A DNA stretch of 53,070 nucleotides, from positions 1 through 53,070 of the forward strand of contig REDR01000076.1 of the NCBI GenBank assembly GCA_007693385.1. The letters are read 5' to 3'. Every line of letters starts with the position of its first letter. Position 1 is the first letter of the stretch. The position numbers and the translations under genes were made by a program. This document shows positions 1-53,070 of this stretch, in pieces. Source of the stretch: Anaerolineaceae bacterium. GTDB taxonomy: Bacteria; Chloroflexota; Anaerolineae; Aggregatilineales; Phototrophicaceae. The notes beneath the pieces were generated by a model. That model was given only the letters and a program-made list of their open reading frames with translations. It had not been told where the DNA came from and ran no database searches.

Positions 1-4
1 CCCT

Positions 5-634
5 TCACACGAATTCTCGCGGGTGGGCGGCGTGCAGACCTTCAATGACACGATGCGCCGCCCCGACACGAGATTCTGGCCCTACCCCAACCGTAAAAAA
101 CCCGCCTTTTAATGCCGCCTCGATGCCCGCTTCGGCGTCCTCAAACACCGCGCAATCGTCCGGCTTTAAGCCGAGACTACCGGCCACCCACAGGAACAAA
201 TCCGGCGCAGGCTTGGCGTTGACCACACTGTAACCATCACCGAAAGCGTCGAATAACGTCAGCACACCGAGTCGCTCGCATACAGCACGGGCGTTTTTGC
301 TGGCACTCCCCAGACCGAGCTTGAATCCTGACGCTTTCGCCTCGCGTAGAAAATCCAGCACGCCGGGCAAAAGATCGTCAGGCGTGATGCCCTCGATATA
401 CGCTTGATAATAGTCGTTCTTGCGCGTCATCATCGCGCTCATCTGGTCATCGGGGCGCATATCGCCTTTCAATAGAAGCTCCAGACTGCGGCGACGGGGT
501 ACACCGCGCAATGCTTCGTTGTCCTCCCGCGTGAAGGACAAGCCTTCTTCTTCCGCCAATTGCCGCCACGCCAGATAATGATATTCCGCCGTATCAGTGA
601 TGACTCCATCCAGATCGAAAATCAGACCGCGCAT
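5..634 (-). CDS. pgmB: Beta-phosphoglucomutase (HAD superfamily)
   Basis: Converts beta-D-glucose-1-phosphate to glucose-6-phosphate in the cytoplasm. The 209-residue protein has the HAD nucleophile motif FDLDGVITDT (D7, acid/base D9), the beta-PGM cap motif LRGVPRRRSL around residues 42-51, S110 in GLGSAS, K141 in NAKPAPD and the metal-binding E165-D166. Length is normal for the family. Its ATG overlaps the stop of the upstream phosphorylase gene in a TGATG arrangement, so the two are translationally coupled. This pairing fits: inverting GH65 phosphorylases release beta-glucose-1-phosphate, the exact substrate of this mutase. It is the last gene of the alpha-glucoside operon. The stop lies 5 bases from the window edge and the gene is complete. 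Confidence 0.93.
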   Translation of the reverse strand: MRGLIFDLDGVITDTAEYHYLAWRQLAEEEGLSFTREDNEALRGVPRRRSLELLLKGDMRPDDQMSAMMTRKNDYYQAYIEGITPDDLLPGVLDFLREAKASGFKLGLGSASKNARAVCERLGVLTLFDAFGDGYSVVNAKPAPDLFLWVAGSLGLKPDDCAVFEDAEAGIEAALKGGFFTVGVGPESRVGAAHRVIEGLHAAHPREFV

Positions 635-2847
635 CAGGCCACCCCTTCCGGTGTGATGTCAATTGTGACCGGTTGGCCTTTGTGTTGCACGGTAAAGCGC
701 ACGCGCCGCCAATGTTCCGGCAAGCACGGCGCAACCGTCACGCCATCTGCCGTCAACCGCAGGCCGCAGAAGCCGAACACCACCGCTTGCCACACGCCGC
801 CACATGATGCCGCGTGGATGCCGTCATGCACATTACCTTTGTGATCTTCAAGGTCAATGGTGGCGCTGTAGATGAACAGGTCATACGCCTCATCGACCAG
901 ACCGAGACGCGCCGCCACCCACGCATGGATCGACGGGCTGAGGGATGAACCGTGATCGACTACCGGCAAATACGTCTGCCAATTACGCAAAAGAAAATCA
1001 TGATCGCCCAACTCATCGCCCAAAAGCGCCATCAGCATGACGACATCGGCCTGCTTGATGACCCGCGTCGATTGCATCTTCTCCTGTCCCAGCATCCAGT
1101 CGATATTTTTTGTGCGCGGCGTATAATCAGCCAGATTAAACGCCTGCAATTGGTCGAAGAAACCTTCAAATTGCTCAAATACGCCGCCGTTTTCATCGCT
1201 CATCGGAATGAACATTCTGGCCGCCACTTCGCGCCAGTGGTCGATCATCGTCGCCTCAATGCCGAGCGCGGCGCTGAGGCGCTGACCATCCGCCGGACGT
1301 TCAGCCTGCAACCACGCATGAACTTCGGCGGCCTGCTCCAGATGCCACTTCACCAGACGATTAGTGAACACGCTGTTATTGACGTTTTCATGATATTCGT
1401 CCGGGCCGATCTGCATGGATAATTCGTAGCGTCCAGCTTCGGCGTTGTACTCAACGCGACTGCCCCAGAATACCGCCGTATCCAGCACCAGCTCCGCGCC
1501 ATACGCCGCGAACCAGTCATCATCGCCCGTCCAACGCCAGAATTGCAGGGCGGCATACGCGATATCTGATGAGATATGTTGCTCGTTATCGCCCGTCCAG
1601 ATGCGAATGCGTTCGCCGCTAATCGGGTGCGGCTCAGTCCAGCGCGGCGTTGTCTCCTGTCCGGTGTCGGTACTCTCCCATGGGAACATCGCCCCCTGAT
1701 AGCCTGCTTCCGTCGCTTTGTCCCGTGCGCCTTGCAGATTGTGATGGCGGTACATTAGCAGACGGCGGGCGCTTTCAGGATCGGCCAGCGTGAAGGGTGG
1801 CACGATGAATAACTCGGTATCCCAGAACACATGCCCCTTATAGCCATAACCGCTCAACGTCTTGGCGGCGACGCTCACACGTTCGTCGGTGTGCGGCGCG
1901 GCGATCAGCAGATGATACATGCAGAAACGCACCGCCTTCTGTGCTACTTCATCACCTTCAATCAGGATGTCCATCTTATCCCATGCCGCCGCCCACGCGG
2001 AATCGTGCGCCGCCTTCAGCACAGAGTAGCCGGAAGCCCGTGCGATCTTCAAGCGATCAAGAGCGCTCCGCAGGGGATCGTCGCCATCGCGGGAGGTATG
2101 CAGGGTGACGAGTTTTGTGACGTAGGCAATCTGATTTCCGGCTAGCTCGAATGTCGCCGTATGCGTGGCACGATTGCCGGCACGATTGCCGGATTGGTCG
2201 TCCGCGCCGCATTGAACTGCCGCGCCGTCAACGTGCAAATCGGCGGCCAGCGCGACCTGATAGCCGCTTTGATTCGTCTCGCCGATGAAGTGCAGGGTTT
2301 CGGCGTCCGCGCCCACCTGCACCGCGCCCCAATGCGAGATACCGCCGGGGTTGGTCGCGTTGCCATCCAGTCGATTCTCAATGCTGATGGTGTGCGTGCC
2401 TTCGCTGAGTGGCTGAACCAACACACGAAGCGCCAGCAGATGTTCATCGTGCAGGCTAGCAAAGCGCTCGAAATGCAGACGCAGGCGCGTTCCCTGCGGC
2501 GAGAGCCACAGCACCCCCCGCGACAATGTACCGCATTGCATATCCAGCACGCGCTCGTATCCCATAATCGTGCCTTGATCTAACCGGAACGTCTCGCCGT
2601 TGATATGCACGATCAGCTCTAGCGGGTTGGGCATGGCGACCAGTTCCGGCACTAATTCGCCTTCGACATGGTTAAATATGCCCGCCGCCAGCGTCGTTGA
2701 CGTATCGCCGGGATAGCCTTCTTCAAATGTACCGCGTACACCGTACAGCCCGTTACCTATGGTGTAGATCGTCTCGGTATGCGGCAGGTCACACGGGCGA
2801 AATGGTCGCTCCGTTATTTGCCATTGTCTTCTCTCAAACTGACTCAT
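634..2847 (-). CDS. Glycoside hydrolase family 65 disaccharide phosphorylase
   Basis: Phosphorolyses an alpha-linked glucose disaccharide (maltose, trehalose, kojibiose or nigerose type) to beta-glucose-1-phosphate and a sugar. The 737-residue length is typical of GH65. The N-terminal beta-sandwich covers roughly residues 1-270 and the (alpha/alpha)6 barrel starts near 300. Family motifs visible are GHVFWDTELF (339-348), GPDEYHENVNN (481-491, with E487 as the expected general acid) and the phosphate-site region RVIKQADVVML. There is no signal peptide, so it acts on imported sugar in the cytosol. It is encoded between the LacI regulator (43 bp upstream) and pgmB. The exact disaccharide cannot be read from the sequence by eye; kojibiose or maltose phosphorylase are equally possible. 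Confidence 0.9.
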   Translation of the reverse strand: MSQFERRQWQITERPFRPCDLPHTETIYTIGNGLYGVRGTFEEGYPGDTSTTLAAGIFNHVEGELVPELVAMPNPLELIVHINGETFRLDQGTIMGYERVLDMQCGTLSRGVLWLSPQGTRLRLHFERFASLHDEHLLALRVLVQPLSEGTHTISIENRLDGNATNPGGISHWGAVQVGADAETLHFIGETNQSGYQVALAADLHVDGAAVQCGADDQSGNRAGNRATHTATFELAGNQIAYVTKLVTLHTSRDGDDPLRSALDRLKIARASGYSVLKAAHDSAWAAAWDKMDILIEGDEVAQKAVRFCMYHLLIAAPHTDERVSVAAKTLSGYGYKGHVFWDTELFIVPPFTLADPESARRLLMYRHHNLQGARDKATEAGYQGAMFPWESTDTGQETTPRWTEPHPISGERIRIWTGDNEQHISSDIAYAALQFWRWTGDDDWFAAYGAELVLDTAVFWGSRVEYNAEAGRYELSMQIGPDEYHENVNNSVFTNRLVKWHLEQAAEVHAWLQAERPADGQRLSAALGIEATMIDHWREVAARMFIPMSDENGGVFEQFEGFFDQLQAFNLADYTPRTKNIDWMLGQEKMQSTRVIKQADVVMLMALLGDELGDHDFLLRNWQTYLPVVDHGSSLSPSIHAWVAARLGLVDEAYDLFIYSATIDLEDHKGNVHDGIHAASCGGVWQAVVFGFCGLRLTADGVTVAPCLPEHWRRVRFTVQHKGQPVTIDITPEGVA

Positions 2848-2890
2848 CGAATCGATGTCCCTTCTTCGTTGTTGGTTTATTCATCGAAAA

Positions 2891-3898
2891 TCAGGTTGCC
2901 GACTTAATCAAACTACTCTCCCGCACGATCAATGACGGTGCAATTAAGCATGTACGCGGCTCGCTTTGCCGTCCCTCAATCTGATCAATCAGCATTTGTG
3001 TCACACGTTCGGCCACCATCTCTAACGGCTGGCGCACCGATGTCAGTGACGGATGCGTGAATTCTGCGACGGGATCATCGTCAAATCCGGTCACGGCGAT
3101 GGGCGTTTGATTCTGTGCCGACCAGCGCAAGCTCCCCGCCGCCATCGTATCGCTGATGCAGACTATCGCCGTCGGTGGTTCGGGCAAGCGCATCAGGCTA
3201 TCCGTCGCGCGGAAGCCGTTCTCGATACTGTTGGTCTGATGTATGACATACTCTGGCCGGTGGTCGATTCCAGCTTCCGCCATCGCCGCTATATACCCGC
3301 CCAGTCGCTCCTGTCCACTGGCCGAGCCACGATCCCATGCGATCACCGCGATCCGTTCGTGCCCCTGCTCTATCAAGTGTTTTGTCGCGTCATAGATTCC
3401 GGCGTGGCCGTCTACATCCACCCAATGCACATAGTCATCCATTTCCGAAAGGCTACGCCCGAAAGCGACAAAAGGCACATTCGCTTCATGCAAAAACCGG
3501 AAGCGAGCATCATTCATCACGGTATAAGACAGCACGAAGCCATCCACATGCTGACCGCCGATCAAGTTATCATAAGCGGCGGTGGACTCATCATCCTGCG
3601 AGGTAAACAGCAATACGTGACGATCTTGCTGTTCTAGCTTGCGGACGAGAAAGTGCATAAAACGCTCCAGCACCGGATTATAGTCACTACGCCAACACGC
3701 CTGCGCGTAGCCGATCACCCGCGATTGCTGATCGCGCAGGTTACGGGCGCGAACATTGCGCGTATAACCCAGTTGTTCCACGACGCTCAACACACGCTGG
3801 CGTGTGTTCTCGCTGATGTTGCCTTTACCATTCAGCACTAATGAAACCGTTGTCGTAGACACGCCAGCTAGACGTGCTACATCTTTGATCGATGACAT
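2891..3898 (-). CDS. LacI-family transcriptional regulator
   Basis: A 335-residue DNA-binding repressor. The N-terminal helix-turn-helix and hinge are classic: IKDVARLAGVSTTTVSLVLN (residues 4-23), then NTRQRVLSVVEQLGY. The rest is a periplasmic-binding-protein-like effector domain, including TGFDDDPVAEFTHPSLTSVRQP near the C-terminus. It sits inside the alpha-glucoside operon, 6 bp after the DUF624 gene and 43 bp before the GH65 gene. It is therefore probably autoregulated together with the operon through the large palindrome upstream of the binding-protein gene at 8584-8610. The effector is inferred to be the imported disaccharide or a derived sugar phosphate. Confidence 0.93.
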   Translation of the reverse strand: MSSIKDVARLAGVSTTTVSLVLNGKGNISENTRQRVLSVVEQLGYTRNVRARNLRDQQSRVIGYAQACWRSDYNPVLERFMHFLVRKLEQQDRHVLLFTSQDDESTAAYDNLIGGQHVDGFVLSYTVMNDARFRFLHEANVPFVAFGRSLSEMDDYVHWVDVDGHAGIYDATKHLIEQGHERIAVIAWDRGSASGQERLGGYIAAMAEAGIDHRPEYVIHQTNSIENGFRATDSLMRLPEPPTAIVCISDTMAAGSLRWSAQNQTPIAVTGFDDDPVAEFTHPSLTSVRQPLEMVAERVTQMLIDQIEGRQSEPRTCLIAPSLIVRESSLIKSAT

Positions 3899-3904
3899 GA
3901 TGCC

Positions 3905-4546
3905 CTACCTATCCTCTATCACTCTGCTTTGATGTTGTGAATGGTGGTATGTCTTCGCTAGTTCGCCGAGTACCGCCGCCGTGCTGATAGCGGTGATGAC
4001 GCTGAACGTCAAGACCAGCCACAACGCGACCAGTACCGTACTCAACCAGACCATGAATCCGACCACCATCAAGATAATCAGCGTGAAGAAAGGATTTTGC
4101 AAGACCATGACCAGCGCGTTACGGGTTGCCCCCCACAGAGTCGGCGTTGCCATCTCGTAGTAGAACGGCCATGTATACAACGCGACGGCCAACCACACGA
4201 CGCCCGCCGCCAGCCAGACCAACCGCAAAGCCGCCACCATTCCCGATGCATCGGCATAGGCGATCAGGTTACTGAAGTTCACCAGCGCGAACAGACCATG
4301 CGCTAACCCCCAACCCATCCCGCGCCAGATGTTAGCCTTGAATGTCTGCCAGAACAGATCAAGATCGGCGTTAGATGGGCTAGTCTGTGCCTCATGGCTG
4401 ACGCGGCATAGCGCACTCCACGCGGCGGGCATCGTCACCAGTGGCAGACTACACACCACAAAGGCGATATTTGACCAGATATACGAATAGCCTTTTATCC
4501 GCACATCATTCAAACCGCGCCATATCGCCACCAGTGCCGCAAACAT
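3905..4546 (-). CDS. DUF624 (YesL-like) membrane protein
   Basis: A 213-residue polytopic membrane protein with about five hydrophobic segments. The N-terminal part, MFAALVAIWRGLNDV followed by YSYIWSNIAFVVCSLPLVTMPAAW, matches the DUF624/YesL pattern of small membrane proteins found beside CUT1 sugar transporters in Firmicutes and Chloroflexi. The frame is open further upstream to 4666, inside the preceding permease gene. The ATG at 4546 is preferred because an AAAGG ribosome site overlaps the end of the permease gene about 11 nt upstream and homology begins there. The gap to the permease stop is 5 bp. Its role is unknown; an accessory or sensory function for the transporter has been proposed for the family but not proven. 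Confidence 0.72.
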   Translation of the reverse strand: MFAALVAIWRGLNDVRIKGYSYIWSNIAFVVCSLPLVTMPAAWSALCRVSHEAQTSPSNADLDLFWQTFKANIWRGMGWGLAHGLFALVNFSNLIAYADASGMVAALRLVWLAAGVVWLAVALYTWPFYYEMATPTLWGATRNALVMVLQNPFFTLIILMVVGFMVWLSTVLVALWLVLTFSVITAISTAAVLGELAKTYHHSQHQSRVIEDR

Positions 4547-4551
4547 GCCGG

Positions 4552-5526
4552 TTAGCCTTTCAATCCGGTGTAGCTTATGCCTTCTACAAAGTAGCGCTGG
4601 AAGAAGAAGAACAGCAGAGCAAGCGGGATCGTCGCAATCACCGCGCCCGCCAAAAACGTGTTCCATTCCAGCGTATCGCCGAACTGCCCGCGCAACTGCG
4701 CCAAACCAAGCGGCAAGTTGTGTTTAGACGCATCGCCACCCACAATAATCAGCAAGTCCATGAAGTTATTCCACGTACCCTGAAAGCTGAAGATCGCCAG
4801 CGCGGTCAGCGCCGGGGTCGCCATTGGCAAGATGACACGGCCAAACATCACAAAGCGATTCGCGCCGTCCACCATCGCCGCCTCTTCGATTTCTGGCGGG
4901 ATAGATTCGAAGAATTGCTTCATCAGGAACACGCCGAAAGCGTCCGCACCCAGCGTCAATATCACGCCTTGATAGGTGTTGAGTAATCCCAGTTGTTGCA
5001 GGATGATGAAACGCGGGACGAGTAGCACCACACCCGGAATCATCATCGTGCCCAATATAATGAAGAAGAAAACACGGTTGCCCGGAAAGCGTATGCGTGC
5101 CAGCGCATAACCCGCCAGTGAGTCGAATATCAAGCGTAAGACGGTGATCGCCACCGCGTAGTACACCGTATTCAAGAACCACACATCAAGGTTATATTCA
5201 AACACGCGCTGATAACCTTCCAGCGCCGGATTGAACGTGAACAGTGTCGATGTCGCCTCCGCCGGAAGCGCCGCGCCGGTTTCCGTGCGGCAATCAACGC
5301 CGAAAGGCGGCGACGGGATAAAAACCTGTGGCCGTTGCTGAACAACCGGACGGCACTTCAACGAGTTGGCGATAGTCAACGCGAAGGGGACGGTCTGCAC
5401 CAATGCGAACACAACCAACAGCGTGACCGTCAGTGTCGCAAACGAGCGCCGGATGAATGTCCGCGATAATGATGCAGTTTCGATATATTGTTTTTCTGTT
5501 TTACTCTGGCTAGTCGTCGTCATCAT
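4552..5526 (-). CDS. CUT1 ABC sugar transporter permease, MalG type
   Basis: Inner-membrane subunit of a carbohydrate importer. The 324-residue protein has an N-terminal membrane helix (about 30-53), an extracytoplasmic loop of about 70 residues longer than in E. coli MalG, then five helices. The EAA coupling loop reads EIEEAAMVDGANRFVMFGRVILP. The C-terminal end FVEGISYTGLKG is the characteristic MalG-family tail (VEGLTAGAVKG in E. coli). It lies 9 bp downstream of the MalF-like gene and 5 bp upstream of the DUF624 gene. It should pair with the MalF-like subunit and an ATPase encoded elsewhere, because no MalK/MsmX gene is in this operon. Confidence 0.92.
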   Translation of the reverse strand: MMTTTSQSKTEKQYIETASLSRTFIRRSFATLTVTLLVVFALVQTVPFALTIANSLKCRPVVQQRPQVFIPSPPFGVDCRTETGAALPAEATSTLFTFNPALEGYQRVFEYNLDVWFLNTVYYAVAITVLRLIFDSLAGYALARIRFPGNRVFFFIILGTMMIPGVVLLVPRFIILQQLGLLNTYQGVILTLGADAFGVFLMKQFFESIPPEIEEAAMVDGANRFVMFGRVILPMATPALTALAIFSFQGTWNNFMDLLIIVGGDASKHNLPLGLAQLRGQFGDTLEWNTFLAGAVIATIPLALLFFFFQRYFVEGISYTGLKG

Positions 5527-5535
5527 CCATTCCCC

Positions 5536-7185
5536 CTAAATATTGGCGCGTTCGGACGTAATCGTGCGCTGGAAGATAGTGAAGAAGAAAATGATGATGA
5601 ACAGCAAGAGCGCTGTCGCCGCCGCCAATCCCATCTGCGAGTTATTGAAACCGTTTTGATACACGATGTAAGCGATAGTCAGCGTGGTTTTAGCCGGGCC
5701 ACCGCTAGAGATCACGTAGATTTGATCGAAAACCTGAAACGTGCCGATCAACCCGAGCATCACCACGAAGAACGTCGTCGGCGCTAACAACGGTACAGTG
5801 ATCTTGCGGAACGTCTGCCACGCGCTCGCACCATCCATCGAGGCGGCTTCATAGACCGATGACGGTATATTCTGCAACGCGGCGAGGAAGATAATCATCA
5901 TCGTGCCGATGGTCGTCCACGTATTCAGTATCATGATGGTGAGCATGGTCACGCTCGGCCCGCTCATCCAGTCCCACAGCGTCAGGCCAACCACCCGCGT
6001 CTGCGCCCAGTCACCGATGCTATCGCGCGTCACGCCGAAAACCGCCAGCAGATTATGTATGACGCCGTTTGGATCGTTGAGCCACGTCACCGGATCATAG
6101 CCGGTGAAGACACCACCGATCAGCGTATTGATTAGCCCGCCACGTGTGAACATCCACATGAAGATCAATGAGATAACGACGGATGATGTGATCGACGGGA
6201 AATAGAACGCGGTGCGAAAGAAGCCTTTCGCCCGTAACCATCGCTGATTAACGATGACAGCCAGCGCCAGCGCGAGGAAAGTCTGTGTCGGCACAACACC
6301 CAGCACGAAATAGACGGTATTTTTTACGGATGTGAAGAAATCGCGCTGTGAAAGGCCATCCCGTATCAACAATGCTTCGTAATTACGCAGGCCGATGAAG
6401 TTAAAATCGCGGTTTTGCCCGCCTTCTAGCCTCTGCGGATTGTTGACGCTGATCTGCCCTATCAACTCCGACGGCGCGATGTTGACGCTATTCCGCGCTA
6501 AGTTGGTAGCGCGTCCTAACGATTCGTCCTCCGCGATGATCGGCACTTGCACCGTCTGACCTTCACCGGCGGGTAACGTGGCTTCTTCCATCGTCAGAAA
6601 TACGATACTCAGATTGCCCACTGAGGAGATAATCATCTCTGCCGGTGTTTCGGCTGTGTCATCGCTAATGTTGGTCAGCGTCACCACATAGTTGCCGACT
6701 TCATCCGGCTCGGGGTTAGTCAGTTCAAACGTGTCGCGTAAGTTACGCGGCATCACCGTGACGACATTGCTCAATTCGTCAAAAAGCGGCTCTTGCTCGA
6801 CATTCGTCAGCACGACGCCGGTTGTTACGGACTCGCCAGCCTGCAAGATGAAAGAATCCGGCATGATGAACGTCACGACTTCGCGCTCGCTGAGGCCGCG
6901 AATTCGCGTTCCGGCGGGCAATTGTGCCGCTTCGTCCGTCTCATTGGTGAATTCGATCAATCCGCTAGCGGCCTGTGCGCGTTGACCGAGCGGCGTGATG
7001 CCGTTCCAATCGGTCAGGCTGATGTACAACGCGAAGCCAATCGGCACGATCAAGAACACGAGAAAGATCAGCATGGCCGGAGCCATAAACGTCAATCCGG
7101 CGATGGCCTCTTCCAGTTGTTTCTTATTGAAGATTTTAGTTTGTCGGGAACCTGCGGGTTTGTCACCCGTCATCGGGGTGGTCAT
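5536..7185 (-). CDS. CUT1 permease, MalF type, with large beta-rich insert
   Basis: Inner-membrane permease subunit. At 549 residues it is about 250 longer than an ordinary CUT1 permease. TM1 spans about 32-54 ([20 protein letters not shown]). The usual core resumes at about residue 262 ([11 protein letters not shown]) and contains the EAA loop [23 protein letters not shown]. Between them, residues ~62-260 form an extracytoplasmic insert with two similar units. Unit 1 has [20 protein letters not shown]; unit 2 has [10 protein letters not shown], then [14 protein letters not shown] and [18 protein letters not shown]. These motifs resemble the beta-domain of baseplate-J-like proteins; E. coli MalF has a binding-protein-docking P2 loop at the same place. 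The start is supported by an AGGGGGAG ribosome site. Confidence 0.9.
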
Positions 7186-7232
7186 CGTCTCCCCCTCATC
7201 AACGTAAGAAATTTTTTGGACTAAAAATAGAC

Positions 7233-7256
7233 AAGGGGCATCAATAGACGCCCCTT
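7233..7256 (-). terminator. Intra-operon stem-loop after the binding-protein gene
   Basis: In the 87-bp gap between the solute-binding-protein stop and the MalF-like start, a 7-bp stem (AAGGGGC with GCCCCTT) with a 10-nt loop is followed on the minus strand by an ATTTTT tract a few bases later. It is probably a partial terminator or 3'-end stabiliser that keeps binding-protein mRNA more abundant than permease mRNA, a known arrangement in sugar ABC operons. Confidence 0.6.
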
Positions 7257-7272
7257 TGACGTTTTCGGTTAA

Positions 7273-8544
7273 CTAATTGCCCATGATCTCCATTGCGGCG
7301 GCCTCTGCTTCGGCAATCACATCTTCAGCCGTGATTTCACCAGCGAAGGCGCGTTGCAAAGCGGCGTTGAAGGCATCCACGAACGGGCCAAAACCAACCG
7401 GCAGTTGCCACGGATAACTATATTCCGCGCCAGCGATGAACGCTTCCACGTCACCGGCGTCAAAGCCACGGCCTTCAGAACGCGGGAGCCACACTTCTAC
7501 ATAGGCTTCGGCGGCGGAAGGACGGGTCGGCATCGGGCCGAAGCTGACTTCAGTCGTCGCCAATTGACCTTCTTCGCCGGTCAGGAAGTTGACCAGTTCC
7601 CAGCTTTCTTCAAGGAAGTCATTGTCCGCGCCAACGCCGTAGCAAACGGTGAATGCCATCGTCGCCCGCTCCACTGGCCCGACGGGTAATTCAACCACGC
7701 CCCAGTTCAGTTCCGGGTAATCTTCTAGCAGATAGTTAATCACCCAGTTGCCTTCCATCGCCATCGCCGCACGACCTTCACCGAAGGCCTCACCACCCCA
7801 TCCGGCATCAACGACGCTCGGCGCACCACCGATTCCATCGGTGCTAAAGCTGATGTAGAACGCCAGCGCCTCAAGCGCGGCCTCGTCATTCATCGCGTAT
7901 TCGCCGGTGATTTCATCAAAGATAATGCCGCCGTTTTGATGCAAGAACGGCAACCAGCGCGGTAATTCGGGGGGAGTCACCAGTCCAATAACGCCCGCGT
8001 CGGGATCGGTGAGCGCTTCGGCGGCGGCGTACACATCATCCCATGTCCAATCGGCGGTGGGATAATCCAGACCGGCGGCGTCAAACAGGTCTTGATTGAA
8101 CTGTAGCGCCATCGTGCTAAAGTCCTTCGGCGGGCAATACAGCGTGCCGCCGACAGTGAAGATGTCCAGCAGAGCCTCATAGAAGCCATCCTGATCTTCG
8201 ACTACATCCTCACCAATAGCGACCACACCGGCATCAACCCAATCGAGCAGGTACGAGCTATCAATGTAGAACACATTCGGGTAAGTACCGCTAGCGAAAG
8301 CGGTCTGTAATTGGGTGCGATGATCGGTGGAGATTTGCCACTCTACTTCAATGCCGGTGGTCGCGGTGAATTCTTCTAACAGCGCGTTGAGTGTATTTGT
8401 TTCTTCCGTACTGGATGACCAGCCAGCCAGCACGAGCCGAACTTCATCACCATCTGCATCATCGTCGTCCGCCGCAACCAGCGCGGGCACGGCAAATAAC
8501 AGCATGAAGATGGTCAACAAGGAGATCAAACGCAAATGTTTCAT
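7273..8544 (-). CDS. CUT1 sugar ABC transporter solute-binding protein
   Basis: Extracytoplasmic receptor of the alpha-glucoside importer, 423 residues, first gene of the operon. A signal peptide (KHLRLISLLTIFMLLFAVPALVAA) ends in an AxA-type site and the mature protein begins with a D/E-rich stretch (DDDDADGDE). There is no lipobox cysteine. The body has typical SBP_bac_1 features: VEWQISTDHRTQLQTAFASG, then GGEAFGEGRAAMAMEGNW and WELVNFLTGEEGQ. A strong GGAGG ribosome site precedes the ATG. The likely ligand is an alpha-linked glucose disaccharide or oligosaccharide, judged only from the phosphorylase gene downstream. Confidence 0.9.
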   Translation of the reverse strand: MKHLRLISLLTIFMLLFAVPALVAADDDDADGDEVRLVLAGWSSSTEETNTLNALLEEFTATTGIEVEWQISTDHRTQLQTAFASGTYPNVFYIDSSYLLDWVDAGVVAIGEDVVEDQDGFYEALLDIFTVGGTLYCPPKDFSTMALQFNQDLFDAAGLDYPTADWTWDDVYAAAEALTDPDAGVIGLVTPPELPRWLPFLHQNGGIIFDEITGEYAMNDEAALEALAFYISFSTDGIGGAPSVVDAGWGGEAFGEGRAAMAMEGNWVINYLLEDYPELNWGVVELPVGPVERATMAFTVCYGVGADNDFLEESWELVNFLTGEEGQLATTEVSFGPMPTRPSAAEAYVEVWLPRSEGRGFDAGDVEAFIAGAEYSYPWQLPVGFGPFVDAFNAALQRAFAGEITAEDVIAEAEAAAMEIMGN

Positions 8545-8583
8545 TTTGTATTCCTCCAGATAAAAAATATTCTCAAGCTATAG

Positions 8584-8640
8584 GTTAAACGATTTAGTAA
8601 ATCGTTTAACTCATTGTACCATCAGATGATTTTGCGGCAA
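8584..8640 (-). promoter_or_regulatory. Promoter and LacI-type operator of the alpha-glucoside operon
   Basis: Reading leftward, TTGCCG (8640-8635), a 16-nt spacer and TACAAT (8618-8613) make a good sigma-70-type promoter. Two bases after the -10 lies a perfect 27-bp palindrome (8610-8584) with 13-bp arms GTTAAACGATTTA around one central base. It would cover the transcription start, so a bound LacI-family protein would block initiation. The regulator encoded in the same operon (2891-3898) is the obvious candidate. The palindrome ends 39 bp before the binding-protein ATG. Confidence 0.75.
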
Positions 8641-8739
8641 CCCGCTTTAATCTAAGATTAATCTTCTTGCTGAAAGTTTGTTGTAGGAGCGTGGTTATTA
8701 GATAAGCGATAGAGGGTGAATCTAGGGGTGCATTCCATT

Positions 8740-8915
8740 CAGATTATTGGCGATCATCATAATGTCAATATTAAAGGGCGTAGCACGCTACGCCACTACA
8801 GGTTTCCATTTTCCATTGAATCATTAAGAGCGCAATACGTTGCGCCCACGCTGAATTGCGCCCACGCTGAATTGCGCCCTATTTGTCACACCGCCAAGAT
8901 ATTGAAATGCACTCG
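8740..8915. repeat. Repeat-rich intergenic block with REP-like palindromes
   Basis: This is the main content of the 455-bp gap between the operon promoter and the DUF3592 gene; no gene is apparent in it. It starts with CAGATTATTGGCGAT (8740-8754). A near-perfect hairpin follows, GGCGTAGC (8777-8784) with GCTACGCC (8787-8794), then GCGCAA/TTGCGC (8830-8845). It ends with a sequence inverted relative to the start (CCGCCAAGATATTGAAATG, about 8890-8908). The first part is homologous to 13041-13095 in the opposite orientation, so this is a dispersed element, perhaps MITE- or REP-like. Confidence 0.6.
8840..8879. repeat. 16-bp tandem repeat, 2.5 copies
   Basis: The unit TTGCGCCCACGCTGAA occurs at 8840-8855 and 8856-8871, followed by a partial TTGCGCCC at 8872-8879. 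It starts within the right arm of the GCGCAA/TTGCGC palindrome, which suggests expansion by slippage of part of a REP-like element. Confidence 0.8.
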
Positions 8916-8999
8916 CTAAAGTTCACCAAGCACGGCGAACCGTAACGGGGCGCGGATGATCCGTCGATCTATCCTGACTGATCGGGCACGCACAGCACG

Positions 9000-9491
9000 T
9001 CAACGGTTTTGTCGGCGCTTGACGACCTGCTGAATACCTAACCCGAAGCTGAGTAAGACGAGGATGCCGCCCAATCCCGCAAACGCCCAGATCGCGTCCG
9101 GTAGACTGCGGTTCAATACCGCACGAGTGGGATCATCCGGATCAACATAAACCATCACTGAAGCGCCGACGGGATACGGGATCAGACGGCGCTCGGCATC
9201 GTCCCGGTTGCGCACGAAGATCGCCCCGCGCAAATCCAATTCATCGCCTTCGTATGTTACACCATCTATCTCATACGTATAAGCCACCCGCCCGATATAG
9301 CGTTCTCCGGTTGTGTCCCACGCATCTTCAACTTCACTGGAAACAATCGTTCCGGGCACTTGCTCCCAGTCCATACTCCCGAGATAATTCAGTGTTTGCC
9401 CACCAAATTGTCCCAACAACAATACGCCCAACACACCGTAAATCACAATTGCAACAGGCGTCAGGCAACCTACAGACCGCAAAAAACGCAT
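9000..9491 (-). CDS. DUF3592 membrane protein
   Basis: A 163-residue protein with an N-terminal membrane helix (about 9-32, TPVAIVIYGVLGVLLLGQF), a soluble beta-rich middle and a C-terminal helix (about 128-150, AFAGLGGILVLLSFGLG) ending in basic KRRQNR. The middle has the DUF3592 hallmark: WEQVPGTIVSSEVED, then YTYEIDGVTYEGDELDL and YPVGASVMVYVDPDDPTRAVL. An upstream ATG at 9545 is open, but the one at 9491 has a proper AAGGAG site 5 nt before it and begins the hydrophobic segment. Function unknown; the neighbours do not suggest one. It stands alone between the repeat block and the ABC permease. Confidence 0.8.
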   Translation of the reverse strand: MRFLRSVGCLTPVAIVIYGVLGVLLLGQFGGQTLNYLGSMDWEQVPGTIVSSEVEDAWDTTGERYIGRVAYTYEIDGVTYEGDELDLRGAIFVRNRDDAERRLIPYPVGASVMVYVDPDDPTRAVLNRSLPDAIWAFAGLGGILVLLSFGLGIQQVVKRRQNR

Positions 9492-9656
9492 GGGTTCTCC
9501 TTCGTCGTGATTGTCATCGGTAAAATAAGCATTATTCACCATCACAACGAGTCATTCCAGCGTTATTCAATACGATTGACGATATGGGAGACCACTTCCG
9601 GCGAAAGACTTCTGAATGTCTCCCCACCGGAAGCGGTTAGATTGTGTAGGCGTTAC

Positions 9657-12107
9657 CTACTCCTGCACACGCAGGGCGGAAGGGATGTCCATTTTTGCCA
9701 TCTTGCGGATATGCAGTACCGGCACCGCCGCCGCCAGCACCACACCAACGATAACCGCCATCAGCAAAGTGCCCGGCGATAGCGCTTGCGTCAGATACAG
9801 GTCGGGCATGGTCAGGTTCATCACCATGTCCAGAATGCGATTGACCGCGAAGATACCAATACCGATACCGACTACTGTCGCCATGATGCCGGTCAGCATA
9901 TTCTCCACCGATGCCATGCGCGTTACACGGCGGATCGGCACACCGAAGGCGAACATCGTGGCGATCTCGCGGGTGCGGTCATCCATGTTGATGCTTGTCG
10001 TGTTATAAGCGATCAGGAACGCCATCAGCAAACCGGCGATGATGACGATGTACAGAATGCCGAGAAAATCTTCCATGATGTCGTCCATCGCGGTTATCAT
10101 CACCGTCATCGGTTGCGCCGATGCGATACCTTGCATATCAAATAACTCGCGCTGAACCTGTCCCACCGTGAAGCCATCCGCCGGGATGACCTGCACATTG
10201 TTGACCATCCCGCCCAGCCCCATCACATCGGCCTGATCGAGATTCATGAACATCTGAAAGCGATACGGGATATTGTGGATACCGGCGACGGTCATCTCTG
10301 TCTCGACCATTACGAAGCTCATCAAGCCGGAGCGATACGGATGCGACAGGATGACGGTATCGCCCACACCGACTCCCATATCAAGCGCCGCCTTGTTAGA
10401 GATGATAACTTCCGTCTGGTTGCCCGGATAATCTCCCGCCCGCAGAGTGGGCTGGTAAAGCGCACCGTTGGCCGGAATCAGGTCGATCATCATGTCTAGC
10501 GTTTCGCCGTTGTGTTGAAGATGCCCGCCGACACGCAATCCGGGCTCGACAGCGCCGGTGCTAAGCGCATCGACAACACCGCTAACCACTTCCGAATCGA
10601 TCGGATACACGAAATCCAGATCAACCATGATGCGGTCAGGCGTATCCAGCGCGATCTCTTCCTGCCCGATTTCCAGCGTGCGAAGCAGGGAGTCGATCAA
10701 GCCGCCGACAACTATGATAACCGTGATCGCCATGCCGATTCCTAGCACCGTCATCAGTGTGCGGCGTGGCTGGCGCAATAGATTGCGCACCGGTATCTGG
10801 CTGAATGTCTTGCCCGGCACCGGGACATTTGCCAGCATAGGCGCCAGCCCGCTACCATCACCGACGCCGTGGCCGGTGCGGATGGCTTCAATCGGTTCAA
10901 CGCGCACCGCCCGCCAGACAGGGGGCAATGTCGCCACGAACGGAATGATGATTCCTAGCGCCGCGCCTTGCAGGAAAGTTCCAATCTGGAACGGCGTCTC
11001 GAACATCGGCATGGCGACGAATTCGGTGAATAGTCCGGCGAAAGCCTGACTCAAAGCCAACCCCAGCAATAAGCCGAAGGTGACACCCAACACCGCGATC
11101 TGCAAGCTAACCAGTAGCGGGCGGATCATGATGACGCGAGCAGGCACGCCCAGCGCCATATTGATGCCGATTTGCCGCCGTTGCGATTCGATCATCCGGT
11201 TCACCAGATTGAACGCGGCGAAGGCCGCGCCCGCCAGAAATAGCGCGGTGATGATGTTGAACATGACCTGATCGTTGTCGATGTCCTCATACGCCCAATG
11301 ATACACACGGTCATCAATGGGAAGCATGAACGTCAGGCCGGTATCGGCGGTTTCCTGCACCACATCAGCGATTTGCGAGCGAATGGCGGCGACATCCGCG
11401 CCATCAGCCAACGTCAGGATCGCCTCATTGACCAGCCCTTCGCGCCCGGCCATCGCCTGCGCCGTCTGCATCGGTACGAACAGCGCCGCGAAGTTGGCTT
11501 CGGCCATCAGCCCACCCTCATCAGTCATCACGATGAAGTATTCCGGGCCGATGCCCACGCTTGCGACTTCCAGCGTATGGCCGCCGCTTATGGTGACATT
11601 CGCGCCCGGCTCTAGCCCGTAGTGGTTGGCGAAGTTGTGTTCCAGCGCCACGATAGATGCGCCGTCATCAATCGCATCGAACGGGCGGCCTGCTGTCGTA
11701 TAGATTTTGTTGACCAGCGGCCCGCCGTCCTGCACGTTGACGCCGATCACACGACCCGGCACCAGAATAGTCTGTTCGCCGTCGGAGGCGTCAACCTGTG
11801 TCGGGTAGATCAAGCGCGTATCGACATCCAGGATCGCGTCCGCGTTCGGGATGCTCCGTATCGCTTCCAGCAAAACATCCTGTTCGATGAAGCTGTTATC
11901 GGGCGACATCGCACGCAGATCGTACATATTCAGTAGCCCATAGCTGTCATCATTCGCCTGTTGACGCCATGGCGAGCTACTGCTCAAGCCGGTATAGACG
12001 CCGGTGCCCAGCGCAATAATCAGCGCGATGGCGAAAACCTGCAACCAGCGATCACGCAAATCCCGCCATGACCAGCGTAGCCACAATCCAAGCATGTTAT
12101 TATTCAT
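9657..12107 (-). CDS. ABC transporter permease, FtsX/MacB/LolC type
   Basis: An 816-residue integral membrane protein with two FtsX-type permease modules. TM1 (about 20-38, WLQVFAIALIIALGTGVYTGL) is followed by a large extracytoplasmic MacB-like domain. Three helices lie around 280-400 (ITALFLAGAAFAAFNLVNR onward). A second TM (about 455-475, TVLGIGMAITVIIVVGGLID), a second extracytoplasmic domain and a final three-helix block with HIRKMAKMDIPSALRVQE close the protein. Such proteins do mechanotransmission or extrude lipids, peptides or drugs rather than import sugars. The ATG at 12107, just after an in-frame GTG, has AGGAG 9 nt upstream. It lies 35 bp after its ATPase gene. Confidence 0.88.
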   Translation of the reverse strand: MNNNMLGLWLRWSWRDLRDRWLQVFAIALIIALGTGVYTGLSSSSPWRQQANDDSYGLLNMYDLRAMSPDNSFIEQDVLLEAIRSIPNADAILDVDTRLIYPTQVDASDGEQTILVPGRVIGVNVQDGGPLVNKIYTTAGRPFDAIDDGASIVALEHNFANHYGLEPGANVTISGGHTLEVASVGIGPEYFIVMTDEGGLMAEANFAALFVPMQTAQAMAGREGLVNEAILTLADGADVAAIRSQIADVVQETADTGLTFMLPIDDRVYHWAYEDIDNDQVMFNIITALFLAGAAFAAFNLVNRMIESQRRQIGINMALGVPARVIMIRPLLVSLQIAVLGVTFGLLLGLALSQAFAGLFTEFVAMPMFETPFQIGTFLQGAALGIIIPFVATLPPVWRAVRVEPIEAIRTGHGVGDGSGLAPMLANVPVPGKTFSQIPVRNLLRQPRRTLMTVLGIGMAITVIIVVGGLIDSLLRTLEIGQEEIALDTPDRIMVDLDFVYPIDSEVVSGVVDALSTGAVEPGLRVGGHLQHNGETLDMMIDLIPANGALYQPTLRAGDYPGNQTEVIISNKAALDMGVGVGDTVILSHPYRSGLMSFVMVETEMTVAGIHNIPYRFQMFMNLDQADVMGLGGMVNNVQVIPADGFTVGQVQRELFDMQGIASAQPMTVMITAMDDIMEDFLGILYIVIIAGLLMAFLIAYNTTSINMDDRTREIATMFAFGVPIRRVTRMASVENMLTGIMATVVGIGIGIFAVNRILDMVMNLTMPDLYLTQALSPGTLLMAVIVGVVLAAAVPVLHIRKMAKMDIPSALRVQE

Positions 12108-12142
12108 CACTTCATTCTCCTTTGCGGTATATATCCGCCGGT

Positions 12143-12922
12143 CTACCAGTGCAGATCGCTGACACTAGCGCGGCCACCCTTAGGCGGTCCGTCGCTCTCG
12201 ACATGGCCGCTACTCAGTTCAATCACGCGGTCAGCAATGCGCGAAATCTCGCGGTTGTGCGTCACGACCAGAACCGTCTTGCCGTTACCCGCCTGCGCCT
12301 GTAGCAATTCCAGAATTTGAATGCCGGTATCGAAGTCTAATTGTCCGGTTGGCTCATCAGCCAGCAAAACCGGACTGTTAGCCGCCAGAGCGCGGGCGAT
12401 GGCGACGCGCTGTTGTTCGCCGCCGGAAAGCTGATGCGGGAAGTTGTGCAGACGATCCTGCAAGCTGACCTGTGCCAGCACTTCGGCGGCGTCGCGCCCT
12501 TCATCACCGTGCGCCATCTCCGCGCCGAATTGCACGTTTTCCAGCGCGGTCAATCCGGGAAACAGATTAAACGTCTGGAAGATAAATCCCACCGTCTCGC
12601 GGCGGAACTTGAAGCGCTCACCACGACTCGCGCCAGTCATGCGCTGGCCGTTGATGGTGATTTTCCCGCCGCTTGGCGTATCGAGTGAACCGATCAGGTT
12701 GAGCAATGTGGTTTTTCCGCTACCTGATGGCCCCAGCACAACGACGAATTCGCCGCGTCCGATGCTCAACGAAACTTCCGAAAGCGCAGTGACGCTCACT
12801 TCACCTAGCTGGTATACTTTGCTGATGCGCTCTAGTTGAATCATCGGCGGGCGTTGGCCGTTGTTGCTCATCGCCTTTTGCGGCGCTTGTGGCTGTTCAC
12901 GTGTTTGTGTCGGGTTTTGCAT
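12143..12922 (-). CDS. ABC transporter ATP-binding protein, LolD/MacB type
   Basis: The 259-residue cytoplasmic ATPase partner of the FtsX-type permease. Walker A is GPSGSGKTT, the Q-loop region is [18 protein letters not shown] (characteristic of the LolD/FtsE/MacB group), the signature is [15 protein letters not shown] and Walker B is [12 protein letters not shown]. The frame extends 5 codons upstream to an ATG at 12937, but that start has no ribosome site. The ATG at 12922 has GGAG 9 nt before it and is preferred. About 25 unstructured Q/P-rich residues precede the ATPase core. The pair is divergent from the LuxR regulator gene across a 275-bp gap. Confidence 0.9.
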
Positions 12923-13040
12923 GTCGATTTTCTCCATATATTGAACGAACGATCACAGGCGAACCTGTTTGTAACTTCATCATAAGAGATCAATCAACAC
13001 CAACGCACTACCCGAAAGTATAGTTCGGGGACTGTCTGAA

Positions 13041-13095
13041 GTAGGGGCGCGGCGTGCTACGCCCGCCTGCAATATTCTATATCGCCAACAACCTG
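13041..13095 (-). repeat. Second copy of the dispersed GGCGAT/GGGCG element
   Basis: On the minus strand this stretch starts CAGGTTGTTGGCGAT (13095-13081) and runs into GGGCGTAGCACGCCGCGCCC (13064-13045). The same order of motifs occurs on the plus strand at 8740-8800. The palindrome GGGCG...CGCCC is at 13045-13064. It lies in the gap between the divergent ABC ATPase and LuxR genes. The rest of that gap (12938-13197) shows no gene. Confidence 0.6.
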
Positions 13096-13197
13096 AAATG
13101 TACGTAATGCTCGTGTGCTGTTTGACAGCGTAAACGCAATCAGATTATGCTTAAGAAGATGTACCCGAACAAACAGGGCGAGGGAATATAGTTAACC

Positions 13198-15927
13198 GTG
13201 CAAATACCAATAACCGGCGGACAGCCTTCCGACCTACCCGCAACGAAGTTTTACGCGCCTGCTTTGCCCGGTAATCTGCTGGCGCGAGAGCGTCTGCACG
13301 ATCAATTGATGCTTGCGATGCAATCCCGCTTTACGTTGTTGTCCGCGCCGGCTGGCGCAGGTAAGACGACCTTGCTGAACTCGTGGCGGACAAACAAGCA
13401 AGCGGGGCAAAAGATGGTGTGGTTATCACTGGATGCGTCCGATAATGATGTGGTGCATTTCTGGTCATATATCGCCATCGCCCTCAAGCAAATGCACGGC
13501 ATCGGCGATCATGTGTTGTCTACGCTGAAATCTTCGCTTAAACCATCGATCAACGCCGCGCTCACCCAACTGTGCGAAGAACTGGCGGCACATAATGAAA
13601 ACTATCTGCTGATTTTAGATGATTACCACTTCATTGATGAGCCGTATATCCACGACACACTACTGCAATTTATCGAGCAAATGCCGCCCAATATTCACAT
13701 CATCATCGCCACTCGCGTTGATCCGCCGTTGCCATTAGCCCGCCTACGGGCGCATGGCCTGATGACCGAGATACGCATTGCTGATCTGCGCTTCACGCAA
13801 ACTGAAATTGCCGAGCTAGTGGCGCGTCGCCTGACAATTGAACTCTCCGAAGCGGATTTAACCGCACTGGAAACAGTAACGGAAGGCTGGGTCGCTGGCT
13901 TGCAATTGGTGTTGCTCTCCATGCAGGACAAACGCGACATAACCGCATTCATCGCGTCTCTGTCCGGAACACATCGCTTTATCGCCGACTATCTCGCAGA
14001 GGAAGTATTGCGCTCTCAACCGGAAGCCGTTCAAGACTTTCTGTTACACACAGCGCATCTCAAGATGCTATGTGGCGATCTGTGCGATGCCGTCACCGGT
14101 TCTGATGATGGTCAGCGTATGCTCGAATGGTTGGAACGCGCCAACCTGTTTCTGGTGGCGCTGGATGATGAGCGGCGCTGGTATCGCTATCATCATCTCT
14201 TCGCGGATTTTCTACGCAAACAACAAGCGCAACAACTCGCCGACGATCAGCCAGAATTATACACTCGCGCCGCCGCGTGGTGCCAGACGGCGGGCGATTC
14301 CACCAGCGCGATTGACTACGCTCTGGCCGCCGGTGATTTCGATTCCGTCGTTCGGCTGATCGTCGCCCACGCGGAAGCACGCCTCAGCATCGGCGAAGTC
14401 GGGACGGTGCGCCGTTGGTTGGCTGGTTTGCCGGAGCATGTGCGGCGGGATCATCCGATCTTGAGCCTGTATCACGCGTGGATACTGATGAACACCGGTC
14501 AGGTTGACCGGATTGATGCCGCACTTGTCGCGGCGGAAACCGCATTAAAATCAGAATCGTTGACGCTGACCGGTACTGAATGTCGTATCGTAGCCGGAGA
14601 AATCGCCGCCATGCGCGGTATGATGATGATGGTCGTCATGCAAAGGCCGTCATTCGAGTTCACCGCACAAGCCTCTGAATTGTTGTCGCCAGATAACTGG
14701 CTGACCGGCTTGAACCTGTTCAATCTCGGCTTCGCTTATGCGTGGCGTGGCGAGATCGACACCGCACGAAACACGCTACAGGCCGCCACTGAATCTAGCC
14801 TGAACAGCAATAACCTGTACGTGGCGGCCATGTCTATCGCCGCCCACAGCCTGTTTTATGCTTATTGGGGCGACCTCAACATGGCCGATACAGTCTGCAA
14901 ACAGGGACAGGCCGACATCGGGCCTGAGCGTATCAAACAGCCGGTTGCTCATCTGCTATACGCCGCGAAAGCGGAACTTGACCGCGAACGCGGCTATCTA
15001 CAGTCCGCCCGCGATCTATCACGGACGGCTATTCAGCAATTAACGCCGATGGAAAATCCCGAATTGGTGGTCGAATCGCACATCACATTAGCCCGTACGC
15101 TGTATGCGTTGGGCGATCACGACATAGCGTTTGAAACGCTCGACAAACTAGAGGCTATATGCGATAGCCCACTCGTGATGATATGGTCGCGCATACAGGT
15201 CAATTGTCATCGCGTGCGACTGGAAATCAAAACAGGCGATGTTGATCGCGCTTCCGGCAGGATGCACACCATCAACCATTATTGGGCACAGATGGCGCAT
15301 ATCGTCGCTGATAGCCATATCGCTTTTCATCACGATTACGTCGCCTTCACCGAGATTCGTCTGCTCATCGCGCAGAACCGCTATCAGGATGCGCTCGACA
15401 AACTGAACGGTTATCTCGATATGTTGACATCACTTCTCGGTTGCGAGCCGCCGCCCTCAACCCGCATCGAAGCGGGCATCTTGCGAACATTGATCCTGCA
15501 TGGACTAGAAGGACACTCGCACCGCGTCTACCGTGTGCTGGCCGAAGCGCTAGCTCTGGCCGCACCGCAACGTTACGTTCGTCTCTTCGCTGATGAAGAC
15601 CGTCCATTAACCCATCTGATCTATCATCTACCGGCGCGTTTATTGACGCAGTACGATGTCCCGCGTGACTACATCCGCTTGTTGCTATCCAGCGCCGACT
15701 ATCGGCCAGCAGAAAAGTCGCACTCCGAGCTATTTGAAGCGCTGAGCGAACGCGAAATTGAGGTGTTACAGATGGTCTCCGACGGCTATGCTAATCAAGA
15801 GATCGCCGAAGAACTGCACGTCAGCATCAGCACCGTTAAATGGCATCTGTCCAACATCTACGGCAAGCTCGGCGTGAACAAGCGCACACAAGCCGTCCTC
15901 CGCGCTAGAGAACTCGAACTACTATAA
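13198..15927 (+). CDS. MalT-like LuxR-family ATP-dependent regulator
   Basis: A 909-residue STAND-ATPase transcription activator. Walker A is SAPAGAGKTTLLNSW (about 54-68), Walker B is YLLILDDYH (about 137-145), and the middle is a long helical TPR-like sensor region. The C-terminal LuxR helix-turn-helix starts at about 845 (LSEREIEVLQMVSDGYANQEIAEELHV, then STVKWHLSNIYGKLGVNKRTQA). This is the layout of MalT. The start is a GTG; a weak GAGGG lies 11 nt upstream, so the start is less certain than most. MalT senses maltotriose, but the ligand here is unknown. It could control the nearby ABC pair, xylB or distant genes. Confidence 0.9.
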   Translation: MQIPITGGQPSDLPATKFYAPALPGNLLARERLHDQLMLAMQSRFTLLSAPAGAGKTTLLNSWRTNKQAGQKMVWLSLDASDNDVVHFWSYIAIALKQMHGIGDHVLSTLKSSLKPSINAALTQLCEELAAHNENYLLILDDYHFIDEPYIHDTLLQFIEQMPPNIHIIIATRVDPPLPLARLRAHGLMTEIRIADLRFTQTEIAELVARRLTIELSEADLTALETVTEGWVAGLQLVLLSMQDKRDITAFIASLSGTHRFIADYLAEEVLRSQPEAVQDFLLHTAHLKMLCGDLCDAVTGSDDGQRMLEWLERANLFLVALDDERRWYRYHHLFADFLRKQQAQQLADDQPELYTRAAAWCQTAGDSTSAIDYALAAGDFDSVVRLIVAHAEARLSIGEVGTVRRWLAGLPEHVRRDHPILSLYHAWILMNTGQVDRIDAALVAAETALKSESLTLTGTECRIVAGEIAAMRGMMMMVVMQRPSFEFTAQASELLSPDNWLTGLNLFNLGFAYAWRGEIDTARNTLQAATESSLNSNNLYVAAMSIAAHSLFYAYWGDLNMADTVCKQGQADIGPERIKQPVAHLLYAAKAELDRERGYLQSARDLSRTAIQQLTPMENPELVVESHITLARTLYALGDHDIAFETLDKLEAICDSPLVMIWSRIQVNCHRVRLEIKTGDVDRASGRMHTINHYWAQMAHIVADSHIAFHHDYVAFTEIRLLIAQNRYQDALDKLNGYLDMLTSLLGCEPPPSTRIEAGILRTLILHGLEGHSHRVYRVLAEALALAAPQRYVRLFADEDRPLTHLIYHLPARLLTQYDVPRDYIRLLLSSADYRPAEKSHSELFEALSEREIEVLQMVSDGYANQEIAEELHVSISTVKWHLSNIYGKLGVNKRTQAVLRARELELL

Positions 15928-16041
15928 AGAACACGCTCCTTCATCCCCATCATCGACTCGGGGGAGTAACTCGGGTAAACTTCAGATGTGGTTAGCCGGT
16001 TACTCAGAAGCCGCCACTTGACCCAATACACAAAGATTGCG

Positions 16042-16060
16042 CCGTCGCTATTTTCGACGG
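16042..16060 (+). other. Small hairpin in the xylB leader
   Basis: CCGTCG (16042-16047) pairs with CGACGG (16055-16060) across a 7-nt loop, 5 nt before the AGGA ribosome site of xylB. It may tune translation initiation, or be chance. The remainder of the 149-bp gap after the LuxR gene shows no clear terminator. Confidence 0.3.
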
Positions 16061-16076
16061 AGATTAGGAATTTTTT

Positions 16077-17573
16077 ATGCCTTTATTTATGGGAATAGAC
16101 ATCAGCACGACCAGCGCCAAAGCATTGATTATCAACGAAAAAGGCGACGTGATCGCCACCGGAAGCGTACCGCAACCGATCAGCCATCCGCGCCCGCTAT
16201 GGAGCGAGCAAAACCCCGCCGACTGGTGGGACGGTGTGAGCCGCGCCATCCGCGAAGCGCTGGACTCTGCCGGAATCACCGGCGAGCGCATCGCCGCCAT
16301 CGGCATGACCGGCCAGATGCACGGCTTAGTCATGCTGGATAGCGACGGCGAAGTGCTACGCCCGTCCATCTTATGGAATGACCAGCGCACACAGGCACAA
16401 TGCGACTGGATGACCGAGCGCATTGGCGCGGAACGGTTGATCCAGCTCACCGGCAACCGCGCCCTGACCGGCTTCACCGCGCCCAAGCTCTTATGGGTAC
16501 GCGAACACGAGCCGGACATTTATGCGCGTTGCGCCCATATCCTGCTACCAAAAGATTACATCCGTTATAAATTGACCGGCGTCTATGCTACCGATTTAGC
16601 GGGGGCGTCGGGCACATCTCTACTGAACGTCGCCGAGCGCGATTGGTCAACCGAAGTCACCGACGCGCTAGAAATCCCGCGTGAATGGTTGCCCCCCGTC
16701 CACGAAGGCACGGCAATCACCGGCGAGATCAGCGCCGAAGCCGCCGCACTAACTGGCCTGCACGCTGGAACGCCGGTTGTCGGCGGCGGTGGCGATCAGG
16801 CGGCGGGCGCGGTGGGCATGGGCTGTGTCGCGCCGGATATTATCGGCGTCACGGTGGGCACGTCGGGCGTCGTCTTCGCGCCGTTAGATCGCTATGCCTA
16901 TGAGCCGGATGGACGCCTACACGCTTTCTGCCATGCGGTGCCCGGCGCGTGGCATTTCATGGGCGTGATGCTTAGCGCGGCGGGTAGCTTGCAATGGGCG
17001 CGGGACACCATCGCCCCCGACATCGCCTTTGACGCGTTACTGGAAGAAGCGGAGACAGCACCGGCGGGCAGTGAAGGGTTGTTGTTCCTGCCGTACCTGA
17101 GCGGCGAGCGCACCCCCCACCCCGACCCGAACGCACGCGGCGCTTTCATCGGCTTGACCGCCCGCCACACCCGCGCCCACATGATCCGCGCCGTGTTGGA
17201 GGGCGTCGCGTTCGGCTTAAAAGACAGTTTCGCGCTGATCGCGGCGGCGGGCTTGCCGGATACCTACACGGTACGCATTAGCGGCGGCGGCGCGAAGAGT
17301 CCGCTATGGCAGAGCATCATCGCCGATGTACTAGGCGCACCATTGGTCAACGTCAATACGCCGGAAGCTGGTGCATTCGGCGCGGCGCTATTGGGTGCGG
17401 TGGGCGTCGGCGCGTTCGCCGATGTGCCGTCAGCTTGCGCGGCCACCATCCAGACCGGCCACCGTGTCGAACCATCACCGGCGGGCGTGGCGCTATACAG
17501 CCGCCTGCACGCCCGCTATCAATCGCTATATCCGGTGCTGTCCGATCTATTCGCACAGATGGCGGAGGACTAA
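16077..17573 (+). CDS. xylB: Xylulokinase (FGGY family)
   Basis: Phosphorylates D-xylulose to xylulose-5-phosphate after xylose isomerase. The 498-residue length is standard. The N-terminal ATPase fold starts with FMGIDISTTSAKALIIN. The sugar site contains AIGMTGQMHGLVMLD and SILWNDQRT, the catalytic-base motif is GGGGDQAAGAVGMG, and the C-terminal half has FLPYLSGERTPHPDPNARG and RISGGGAKSPLWQSIIADV. An AGGA site lies 7 nt before the ATG. The gene is convergent with the COG0523 GTPase gene (7 bp between stops) and lies on the opposite strand from xylA, so the two are controlled separately. Confidence 0.93.
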   Translation: MPLFMGIDISTTSAKALIINEKGDVIATGSVPQPISHPRPLWSEQNPADWWDGVSRAIREALDSAGITGERIAAIGMTGQMHGLVMLDSDGEVLRPSILWNDQRTQAQCDWMTERIGAERLIQLTGNRALTGFTAPKLLWVREHEPDIYARCAHILLPKDYIRYKLTGVYATDLAGASGTSLLNVAERDWSTEVTDALEIPREWLPPVHEGTAITGEISAEAAALTGLHAGTPVVGGGGDQAAGAVGMGCVAPDIIGVTVGTSGVVFAPLDRYAYEPDGRLHAFCHAVPGAWHFMGVMLSAAGSLQWARDTIAPDIAFDALLEEAETAPAGSEGLLFLPYLSGERTPHPDPNARGAFIGLTARHTRAHMIRAVLEGVAFGLKDSFALIAAAGLPDTYTVRISGGGAKSPLWQSIIADVLGAPLVNVNTPEAGAFGAALLGAVGVGAFADVPSACAATIQTGHRVEPSPAGVALYSRLHARYQSLYPVLSDLFAQMAED

Positions 17574-17580
17574 CAGCGCG

Positions 17581-18663
17581 TCATATCATGCGATGGGTGG
17601 GGCGCGGATACGCCGGATGAAAGTGGGCGCTATCCGAGACTTCAAAGACCCCGCCCGCGTATTCTTCACGTGTGTGCGCCACCGCCGCCGCCACCCACTC
17701 ATGCAACGTTTCGGCGTTGATCTGGGCGCGGCAATTTATCGCCAGCGTCGCGGTATCGCCGGTAAAAGTCGTCGGGATGCCGTCCTGCCAATCGCCCTGC
17801 TTGAGCGTAGTCAGGCTGATTTTAGTCGGTGTCGTCCCGTCATCAATCAAGAATTTCAGGTGTCCGATGGCGACGACTTCGCGTTCTAGCGGCGCGGCGA
17901 TGCGCTCAATCAGGCTGATGAGCGCCGGACGTAAGGCGGCCTCATCCGGCAATGTTATGCGTACGCTCTGGTCAAGCCATGCCAGCGCCGCCTCGCCCGC
18001 GCCGTAACGGTCGTAGTCGATGTCAAGCGTCGCCTGTGATAGCGGCGGATCATCGCCCTGTATATCGTCTAACCATGCGGCGATGTCGTCATCATTCAGC
18101 GTGTTCTGCAACCGGATGCGTTTTTCCGGATAGCGCTGACGGGCGCGTTCGGCGGTATCCTGTGCGTCATCGGGCGATAGCAAATCCACCTTGTTGATGA
18201 CCAGCATACCGGCTTCTTCGATCTGTTGATCGAAGATGTAGACCACATCTTCACTGAAGGGAAGCGGACGATCCAGCAAGCGCTGACGCAATAGCCGCGC
18301 ATCCGCGAAAACCGAAAAACTGGTCGGCGGATGACTCAGCGACAGAAGCGGCTTTATCACCGTCGCCACGATGTCGGCGCACGAACCGACGGATTCCGCG
18401 AAGATAACATCCGGCTGTCCCGTCGCTTGAAGCTGGTGCAGACGGTCATCCAGATCATCGTAATGACAACAGAAGCAACCGCCGCCGACCTCCACTGTCG
18501 GGATTTGCAGGTGATTCATGAACAGCGTATCGACCAGATATTTACCCTGATCGTTAGTCACCACGCCGACGCGCAAGCCGGACGCGATCAGGGCGCGAGC
18601 CGCCCCCGCGATAGCGGTTGTCTTGCCACTACCCAAAAATCCGCCAACAAGATGTAATTTCAT
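17581..18663 (-). CDS. COG0523 (CobW/G3E-type) metal-chaperone GTPase
   Basis: A 360-residue P-loop GTPase. Walker A is GGFLGSGKTTA (7-17), the family's metal-binding CxCC motif is GCFCCHYDD (C63, C65, C66), Walker B surroundings are VIFAESVGSCADIV, the base-recognition motif is NKVDLL, and a CobW C-terminal-type domain ends the protein. G3E GTPases insert or deliver metals (Co for cobalamin, Zn, Ni, Fe). As the last gene of an operon that encodes two UroD-type methyltransferase-like proteins and a corrinoid domain, a role in loading zinc or handling cobalt/corrinoid for these is a reasonable inference. A GAGGA site lies 7 nt before the ATG. Metal identity cannot be told from the sequence. 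Confidence 0.85.
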   Translation of the reverse strand: MKLHLVGGFLGSGKTTAIAGAARALIASGLRVGVVTNDQGKYLVDTLFMNHLQIPTVEVGGGCFCCHYDDLDDRLHQLQATGQPDVIFAESVGSCADIVATVIKPLLSLSHPPTSFSVFADARLLRQRLLDRPLPFSEDVVYIFDQQIEEAGMLVINKVDLLSPDDAQDTAERARQRYPEKRIRLQNTLNDDDIAAWLDDIQGDDPPLSQATLDIDYDRYGAGEAALAWLDQSVRITLPDEAALRPALISLIERIAAPLEREVVAIGHLKFLIDDGTTPTKISLTTLKQGDWQDGIPTTFTGDTATLAINCRAQINAETLHEWVAAAVAHTREEYAGGVFEVSDSAHFHPAYPRPTHRMI

Positions 18664-18699
18664 CGTCAGTTCCTCACGGTTTGGTCGGTCAGCGCGTGG

Positions 18700-18729
18700 C
18701 GGGGGAACACGATAGGCCGCGCTCCCCCG
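18700..18729 (-). other. Intergenic stem-loop before the COG0523 gene
   Basis: In the 78-bp gap between the UroD-thioredoxin gene and the GTPase gene, CGGGGGA and TCCCCCG form a 7-bp stem with a 16-nt loop. No T-tract follows, so it is more likely an mRNA processing or stability element than a full terminator. Confidence 0.4.
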
Positions 18730-18741
18730 TGTATATGCGGG

Positions 18742-20103
18742 CTAATTCATCATCGCCCGAATAGCGTCCAGCAATTCATCGTTGCTGGGGATGATCGAAG
18801 AATATTTCAGTTGACCGTTGATGTAGATGCTCGGCAAGTTGGCGACGCCCATCTTCATACATCTGGCGACGTTTTCGCGCTCGGTGAATTTGTATTCCAC
18901 AATGTCCACCGGCACGCCAATCTCCTTGACCGCCCGCGTCGCCGCACCGAACATGTAGGTACATGCGGCGCATGTCTCCGAGTCCAGCGTGAACACCTCA
19001 ACCAGAGGCCGCTCCAGATTATCGTAATCCGGCAATGTCACTTCGATGTTGAATGTGTCGGGCGACTCGTAGTTCGCCAGCATCGCGCTGACGCGCTCCG
19101 GATCGCGTATCGCCTCCACAATGCCGATCACGTTTTCAATCGGCACATCGTAGGGCATATCACAGCCGGGCGCGATGATTAGATTGTGCGTGGAGAGATT
19201 CGCCAGCATATCCACCGCGAATTTCATGTTGTCCTGTTGTGTGCCCAATAGCATGACGGTTGTTAGTGGGATGTTGCCGCCGATGACCACATCGTAGCGG
19301 TCAGTGATCGCTTTCGCTTCCAGCAGGTTGATATTCTCGTCAATGCCGATGGAGTCCGGCTTTGTCTGGCACATCGCTTCGATGTTTTTAGTGGCATCAC
19401 CGCACACGAAGAAAGACGAAAGCGAGCCGGATGTGCGGATGTGATCGAAGATGTCAGTATACGGCACGGCCAAGAATTGCTCGAAGTGGCGCGGGCCGAT
19501 CTGCGATACTAGCGGATCAACTATTGCGATGACATCCATACCGGCTTCGACGTAGAAGTCGGTCAGGCGGTTAGTGACCGCTGTCGTGTAGTCGATCAAC
19601 GTTTGCAGGGCGTCGGGGTTCATCATCATATCCATGAAGATTTCCGTGCCGCGCAGATGCGAAGCCAGCGTCAGCGGGCCACACACCAGACCATACAACG
19701 CGGTCTTTTCGCCAACCGCCGCTTTCATCCGCGCCATCACATCCAGCACGATGGGCAAGCGCCCGTCGCTTTTTTGCGGCAGATAGTCCGGCACTTGCAG
19801 ATCACCGGCCAACGGGTGCGACGCGACGGAGGGCGGCGCTTTATCCGCCCACAGCAGATCACAGCCCAGAATTTCGGCCTCAATTTGCAGGTCAAACAAT
19901 ATCGGCTGGCCGTCCGGATCGTAAACGCGGTTGACTTCCATCAACGCCTCAAATAACTTGTCAGCGTCGGTCAGCACTTCAGTCGCGCTATAGCCCTTCA
20001 ATTTGCCCGCGTGAATACCGGCAAACGGCAACCACGGCACAGCATCCACCGGCTCACGGCGCAGAGTCGCTAGCAAGCGCTCTTTATTGGTCATCTTGCT
20101 CAT
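18742..20103 (-). CDS. UroD-family methyltransferase-like protein fused to a thioredoxin-like domain
   Basis: A 453-residue two-domain protein. Residues 1-345 are a UroD/MtaA/CmuA-type barrel (TNKERLLATLRREPVDAVPWLPF). Zn-methyltransferases of this superfamily carry HxC plus a later Cys. Here the first motif is FFVCGD (C234, with F232 where His is expected) and the second is IIAPGCDMPYDVPIENV (C314). Residues about 365-453 form a thioredoxin/glutaredoxin-like domain with active site C378-A-A-C381 and the cis-proline motif NLPSIYING. The frame is open upstream into xylA; the ATG at 20103 with AAAGGA 10 nt upstream is preferred. It may move methyl groups from the operon's corrinoid domain, or use the CxxC pair to reduce or transfer thiols. 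No described function is assigned. Confidence 0.78.
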   Translation of the reverse strand: MSKMTNKERLLATLRREPVDAVPWLPFAGIHAGKLKGYSATEVLTDADKLFEALMEVNRVYDPDGQPILFDLQIEAEILGCDLLWADKAPPSVASHPLAGDLQVPDYLPQKSDGRLPIVLDVMARMKAAVGEKTALYGLVCGPLTLASHLRGTEIFMDMMMNPDALQTLIDYTTAVTNRLTDFYVEAGMDVIAIVDPLVSQIGPRHFEQFLAVPYTDIFDHIRTSGSLSSFFVCGDATKNIEAMCQTKPDSIGIDENINLLEAKAITDRYDVVIGGNIPLTTVMLLGTQQDNMKFAVDMLANLSTHNLIIAPGCDMPYDVPIENVIGIVEAIRDPERVSAMLANYESPDTFNIEVTLPDYDNLERPLVEVFTLDSETCAACTYMFGAATRAVKEIGVPVDIVEYKFTERENVARCMKMGVANLPSIYINGQLKYSSIIPSNDELLDAIRAMMN

Positions 20104-20125
20104 AATATCATGTCCTTTTCCGACA

Positions 20126-21292
20126 TCAACGGACTCCGAGCAGTAGCTCGATAGTGAGTTGGTCGAGTTGCTCATACGGATAGTTACGCTGACCGAGCGC
20201 GTCGCGGTCAAATGTCATGCCGCGCAGGGCTTGTGCTTTTTCCGGCGTGTACGCGCCCAGCACATCATTCATCGCGCCATCATCGGCGTGAATTTCCGCC
20301 AGCAATGCTTGAATCTCGGTGTCAGCGTTGAAGCGCTCAACCTTCTCTTTGAGGATTAAGTACGTCCGCATACAGCCCCGCGCAAACGATTTCACGTCGT
20401 CATAGCCGGATGTGCGGTAAGCGTGCGCGTCGAAGTGACGACAGCCGTCATAGCCGACATCTTCGAGGAATTTGACGAGGAAGAACGCCTGCTTGAGCAT
20501 CGCTGAACCGAAGCGGAAGTCTTGATCGTAGCGGCCAAACATCTGGTCGTTGAGATCAATGTGGAATAGTTTGCCCGCGCCGTAAGCCTGCGCGACGGCG
20601 TGCATGAAGTTCAGCCCGGCCATGTGCTCATGCGCGACTTCCGGATTCACGCCGACCATATCCGCATGATCTAGCGTATTGATGAAAGCCAGCAATGCGC
20701 CGACGGTGGGCAGATAGATGTCGCCGCGTGGCTCGTTGGGCTTCGGCTCTAACGCGAATTTCAGGTCATAGTCCTGATCTTTGACGTATTCACACAGGAA
20801 GTTGAGCGCTTCACGGAAGCGCTTCTCGGATTCCAGCGCGTCTTTCGTCGCATCGCTCTCCACGCCCTCGCGCCCACCCCAGAATACGTATGTCGTCGCG
20901 CCCATCTCCACGCCGAGATCAATGGCGTTCATCGTCTTTTGCAGTGCATAAGCCCGCACCCGTGCATCATTGGCGGTGAATGCACCATCCTTAAACGCCG
21001 GATCAGTGAAAAGATTGGTCGTCGCCATCGGCACGACGATACCGGTATCATCCAACGCTTGCTTAAAACTGCGCTTGATCGCGTCCGCTTCGGCTGGCGT
21101 GGCGTCAATCGGGATCAAGTCATCATCGTGAAAGTTGACCCCCCACGCGCCGACTTCCGCCAGCATGTGGACAATCTCCACCGGTGAGATTTTAGTGCGT
21201 GTTGGCTCGCCGAATGGATCGCGCCCGGGATTGCCCACCGTCCACAATCCAAAGGTGAATTTATGTTCCGGTTTAGGTGTATAGTCTGACAT
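20126..21292 (-). CDS. xylA: Xylose isomerase
   Basis: Interconverts D-xylose and D-xylulose (often also glucose/fructose). The 388-residue TIM-barrel protein resembles the shorter, actinobacterial-type class I enzymes: [18 protein letters not shown] at the N-terminus, catalytic VNFHDDD, metal-binding [36 protein letters not shown] and RHFDAHAYR. The ATG at 21292 is chosen over an in-frame TTG one codon earlier because AAGGA is 7-8 nt from the ATG. The gene lies between the methyltransferase-corrinoid fusion (118 bp upstream) and the UroD-thioredoxin gene (22 bp downstream), so it is co-transcribed with corrinoid-system genes. Its partner xylulokinase is at 16077. Confidence 0.93.
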
Positions 21293-21309
21293 CAAGTTTT
21301 CCTTTCAGT

Positions 21310-21357
21310 GGCGCACGGTGCGCCTATTTGATGAAGGGCGCAACACTGTGCGCCCTT
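21310..21357. repeat. Two REP-like palindromes before xylA
   Basis: GGCGCAC/GTGCGCC (7-bp arms, one-base centre, 21310-21324) and AAGGGCGCA/TGCGCCCTT (9-bp arms, 6-nt loop, 21334-21357) lie in the 118-bp gap between the fusion gene and xylA. They share the GGCGCA-type core with the palindromes near 8830. In the leftward transcript they would fold as two adjacent hairpins just before the xylA ribosome site and may act as an mRNA processing or stability boundary. Confidence 0.65.
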
Positions 21358-21410
21358 GTCTTTATCGCTACACATTTCATCAAGCCCTATCTGATAGCGT
21401 CTATCAACGC

Positions 21411-23363
21411 TCAGATGGCTAGTAATTCTTTGGCTTTGCGGACGGCGGAACTGGCATCCGGCGCGAAGTCGTCCGCGCCGATTTCATCGACGAAAGTCTG
21501 CGTCACGCCTGCGCCGCCCACCATGATCTTGACCTGATCGCGCAGTCCGGCGGATTGGATCGCTTCGATGATCTTCGCCATCATCGGCATGGTCGTCGTC
21601 AGCAGAGCCGACATGCCGACCAGTTGCGGTTGATGCGTCTGGATGGCCTCGACGAATTTCTCCGGCGGCACATCCGGCCCCAGATCAATCACCTCAAAGC
21701 CCGCACCTTCCCACATCATCGCCACCAGATTTTTACCGATGTCGTGCAAGTCGCCCTTCACCGTGCCGATGATCGCCACCGCTAACGGCGACGTGCCACC
21801 TTCGGCCAGCTTGGGGCGCAACACTTTCATGATGCCTTGCGTACTGATCGCAGACGCCATCATCTCCGGCAGGAAGTACTCGCCACATTCAAATTTGCCG
21901 CCGACGATCTCCATGCTCGGCACGACGATCTTGGTTACGATGTCCGTCGCGGGCGTGCCAGATTCGAGCGCTTCTTCGGTCAGGGCAACGGCCTGCGGCA
22001 TGTTGCCGACGATGATGGCTTCCTGTATCTGCAAGAGTGCCTGTGGCATGGCATCACGCTCCGCCGCGAGTGCGGCGGCCTCTTCAGGCGTCAAAGCCTG
22101 CCCCGCCATGTACGCATCGGGGCTGGCATTGATGCTAACGGGAACTTCGGGAGCTGACGGATAATCTTCCCAATAAGATTCGGGGCGGCGTCCGGGCGCG
22201 TTGTCAGCCTCGTAGACGCCGTATTCCTGTATAGCTTCCCACATAGCGATGATGTTTTCTGGCGGTACGTTGGCCTGTATGTTGTGGACTGCCGCCGCAA
22301 CAAAGCCGCCGCCGGGCGCGAGATCGTCAACGCGGCGGCGTACTTCATCCTTAACCTGCTTTGGCGTGCCATCGGTAAAGACGCCCTGCGTATCCACCGC
22401 GCCACCCCAGAAAACGATCTGATCGCCAAAATCGCGCTTAAGCGCTTTGGATTCCATGCCCGTCGCGCTGACCTGCACCGGATTGATGATGTCAAAGCCG
22501 GATTCGATCAGGTCGGGGATGATGTCACGGATCGCGCCGCAACAGTGATAGAAAATCTTGGCGTCGGTACGCGCTTTGATGAAATCGCAGATTTTCTTGT
22601 GGCGCGGCTTAATCATCGAGCGATAAACTTCCGGGCTGACCAGCAGACCGAATTGTCCGGCCACGTCGTCGGCTTCCTGCACCACGTCGACGTAATCACC
22701 GAGCATCGGCAAGGCGATCTCCCAGTAAGCGAGTTTCAGGTCAACGATGGTGTCCATCAAATACTCGATCCATTCCCGATTGTTGACCAGATCGGGATAA
22801 ACCTTTGCATAGCCGCGCGTCCAGCAGGTAATCTCGAAGAAGCCCGCCGCCATGCCGCCAGCGATAACTAACTCGCCTAAATCTTCGGCCACCCGCCGCG
22901 CATTCTCGCGCAGGCCGACGAATCGCGCCGGATCAGTAGGATTCGGCCATTTGAAATTTTTGATGTCGTCAATGCTGGTCGCTTCTGAAAGCGGATGATC
23001 GAACATATCATAGAAGAAGCCGCCCTCTTGCGGCATCCGCCAGCCAATATGCCATTCATCATGAAAGAAGTCGTAGCCGGGCAGATCGGTACTGTTGATG
23101 TCGATGTTAAACGTGGCGGACGAACGCGGCGCGACATTACGAGCATCGCATCCGAGTTTCTCGCGCACGTCATCGTCAACGGTGGCGATTTGCTGGAAAA
23201 TGTCCATCACCTGCGTCTCTTTTTCCGGCAGGCCGAGATATTGCCGCAAACGCCGATAAGCGTGAACGTTGATACTAGTCAACACCGTGCCACCCAGATC
23301 AAACGGAACGCGATCCGGTTCGCGGTGGTTTAAGGCTAATTTTGTGCGCTCTCGTGAATTCAT
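21411..23363 (-). CDS. UroD-type methyltransferase fused to a corrinoid-binding domain
   Basis: A 650-residue protein that joins what are normally two polypeptides. Residues 1-382 are a UroD-superfamily methyltransferase (NSRERTKLALNHREPDRVPFD; zinc-type motif FYHCCGAIRDIIPD with H273 and C275; VHNIQANVPPENIIAMWEAI). A linker (about 383-440) leads to a methionine-synthase/MtaC-like module: a helical cap (LLQIQEAIIVGNMPQAVALTEEAL) and a B12 Rossmann domain with the cobalt-ligand motif D538-L-H540-D-I-G543 and GGAGVTQTF. Known MT1/corrinoid systems take a methyl group from a methylated substrate onto Co(I). Its place between a sugar transporter and xylA suggests a methylated sugar; this is inference. 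The ATG at 23363 has GGAG 9 nt upstream. Confidence 0.88.
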   Translation of the reverse strand: MNSRERTKLALNHREPDRVPFDLGGTVLTSINVHAYRRLRQYLGLPEKETQVMDIFQQIATVDDDVREKLGCDARNVAPRSSATFNIDINSTDLPGYDFFHDEWHIGWRMPQEGGFFYDMFDHPLSEATSIDDIKNFKWPNPTDPARFVGLRENARRVAEDLGELVIAGGMAAGFFEITCWTRGYAKVYPDLVNNREWIEYLMDTIVDLKLAYWEIALPMLGDYVDVVQEADDVAGQFGLLVSPEVYRSMIKPRHKKICDFIKARTDAKIFYHCCGAIRDIIPDLIESGFDIINPVQVSATGMESKALKRDFGDQIVFWGGAVDTQGVFTDGTPKQVKDEVRRRVDDLAPGGGFVAAAVHNIQANVPPENIIAMWEAIQEYGVYEADNAPGRRPESYWEDYPSAPEVPVSINASPDAYMAGQALTPEEAAALAAERDAMPQALLQIQEAIIVGNMPQAVALTEEALESGTPATDIVTKIVVPSMEIVGGKFECGEYFLPEMMASAISTQGIMKVLRPKLAEGGTSPLAVAIIGTVKGDLHDIGKNLVAMMWEGAGFEVIDLGPDVPPEKFVEAIQTHQPQLVGMSALLTTTMPMMAKIIEAIQSAGLRDQVKIMVGGAGVTQTFVDEIGADDFAPDASSAVRKAKELLAI

Positions 23364-23393
23364 TATTGTTGCTCCATTATATTTCAAATCACG

Positions 23394-24698
23394 CTATGAT
23401 GAAGTCGGCACGGGCAATGTTGCTAACTGCCTTTCCGTCCCGTCATGGTGGGCGCGTGTCAGCAATATGACCGTCGCCACATCCGACAATTCGCCGATTT
23501 GCCGGTCAATCGTAACTGCGCGTAGCGGACTGACCGCCCCTAGCGATAGCGTCGCTCCGGTCTGGCCGTCGGCGGATACCCCGCGCAAAAGTAAATCGGC
23601 TTCATCGAATACGCCGAAACCGCCGCGCAAATGCCAGCCATCATCGGACGCGGTGAGCGTCGGCTGTGCTGTGCAGACTCCCGCCGGTTGCACGGCGAGA
23701 ATCGCGCCATCACAACGGCACGCGCCCCATTCAATCTGGAACGACGTTTTGCCATGAGGGGCGATTTCACGCAACGGGCTGAGGACTTCCGCTTCCATCA
23801 AGTAAATATCGCTGTCGGCATAGTTCAGGTTCGCCACCTGTCCCGCGCCAATCGTCCATATCTCAACCGAAGAGCCGTTGTCCGGATAAGGTTGTCCGGC
23901 TTCGTATGTGAACATCTTGGCGAAACCATACCCTTCCGCAGTGTTACTGAAGGCCACCCAACCGGCATCAGAATCCAGCCCGACCTTGCCGATATGCCAC
24001 ATATACGGCGCGAAAAATAGGCCGCTATCATCGGGCGTCTGCCATTGCGGATTATCCGGTTCGCCGAACATCACATGATAGCCGGACTCGAATTGGCTAT
24101 CGGGATTAAGCGGCGTGGTCATCACACAGCCCGGCTCGTGCGTCAACCGGCCATCCGTGCCGATGCGCTCGGCGCGTAGTTGAACCACATCCCAGATACT
24201 CCAGCAGATAGGGCGATCTTTGATGTTGTGGAACGTCAAATCCAGCGTCACACGGGTACTACCCGCCCGCAGACTCGCCCGCCGCACGATCTGAACGCCG
24301 GTGCGATGGTCGGGCGGGCTGGTCATGCCGATGTTGGCATATACATCATCGCCGGTTAATTCCGTCAGGCTATAGCGTCCGGTATCCAGTACCGGATCGG
24401 GCGGGCCGTGCCATTGTGTGTCATCATCCCAGCCTTGCGGTGCAGGCCATGTCTTATCGCCGCCGTAATTCTTCCACGCCGCCAACGAGCCATCGCCCTG
24501 ATTTTCTTCGGCGCTGAATAGTTGACCGGCTAGATCACGATCTACGAATAAGTAGGCATACTCGCCTAGATCATAGGCCATGATGCGCCCGCCAATCTCC
24601 GGCACCGCCACCAGACGAATCAGCCCGTTTTCCAGATGATAGGCATTCCAGCCCTTGAAGTCGGCCTGTCGGATCGCGCAACGAGAAACTTGTGTCAT
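23394..24698 (-). CDS. DUF4380-like, mutarotase-fold protein
   Basis: A 434-residue protein without signal peptide. The N-terminal half has the galactose-mutarotase-like pattern seen in DUF4380 proteins: LENGLIRLVAVPEIGGRIMAYDLG, then GDKTWPAPQGWDD, VTLDLTFHNIKDRPICWSIWDVVQL, and ENQGDGSLAAWKNYGG. The C-terminal part is beta-rich without a recognised motif. Its ATG overlaps the stop of the CUT2 ATPase gene by 4 bp (ATGA), so it is tightly coupled to the transporter. It is followed 30 bp later by the methyltransferase-corrinoid fusion. A sugar epimerase/mutarotase or sugar-binding role is plausible from the fold, but no function is established. The family call is from memory of its motifs. Confidence 0.68.
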   Translation of the reverse strand: MTQVSRCAIRQADFKGWNAYHLENGLIRLVAVPEIGGRIMAYDLGEYAYLFVDRDLAGQLFSAEENQGDGSLAAWKNYGGDKTWPAPQGWDDDTQWHGPPDPVLDTGRYSLTELTGDDVYANIGMTSPPDHRTGVQIVRRASLRAGSTRVTLDLTFHNIKDRPICWSIWDVVQLRAERIGTDGRLTHEPGCVMTTPLNPDSQFESGYHVMFGEPDNPQWQTPDDSGLFFAPYMWHIGKVGLDSDAGWVAFSNTAEGYGFAKMFTYEAGQPYPDNGSSVEIWTIGAGQVANLNYADSDIYLMEAEVLSPLREIAPHGKTSFQIEWGACRCDGAILAVQPAGVCTAQPTLTASDDGWHLRGGFGVFDEADLLLRGVSADGQTGATLSLGAVSPLRAVTIDRQIGELSDVATVILLTRAHHDGTERQLATLPVPTSS

Positions 24699-26233
24699 AG
24701 TTTTCCTGCCTCCTCCGCCGCTGAGATGGCGAAATCGTCACGGATGCCCGTCGCGTATTCCATTAAGCCTTCTTCAGTGGACTCCGGGCCGTCTACGATG
24801 CCGGTGATACGCCCTTCGGACATCACCACGATGCGATGCGACAGCGACATAATCTCCGGCAATTCAGAAGAGATCAACAGGATGCTGATTCCCTGTCGGG
24901 CGAGTTCGCGCATGAGTTCGTAAATTTCCGCCTTCGCGCCCACATCAACGCCGTGTGTAGGTTCATCTAAAATCAGCAATTTCGGTTCAGTCGCCAGCCA
25001 TCGCGCCAGCACCGTCTTTTGTTGATTGCCACCACTCAGACTACTGACCGGATTGTTGATTGACGCTAGTCGGATGTCTAACGTTTTCACCAGTTGCTTG
25101 ACCATGCCGCGCTCGCGTCCATAGTTGATCGTCTTGGTCGCCGACATACGCGGCAACTGTGCCATAGACATGTTATGCTGGATAGATAATCCCATGAATA
25201 AGCTGAGGACTTTGCGATCTTCCTGCACCATACCGATACCGGCTTTGATCGCCTGTGCAGGCGTGCTAAAGCGGACGGGCTTGCCGTCGAAGATGATGCG
25301 CCCGCTACTGAATTTATCCGCGCCGAAGATCGCACGGGCGACATCGCTACGCCCCGCACCAACCAGACCGGATAACCCTAGAATCTCGCCGCGCCGTATG
25401 TCAAAGCTGACATCATTGAAGCGCTTGCCGGTCAGATTACGGACTTCCAGCAGATTTTCGCTGGAATAAGTCTGCGGGATGTTGACCTGATCGCGGTCTA
25501 GCTCGCGCCCGACCATCATATTGATGATCTTCTGCTCGGTGGCCTCCGCCGTATCAATTGTATTGACGTATGCGCCATCGCGAAAAACGGTGATGCGATC
25601 AGATATTTCCAGCACTTCATCTAACTTGTGCGATACGTAAATTACCGGAATATCCTGCGCTTTCAGGCGCTCGATAACGTCGAACAAGCGCTGTGACTCC
25701 GATGCGGAGAGGGAAGAATTCGGCTCGTCCATGATGATGAGTCTCGCGTTGGTGGATAGCACCCGCGCAATCTCGATCAACTGGCGCTGGGAGATGGTCA
25801 AATCCTGTACCGGTGTGAAAACATCCACCTTCAAGTTGACCGCCTCTAGCGCTTTATGTGCCTGTTTTTTCAGCCGTCTCCAGTTGATGACGCCAAAGCG
25901 CGATTCCATGCGTCCGGTGAACAGATTCTCGATGACGCTCATGGACGGCATCATAGATAATTCTTGATGAATGACGGCGATACCGGCGTTTTGTGCTTCA
26001 TAGGGCGTCTTAAAGCGCACGTCATCCCCATTATAGATAACCGTGCCTTCGTCACGATGAACCGCGCCGCCCAAAATTTTAATCAGCGTTGACTTTCCCG
26101 CGCCGTTCTCACCAACCAGCGCATGAACTTCGCCGGGCTTCAAATCAAACCGCACACTCTTCAACGCCCGCACGCCGCCATAACGTTTGGAGACGCCATC
26201 CACCTGTAGAATATATTCGCTATTTTGGCTCAT
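24695..26233 (-). CDS. CUT2 sugar ABC transporter ATPase (RbsA/XylG type)
   Basis: A 512-residue double-NBD ATPase that drives monosaccharide import. The first half has Walker A GENGAGKST, the sequence LTISQRQLIEIARVL in place of a canonical signature, and Walker B LIIMDEPNSSLS. The second half has the usual degenerate P-loop GLVGAGRSD, an intact signature SLSGGNQQKTVLARWL and ILDEPTHGVDVGAK. This asymmetry is normal for RbsA/XylG/MglA. The frame extends 43 codons upstream, but ATG 26233 (MSQNSEYILQVDGVSKRYGG) begins the conserved region and has AGGA upstream. It lies 137 bp after the binding-protein gene and overlaps the DUF4380 gene by 4 bp. Confidence 0.93.
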   Translation of the reverse strand: MSQNSEYILQVDGVSKRYGGVRALKSVRFDLKPGEVHALVGENGAGKSTLIKILGGAVHRDEGTVIYNGDDVRFKTPYEAQNAGIAVIHQELSMMPSMSVIENLFTGRMESRFGVINWRRLKKQAHKALEAVNLKVDVFTPVQDLTISQRQLIEIARVLSTNARLIIMDEPNSSLSASESQRLFDVIERLKAQDIPVIYVSHKLDEVLEISDRITVFRDGAYVNTIDTAEATEQKIINMMVGRELDRDQVNIPQTYSSENLLEVRNLTGKRFNDVSFDIRRGEILGLSGLVGAGRSDVARAIFGADKFSSGRIIFDGKPVRFSTPAQAIKAGIGMVQEDRKVLSLFMGLSIQHNMSMAQLPRMSATKTINYGRERGMVKQLVKTLDIRLASINNPVSSLSGGNQQKTVLARWLATEPKLLILDEPTHGVDVGAKAEIYELMRELARQGISILLISSELPEIMSLSHRIVVMSEGRITGIVDGPESTEEGLMEYATGIRDDFAISAAEEAGKL

Positions 26234-26322
26234 ACTGAAAATTTGTCCTGTCAAACATTTTTTGAATTTAGTTATATCGGCGCAGGCATCAGACCGCGCT
26301 TTTGCATCTTGGCGTAAGCGAT

Positions 26323-26343
26323 GGGGAACGGCGAACCGTCCCC
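26323..26343 (-). other. Stem-loop after the CUT2 binding-protein gene
   Basis: On the minus strand GGGGACGG, a TTCG loop and CCGTTCCCC form a GC-rich hairpin (8 bp with one bulged base) 27 bases after the binding-protein stop. No T-tract follows. It probably protects the 3' end of binding-protein mRNA, as in other ABC operons. Confidence 0.55.
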
Positions 26344-26370
26344 CACTGCTGTTACAGATCATTCAACGTG

Positions 26371-28386
26371 TTACGGTGTCCAGAACTCGCTGATGTTTTC
26401 AGCCGTGACGATTGATGCTTCCGTGACCAGACGGGCACACGGCGGCACTTCACCGGCCACCAGATAGTTGAACAGGCGGATCGCCGGATCATGACCCTGT
26501 GCAAACGGGTTCTGACCGATAGTGGCATAGATCACGCCGGACTCGACGAATTCCATCGTCTCGTCCACGAAGTCGAAGGAGATGACCCACACTTCACCGG
26601 CCATGCCCGCGTCACGAACGGCGGCGGCGGCACCGAATGGGCCACCGGCAGTCACGTAGATGCCGGACAGATCAGGATGCGCGGTCATGAAGTTCTGCGC
26701 TTGCGTGTAAGCGGTATCGCCCTGATCGAGATTCTCTACTTCACTGACGATCTCGATGTCGGGGTAATTCTCTGCGATTTCATCGACAAAGCCTCTACGG
26801 CGTAGCTCGTGCGCTTCCACCGAGAAGAAACCGGTGATAACGCCGACCTTACCTTCGCCGCCAATCGCTTCGGCCATCGCCGCCGCCGCCGCTTGACCCT
26901 GTAGATAAAGGTCAGCGCCAACGAAGAACAGGCGGTCATTCGGGGCGTCCGTCTCAGAATTAAATGTCGCTACCGGAATGCCTTCGGATACTGCGTCATT
27001 GATGAACGGTACCAGACCGGCATCACCGGCAATCGTGGCGATAGCATCGTAGCCCTGCACGATGGCGGCTTCGATACCACCACTGAAATCATCAGCCATG
27101 TGTGTATCACCGGGGATGATCCAGTCAACGGTAGTGTTGTATTCGGCTAAGATGGCGGCGGCTGTCTCCGTACCTTCTTTTACCGGGAACCAGAACGGAT
27201 TGTTTTCCAGACCTAGCACAGCGATGCGTAGCGGCTCTTCCGGCATCATATCAACCGGCATAACGACGCCCTCATCGGCGGGCTGGCATTGTGATGTGAA
27301 CCAGTCCGGATCACCCGGAGCGATATCTTGTACTGCGGCGGGCAGAGCGCCATCACGCGGCGTCCAGAAATCATAGATATTCTCGGCGGTGACGATGGCG
27401 GCTTCCGTGACCAGACGGGCACACGGCGGCACTTCACCGGCCACCAGATAGTTGAACAGGCGGATCGCCGGATCATGACCCTGTGCAAACGGGTTCTGAC
27501 CGATAGTGGCATAGATCACGCCGGACTCGACGAATTCCATCGTCTCGTCCACGAAGTCGAAGGAGATGACCCACACTTCACCGGCCATGCCCGCGTCACG
27601 AACGGCGGCGGCGGCACCGAATGGGCCACCGGCAGTCACGTAGATGCCGGACAGATCAGGATGCGCGGTCATGAAGTTCTGCGCTTGCGTGTAAGCGGTA
27701 TCGCCCTGATCGAGATTCTCTACTTCACTGACGATCTCGATGTCGGGGTAATTCTCTGCGATTTCATCGACAAAGCCTCTACGGCGTAGCTCGTGCGCTT
27801 CCACCGAGAAGAAACCGGTGATAACGCCGACCTTACCTTCGCCGCCAATCGCTTCGGCCATCGCCGCCGCCGCCGCTTGACCCTGTAGATAAAGGTCAGC
27901 GCCAACGAAGAACAGGCGGTCATTCGGGGCGTCCGTCTCAGAATTAAATGTCGCTACCGGAATGCCTTCGGATACTGCGTCATTGATGAACGGTACCAGA
28001 CCGGCATCACCGGCAATCGTGGCGATAGCATCGTAGCCCTGCACGATGGCGGCTTCGATACCACCACTGAAATCATCAGCCATGTGTGTATCACCGGGGA
28101 TGATCCAGTCAACGGTAGTGTTGTATTCGGCTAAGATGGCGGCGGCTGTCTCCGTACCTTCTTTTACCGGGAACCAGAACGGATTGTTTTCCAGACCTAG
28201 CACAGCGATGCGTAGCGGCTCTTCCGGCATGATGTCAACCGGCACGACGACGCCTTCATCTTCTGGCTGGCATTGTGACGCGAACCATTCTGGCTCGCCC
28301 GGTTGCGGATCATCTTGCGCGGTGATCGTCGTCATGCCCAGCGCACTAATCAGCGCCAATACGATTAAATATCTTACAACTCGCAT
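26371..28386 (-). CDS. Tandem-duplicated CUT2 sugar-binding protein
   Basis: A 671-residue exported protein holding two complete periplasmic-binding-protein domains of the RbsB type; the family norm is about 320. The signal peptide is MRVVRYLIVLALISALGMTTITAQ, with no lipobox. Each domain starts near EPLRIAVLGLENNPFWFPVKEGTE and includes QGYDAIATIAGDAGLVPFIN, GKVGVITGFF and PFAQGHDPAIRLFNYLVAGE. The repeat period is 328 residues (984 bp) and the two cores are identical in protein sequence. The linker (RDGALPAAVQDIAPGDPDWF) contains a piece that mimics the mature N-terminus (QDDPQPGEPEWF), so the protein arose by duplication and in-frame fusion. Start ATG 28386 has GAGGA about 9 nt upstream. 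Ligand unknown, probably a pentose or modified sugar. Confidence 0.88.
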   Translation of the reverse strand: MRVVRYLIVLALISALGMTTITAQDDPQPGEPEWFASQCQPEDEGVVVPVDIMPEEPLRIAVLGLENNPFWFPVKEGTETAAAILAEYNTTVDWIIPGDTHMADDFSGGIEAAIVQGYDAIATIAGDAGLVPFINDAVSEGIPVATFNSETDAPNDRLFFVGADLYLQGQAAAAAMAEAIGGEGKVGVITGFFSVEAHELRRRGFVDEIAENYPDIEIVSEVENLDQGDTAYTQAQNFMTAHPDLSGIYVTAGGPFGAAAAVRDAGMAGEVWVISFDFVDETMEFVESGVIYATIGQNPFAQGHDPAIRLFNYLVAGEVPPCARLVTEAAIVTAENIYDFWTPRDGALPAAVQDIAPGDPDWFTSQCQPADEGVVMPVDMMPEEPLRIAVLGLENNPFWFPVKEGTETAAAILAEYNTTVDWIIPGDTHMADDFSGGIEAAIVQGYDAIATIAGDAGLVPFINDAVSEGIPVATFNSETDAPNDRLFFVGADLYLQGQAAAAAMAEAIGGEGKVGVITGFFSVEAHELRRRGFVDEIAENYPDIEIVSEVENLDQGDTAYTQAQNFMTAHPDLSGIYVTAGGPFGAAAAVRDAGMAGEVWVISFDFVDETMEFVESGVIYATIGQNPFAQGHDPAIRLFNYLVAGEVPPCARLVTEASIVTAENISEFWTP
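26417..28230. repeat. 984-bp-period direct repeat within the binding-protein gene
   Basis: Bases 26417-27246 and 27401-28230 (830 bp each) appear identical: the segments compared by eye match, and translations in several frames agree. Identity stops sharply at both sides. At 26401-26416 versus 27385-27400 there are five differences; beyond 27247/28231 there are scattered, partly amino-acid-changing differences. Identical cores with diverged edges point to gene conversion after an older duplication, or to an assembly effect. Confidence 0.85.
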
Positions 28387-28597
28387 TTGGGATATTCCTC
28401 CATAAAATTTAATCAAATTCTTTGCGATTTTTTGTATAGGACAGGCGCTTGGTTTAATCAGAGCCTATCCTCCGCTAGCACCGACGAATATCAATAGGCG
28501 ATCTCCTTGATTATCTGCGGTCACTTTACGGTCAATAACGGGGCGACGACATTTGCGCCGCCTCCGGTGAACCCTCGTCTAGCAACAACCGCCGAAC

Positions 28598-29683
28598 TCA
28601 GCCTGACTTACCGGCGAATCGATCACGGATGTCGGTGAATATGGTGCGCTCACTACGCCTGATCTGGTCAATGGACACCGCCAGAATGATGACGACGCCG
28701 ATTGTGATGGTCTGCGCGTAGCTGGGGAACTGCAACAGCACGAAAGCGTTACGCAACACAGCCATGATCGCCGCGCCGATAACCGCACCGAAGATACTGC
28801 CCTGCCCGCCCATCAAGCTCGCGCCGCCGATAACAACCGCCGCGATCACATCTAGTTCAAGCATCTGCCCGGCGCTGGTCGATGCGGTGGACAATAGTCC
28901 GGCCTGCATCACACCGGCTAGCGCACATAGCACACCGGTCAGCGTATAGGCGAATATCTTCACGCGGTCTACCGATACGCCGGATAACCGCGCCGCCTCC
29001 TCGTTACTGCCGACGGCGTATATCTGCCGCCCCAGCACGGTATAGCGCAAGAATAAGCTGAATATAATGACCAGCGAGAACATGATTATCACTGGCATCG
29101 GGATGTCGCCGACATAGCCCGCGCCTAAAAAGTTGATATGGGGGTTACGCATCGGGATATTGCTGGCGACAGTCCCCTGAATGCCGGTTGCCAGCAACAA
29201 CGTTAAACCCCGTGCGATACTTAACATGCCCAACGTGGTGATAAACGGATTAACTTTGATCTTGGTAATAATGAAGCCGTTGATGAAGCCTAGCATCGCG
29301 CCGAAGCCGAAGCCGACGATGACCGCCGGTAACGGGGGCAATACATCGGTATACATCAAACGCGCCGTCATCATTGCCGCCGCCGCCATCATCGAACCAA
29401 CCGACAGGTCAATGCCCGCCGTGATAATAATCATCGTCATGCCAATGGCGATGATGCCGATGGTGGACATACTGCGGAGTATGTTGAAGATATTGCGCGA
29501 AGTCCAGAAGAATTCACTTTGACTGTTGACGAAGAGAACGAGCAAGATCAGCGCTAGCAGGACGCCCATCTCGCGCATCTGGAATAATCGTTTGAAGAAA
29601 TCCAGAATAGAATCGGGTGTATCGTCCTGTGGCGGCGTATATTGAGTGGTATTTTTCTCAATACTATCGGGCGCTTGTGACAT
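28598..29683 (-). CDS. CUT2 sugar ABC transporter permease (RbsC type)
   Basis: A 361-residue inner-membrane permease with about 9-10 hydrophobic segments. Typical motifs are TIGIIAIGMTMIIITAGIDLSVGSMM, NGFIITKIKVNPFITTLGMLSIARGL, GSNEEAARLSGVSVDRVKIFAYTLTGVLCALAGV and VIGGASLMGGQGSIFGAVIGA. The ATG has GGAG 9 nt upstream. It is the first structural gene of the leftward operon; a 211-bp gap with no gene (28387-28597) separates it from the binding-protein gene. A candidate promoter lies at 29805-29833. Confidence 0.93.
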   Translation of the reverse strand: MSQAPDSIEKNTTQYTPPQDDTPDSILDFFKRLFQMREMGVLLALILLVLFVNSQSEFFWTSRNIFNILRSMSTIGIIAIGMTMIIITAGIDLSVGSMMAAAAMMTARLMYTDVLPPLPAVIVGFGFGAMLGFINGFIITKIKVNPFITTLGMLSIARGLTLLLATGIQGTVASNIPMRNPHINFLGAGYVGDIPMPVIIMFSLVIIFSLFLRYTVLGRQIYAVGSNEEAARLSGVSVDRVKIFAYTLTGVLCALAGVMQAGLLSTASTSAGQMLELDVIAAVVIGGASLMGGQGSIFGAVIGAAIMAVLRNAFVLLQFPSYAQTITIGVVIILAVSIDQIRRSERTIFTDIRDRFAGKSG

Positions 29684-29804
29684 ATTTTTTTCTCCAAAGT
29701 ATCTTTAACCATCCGGCGCGATTATCCGCACCAGACTTAGTAAGTTTATTATCCAAACTAATTTGCCCTAGAACCATCATACTCCCTTATGACGCATTTT
29801 GTTT

Positions 29805-29833
29805 AGAATATTTGTCATGGTCAGGACATGCAA
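29805..29833 (-). promoter_or_regulatory. Candidate promoter of the leftward sugar/corrinoid operon
   Basis: On the minus strand, TTGCAT (29833-29828), a 17-nt spacer and TATTCT (29810-29805) sit between the GntR gene and the permease gene, about 120 bp before the permease ATG. The long leader has no obvious palindrome. Confidence 0.4.
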
Positions 29834-29871
29834 AATGTAATTTTAAGGTGGTACGGCGCCCTTCTGTGTGG

Positions 29872-30552
29872 TCATTTCCCCTCCTCTCCCTGTGATTTTT
29901 CAAAACGCGACCAGATCAACATGACATGCTCGGCGATGATCTGCGCGGCCGCATCCGCATCACGGCGGCTGATCGCGGACAGAATCGGCTCGTGCGTGTC
30001 GGCTAGTTCACCTAAATCAGTGAAATAATGTTGATGGGTCTGCAAAATAAAGCGTTGAATTTGCGAATACAATGGCATCCACGCATTGACCAATACCGGA
30101 CTGCCTGACCACTCGCAGATCAAGCGGTGAAAATCCATGTCATATTCCACCAATCCCGCCATATCGCCGGCCTCGCCCGCCCGACGCATATCTTCGGTTA
30201 GGGAGCGCAACATTTTTTCGTATTCTGGCGTCATGTTGGCGATGGCGCGGCGAATGGCAAAGGATTCGATGGTACTGCGGATAGCGAAGAATTCGTAAAT
30301 CTCAGCCGTCGTTGTATCTGTGACGACTGTCGCCCGCCTTGCCTGTCGTTGTACCAGCCCGTCGCGCTCCAAGCGCTGGAGTGCCTCGCGCACTGGCCCT
30401 TGACTTGTCCCCATATCAGCGGCGATTTCTAACTCCACTAGCTTTTCACCGGGTGCGATCTCGCTACGCACGATAGCCGAGCGTAGCATTTCGTAGATTT
30501 GGTTCGCCAGTGAACCCGGGTTTGAACGGCGACGGGTTGACAACTTAGACAT
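29872..30552 (-). CDS. GntR-family regulator, FadR/FCD subgroup
   Basis: A 226-residue transcription regulator. The N-terminal winged helix has SLANQIYEMLRSAIVRSEIAPGEKLVELEIAADMGTS (shown here in pieces: LANQIYEMLRSAIV, APGEKLVE) and SQGPVREALQRLERDGLVQ. The C-terminal FCD effector domain has metal-binding-type residues in VEYDMDFHRLI and THEPILSAISRRDADAAAQIIAEHV. FCD regulators commonly sense sugar acids or other carboxylates, which fits the pentonate pathway encoded divergently. A perfect 23-bp palindrome lies 20 bp upstream of its start, so it probably represses its own transcription and perhaps the divergent ROK operon. It is upstream of and co-oriented with the CUT2 operon. Confidence 0.9.
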   Translation of the reverse strand: MSKLSTRRRSNPGSLANQIYEMLRSAIVRSEIAPGEKLVELEIAADMGTSQGPVREALQRLERDGLVQRQARRATVVTDTTTAEIYEFFAIRSTIESFAIRRAIANMTPEYEKMLRSLTEDMRRAGEAGDMAGLVEYDMDFHRLICEWSGSPVLVNAWMPLYSQIQRFILQTHQHYFTDLGELADTHEPILSAISRRDADAAAQIIAEHVMLIWSRFEKSQGEEGK

Positions 30553-30571
30553 TGTGGGCTACCATCCTAAT

Positions 30572-30594
30572 TGATTATCAATTATTGATAATCA
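30572..30594. promoter_or_regulatory. Palindromic operator upstream of the GntR gene
   Basis: A perfect inverted repeat with 10-bp arms TGATTATCAA and TTGATAATCA around TTA, centred 31 bp before the gntR-type start in the divergent gap. Symmetry and position suggest the binding site of the GntR/FCD regulator. Confidence 0.6.
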
Positions 30595-30679
30595 TTATAG
30601 AGACAAGCGTTTGTGCTGTCAAGAGACGTAAAATTAACGGTTGGTTTCACGGTTCGATGGGTAATGCGGAGACGGCGAG

Positions 30680-30707
30680 TTTTCATTTATAGTGTTCGCG
30701 CTATAAT
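30680..30707 (+). promoter_or_regulatory. Promoter and overlapping inverted repeat for the ROK/Weimberg operon
   Basis: TTTTCA (30680-30685), a 16-nt spacer and a consensus TATAAT (30702-30707) form a promoter about 60 bp before the ROK start. An inverted repeat TTATAGTG-TTCG-CGCTATAA (30687-30706, one mismatch between 8-bp arms) covers the spacer and most of the -10. This is a position suited to repression, perhaps by the ROK protein itself. Confidence 0.55.
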
Positions 30708-30768
30708 GATGCTACTCGCACCCGTGCGACTCATTATAAAGCCATGTAAAGACAGGCCGTGAATAATC

Positions 30769-32007
30769 ATGAAAAACGGAAGTTCGGTTGACCACACCAC
30801 CATGCGGGCGATGAATACCGCGCTTATCTTGAACACATTGCACCAGCACGCGCCGCTATCGCGGGCGGGGATCGCCCAGCACACCGGCCTGAACAAGGCC
30901 AGCGTCTCTAGTATGATCCGCGAACTGATCGCTAGTGGAATGGTCGAAGAAGTGGGCACAATCAGCAAGACTTCCGACATCGGACGCCCGGGCATCAATC
31001 TGCGCCTGAATTCGGAAGTCGGCTATATTATCAGCGCGGAGATTGGCGCGGATTTTATCTCGGTGGTGGCGGTCAATTTCGCGTTAGAAGTCGTGACGCG
31101 GCGTTACATCAACGTACCCGATGACCCCGACTACGACACGATGATGGATTATCTCATCGCTAACCTACGCGATGTACACGGGCAAGTGCGGCGACAGGAT
31201 AAACCGATCTTAGCCATCGCGCTCGGCGTGCCCGGCATGGTCGATATGCAGGCTGGACGCCTATTATTCGCACCTAATCTGGGCTGGCGCGACTTACCAT
31301 TGAAGCAGATCATCCAGCGCCATTTTGATGTGCCGGTCTTTCTGGCGAACGAGGCAAATATGGCCGCGCTAGGCGAGAGTTATCTCGGCACCGCGCCGGA
31401 TAGCCGTCTGCTTTTATACGTCAGCTCCGGCATCGGATTAGGTGGCGGCATCGTCATCAACGGCCAGCTATTGACCGGCATCAACGGCTTCGCGGGGGAA
31501 TTCGGCCACATGACCGTCGCACGCAATGGCTTGCCGTGTCGTTGTGGCAATGTCGGCTGTTGGGAGACAGAAGCGACGCAATTGGCGCTATTCCGCCGCA
31601 TCCGCGAGGCGCTGAGCGACGGACGCGACAGCATCCTGCGCCAGACCAACCCCAACGGAGTGCTAACTACAGAAGATGTCGTCTACGCCGCAGAAAATGG
31701 GGACACGATAGCGCAGACAGCATTAGTCGATACCGGTCACTGGATCGGAGTCGGTATCGCCAACCTGATAAAAGCGTTGAATCCGGAGCATGTCGTATTC
31801 GGTGGCAAGATGGCGCTGGCGCATGATTTTCTAATGCCCGCCATCCGTGAGGCTATCACGAAAAATACATTCGCGTGGATGCAAGAGCACACGCATCTAT
31901 CCATTGCCACACACATCGAAGACGCCTGCGTGATGGGCGGCGCGGCGATGGTACACCGGCAAATCGTCAACAATCCGAACGGCTGGCTTACCAGCACAGA
32001 GGGGTAA
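30769..32007 (+). CDS. ROK-family transcriptional regulator (XylR/NagC type)
   Basis: A 412-residue protein with an N-terminal winged helix (SRAGIAQHTGLNKASVSSMIRELIASGMV) followed by a ROK sugar-binding/kinase-like domain. The ROK zinc motif is CRCGNVGCWETEA, the sugar region is GYIISAEIGADFISVV and ANEANMAALGE, and the C-terminal motif is NLIKALNPEHVVFGGKM. Proteins with this layout (XylR, NagC) repress sugar genes and are released by a sugar. It is the first gene of the rightward operon, 7 bp before the RACo gene, and divergent from the GntR gene. In this context xylose or a related pentose is the likely effector; that is inference. Confidence 0.92.
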   Translation: MKNGSSVDHTTMRAMNTALILNTLHQHAPLSRAGIAQHTGLNKASVSSMIRELIASGMVEEVGTISKTSDIGRPGINLRLNSEVGYIISAEIGADFISVVAVNFALEVVTRRYINVPDDPDYDTMMDYLIANLRDVHGQVRRQDKPILAIALGVPGMVDMQAGRLLFAPNLGWRDLPLKQIIQRHFDVPVFLANEANMAALGESYLGTAPDSRLLLYVSSGIGLGGGIVINGQLLTGINGFAGEFGHMTVARNGLPCRCGNVGCWETEATQLALFRRIREALSDGRDSILRQTNPNGVLTTEDVVYAAENGDTIAQTALVDTGHWIGVGIANLIKALNPEHVVFGGKMALAHDFLMPAIREAITKNTFAWMQEHTHLSIATHIEDACVMGGAAMVHRQIVNNPNGWLTSTEG

Positions 32008-32014
32008 TCGAGCA

Positions 32015-33808
32015 TTGGACGAGCGATACACAGTCGATCTACAGCCCGTCGGCAGGCGGGCACACATCGCGGCGGACGAGACGCTACTCGACGCCGCCCG
32101 TCAAAGCGGCGTCGCACTGACATCAGTATGCGGCGGCATTGGCGCGTGTGATACCTGCCGCGTGCAGTTGGTCAGTGGACGCTTGACCGCGCCGAGCATG
32201 GCAGAAGAAGCGCTGTTCTCCCCCACCGAATTGGGCGCGGGTTGGCGGTTGGCTTGTCAGGCCAGCCCGCAAAGCGATGTCCGGCTCGATATTCCGCCGG
32301 AATGTCTGGGCGCGGCGCAACGGTTACAGGTCGAAGGTGAAGCGGTTGATCTGGATTTCGCGCCGTCCGTCCGTCCGCTTGATGTCACCATCCCCCCCGC
32401 CAGCATCCACGCTCCGCACGCCGATGATGTACGCCTACGCGCCGTATTGCGGGCACATGCCCTGCCCGATGTGGTCTTGTGGCGGGCGGCGCTCTGTCGT
32501 CTGCCGGATAGCCTGCAAGCCGGTAATGGCCGTGTGCGGGTGATCGTACGGGACGAACGCGACATAATCGCCATCTTGCCGCCATCAACCGCCGTGTTCG
32601 GGCTAGCCTTCGACATCGGCACAACCGGCATGGCTGGCTATCTGGTTGACTTGCAAAGCGGTGAAATTCGCGCCCGCGCTGGCGCGATGAATCCACAGAT
32701 CGCCTATGGCGAAGATGTGGTCAGCCGCATCATGTACGCTAATCAGCATCAAGACGGCGCATTACAGACGAAGCTCGTCGCTTCGTTGAACGGCTTGATT
32801 GATACGCTGTGCCACACCGCCGACGCCACACCGGAGCAGATCGTTGATGTCGTGGCGGTAGGCAATACCGCCATGCACCATCTGTTCGCCGGTTTGCCGG
32901 TGCGTCAACTGGGCGAAGCGCCGTATGCGCCGGTTGTACAGGGCGCGTTACGCTTCCCCGCCGGTGATGTCGGCTTGCGGACTGCGGCGGGCGCGGTAAT
33001 CTATATGCCGCCCAATATCGCCGGTTATGTCGGCGCGGATCATGTGGCGATGTTGGCCGCGATTCGCGCATGGCAACCGGATAGCGGCGTCCGTCTCGCC
33101 ATCGACATCGGCACGAACACCGAATTAACGCTTTCAGCAGGCGGGCGGCATCTGGCCTGTTCGTGCGCTTCTGGCCCGGCTTTTGAAGGCGCACACATCC
33201 GCGACGGGATGCGGGCGGCACCCGGCGCTATTGAGCGCGTCCGGCTGATTGACGGCGAAGTATTCGCGCAAACCATCGACGATCAACCGGCCACCGGCAT
33301 CTGTGGCTCAGGCATTCTTGAGGCGATCAGTGGGCTGGCCGCTAACGGCAAGATTGACCAGCGCGGCGCGTTCACCACATCGGGCGAATCCGCTTTCTTG
33401 CTGGTGGCGGCGGAACAGACCGGACACGGGCGCGACATCATCATCAGCCGCAAAGACATCGCCGAGATTCAACTGGCGAAAGCGGCAATCGCGGCGGGGA
33501 TCACCGTGCTATTGCAAAAAGTCGGCCTGAACACAAGCGACATCGAGCGCGTCATCATCGCCGGTGCGTTCGGCACATATATTGATCTAGCGGGCGCGGT
33601 GCAAATCGGCATGTTGCCGGATGTGGCGTTAGATCGCTTCGAGCAAATCGGCAACGCGGCGGGCGTCGGCGCATGGCAGTTCTTACTATCGCGCCATCTG
33701 CGCGAACAGGCGGAAGCGCTGGTCGCCGATGTCGATTACATCGAGTTGACAACCGAACCAGACTTTCAACATCTATTCATTGATTCTATGGCGTTGCGTC
33801 CGATGTGA
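32015..33808 (+). CDS. RACo-type reductive activator of corrinoid proteins
   Basis: A 597-residue protein with a 2Fe-2S ferredoxin domain and a DUF4445/ASKHA ATPase domain. Fe-S ligands are C39, C45, C48 (SVCGGIGACDTCRV) and C81 (RLACQA). ATPase motifs include GLAFDIGTTGMAGYLVDL, AVGNTAMHHLFAGL, RLAIDIGTNTELTL and GAFGTYIDLAGAVQIGMLPD. RACo and RamA-like activators use ATP to drive reduction of inactive Co(II) corrinoid to Co(I). The obvious client is the corrinoid domain encoded at 21411-23363. The start is a TTG preceded by GAGGGG 10 nt upstream, 7 bp after the ROK stop. Finding it inside a pentonate-catabolic operon is unusual. Confidence 0.9.
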   Translation: MDERYTVDLQPVGRRAHIAADETLLDAARQSGVALTSVCGGIGACDTCRVQLVSGRLTAPSMAEEALFSPTELGAGWRLACQASPQSDVRLDIPPECLGAAQRLQVEGEAVDLDFAPSVRPLDVTIPPASIHAPHADDVRLRAVLRAHALPDVVLWRAALCRLPDSLQAGNGRVRVIVRDERDIIAILPPSTAVFGLAFDIGTTGMAGYLVDLQSGEIRARAGAMNPQIAYGEDVVSRIMYANQHQDGALQTKLVASLNGLIDTLCHTADATPEQIVDVVAVGNTAMHHLFAGLPVRQLGEAPYAPVVQGALRFPAGDVGLRTAAGAVIYMPPNIAGYVGADHVAMLAAIRAWQPDSGVRLAIDIGTNTELTLSAGGRHLACSCASGPAFEGAHIRDGMRAAPGAIERVRLIDGEVFAQTIDDQPATGICGSGILEAISGLAANGKIDQRGAFTTSGESAFLLVAAEQTGHGRDIIISRKDIAEIQLAKAAIAAGITVLLQKVGLNTSDIERVIIAGAFGTYIDLAGAVQIGMLPDVALDRFEQIGNAAGVGAWQFLLSRHLREQAEALVADVDYIELTTEPDFQHLFIDSMALRPM

Positions 33809-33846
33809 CGCGGCGCAAATCAACAAAGAGAAGAGGGTTTTTACAC

Positions 33847-35442
33847 ATGATGATTACCGGTGAACACTTTATCGCAGGTGAACGTAGCAAGGCAGGAACA
33901 CAACAATTCGCTAGCCATAATCCGCGCACACGGCACGACGGACAAACGCAATTCGCCGAAGCCACCGCGGGGGAGATCGAGCGCTGTGTGACGGCGGCAC
34001 AGTCCGCCTATGCCATCACGCGCCACATGCCAGCCGCGCAACTGGCCGATTTTCTGGATCAGGTGGTAGAGGAAATCATGGCGCTCGGTGATGAGCTATT
34101 GCAGATCACCGACGAAGAGACCGCGCTCGGCATCCCCCGCCTGACCGGAGAACGTGCCCGCACCACCGGACAACTGACGCAATTCGCAGGGTTGCTCCGC
34201 GAAGGCGCTTACGTGGAAGCCATCATCGACACCGCCCAGCCGGATCGTCAACCTGCCCCGCGCCCGTCAATCCGCCGCATGTTACAGCCGATTGGTCCGG
34301 TGGCGGTATTCTCGGCGAGTAACTTCCCGTATGCATTTGCGACGGCGGGCGGTGATACCGCCTCAGCATGGGCGGCGGGTTGTCCGGTCATCGTCAAAGG
34401 GCATCCGGCACACCCGATGACATCGGAATATTTCGCGCACGCCATCAACCGCGCCATCGAAAAGACCGGCTTTCCGGCGGGGTTCTTCTCGCTGATTCAA
34501 GGTTCAAGCGTGGCCGTCGGGCAGACGCTCATCACCAATCCGGGGATCGCGGCAGTCGGATTCACCGGCTCGCTCACCGCCGGACGCGCTATCTATGACG
34601 CCGCCGCCGCCCGCCCTACCCCGATCCCGGTCTACGCTGAAATGGGAAGCGTTAATCCGGTGGTGATCCTGCCCGGCGCATTGGCGGCGCGGTCTGCTGA
34701 TCTGGTCGAAGGGCTGGTCGGTTCGGTGACTATGGGGACGGGGCAATTCTGCACCAATCCCGGCATCGTGTTCATGATGGATGATGACGCCACCGCCGGA
34801 TTTATTGATGGCGTGGTTGAGAAGATGCGCGAGACACAGCCCGGCGTCCTACTCAATCCGCAGATACAGCAAGGTCTTAGCAAAGCGGTCAGCGCGACGG
34901 CGGCGCGGCAAGGCGTCGAGAATCTGCTGGGCGGGCACGAACTGGATACGCCCGCCTGCGGTTACGCACATACTGTCCTCAAGACGCGCTCGGATTTCTT
35001 CCGCGCTGACCACGCTTTACATCAAGAGCATTTCGGCCCGGTGACGCTGTTCGTACTGTGCGAATCCGCCGACGATCTACTGCTCACGCTCAACGCGCTG
35101 GAAGGCAACCTGACGGCCACCATCCACGCCGAAACGGACGAGATCGAGGCGGCGGGCGCGTTGCTGGGCATCCTGCGCGAGAAAGTCGGGCGGTTGATCT
35201 GGAATGGCTTCCCCACCGGCGTTGAAGTGGTCTATGCCATGCAACACGGCGGGCCATATCCGGCGACTACCGCGCCCGCCACGACATCAGTCGGCATGAC
35301 CGCCATCAAGCGCTTCATGCGTCCGGTGGCCTACCAGAATATGCCGGATGCGCTTCTGCCGGATGCGCTTAAAGACGCGAATCCGTTAGGTATCTGGCGC
35401 ACGGTAGATAACGCGCTCACCCGTCAGCCGTTGGATGGTTAG
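33847..35442 (+). CDS. Alpha-ketoglutarate semialdehyde (2,5-dioxovalerate) dehydrogenase
   Basis: Oxidises alpha-ketoglutarate semialdehyde to 2-oxoglutarate, the last step of the oxidative (Weimberg-type) pentose pathway. The 531-residue aldehyde dehydrogenase is of the KGSADH type III-like subgroup: VFSASNFPYAFATAGGDTASAWAAGCPVIVKGHPAHP, here NFPYAFATAGGDTASAWAAG, then VGFTGSLTAGRAIYD, the Glu motif YAEMGSVNPV and the catalytic Cys in GTGQFCTNPG. The frame opens further upstream in the RACo gene, but ATG 33847 (or the next codon, also ATG) follows a GAGGG site and begins the family sequence MITGEHFIAG. RACo stop to start gap is 38 bp. Confidence 0.88.
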   Translation: MMITGEHFIAGERSKAGTQQFASHNPRTRHDGQTQFAEATAGEIERCVTAAQSAYAITRHMPAAQLADFLDQVVEEIMALGDELLQITDEETALGIPRLTGERARTTGQLTQFAGLLREGAYVEAIIDTAQPDRQPAPRPSIRRMLQPIGPVAVFSASNFPYAFATAGGDTASAWAAGCPVIVKGHPAHPMTSEYFAHAINRAIEKTGFPAGFFSLIQGSSVAVGQTLITNPGIAAVGFTGSLTAGRAIYDAAAARPTPIPVYAEMGSVNPVVILPGALAARSADLVEGLVGSVTMGTGQFCTNPGIVFMMDDDATAGFIDGVVEKMRETQPGVLLNPQIQQGLSKAVSATAARQGVENLLGGHELDTPACGYAHTVLKTRSDFFRADHALHQEHFGPVTLFVLCESADDLLLTLNALEGNLTATIHAETDEIEAAGALLGILREKVGRLIWNGFPTGVEVVYAMQHGGPYPATTAPATTSVGMTAIKRFMRPVAYQNMPDALLPDALKDANPLGIWRTVDNALTRQPLDG

Positions 35443-35496
35443 CGGGTGACACGTCCTTTTTAGAACCGCGTAGATGAGACGAAAGGAAAAACAATC

Positions 35497-36330
35497 ATGG
35501 CTGGATTAAACCGTTTAGCAGGCAAAGTCGCGCTGATAACCGGCGCGGGAGACGGAATCGGACGCGGCATCGCGCTCAAATTCGCGCAGGAAGGCGCGAA
35601 GATCGGCGTGCTGGACTTAAACATCAAAGCGACGGAAGCCGTCGCGCAGGAAATCGTGAACGCTGGCGGTTCAGCGTTAGCTCTGCCCGCCGATGTCGGC
35701 GACGAAGCACAGGTTAATTCTGCGGTCAAGAAGCTGGCTGACGCTTTCGGCACGGTCACGGTGCTGGTCAACAATGCCGCCGTGATGCCCGCCGGTACCC
35801 TGCACGAGACGGGGACAGATGACTTTGATCGCTGTATGCGTGTCAACGTGCGCGGCGCTTATCTGGCATGTAAGGCGGTCATCCCGGGCATGTTGTCGGT
35901 ACACAATGGGAGCATCATCCACATGGCGAGCGTCACCGGCATTTTAGGCTTGCCGGGCGTGGCCGCCTACTCCGCCACAAAAGGCGCGTTAATCGCGCTG
36001 GCGCGGGCGATGTCTACCGACTATGCGCGGCGCGGCATCCGCATCAACGCGGTATCACCGGGCACTATCGACTCGCCGATGTTGCATAATTTTGCCGCCG
36101 CACAGTCCGATCCGGAAATGATCCGCCGCGCTTTTGACGACATGCATCCCATCGGACGGGTGGGCACAATTGAGGAAGTCGCCAACGTCTTCGTGTTCCT
36201 TGCCTCCGATGAATCCAGCTTCGTGACCGGCGCGAATTATGAAGTCGATGGCGGGCTGGGCGTAAAAGGCGAACAACCGCAGGACATGCCGGAAGATAAG
36301 GACACAAAAGAATCCGTGCTGGACATATAA
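35497..36330 (+). CDS. SDR-family oxidoreductase, probable sugar dehydrogenase
   Basis: A 277-residue short-chain dehydrogenase. The cofactor motif is [10 protein letters not shown] (about 16-25), then [11 protein letters not shown], the catalytic serine region [10 protein letters not shown], catalytic [11 protein letters not shown] and the C-terminal [18 protein letters not shown] motif after beta-2 (GVLDLN) favours NAD+ over NADP+. In a Weimberg-like operon it is the best candidate for the first step, oxidation of a pentose to its lactone, although such SDRs act on many alcohols. About 20 charged residues extend the C-terminus. Good AAAGGA site; 54 bp after the semialdehyde dehydrogenase gene. 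Confidence 0.85.
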
Positions 36331-36372
36331 CATCAAAAATTAAAATAAATTCGCAAAGGAGATTTAACCGTC

Positions 36373-37332
36373 ATGGAAATCGCGCAGGGTATTCACCAGA
36401 TTAAATGTGTGTTCGGTGGTACGCGCATGGTGTTCTGTTATCTGCTGATCGGTCAACGGGCGTCTATGCTGGTTGATACCGGTTGCGCTCATAATCCGGA
36501 ACAGGACATCTTGCCCTATATGCAATCTATCGGCTTTGACCCCGCCGACCTGACTTACATCGTCATCACCCATTCCGATCTCGATCATCAGGGCGGCAAC
36601 CAGCCGATGAAAGACGCCGCGCCGAACGCTCTGCTGATGTGTCATAATCTGGATCGCGCATGGATCGAAAGCGCCGACGCCATCATCAACGGGCGCTATG
36701 CTCAGTTTGGGGCGGATCACGGCATCAGCCTCAGCGAAGAAGGCAAAGCCGGAATCCGTGCTGATATGCGGCTGGCGCCAGTCGATATGACGCTAGAAGG
36801 CGGCGAAACCTTCCGGCTGAGTGAAGATTGGCAGGTCAGCGCGGTACACACCCCCGGCCACACATGGGGACATACCGCCATCTACGACCCGCGAAGCCGC
36901 ACGTTGATCTCCGGCGAGGCGACGATGTGGACGCACATCCCCAACGACGATTGGACACCGGCCATGCCGCCGACTTACTGCTATGTCGATACGTACATCG
37001 CCACACAAGACCGGCTGATGAGCATGTCCATTGATCTGCTGGCTTCCGCGCATTGGCCGTTACAACGCGGCGCAGATGTCGGCGCGTTCATCCGCGAAGG
37101 GCGTAACTATTGCCTGCACGTTGAAGGTCAATTGCTGGAATTAGCCGCGCAACAATCCTTCACTCTGCGCGAAGCGATCCGGCAATTAGCGCCGAATCTC
37201 GGCGGATGGACGCCGCCCGATCATCAAGATTTCAGCTTTGCGATGCTCGGCAACCTCAACGCGCTGACCAAACGAGGCCAACTGAAAACCACGCGCAACG
37301 ATGACGGGTTCATCGTCTGGAGCTTAGCATGA
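36373..37332 (+). CDS. Metallo-beta-lactamase-fold hydrolase
   Basis: A 319-residue cytoplasmic MBL-fold hydrolase. The metal motif H67-S-D69-L-D71-H72 ([12 protein letters not shown]) is the common HxDxDH variant, with further ligands in [13 protein letters not shown] and the aspartate/glutamate region LISGEAT. Length is normal. There is no classical sugar lactonase (SMP-30 or GLTT/NHL type) gene in this operon, and the lactonase step lies between the SDR and the dehydratases encoded on either side. This protein is therefore a candidate pentonolactonase. MBL-fold lactonases are known for other lactones; the specific role here is inference. It overlaps the next gene by 4 bp (ATGA). Confidence 0.82.
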
Positions 37333-38252
37333 CCAATATAAACGATGCGCTTATAGTGCGCTTCCACGAACCGCGCTTCCACGAACCAGAACACGGCCCG
37401 CGTCTCGGCATCCGCCGCGACGACGGGAACGTGTACGACATCACTGCCACATTCGGCACGTTTGGCGCATGGTTGCAGGCCAGCACTGGCCGCGTCGAAG
37501 CCGCCATCAACGATCTGTTGCAGGCGGCAGAGTCAGCCACGAGCCAGCCCGCATCGCGCTACGACAACGCCCCGCACGCGGATCGCCCCCACTGGTTGCC
37601 GCCGGTGGATGTACAGGACGTGTGGGCGTCCGGCGTGACATACGAACGAAGTCGTGCCGCCCGTCAGGAAGAAGCCATCGACGGCGGCGACGTATACGCC
37701 CGCGTTTACGATGCCACCCGCCCCGAACTGTTCTTCAAAGCGCGTGGGCCATGGGTGGTCGGCCACCTGCACGAGGTCGGCATCCGTAGCGATGCGGTCT
37801 GGAATGTCCCCGAACCGGAGCTAACGCTGGTACTCAATCCGGCGCTAGAGGTCGTCGGTTTCTGCGCGGGCAATGACATGAGTAGCCGCGACATCGAAGG
37901 CGAAAATCCGCTTTATCTGCCACAGGCGAAAGTCTACACCGCGTCCTGTGCGCTGGGGCCGGGCATCCGTCCCGGTATGCATCAGCAATGGCCGCCCGCC
38001 AGCATCCACATCACCATCCAGCGCGACGATCAGACTATCGTTGACGATAGCGTACACACCGAAAGTATTCGCCGCACATTGCCCGAACTGGTGGAATATC
38101 TCGGGCGCTCCAACACATTCGCGGATGGCGTGTTCTTGATGACCGGCACCGGAATCATCCCTCCCAATGATTTCACGCTACACGCCGGAGATCGCGTCAC
38201 CATCCAGATTGACGGCATCGGGACGCTAGTTAATACGGTGAAAGTGGTGTGA
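37329..38252 (+). CDS. FAH-family 2-keto-3-deoxypentonate dehydratase
   Basis: A 307-residue fumarylacetoacetate-hydrolase-fold protein. The stretches [37 protein letters not shown] and the metal-ligand motif [10 protein letters not shown] with [21 protein letters not shown] are typical of the subgroup that dehydrates 2-keto-3-deoxy-D-xylonate or -L-arabinonate to alpha-ketoglutarate semialdehyde (XylX/KdxD/AraD type). The product is the substrate of the dehydrogenase at 33847. There is a small duplicated segment near the N-terminus (FHEPRFHEP). It overlaps the MBL gene by 4 bp and precedes the enolase-superfamily gene by 7 bp, so the pathway genes are tightly coupled. Confidence 0.87.
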
Positions 38253-38259
38253 ACGAACG

Positions 38260-39459
38260 ATGAAGATTACCGCGATAGAAACCCTACAATGGAGCGCTTA
38301 TCCGCGCTTGCTGGTGGTGCGAGTTCATACCGATAGCGGGCTGATCGGTCTGGGTGAGACGGTTGACAAAGTACCCGCCGCAAAAGCCGCCTTGCATGGC
38401 ACCGTCGCCCCGCTTGTGCTGGGGCAAGATGCACTCGACATCGAAGGCGTCTGGCGCTTTGTCATGGATAACATCATGTATCACGGCTACGCCGGTGCCG
38501 AGACGCGGGCACTCTCCGCCTTTGAGGTCGCGCTGTGGGACATCATGGGGAAACATTACGGCGCGCCGCTTTATCATCTGCTGGGCGGTAAAACCCGCGA
38601 CGCCATCCCCACCTATAACACCTGTATCGGCGTGGACGAAGTGCCGGACTATCGCGCATGGCAGGAAGATGCCGGTCAGCTAGCGCGGAGCTTGCTGGAC
38701 GATGGCATCCACGCCATGAAGATATGGCCGTTTGATCCGTTCAGCGAGGCGTCGTTCGGCCAATACATCAGTCTGGCCGATGTCGAGCGCGGCTTGCGTC
38801 CGGTGCGTCAGATACGTGAGGCCGTCGGCGATGACATGGAGATCGGCATAGAGTGTCATTTTCGCTGGAATCGCGCCAGCATTGAGCGCATCGCCCGCGC
38901 TCTTGAGCCGTACAACATCCTGTTTCTGGAAGATGTGATGGCCGCACCGTACATGGATGAGATCAAGATATTCAGCCAGCGCACGACGATCCCCGTCGTC
39001 GGCTCGGAGTTGATGATGACACGCTGGCAGATGCGCGAATGGCTAGAAAAGCGCGTGTCATCTATCGTGATGACCGATCCGGTATGGAATGGTGGCATCG
39101 CTGAGACGCGCAAGATCGCAAACATGGCGGAGGCTTTCGGCCTGCCCATCGTGCTACACAACGTCGCCGGGCCGATCTGTCACGCGGCCTGTATGCATCT
39201 GGGCGCACATCTGCCTAACCTGTACTTTGTGGAGTCTGTGCGAGCATTCTACAAGACTTATTTCCCGATCTTGTCCGGCTACACGCCGCAGATCACCGAC
39301 GGCCATCTGGACATCCCAACCGGCGCGGGACTCGGCATCACGCTCAACGAATCTGCGCTACAGCGCCCCGATCTCGTCCGGCAAGTAACGTCGGGCGATG
39401 GTCTGGCGAAGGGACGGCGGGCGATGGGCGATCACTGGGCAGTAGAAGAAATCCGATAA
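38260..39459 (+). CDS. Enolase-superfamily (mandelate racemase/muconate lactonising type) sugar-acid dehydratase
   Basis: A 399-residue enzyme expected to dehydrate a pentonate (or another aldonate) to its 2-keto-3-deoxy form. Visible active-site residues are K154-I-W156, metal ligands E198 (IGIECHF, with H200 as in galactonate-dehydratase-like DxH motifs), E224 (FLEDVM) and E250 (VGSELM), and the D273 (TDPVWNGG) and H300 (VLHNVAGP) dyad. The N-terminal capping domain has the usual [15 protein letters not shown]. It would supply the substrate of the FAH-family dehydratase encoded 7 bp upstream. Exact stereospecificity (xylonate, arabinonate, lyxonate, galactonate) cannot be read from sequence. 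Confidence 0.85.
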
Positions 39460-39480
39460 ACAATAGGAGCATGAACGATC

Positions 39481-40224
39481 ATGCAAAAATTCGTCGCCTT
39501 AACCTGCGAAGCGCTGGCACGTTCAATCTATGCGCTTTCCGCACAGTCCGACCACACGATCTCGATTCGCCTGTTCCGGCAAGGACTACACAACCGCCCC
39601 AAGAACCTGCGCGAGGTGCTTCAGGAGCAGATCGACGCAATCGAGCCGGGAGAGTGTGACGCGATCTTGCTGGTTTATGGCATCTGCGGCACATCAACCA
39701 TCGGCCTCAGCGCCCGTCACACGCCGCTTGTTATGCCCCGCGCCCATGATTGCATCACGCTATATCTGGGATCACGGGAGCGTTATCAGGAGGAGTTCGA
39801 GAAGAATCCCGGCACATACTGGTACAGTCTCGATTACATGGAACGCCAGGAGGATAACGCACAAATCGTTCTCGGCGCGGCGGGGCTGGAAATAGAGGCG
39901 GCGGAATACGAAAAATACATCGAGCGTTACGGCAAAGAAACGGCGGATTTATTGATGGAAGAGATGCGGCGCTGGTCGCGTCATTACAGCAGAGCCGCGT
40001 TCATCGACACCGGACAGGGCACGCCAGCCGCAAACCGCCGTTATGAGGAATCCGCACAACAAAAAGCGTCCAAAGAAGGCTGGGCATACGAGCGCTTGCA
40101 AGGCAATCAGCGCTTATTGCGTCTGCTGGTCAGTGGCGATTGGCCGGAGGATGAATTCCTGATCGTCCAGCCCGGCCAGACCATCCGCCAAACGTACCAT
40201 GACGACCTGATCGATTCCGATTGA
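39481..40224 (+). CDS. DUF1638 protein
   Basis: A 247-residue soluble protein. The conserved features MQKFVALTCEALARSIY, DAILLVYGICGTSTIGLSAR, MPRAHDCITLYLGSRERY and GTYWYSLDYMER match the DUF1638 family as I know it. Conserved Cys and His (C9, C69, H90, C92 approximately) could bind a metal or cofactor. DUF1638 proteins are repeatedly found beside corrinoid methyltransferases and their activators in methanogens and anaerobes, but no function is established. Its presence here, in the same operon as the RACo gene, strengthens the case that the corrinoid proteins of this locus work together. It starts 21 bp after the dehydratase stop. Confidence 0.8.
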   Translation: MQKFVALTCEALARSIYALSAQSDHTISIRLFRQGLHNRPKNLREVLQEQIDAIEPGECDAILLVYGICGTSTIGLSARHTPLVMPRAHDCITLYLGSRERYQEEFEKNPGTYWYSLDYMERQEDNAQIVLGAAGLEIEAAEYEKYIERYGKETADLLMEEMRRWSRHYSRAAFIDTGQGTPAANRRYEESAQQKASKEGWAYERLQGNQRLLRLLVSGDWPEDEFLIVQPGQTIRQTYHDDLIDSD

Positions 40225-40338
40225 TTCTGATCGGTGCTAAAAATGCGCCCGCGAAACAGAGAGCAATTGACGATCCGCGCCGATTGTGACACCATCTATT
40301 CATTGTCGTCATGCCACGAATAATCAAGGAGCGCCGAC

Positions 40339-41412
40339 GTGAACAAGCAAGATTCAGCAACAACAGCAGACACATCCATGATGCGAGCCGTGCAACTGAC
40401 CGGCTTTGGCGATGTAGACCGGCTGGAACTGGTTGAAGTGCCACGCCCGCAACCGGCGCGGGGCGAAGTGCTGATTCAGGTCGGCGCGTGCGGCCTAAAC
40501 AACACCGATCTCAATTTACGCAAAGGCTGGTACAGTCCGGACGGCGACGGCGCGGAGTCGCTGACCGGCTGGCAACACACGCCACCACAGTTCCCCATCA
40601 TACAGGGCGCGGATATTGTCGGCGTTATCGTCGGCGTCGGAACCGGCGTGCCGGATAGTCGCTTGAACCAGCGCGTTATCGTCAATCCCACCATTTACAA
40701 AACGCATCCCGAAAACCCGATGGACATTGACTATCTGGGCAGTGAGCGTCCGGGCGGCTTCGCTCAATACGTGTGCGTTCCGGCGGTCAATGCCCATGCG
40801 ATCACGACGGACATGAGCGACGCCGAGTTAGCCACCTTCCCGACATCCTACCTTACCGCGTGGCACATGCTGGCGCGGGCGGATGTTCAAGCCGGTGAAA
40901 CGGTTCTCGTCACCGGCGCATCCGGCGGCGTTGGCTCCGCGCTTTTGCAGTTAATCAAAGCGCGTGACGCCCGCGCCGTCGCCATCGTCGGGCGCGGCAA
41001 AGAAGATCATGCACAGGCGTTAGGCGCGGTACGGATAATCCCGCGTGATGTAGACGACATCAAACAACATCTCGGCGATATAACCGTCGATGCCGTCGCT
41101 GATGTAGTTGGCGGCGCGGGCATCATGGATTTGATGCACGTTGTCCGTCCGGGCGGGCGCATCGTCACGGCGGGCGCTATGGCCGGGCCGATGGTGGAGA
41201 TTGACCTGCGGACGCTGTACCTGCGCCATCTCTCTCTGCTCGGTTCGACGCTGGGAACGGCGGCTGATTTCGAGAATCTCGTCAACACGATACAGGCCGG
41301 CCAGATAAAACCGCTACTCGCCCACACATTCCCGCTAGCGCAACTGCGCGAAGCACAACAGACTTTCGAGCGCAAGCAGTTCTTTGGCAAAATCGTCATT
41401 GATAGCTTTTGA
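40339..41412 (+). CDS. MDR-family (quinone-oxidoreductase/zinc-type) dehydrogenase
   Basis: A 357-residue medium-chain dehydrogenase. The catalytic-domain start is MRAVQLTGFGDVDRLELVEVPRP (begins about residue 15), then CGLNNTDLNLRKGWY in place of the zinc-enzyme CGxCHTD motif, PIIQGADIVGVI, and the Rossmann motif VLVTGASGGVGSALLQLIKA. The C-terminus ends LREAQQTFERKQFFGKIVID. Absence of the usual structural-zinc cysteines suggests the zinc-independent quinone-reductase subgroup. A GTG start with AAGGAG 7 nt upstream is chosen; a downstream ATG pair is an alternative. It ends the rightward operon, 114 bp after DUF1638. It may reduce or oxidise a sugar-derived carbonyl; substrate unknown. Confidence 0.8.
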   Translation: MNKQDSATTADTSMMRAVQLTGFGDVDRLELVEVPRPQPARGEVLIQVGACGLNNTDLNLRKGWYSPDGDGAESLTGWQHTPPQFPIIQGADIVGVIVGVGTGVPDSRLNQRVIVNPTIYKTHPENPMDIDYLGSERPGGFAQYVCVPAVNAHAITTDMSDAELATFPTSYLTAWHMLARADVQAGETVLVTGASGGVGSALLQLIKARDARAVAIVGRGKEDHAQALGAVRIIPRDVDDIKQHLGDITVDAVADVVGGAGIMDLMHVVRPGGRIVTAGAMAGPMVEIDLRTLYLRHLSLLGSTLGTAADFENLVNTIQAGQIKPLLAHTFPLAQLREAQQTFERKQFFGKIVIDSF

Positions 41413-41514
41413 CCGGCGACGCTTCACGGGGGGGATTCCCACCCTGTCTTACCCGCAATTAGATGAAGTGAGATAAAATGAAAGCCTGTGACTGTTCCCT
41501 AATGGAGTATGACC

Positions 41515-42696
41515 ATGATCACACATAGGCTATCATCATTTTGGACTATACTTGCCATCGCGCTCATGATGCCCTTCGTCGTTTTCGCGCAGGACGACGA
41601 CAACGGTAAGGGCGACACGGGCGTTGTACAACGCCTATTCAGCATCATCCCCGACACGGAAATTAACCGAATGGAGATCACACTTACCGACCTTCCGGCG
41701 ATGTTCGAGACACGATCCGGAGCGCCCATGCCGACATCGTTCACGGAGATCATCGAAGCCGGTGACGACCTATGGCTGGCTGTATTACGCGGCATCGCAA
41801 ACACGCCTTCATGGATGATGAATTCGGCGATGACCGAGTCACCATCTGATTTCAGCGGATTCGATCCGTTCAACCGCTTCGCGGCTACCGGTATGCCACC
41901 GGAGCGCGTCGAATTATTCACCGATGTTGACGCCTCAGCAGTCATCGCGGCACACGTCGCCCGCGATTACACGGTGATAGAACGCGGTGAAGTCACTCTG
42001 CTCTGTCCGCCGGATGGGTGCGATAGCGGAACTCTGATCTCCCCTGCTGATCGCAATTTCGATAACGTCTTCGGCGGCGACTTAGGGCGTTCACAGCCGG
42101 TCATCGTGTGGGAAGATGTCGTCATCTCCTCCATGAACGAAGACGCTATAGAGGCGGTCATCGCCACCATCAACGGCGAAGCGCCCGCTATGGCTGATGA
42201 TGCCATTCATCGATTCGTGGCCGACATTCTCGATAATGGCGATGGGCAACTGCGTCAATTCACCATCTTTTCGGTTGATGCGATCATCGAGCAATTATCA
42301 CTCTCAGAAGGTAACGAGACGTTCCCGCCTTATCAGTTCTTCGCCTTCGATGATCGCGCTACACCAGAGTCCGAAATAATGCGCGTTATCTTGATCTACG
42401 ACTCCGCCGATTCCGCCGCCCGCGCCGCCGATGTGCTTCCGGCACGGCTGGATTTGCGTACAGCAAATGAGCGCACGCACCGCGAGATACTCGCCGGAGA
42501 AGATGGCATCGTGGCAATCGACATCATCGAAGACAAGGCGGACGGGTTATCTGCCGTCGTAGTCAGTTTCACCCGCCCACAACCGACGGAGACACCGATC
42601 AATGGTAGGATCACCCCGAGCGCAGAAGGTCATGTCCGGATGTTCACCGCCATCATGATGTGGCGACTCGAATGGTTGATCCCGGGCGAGGAATAA
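41515..42696 (+). CDS. Secreted protein of unknown function
   Basis: A 393-residue exported protein I do not recognise. A signal peptide (SFWTILAIALMMPFVVFAQ) with an AxA-like site is followed by an acidic mature start (DDDNGKGD); there is no lipobox and no later membrane helix. Notable is a single potential disulfide pair C-P-P-D-G-C in LLCPPDGCDSG. The sequence has hydrophobic/alternating patterns consistent with an alpha/beta fold and repeated motifs of the type SMNEDAIEAVIATINGEAP. Of two nearby ATGs, 41515 is preferred because GGAG is 7 nt before it, whereas it is only one base from the ATG at 41509. It stands alone, with gaps of about 100 bp on both sides. Confidence 0.7.
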   Translation: MITHRLSSFWTILAIALMMPFVVFAQDDDNGKGDTGVVQRLFSIIPDTEINRMEITLTDLPAMFETRSGAPMPTSFTEIIEAGDDLWLAVLRGIANTPSWMMNSAMTESPSDFSGFDPFNRFAATGMPPERVELFTDVDASAVIAAHVARDYTVIERGEVTLLCPPDGCDSGTLISPADRNFDNVFGGDLGRSQPVIVWEDVVISSMNEDAIEAVIATINGEAPAMADDAIHRFVADILDNGDGQLRQFTIFSVDAIIEQLSLSEGNETFPPYQFFAFDDRATPESEIMRVILIYDSADSAARAADVLPARLDLRTANERTHREILAGEDGIVAIDIIEDKADGLSAVVVSFTRPQPTETPINGRITPSAEGHVRMFTAIMMWRLEWLIPGEE

Positions 42697-42737
42697 TGCA
42701 GGCTGGCGGCGATGAGCCGGTAGATATAACGGCGAGG

Positions 42738-42766
42738 TGGACTCCGTGCAAGCGATGATTTACAAT
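42738..42766 (+). promoter_or_regulatory. Candidate promoter of the gamma-glutamylation cluster
   Basis: TGGACT (42738-42743), a 17-nt spacer and TACAAT (42761-42766) lie 39 bp before the ATG of the glutamine-synthetase-like gene. No operator-like palindrome was seen. Confidence 0.4.
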
Positions 42767-42805
42767 CAATCGCGCTAATATCGGCCAACAAACACGGAGA
42801 GAAAA

Positions 42806-44188
42806 ATGGCGCCATTACGCGGTATGTTAACATTGCCTCAGCTTGCCGAGCTTGTCGAAAAAGAAGAGATAGAAACCGTCATTCTGGGTTTTACAGACCA
42901 ATACGGGCGGATGATGGGCAAGCGCTTTGACGCTGAATTCTTCGTAGAAGAGGCCGCGTCTCATGGCACCCATGCGTGCGATTATCTGATGACAACCGAC
43001 ATGGAAATGGAGCCGGTGCCCGGCTATAAGTTCGCCAACTGGGAAAAAGGCTACGGCGACTTTCATCTAGTGCCCGATATGGCGACGTTGCGCGTGGCGA
43101 GCTGGCTCGATAAAACCGCGCTCGTGTTGTGCGATGTGGAAGACGAAAAGACGCATCAGCCGACAAGCGTCATCCCGCGTACTATTCTGCGCCGCCAGCT
43201 AGACAACGCGGCGCAGATGGGCTATGAGATGATGGCCGCGTCCGAGCTTGAATATTACGTCTACGAAGACAGCTACCGCACCGCATCGCAAAAAGCGTAT
43301 AACGGGCTAGAGCCGATGGGCTGGTACATCGAGGATTATCATGTATTACAGGGCACACGCGAGGAAAAATTCACCGCGCAGGCACGCCGCCACCTCAAAT
43401 ATTCCGGTATTCCGGTGGAGAATTCCAAAGGCGAATGGGGGCACGGACAGCACGAGTTGAACGTGCGTTATACCGATGGGCTGGGCATGGCAGACCGCCA
43501 CGTTATCTTTAAGCAATGCCTGAAAGAATTGGCGGATAAACTCGGGTTCAGCGTGACATTTATGGCGAAGCCGACGACTGATCCGGCGGCGGGTTCTAGT
43601 TCGCATCTACATATCAGCCTGTGGGCGGATGGCGACAACGCTTTTGACGGCGACGAGCCACTCGGCCCAGCTAAAGGCTCGAAGATTTTTCGGTGGTTTC
43701 TGGGTGGCTGGATGGCGCATGTATCGGAATTGATGGTGTTTTATGCGCCGACGATCAATTCATATAAGCGTTATGTTGATTTTTCATGGGCGCCGACGCG
43801 CATCGCATGGAGCTATGATAACCGCACAGCAGGCTTCCGCGTGGTAGGCAGTGGCAAAAGCCTGCGAATCGAATGCCGGATTCCGGGTGCGGATTGCAAC
43901 CCGTATCTGGCATACGCGGCGGCGCTGGCGTCCGGTCTGGATGGCATCAAAAACCAGATCGAACCACCGGACATCTTCGAGGGGGATATTTATTCCGCAC
44001 AAAATCTGCCGCGTGTGCCCTACACGCTACAGCACGCGGTCAGCAATTTTTCCAACAGTCAATTTGCTAAAGATGTGTTTGGCGTCGATGTTGTCGAGCA
44101 TTATACGCGCTTCTTCCAGACAGAGGTTGACAGCTTCAACCAGTCCGTGACGGATTGGGAACGCCAGCGCTATTTTGAACGGATTTAA
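42806..44188 (+). CDS. Glutamine-synthetase-like gamma-glutamyl-amine ligase (PuuA/GlnA4 type)
   Basis: A 460-residue member of the glutamine synthetase superfamily. Metal and substrate motifs are ASELEYYVYED, GHGQHELNVRY, GSSSHLHISLW, NRTAGFRVVG and RIECRIPGADCNPYLAYAAAL. The divergent N-terminus (VILGFTDQYGRMMGKRFDA) and its neighbours (oxidoreductase, aldehyde dehydrogenase, amidotransferase) argue against ammonia assimilation. PuuA-type ligases couple glutamate to putrescine, ethanolamine or other amines using ATP, protecting the amine during oxidation. The specific amine is not evident. GGAGAG precedes the ATG. It is the first gene of a four-gene cluster; the next gene begins 27 bp after its stop. 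Confidence 0.87.
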   Translation: MAPLRGMLTLPQLAELVEKEEIETVILGFTDQYGRMMGKRFDAEFFVEEAASHGTHACDYLMTTDMEMEPVPGYKFANWEKGYGDFHLVPDMATLRVASWLDKTALVLCDVEDEKTHQPTSVIPRTILRRQLDNAAQMGYEMMAASELEYYVYEDSYRTASQKAYNGLEPMGWYIEDYHVLQGTREEKFTAQARRHLKYSGIPVENSKGEWGHGQHELNVRYTDGLGMADRHVIFKQCLKELADKLGFSVTFMAKPTTDPAAGSSSHLHISLWADGDNAFDGDEPLGPAKGSKIFRWFLGGWMAHVSELMVFYAPTINSYKRYVDFSWAPTRIAWSYDNRTAGFRVVGSGKSLRIECRIPGADCNPYLAYAAALASGLDGIKNQIEPPDIFEGDIYSAQNLPRVPYTLQHAVSNFSNSQFAKDVFGVDVVEHYTRFFQTEVDSFNQSVTDWERQRYFERI

Positions 44189-44215
44189 CGACCACAACGG
44201 ACAAGGCAATAGATC

Positions 44216-44989
44216 ATGAGACTAGAAGGCAAAGTCGCCCTGATTACGGGCGGCGGAAGCGGGATCGGCTATCACACCGCGCTTTTGTTCGCTCAGGAAG
44301 GCGCGAAAGTCGCCGTCGTTGATGTGAACGAGAGCGCCGGTAAACAGACCGTGCAGGAGATCGAAGCACAGGGAGGCGCGGCGGTTTATATCCATGCGGA
44401 CGTATCCAAGGCGTCGGACTGTGAGCGCATGATACAGACAACTGAGGCGACTTTTGGCGCGTTGCACATCCTATTCAACAACGCCGGAATCAGCCATGCC
44501 GATGATGACGACGCGATCAACACCGGCGAAGATGTGTGGGATTTAACGATGCAGGTCAACGTGAAAGGCGTTTTTCTCGGTTGCAAGTATGGCATTCCGG
44601 CCATACGGCGAGCGGGCGGCGGTAGCATCATCAATACCGCGTCGTTTGTGGCATCGCTGGGCGCGGCCACGCCGCAACTAGCGTATACCGCCAGCAAAGG
44701 CGCGGTGTTATCCATGACACGCGAATTAGCGACCATCCACGCCCGCGAAGGCATCCGCGTGAACGCGCTGTGTCCCGGCCCGTTGCGTACCGAGCTTTTG
44801 ATGAAATATCTCAACACGGACGAGAAGAAACAACGGCGACTGGTGCATATCCCGATGGGGCGCTTTGGCGAAGCGCAAGAGATCGCCTACGCGGTCTTGT
44901 ATCTGGCATCGGACGAGTCCTCTTTCGTCACCGGCACCAACTTCCTTGTCGATGGCGGCATCACCGCCGCTTATGTGACGCCGGAATAA
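44216..44989 (+). CDS. SDR-family oxidoreductase in the gamma-glutamylation cluster
   Basis: A 257-residue short-chain dehydrogenase: TGGGSGIGYHTALLFAQEG cofactor motif, acidic VVDVNES after beta-2 favouring NAD+, ILFNNAGISHAD, catalytic serine in IINTASFVASLG, catalytic YTASKGAVLSM and C-terminal SFVTGTNFLVDGGITAAY. It occupies the place where canonical Puu clusters have the flavin oxidase PuuB, 27 bp after the ligase and 11 bp before the aldehyde dehydrogenase. An alcohol-oxidising SDR would fit if the glutamylated substrate is an amino alcohol such as ethanolamine; this is inference. Confidence 0.86.
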   Translation: MRLEGKVALITGGGSGIGYHTALLFAQEGAKVAVVDVNESAGKQTVQEIEAQGGAAVYIHADVSKASDCERMIQTTEATFGALHILFNNAGISHADDDDAINTGEDVWDLTMQVNVKGVFLGCKYGIPAIRRAGGGSIINTASFVASLGAATPQLAYTASKGAVLSMTRELATIHAREGIRVNALCPGPLRTELLMKYLNTDEKKQRRLVHIPMGRFGEAQEIAYAVLYLASDESSFVTGTNFLVDGGITAAYVTPE

Positions 44990-45000
44990 AGCAGGTCATC

Positions 45001-46401
45001 ATGGCGAACATACAGAGGACAATCTCACCGGTTGATGGCTCGATTTATGTTGAACGCGAACTCGCAGACCAGCGACAAATCGACGCGGCACTCCAGCGTG
45101 CGGTAGAGGCACAGCGCGACTGGAAGCAAACATCACTGACAGAACGCGCCGCCATCTGTGAACGCATGGTGCAGTACATGCTCGACCATGCCAACGACAT
45201 CGGAGCAGAAATTAGCTGGCAAATGGGGCGACCTATCCGCTATACACCGGCGGAGATCACACGCGGCTTTGAAGAACGCGCCCGCTATATGGCCGCTATC
45301 GCGCCGGACGCTCTGCGGGATATATCACTCGCGCCGCAAGATGGCCTACAGCGTTTCATCCGGCGCGAGCCGTTAGGCGTCGTGCTGGTGCTGGCACCAT
45401 GGAACTACCCTTATCTGACATCGGTCAACTCAATTGTCCCGGCGATCATGGCGGGCAACAGCGTCATCATAAAGCATTCCAACCAGACGCCTCTCGTCGC
45501 CGAACGATACAGCGAAGCATTCCGCGAGGCCGGTCTACCGGATGCGGTCTGTCAGCATTTACACATCACACATGATGACGTTGCCGGCATGATCGCCGAT
45601 CCGCGCGTCGATTTCGTCGCGTTTACCGGATCAGTGGCCGGTGGTCATGCGGTGCAACAGGCCGCCAGTCAGCGATTCATCGGCACGGGCATGGAGCTAG
45701 GCGGCAAAGACCCGGCCTACGTGCGCGACGATGCCGATATTGCTTATGCTGTGGCTGGTCTTGTGGATGGCGCGTTCTTCAATAGCGGGCAATCGTGCTG
45801 TGGTATCGAACGCATATACGTGCATCAGGCGGTGTATGATGATTTCGTCGAGTCAGCAGTCGAGCTAACCAGACAATATATTCTAGGTGATCCGCTACAG
45901 CCAGAGACCACACTCGGCCCGATGGTGCGAACCAGCGCGGCGGATTTTGTGCGCGGCCAGATCGCGTCTGCTGTCGCACAGGGGGCAACCGCGCTGATTG
46001 ATCCAGCCCTATTCCCGATGAGCAAAGCGGGCACACCATATCTCGCTCCGCAGATTCTCGTGAATGTGAATCACAGCATGGATGTGATGATAGAAGAGAG
46101 CTTCGGCCCGGTTGTCGGCATTATGCCGGTCAAAGACGACGCGGAAGCAATCGCGCTGATGAATGACAGTAAATACGGCCTGACGGCTTCTATCTGGACG
46201 AACGACGCGGAACGGGCGCTACAACTGGGCGAGCAGGTCAACACCGGCACATGGTACATGAACCGTTGCGACTATCTCGATCCGGCGCTGGCGTGGACGG
46301 GCGTTAAAGATAGCGGGCGGGGATGCACGCTGTCGGCGCTGGGATATGAATCGCTGACGCGGCCAAAGTCGTTTCATTTGCGGACAGTTACGGACGGTTA
46401 G
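45001..46401 (+). CDS. Aldehyde dehydrogenase
   Basis: A 466-residue NAD(P)-dependent aldehyde dehydrogenase. Motifs: PWNYPYLTSVNSIVPAIMAGN, FTGSVAGGHAVQQAA, the general-base ELGGKDPAYV and the catalytic Cys in FFNSGQSCCGIERIYV, with EESFGPVVGIMPV near the C-terminus. The frame is open upstream through the SDR gene, but ATG 45001, 11 bp after the SDR stop, begins the family sequence. In the cluster it would oxidise the aldehyde produced by the SDR to an acid, the role of PuuC in putrescine catabolism. It is followed after 3 bp by the amidotransferase gene. Confidence 0.9.
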   Translation: MANIQRTISPVDGSIYVERELADQRQIDAALQRAVEAQRDWKQTSLTERAAICERMVQYMLDHANDIGAEISWQMGRPIRYTPAEITRGFEERARYMAAIAPDALRDISLAPQDGLQRFIRREPLGVVLVLAPWNYPYLTSVNSIVPAIMAGNSVIIKHSNQTPLVAERYSEAFREAGLPDAVCQHLHITHDDVAGMIADPRVDFVAFTGSVAGGHAVQQAASQRFIGTGMELGGKDPAYVRDDADIAYAVAGLVDGAFFNSGQSCCGIERIYVHQAVYDDFVESAVELTRQYILGDPLQPETTLGPMVRTSAADFVRGQIASAVAQGATALIDPALFPMSKAGTPYLAPQILVNVNHSMDVMIEESFGPVVGIMPVKDDAEAIALMNDSKYGLTASIWTNDAERALQLGEQVNTGTWYMNRCDYLDPALAWTGVKDSGRGCTLSALGYESLTRPKSFHLRTVTDG

Positions 46402-46404
46402 ACC

Positions 46405-47106
46405 ATGAACATCGGGTTGTTGCAGTGCGATCACGTTGACGCGGGATTCCAGCACCTTTTACACGATTATGATGTCGCCTTCCGCGACCTATTCAAGCAT
46501 CATGCACCGCAAATTAACCTGACGGTGTATGATGCCTGTCATGGTCAGTTGCCGGATGCGGTTTCGGCGTGTGACGGCTACATCATCAGCGGTTCGCGCC
46601 ATTCAGCCTACGATCAACTGGACTGGATAACCCAATTGGCCGATTTCGTGCGACGGGTGCATCAGCAACAGCACAAGATGGTCGGGATTTGCTTCGGGCA
46701 TCAGGTCATCGCCCATGCGCTAGGCGGCAAGGTGGCGAAGTCGGCTAACGGCTGGGGGGTCGGCGTTAAGCCGGTTGACATGCAGAATACAAGAGCATGG
46801 ATGCACCCCGAAACGCCATCTTATCATCTGTTGTTGAGCCATCAGGATCAGGTTTTGACGTTGCCGGACGGCGCGGAAGTTCTGGGCGGTAACGCGCATT
46901 GTCCGGTGTCTATGTTCGCCATCGCGGATCATCTTTTAGGTCTGCAAGCACATCCGGAATTCACGCCGCAATATGCCGAAGCCTTGCTGAGCGCCCGTCT
47001 GGATCGCATCGGGCATGAAGTCGCTGAGGCGGCAAGACACACCTTGCAAACGCCGACGGATGAAGCGATCATCACACAATGGATCGCGGCTTTTTTCGCC
47101 GCGTAA
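46405..47106 (+). CDS. Class I glutamine amidotransferase-like hydrolase
   Basis: A 233-residue GATase1 protein. The nucleophile elbow is VGICFGHQVIAHALGG (catalytic Cys) and the His-Glu pair is LQAHPEFTPQY. There is no synthetase domain, so it is a stand-alone amidotransferase/hydrolase of the GMP-synthase-like COG0518 group. As the last gene of the cluster, only 3 bp after the aldehyde dehydrogenase, it probably cleaves the gamma-glutamyl amide to release glutamate and the oxidised product, as PuuD does in the Puu pathway. PuuD itself belongs to the related C26 peptidase group, so this would be a non-orthologous replacement. Confidence 0.83.
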   Translation: MNIGLLQCDHVDAGFQHLLHDYDVAFRDLFKHHAPQINLTVYDACHGQLPDAVSACDGYIISGSRHSAYDQLDWITQLADFVRRVHQQQHKMVGICFGHQVIAHALGGKVAKSANGWGVGVKPVDMQNTRAWMHPETPSYHLLLSHQDQVLTLPDGAEVLGGNAHCPVSMFAIADHLLGLQAHPEFTPQYAEALLSARLDRIGHEVAEAARHTLQTPTDEAIITQWIAAFFAA

Positions 47107-47213
47107 ATTATCGATTGCTTCGCATCTACAGCGCGAAAATCGGGCGGTTATCCTGTAAAGAAATCATGATTTTGCACGGTTATCCCTGACAAACAACCAT
47201 AGGAGTAAATTGC

Positions 47214-48293
47214 ATGTTACGTTATCTGTTATTCGTTGTGCTATCCGCGACATTGATCGTCAGTGGCATCAGCGCCGCCGACGACACACAAGACCTGCTA
47301 GACGACATCGTGAGCGACTACATTGAGGACGACAACGCGCTGGTAGTCTATCTCGCTACGCCGGAAGGCGTGTGGACGGTCACTGCCGGATTTGCGCGGG
47401 ATGATGAACCGACCACCGTCGAAGATCGCTTCCGCATCGGCAGTGTGTCCAAGACGCTCGTCGCCGTCGCCGCGTTGATGCTGGTTGAAGATGGCATCTT
47501 CGCGCTGGATGATCCGGCCAGCGATTGGCTATCGGATGAAATACTGCAAAATGTCGCCAACGCGGAATCCGCCACCATCCGGCAACTGCTGAACATGCGA
47601 AGCGGCATCGACGATTATCTAGACACAGACGCCTTCTTGGATGCGATAGAAGACGATCCGCAACGGGAATGGACGGCGGAGGATGTGCTGGTCTATGCTT
47701 ATGGTCTGCCCGCGCTTTTTGCCCCCGATGCGGATTTCAATTATTCCAACACCAATTACATCTTGCTACAAATCATTCTGGAAGAAGCCTCAGCGATGGG
47801 ATTGCACGAACTGATCCGAGAGCGCATTCTTGAGCCGCTAGAGATGGTTGACACTTACACGCAGATCAGCGAATTCTTGCCCGGCGGCTTCGTCGATGCT
47901 TATGATGCGGATGGATTTGAGAACCTGAGCGAGATTAACGACGGAGCAGGACTAGGTGATGGCGGGCTGATCTCTAACGTGATTGACCTGCACATCTTTT
48001 ATGAGGCGCTGTTACAAGAACGAACACTCTTAAGTGCGGCGATGATGGATGAATTGCTGGATTTTAGGCCGGTGGATGCTTCCTCCGGTTACAGTCTGGG
48101 GTTGGATGAGTGGCAGACCGAATTCGGTGTGCTATGGGGGCACGGCGGCGGTGTACTCGGCTTTGCCAGCTTCAGCGCGTACTTGCCGGACGATGACGCG
48201 ATTATCGTCATCCTAAGCGCTAACGAAGACTTTGAAACGTCGGAACTGATGCTGGATATTATAGACGAAATTCTCTTCTTTTATCAGGACTGA
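47214..48293 (+). CDS. Secreted serine hydrolase of the beta-lactamase (class C-like) fold
   Basis: A 359-residue exported protein. Signal peptide MLRYLLFVVLSATLIVSGISA, then an acidic mature start (ADDTQDLLDD), no lipobox. Catalytic motifs are SxxK at S77-V-S-K80 (RIGSVSKT), YxN in FNYSNTNYILLQ, and a late GHGGGVLGF in place of KTG. This is the pattern of the Beta-lactamase/DD-peptidase/esterase family (serine hydrolase, PF00144). Acidic composition is strong. Substrate could be a peptide, ester or cell-wall fragment; nothing in the neighbours decides. It is transcribed after a 107-bp gap from the amidotransferase gene and has its own ribosome site TAGGAG. Confidence 0.87.
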   Translation: MLRYLLFVVLSATLIVSGISAADDTQDLLDDIVSDYIEDDNALVVYLATPEGVWTVTAGFARDDEPTTVEDRFRIGSVSKTLVAVAALMLVEDGIFALDDPASDWLSDEILQNVANAESATIRQLLNMRSGIDDYLDTDAFLDAIEDDPQREWTAEDVLVYAYGLPALFAPDADFNYSNTNYILLQIILEEASAMGLHELIRERILEPLEMVDTYTQISEFLPGGFVDAYDADGFENLSEINDGAGLGDGGLISNVIDLHIFYEALLQERTLLSAAMMDELLDFRPVDASSGYSLGLDEWQTEFGVLWGHGGGVLGFASFSAYLPDDDAIIVILSANEDFETSELMLDIIDEILFFYQD

Positions 48294-48372
48294 AGCAGGC
48301 GTGGTACAACTCCACAATAGCGTAGTCATGCGACAGCCTCCAAACTTCTTATATCAGGATGCTGTCACCAAC

Positions 48373-48463
48373 AAAAAGGCTTCTACCCAATAACTGCCGA
48401 GTAGAAGCCATTAACCTTGACAGGTATAACGCGAGCCTCATCGCGAGGTGTTTGCACACCTGT
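48373..48463 (-). terminator. Structured 3' region and Rho-independent terminator (minus strand)
   Basis: On the minus strand a GCAA-capped hairpin (AGGTGT/ACACCT, 48461-48446) and a second hairpin (CGCGA/TCGCG, 48445-48430) are followed by a 9-bp stem GGCTTCTAC/GTAGAAGCC (48409-48378, loop 14 nt) and then TTTTTG. The last part is a good intrinsic terminator. An alternative outer stem ACAGGT/ACCTGT (48425-48420 with 48463-48458) would compete with the first hairpin. It may simply be the old 3' end of the mgtE-like remnant, or a small RNA. Confidence 0.6.
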
Positions 48464-48499
48464 AATCAGTATATCTGAAAAACCGAACCTGACAACAGT

Positions 48500-48668
48500 T
48501 CAAACTCCGATCAATAGGCCGACCAGCGTGAAGTACAGCGCCAAGCCCACAAAGTCCTTGATCGTGGTGATGAACGGATCAGCACCCGGCGCATGGCGGT
48601 TGGGAAGCGCATAAATAGGAGCAGAAGATGGCGTTTGGTTTTCCGTCCCATCGCGGATTGCGTTTCTT
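48500..48668 (-). pseudogene. Remnant of an MgtE-like magnesium transporter C-terminus
   Basis: An open stretch of about 55 codons on the minus strand, without a start codon in context, ends with GADPFITTIKDFVGLALYF and TLVGLLIGV before a TGA at 48502-48500. This resembles the last transmembrane segment of MgtE-type Mg2+ transporters, which end in a similar DPxxTTxxDxxGxxxYF pattern. Upstream of it a TAA interrupts the frame and no further similarity was seen, so the gene is truncated. The assignment rests on about 30 residues and is tentative. Its probable terminator survives just downstream (48373-48409). Confidence 0.5.
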
Positions 48669-48804
48669 TACGCCATGCTCAATTCTGCGGCGGTGAGTTA
48701 CGGATGGTGCAGTATGTCCCGCGCAGTTAAACATCGCTTAAATAATTCTTAAGATCGTAATGAACTAAGCCTTTTTTGTTTAATATAAGATTATCCATAA
48801 CTTG

Positions 48805-48860
48805 AACCAACCTTAAAGCCAGTTGGTTAGTCTCCGTAGCAGTGCAATTGAAATTGCACT
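48805..48860 (+). promoter_or_regulatory. Two inverted repeats upstream of the ABC operon
   Basis: AACCAAC and GTTGGTT (48805-48811 and 48822-48828, 10-nt spacer) and AGTGCAATT and AATTGCACT (48841-48849 and 48852-48860, 2-nt centre, followed by TTTT) lie 40-95 bp before the binding-protein ATG. They may be operators, or the second may be a weak terminator or attenuator. Confidence 0.45.
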
Positions 48861-48900
48861 TTTCTGCAAAACATAGTCACCACCTTAAGGAGAGTTATTG

Positions 48901-50001
48901 ATGCGCAACACGTTATATGGCTTGATGTTGGTATTGGCATTGTTGACAGTCGGCATTGTCGCCGCGCAAGAAGACGAAGACGCCGGTTTCGTCGTGCCTG
49001 ATGAACTACGCGGTGGCGAGATCATCGTCTATTCGCCCTTCCCCGACGAGCAAATGATCGCGCTCAGCGCCCCGTTCACCGAAATGACCGGAATCCGCGT
49101 GCTGAATATTGTCATCTCCACCGGCGAGACGTACAGCCGCCTGATCGCCGAATCTGGCAATCCGCAAGCTGACTTCTGGCTGAGCGCCCGCGCCGCCATC
49201 ATTCAAGATGCGCTTCAGGAAGACCCGCCGCTAGTGATCGAATACAAGCCGAGTACGCTCGATCAGATCGCCGAAGTCTACCAGTATCCGGACAGCACAT
49301 TCTTCACCGGCGTCGGCATGTATCCGCTTGTCGTCTTCTATAACACGCAAGCGCTAGAAGAAGAAGGTCTGGACGTGCCGGAAACCTATCTCGACCTGCT
49401 CGATGAGCAGTATCGCGGCCAGATCGTCATGCCGCATCCGGCCACATCCGGCACCAGCTATTCGGCCATCACCAGTTTCCTGCAAATCTTCACCACGCTA
49501 GAAGAAGACATTGACGAAGAAGCGTTAGCCGACCTCGACATCTACGAAGAAGGCTGGGAATACGTGCGGGCGCTGGCGCAGAATGTCGATCAGTTCACCC
49601 GTAGCGGACGTGCCCCGCAGAACCTCGTCGCACAGGGCGAATATCCCATCGGCATCGGCTTCTTCGATGCGGTCTACTATCTGGGTGTGGATGGTTTCCC
49701 GATTGTGAGCGTCTTCCCGGATCCGATCTTCGCTGACCCATACACGGCGGCTGTGGTAAACGGCGCACCCAACGAAGAACGCGCCAAGCTGTTCTTTGAC
49801 TATCTGCTGACCGCCGAAGCACAAGCCGTCCTGCTGGACTTCGGCAACTACTCCGTGCGCGAAGACATCGACCCGCCGGAAGGTGGTAAGCCACTGGCTG
49901 AGATGGACGTGCTGAACTATGACTGGCAACTTTGGGGCGAATTGCGCGAAATGGTTCTGGATCGTTTCATCGACGAGACGCAAGTAGAAGTCCCCGAATA
50001 G
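48901..50001 (+). CDS. Fe(III)/phosphonate-type ABC transporter solute-binding protein
   Basis: A 366-residue exported receptor. Signal peptide MRNTLYGLMLVLALLTVGIVAAQ, then acidic EDEDAGF; no lipobox. The body follows the FbpA/AfuA/PhnS cluster: GGEIIVYSPFPDEQMIALSAPFTEMTGI, SRLIAESGNPQADFWLS, GMYPLVVFYNTQAL and NGAPNEERAKLFFDYLLTAEAQ. A tyrosine pair occurs in FFDAVYYLG, but whether it corresponds to the iron-binding tyrosines of FbpA could not be decided, so iron, thiamine-type or aminophosphonate ligands remain open. The ATG at 48901 is chosen over a TTG one codon earlier; AAGGAG lies 8-9 nt upstream. It heads a three-gene operon. Confidence 0.85.
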   Translation: MRNTLYGLMLVLALLTVGIVAAQEDEDAGFVVPDELRGGEIIVYSPFPDEQMIALSAPFTEMTGIRVLNIVISTGETYSRLIAESGNPQADFWLSARAAIIQDALQEDPPLVIEYKPSTLDQIAEVYQYPDSTFFTGVGMYPLVVFYNTQALEEEGLDVPETYLDLLDEQYRGQIVMPHPATSGTSYSAITSFLQIFTTLEEDIDEEALADLDIYEEGWEYVRALAQNVDQFTRSGRAPQNLVAQGEYPIGIGFFDAVYYLGVDGFPIVSVFPDPIFADPYTAAVVNGAPNEERAKLFFDYLLTAEAQAVLLDFGNYSVREDIDPPEGGKPLAEMDVLNYDWQLWGELREMVLDRFIDETQVEVPE

Positions 50002-50046
50002 ACGCTTGATGATTGCGTTCTAGCTAGTTTCATCGCAATTCATGGT

Positions 50047-50076
50047 CACAGAGGCGGGCGTTGGCCTGTCTCTGTG
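50047..50076 (+). other. Stem-loop after the binding-protein gene
   Basis: CACAGAG (50047-50053) pairs with CTCTGTG (50070-50076) around a GC-rich interior that can pair further (GGC/GCC). It lies in the 105-bp gap between binding-protein and permease genes. A weak T-containing tail follows. It probably sets differential expression, like the hairpins at 7233 and 26323. Confidence 0.5.
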
Positions 50077-50106
50077 ATTTATCTTGCAAAAGAGAGGCCA
50101 GTCCCT

Positions 50107-51837
50107 ATGACCATCACCGCAGAACCACAAGCCAGTCAACAGGCGAACGATGTACAAAGTATACGCCGTCGCCTGAGTCGCGTCTTCGGCCAGCCATTGA
50201 TTATCATTGCGCTCGGCCTGTTGTTGCTCATCGTGATCGCCTTCGTGCTGTATCCGCTATCACAAGTTCTCACCGAGAGCTTTCGTGTCAATGGCGAGTG
50301 GTCACTGGGCAATTACGAGCGCGTCTTCTCACGAACATACTTCCGGCATACGATCTATAACACGTTTGTCATCGCGTCGCTATCCACGCTGGGCGCGGTG
50401 TTCATCGGCTTCATCTTCGCGTTCGGCGTAACACGAACGGCGATGCGCGGCAAAAATTTCTTCACGCTAGTTTCAATTTTGCCGCTTATCACCCCGCCCT
50501 TTTTCAGCGCCTTCGCTTTCATCCTGCTGATGGGGCGTAACGGTCTGGTCAATCAGTTTTTATTTCAAAACTTCGGCTTTCGTGTCAATATTTATGGCTG
50601 GCATGGCGTGGTCATCGCGCAATCATTGACCATGTTCCCCATCGCATTTTTGACGCTAACCGCCGCGCTCAGCAGTATTGATCCGCGTCTGGAAGAAGCC
50701 GCATCAGACATGGGCGCGAAGTTCTGGTACACGTTGCGCCGCATCACGCTACCACTACTGACGCCGGCGTTTTTCAGCGCCGCAATCTTGATCTTTATGT
50801 TCAACATATCGGCCTTCGGCATCCCGGCCATTCTGGGTAGTCGTGGTTTGATCTGGCCGAACGGTTCGATGCTCGGCCCGGAAGCTATCTTGCAGATTCT
50901 CGGCTCATCGCGCAATCTCGGCATCGGTAGTACACTGGCTATTTTGATGCTCGTGCCGAGCTTTGGCCTGTTTTTATTCCGTGATTGGTACGTCAAACGG
51001 CGCTCTTACATCACCGTGACCGGCATGCCAACCGCCTTCTCGCCCCGCCCCGCGCCGAAGTACATCACGTTCAGCGTGACCGCATTTTGCACCAGCATTT
51101 CGCTGATTATCCTCTCGCTATACGCGGTGATCTTCGCCGGTGCGGTGACGCGCACATGGGGCGTGGACTTCTCGCTGAGTGACCGACATTTGCAGGCGGT
51201 GCGGCAGGTCAGCATGGATGGCATCCGCAACTCATTGATGCTCAGCATGGGGGGCGCTATCATCGCATCTCTGCTCGGCGTGTTCATCGCCTACGTGCTG
51301 ACGCGCTGGCGCTTTCCGGGACGTTCGGCTTTTAACTTCATGGCGATGTTGCCGTATGCTTTGCCCGGCCTAGTGATGGGGTTAGGGTTGGCTTCAGGCT
51401 ATAATACCGGTTTGATCGTGCTATCCGGTACCGGCCTCATCATCTTGATTAATTATGCGGTGCGCCGGATGCCGTTCGGCATCGAGAGCAGTAAGTCGGC
51501 GTTATCGCAAATAGACGGCACGCTAGAACACGCCGCCGCCGATCTTGGCGCGGGCTGGCCGCGCGTCTTCCGACGAATCACATTACCGCTTCTAGCGCCG
51601 ACGTTCTTCGCCACGCTGACATTCTGCTTCATTCAGGCGATGACCGACATCACCGCCGTGATCTTTCTGGTTTCTCCGCGCTGGCGTTTGATGTCGATTG
51701 ACATATTTAACGCGGTACAGGCCGGACGGTTGGGCGTAGCGGCGGCGCTGGCGTCAATCATGATCGTGCTGATCGTCGTCGTGTTAATGGTGATCTGGCG
51801 GGCGAGCGGTCTTGGCTATCGCTTATTCAAACTGTAA
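50107..51837 (+). CDS. Fused-domain ABC permease (FbpB/ThiP/PhnV type)
   Basis: A 576-residue inner-membrane permease with about 12 hydrophobic segments and two permease modules in one chain, as in FbpB and ThiP. Each half has a coupling loop: DPRLEEAASDMGAKFWYTLRRITLPLL in the first (here LEEAASDMGAKFWYTLRRI) and GTLEHAAADLGAGWPRVFRRI in the second. The N-terminal ~25 residues are hydrophilic. A GTG 11 codons upstream is open, but ATG 50107 has GAGAGG 9 nt before it and is preferred. It lies 13 bp before the ATPase gene. Confidence 0.92.
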   Translation: MTITAEPQASQQANDVQSIRRRLSRVFGQPLIIIALGLLLLIVIAFVLYPLSQVLTESFRVNGEWSLGNYERVFSRTYFRHTIYNTFVIASLSTLGAVFIGFIFAFGVTRTAMRGKNFFTLVSILPLITPPFFSAFAFILLMGRNGLVNQFLFQNFGFRVNIYGWHGVVIAQSLTMFPIAFLTLTAALSSIDPRLEEAASDMGAKFWYTLRRITLPLLTPAFFSAAILIFMFNISAFGIPAILGSRGLIWPNGSMLGPEAILQILGSSRNLGIGSTLAILMLVPSFGLFLFRDWYVKRRSYITVTGMPTAFSPRPAPKYITFSVTAFCTSISLIILSLYAVIFAGAVTRTWGVDFSLSDRHLQAVRQVSMDGIRNSLMLSMGGAIIASLLGVFIAYVLTRWRFPGRSAFNFMAMLPYALPGLVMGLGLASGYNTGLIVLSGTGLIILINYAVRRMPFGIESSKSALSQIDGTLEHAAADLGAGWPRVFRRITLPLLAPTFFATLTFCFIQAMTDITAVIFLVSPRWRLMSIDIFNAVQAGRLGVAAALASIMIVLIVVVLMVIWRASGLGYRLFKL

Positions 51838-51850
51838 GGACTGGGATATT

Positions 51851-52936
51851 ATGGCAACAGGGCATACGCACACATCAATCATCAGCGCCCCCGTACACCT
51901 GCAAGGGGTGACGAAGAAATTCGGCGAACTCACCGTTGTTGATCGGCTAGATTTGACCGCACAGGAAGGCAAGCTGACGACACTGCTGGGGCCTTCCGGC
52001 TGTGGTAAAACGACGACGCTTCGCATGGTGGCCGGATTCTATATCCCCGATGAAGGCGAAGTCTTCGTCGGTTCAACACGCATCACCGACGCCCCACCCC
52101 ACCGGCGCCCGACGCGCACCGTATTTCAGAATTACGCACTGTTTCCACACATGACCGTCGAGAAGAATGTCGCATTCGGCCTCGATATTGAAGGGGTTAG
52201 CCGGAGGGAGAAAGCACAGCGCGTCGATGAAGTGCTGGAAATCGTCGGGCTGGGCGGGCTGGGTAAACGCCAGCCGGGACAGCTCTCCGGCGGGCAACAG
52301 CAACGAGTGGCGCTGGCGCGGGCACTGGTCACGCGGCCAAAGGTACTTTTGCTGGACGAACCGTTGAGCAATCTCGACGCCAAGCTCCGCATCACCATGC
52401 GGACGGAAATTCGACGCCTACAAACGACGCTGGGTATCACGACAATTTACGTCACCCACGATCAAGAAGAAGCGTTGAGCATGTCCGACGAAATCGCGGT
52501 GATGAATGAGGGGAAAATCCTGCAACTCGGCTCACCCTCTGAGATTTACGAGCGTCCGGTGGATCGCTTCGTGGCGCAATTTCTCGGCCTGAGTAACTTT
52601 ATCGTTGGCGAAGTCGTCACCGGCGATGCGGATAAATGCGTTGTGCGCCTCAACGAATACACGGTTGAGGTCGCCGCACAGACGCAATACAAAGCGGGCG
52701 AGCGCGTGTCCGTCACCGTCAGGCCGGAGAACCTAACGCTGAACGATGCTGAAGGCATCCCCGGACGCATCATCAGCACGATGTATCTCGGCGCTGTAGC
52801 GCGTTATCACATTAAGCTAGATCATCAGGATGAGGAAATCATCGCTGACGAACACGCGCCGGTTGGTTCGGCAGTGTACCAGTCCGGTGACGCGGTGATG
52901 GTCGGCTTGCGTGCCGGACGTGGCTTTGTGCAGTAG
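51851..52936 (+). CDS. ABC transporter ATPase (FbpC/PotA type)
   Basis: A 361-residue ATPase. Walker A is GPSGCGKTT, the Q-loop FQNYALFPHMTVEKNV, signature QLSGGQQQRVALARAL, Walker B VLLLDEPLSNLDAKL and H-loop IYVTHDQEEALSMSD, followed by a C-terminal TOBE/OB domain of about 110 residues (VRPENLTLND, GRIISTMYLGAVARYHIKL). ATG 51851 follows AAGGA and begins 13 bp after the permease stop; the frame is open a little upstream inside the permease gene. It completes the binding-protein/permease/ATPase set. The TOBE domain might bind a regulatory ligand. Confidence 0.92.
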   Translation: MATGHTHTSIISAPVHLQGVTKKFGELTVVDRLDLTAQEGKLTTLLGPSGCGKTTTLRMVAGFYIPDEGEVFVGSTRITDAPPHRRPTRTVFQNYALFPHMTVEKNVAFGLDIEGVSRREKAQRVDEVLEIVGLGGLGKRQPGQLSGGQQQRVALARALVTRPKVLLLDEPLSNLDAKLRITMRTEIRRLQTTLGITTIYVTHDQEEALSMSDEIAVMNEGKILQLGSPSEIYERPVDRFVAQFLGLSNFIVGEVVTGDADKCVVRLNEYTVEVAAQTQYKAGERVSVTVRPENLTLNDAEGIPGRIISTMYLGAVARYHIKLDHQDEEIIADEHAPVGSAVYQSGDAVMVGLRAGRGFVQ

Positions 52937-53043
52937 TGGCCGCTTCCGGTAGAAACGGCAAATGCAGGCGGTTGAGCGCCGCACCCAACTCACAATCATG
53001 AACCCGATGGTCGGCACGATGTTCAGGTTCAGGATGATTTAAT

Positions 53044-53070
53044 GGCCTGCTGTGTAGCAGGCCGCTTTTT
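53044..53070 (+). terminator. Rho-independent terminator
   Basis: GGCCTGCT and AGCAGGCC form a perfect 8-bp stem with a GTGT loop, followed by GC and at least five Ts to the window end. It lies 107 bp after the ATPase stop and would end the ABC operon transcript. The intervening 52937-53043 shows no convincing gene. Confidence 0.88.

Follow-up and report, generated by a model that had tools for sequence, protein, structure and literature searches.

The window, by which we mean the whole stretch of 53,070 nucleotides that was analysed, encodes a CUT2 sugar-binding receptor whose gene is located between a CUT2 permease gene (upstream) and a CUT2 ATPase gene (downstream) (Table 1). The original prediction had this receptor serve one transporter, and its place within one complete CUT2 operon was borne out by the adjoining genes for a permease, encoded separately from the receptor, and a two-domain ATPase. 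With a single permease gene and a single ATPase gene next to the receptor, one importer served by it would be the simplest reading. No NCBIfam equivalog for the receptor scored above cut-off, and no ligand was assigned. The nearest solved chains by sequence were CbpD (7x0p) and sugar-binding proteins such as 3c6q, 2qvc and 2h3h.

The region 16077-35442, comprising the receptor operon and its divergent neighbour, also encodes a RACo-type corrinoid activator and two URO-D-type methyltransferases, of which one has thioredoxin and the other B12-binding domains, together with a xylose isomerase, an FGGY kinase, a ROK regulator and an aldehyde dehydrogenase near 2,5-dioxovalerate dehydrogenase. One idea raised by this gene set is a putative pathway that imports an O-methylated sugar or cyclitol and demethylates it.

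Table 1. Features of the receptor operon and of the repeat within the receptor gene
Feature	Position	Strand	Basis
Xylose isomerase, above TIGR02631 cut-off; downstream of the receptor	20126-21295		profile match
URO-D and B12-binding protein, corrinoid methyltransferase-like	21411..23387	-	profile matches
DUF4380 protein, weakly mutarotase-like	23394..24698	-	profile matches
CUT2 ATPase, two ABC domains, 555 aa as listed; start perhaps downstream	24695..26362	-	profile matches
Doubled CUT2 sugar-binding protein gene, 671 aa	26371..28386	-	ORF; two Peripla_BP_4 stretches
Domain 2 repeat unit, 984 bp register	26374..27357	-	self-comparison
Identical core, domain 2 copy, 830 bp	26417..27246	-	self-comparison
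Interdomain linker, about 13 residues without counterpart in register	27319..27357	-	self-comparison
Domain 1 repeat unit, 984 bp register	27358..28341	-	self-comparison
Identical core, domain 1 copy, 830 bp	27401..28230	-	self-comparison
Probable signal peptide without lipobox cysteine, residues 1-23	28318..28386	-	translation; lipobox regex
CUT2 permease (BPD_transp_2), 361 aa	28598..29683	-	profile matches
GntR/FCD regulator	29872..30552	-	profile match

The receptor frame starts with an ATG at 28386, preceded by a ribosome-site-like GGAGG that is seen directly in the sequence, and ends with a stop codon at 26371-26373. Its probable signal peptide may be cut after TITA, a guess by the usual rule, and the lipobox regex was negative on the N-terminus. 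Among the fused receptor genes described below, 9 of 55 N-terminal stretches carried a lipobox-like pattern, that of L143 being doubtful. An AlphaFold2 model of the whole receptor, calculated from a two-sequence alignment, reached a mean pLDDT of 34.6 and was set aside.

Two Peripla_BP_4 (PF13407) stretches were detected in the receptor, and the protein scored 338.8 bits against the Pfam cut-off of 35.1. The ORF, the Pfam matches and the self-comparison agreed on a single fused gene with two CUT2 domains and a 984-bp period, as had been predicted with correct coordinates and lengths. At an offset of 984, the self-comparison displayed a single uninterrupted match of 830 bp. Homology between the copies was taken to extend over 945 bp; the 29 mismatches in it all fell outside this match, and when 29 mismatches were placed at random, a clean run this long was obtained in 0 of 20000 trials. 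The flanks of the repeat had been described as different, which they were: the homologous edges showed 79-86% DNA identity between the domains versus 100% in the core. The domains had also been called identical. This is true of the 830-bp core, while the whole domains were 97.1% identical over 315 aligned residues. The synonymous sites of the core were identical too; therefore, selection at the protein level alone would be insufficient as a cause. Within the window, this was the sole in-strand repeat with at least 40 exact bp at a spacing of 150-1300 bp.

Orthologs were sought in 298 genomes of the class using the window protein as query (E <= 1e-55), with few candidates scored per genome, and seven genomes matched, including the window's own. 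An independent MAG, Chloroflexi bacterium Ww555 (L035), contained a syntenic operon with a doubled receptor of 721 aa. In three of the seven genomes (G569, G537 and G073, from two families), the receptor was a single-domain protein in an open frame of 358-378 aa, and its neighbours were again the genes for the ATPase, DUF4380 and URO-D. A permease gene was visible beside it in two of the three, and the contig of the third stops there. The translations of all three single-domain orthologs, which belong to group A like the window, had a lipobox-like N-terminus. The remaining three matching genomes encoded fused receptors of about 30% identity. The window and Ww555 were joined in the trees of the ATPase (1.00), DUF4380 (0.87) and the concatenation (0.85), and the permease tree gave no clear placement (0.32). 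The simplest history would be one fusion in the lineage of the window and Ww555, homogenised afterwards in each of them; separate fusions would be a less simple alternative.

Fused CUT2 receptors were recurrent. Many of the receptor matches in 41 genomes of the window's family and order fell pairwise in one frame. The regions fetched from them were picked for long frames or paired matches and are thus a non-random sample. As self-BLAST of the ORFs had shown no internal matches, domain 1 and domain 2 were compared by local alignment of the split sequence. In these selected candidate regions, 60 fused genes with 76-100% amino-acid identity between their domains were counted, and another five (L091-L094 and L113) with 31-35%; no counted fused gene fell between 35% and 76%. 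The 60 consisted of 54 clustered genes, which formed 25 clusters at a 55% identity cut, together with the triple gene L107, L109 and four genes in L157-L159. L069 and L090 were included despite touching a contig end. Excluded were the ORFs L062 and L144 (internal similarity of about 29%), L098 (broken frames), G099 C164 (a pair known from the match list), and genes cut by contig ends, such as L119 and the group C pieces G000 C15/C94, G004, G040, G014, G260, G265 and G268. Exact repeats of at least 400 bp were present in 18 of the 60 genes.

Several of these loci differed in character. L107 (G080:C169:2500-8500) from Ww555 has a 904-aa receptor frame with three near-identical domains, and L053 (G000:C13) is a second fused receptor of the window's genome, with domains 80% alike. 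The fused CUT2 receptors L091, L092, L093 and L094, whose domains are merely 32-35% alike, perhaps combine two specificities, judging by this divergence. In L098 (G055:C72:6000-10500), the domains are identical over 892 bp at 917-bp spacing, and there are two broken frames with the same break in both copies.

Six genomes of the order assembled into 1 to about 20 contigs yielded 178 PF13407 matches, and the matches listed contained at least 17 fused genes (nine in G281, six in G316, one each in G297 and G284, none in G007 and G030), all with 82-100% amino-acid identity between domains. In this survey, the long frames with one match listed at L144-L147 gave no accepted pair, and five such frames are left out (G281 C3:1047424, G316 C3:273714 and three of G007). 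The original prediction regarded fusion as unusual for CUT2, which these counts contradict for this order.

The long contigs also bear on the possibility that the doubling is an assembly artefact, in which the true gene has a single domain, or two less similar domains were merged and written twice. The window's genome is a k=55-type, short-read-type assembly. Its group C receptor, the third fused one of this genome, is split over contigs C94 and C15 of G000; the break lies at an exact repeat of at least 299 bp, and the two contigs overlap by exactly 55 bp. Several further group C pieces stop at or near contig ends. Assemblers can merge copies that are 97-99% alike, and such graph clean-up could have raised a core of perhaps 97-99% identity to 100%; the exact 100% identity of the window's core is therefore insecure. 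Such clean-up could not, however, have raised an edge-like identity of about 80% to 100%. Moreover, the two copies have distinct flanks, linker and edges in one frame, and the same architecture was recovered in the separate assembly of Ww555. As 17 of the 60 fused genes came from genomes assembled into 1 to about 20 contigs, the pattern is not explained by errors of assembly. One of them (L142) is located on a single contig of 5.6 Mb and has domains 98.2% identical in protein and 96.2% in DNA, and another (L139), in a 1.46 Mb contig, displayed the same mosaic as the window. We regard an artefact at the window's locus as highly improbable. In metagenomes assembled from short reads, genes of this kind do break, and merging may occur as well.

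Tandem repeats that evolve in concert resemble each other more closely inside one gene than they resemble their orthologous counterparts in other species. This was the case in group A. The cores were 100% (window) and 98.9% (Ww555) identical in DNA within each gene and about 72% between the two genes, and the edges 78-86% within each gene and 61-75% between genes. Sites of orthologous fused pairs were classed as positional (shared D1-D1 and D2-D2), within-gene (D1-D2) or cross. For the window and Ww555, the core contained 0 positional, 222 within-gene and 1 cross sites, the N-edge 0, 1 and 0, and the C-edge 2, 12 and 0.

These edges, alike within the gene, together with a core that lacks positional signal, would also be expected from independent recent in-frame duplications without conversion, where doubling and collapse are ongoing and the observed pairs are young. 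The single-domain orthologs and the triple gene demonstrate that domain number changes. In addition, among 11 genes profiled, four (L056, L077, L090 and L095) were alike over almost the entire unit, which a simple recent duplication would give as well. However, a single event would have left the core and the edges of the window gene equally diverged. Besides L139, the mosaic of an alike core and diverged edges was found in L035, L057, L073, L075, L078 and L097 among the profiled genes.

Phylogenetic analyses were conducted separately for cores and edges in the four groups with at least four genes (B, C, D and F). In the core trees, D1 and D2 were sisters in 24 of 26 genes. In the edge trees, they were sisters in 5/5 genes of group F, 6/9 of group C, 1/5 of group B and 0/7 of group D. 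The edge pairing by gene in groups F and C again fits independent duplications, whereas in group D the cores were sisters in 7/7 genes and the edges grouped by position. The topology of group D shows a fusion predating its species, with cores homogenised since. The site counts of group G (L071/L075) conflict with independent duplications in the same way, with 18 positional, 4 within-gene and 4 cross sites in the edges against 4, 99 and 4 in the core (18, 9, 6 and 4, 94, 2 under the zone limits of the tree analysis). In groups D and G, the sequences thus place the duplication before the split of the species compared, while groups C and F and the window's group A are compatible with either history. 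Homogenisation was not constant, since L066/L067, from two species of one genus, retained ancestral differences (core 38 positional, 14 within-gene, 1 cross). Gene conversion is well supported in kind by these comparisons, and independent duplications without conversion seem an improbable account of the whole.

The original prediction suggested an old duplication followed by recent gene conversion. The order of events agrees with the contrast between the core and the edges of the window gene. The duplication can be called old relative to the last conversion only, as no positional sites in the group A core placed the duplication before the split from Ww555, and syntenic single-domain orthologs occur.

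The ratio dN/dS between domains was below 1 in all 36 pairs computed (0.041-0.508). The lowest value belonged to L068, with 97.5% protein identity at a pS of 0.37. These values fit selection for two working domains, with the reservation that conversion itself complicates dN/dS as a measure between domains. It might be argued that the doubling is neutral, recombination both making and homogenising tandem domains while the second site brings nothing. Two domains are evidently not required, given the syntenic operons with one, and conversion alone would be able to keep the copies alike. The consistently low dN/dS values and the recurrence in 25 clusters argue against neutrality, as does the near restriction of repeats to receptor genes, judged by position in loci chosen for their receptors. 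We therefore consider neutral doubling rather unlikely.

The repeat scan covered 149 loci of at least 3 kb (995,512 bases, receptor-chosen, partly overlapping, window included), using the same repeat definition as for the window. The exceptions were L055 and L157, with spacings of 459 bp and 182/161 bp, respectively. At L055 3556 (G011), a neighbouring ORF has the internal repeat, with 44 exact bp. A general tendency to duplicate gene segments was considered as a cause and rejected on this distribution.

That the window is of chloroflexotan origin is deduced from its ortholog in Ww555. For the breadth outside the order, a group C protein served as query (E <= 1e-30, at most eight candidates scored per genome) against 161 genomes sampled across the phylum. 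Matches were obtained in 28 genomes, and no fused pair beyond the window's own genome was among the matches listed, which is weak evidence of absence. In the G085 family (13 genomes, 177 matches), there were at least three pairs among the matches listed: G085 C10 (85% alike), G099 C164 and G100 C12 (175 and 60 bits). The first of these is L112, one of the 60 fused genes, from Bacterium 1XD8-76, a genome outside the window's group. The other non-chloroflexotan genomes had one pair among the matches listed, G081 C14 (L113, 31% alike). The fused architecture occurs elsewhere yet looks enriched in the window's group, all rates being lower bounds. No report of fused CUT2 receptors or of their concerted evolution was found among the papers listed in a search of titles and abstract openings of the open-licence literature with narrow terms.

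Taken together, we consider it probable that the receptor was doubled in frame, that its halves were homogenised by recombination and that it provides two sites for one importer. The product would be a secreted protein whose two CUT2 domains, both complete and near-identical, lie in series and serve the one permease/ATPase pair of the operon. The starting point would have been a gene for a single-domain receptor, of the kind that syntenic operons elsewhere still have, and its domain would have been duplicated in frame. Later recombination between the halves, by gene conversion and perhaps also unequal crossing over, would then have overwritten most of one domain with the sequence of the other, removing the differences in the core, and the ends near the signal peptide, the linker and the stop codon would have partly escaped. 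In this bacterial group the process is recurrent, with many different CUT2 receptors doubled, one tripled, and their domains evolving in concert. We infer that both sites are active. Two equivalent loaded sites per chain are probably available to the importer. By analogy, the gain is likely to be more loaded sites near the importer, and the benefit would be a rise in capacity and local concentration rather than added specificity.

In GlnPQ-type importers (Lactococcus), tandem binding domains are fused to the membrane domain and differ in ligand and affinity (PMC8025302). The window receptor resembles them in that one chain carries a tandem pair of extracytoplasmic binding domains for one importer. 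It differs in its CUT2 sugar family, its separate receptor chain and its near-identical domains; GlnPQ domains differ in specificity, while those of the window, compared by sequence, share an identical core and most residues overall. Like single-domain, RbsB-like receptors with Peripla_BP_4, it belongs to the CUT2 family, has the same permease/ATPase neighbours and has syntenic orthologs among them; unlike them, it has two domains, and L107 three. As in other concerted tandem repeats, likeness is greater within the gene than between species and the repeat edges escape in some groups. Unlike the usual cases, what is repeated is an entire binding domain (about 270-350 residues), and this in many unrelated uptake receptors of one bacterial group. 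The new part is this breadth: doubling, with the copies kept alike, affects many sugar receptors that are unrelated to each other.

A one-gene curiosity may thus become a testable rule, that receptors of this class with two or three near-identical domains are kept alike by recombination. The single- and double-domain receptors in syntenic operons are natural matched pairs for the role of a second identical site in an ABC importer, a question that lies beyond GlnPQ, given the differences between its two domains. More tentatively, and less likely than not in our view, a standing recombination across the class may reset both the domain number (one, two or three) and the sequence of its receptors. 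Many uptake systems would then be multivalent with identical sites, and site number may vary within populations, tuning uptake.
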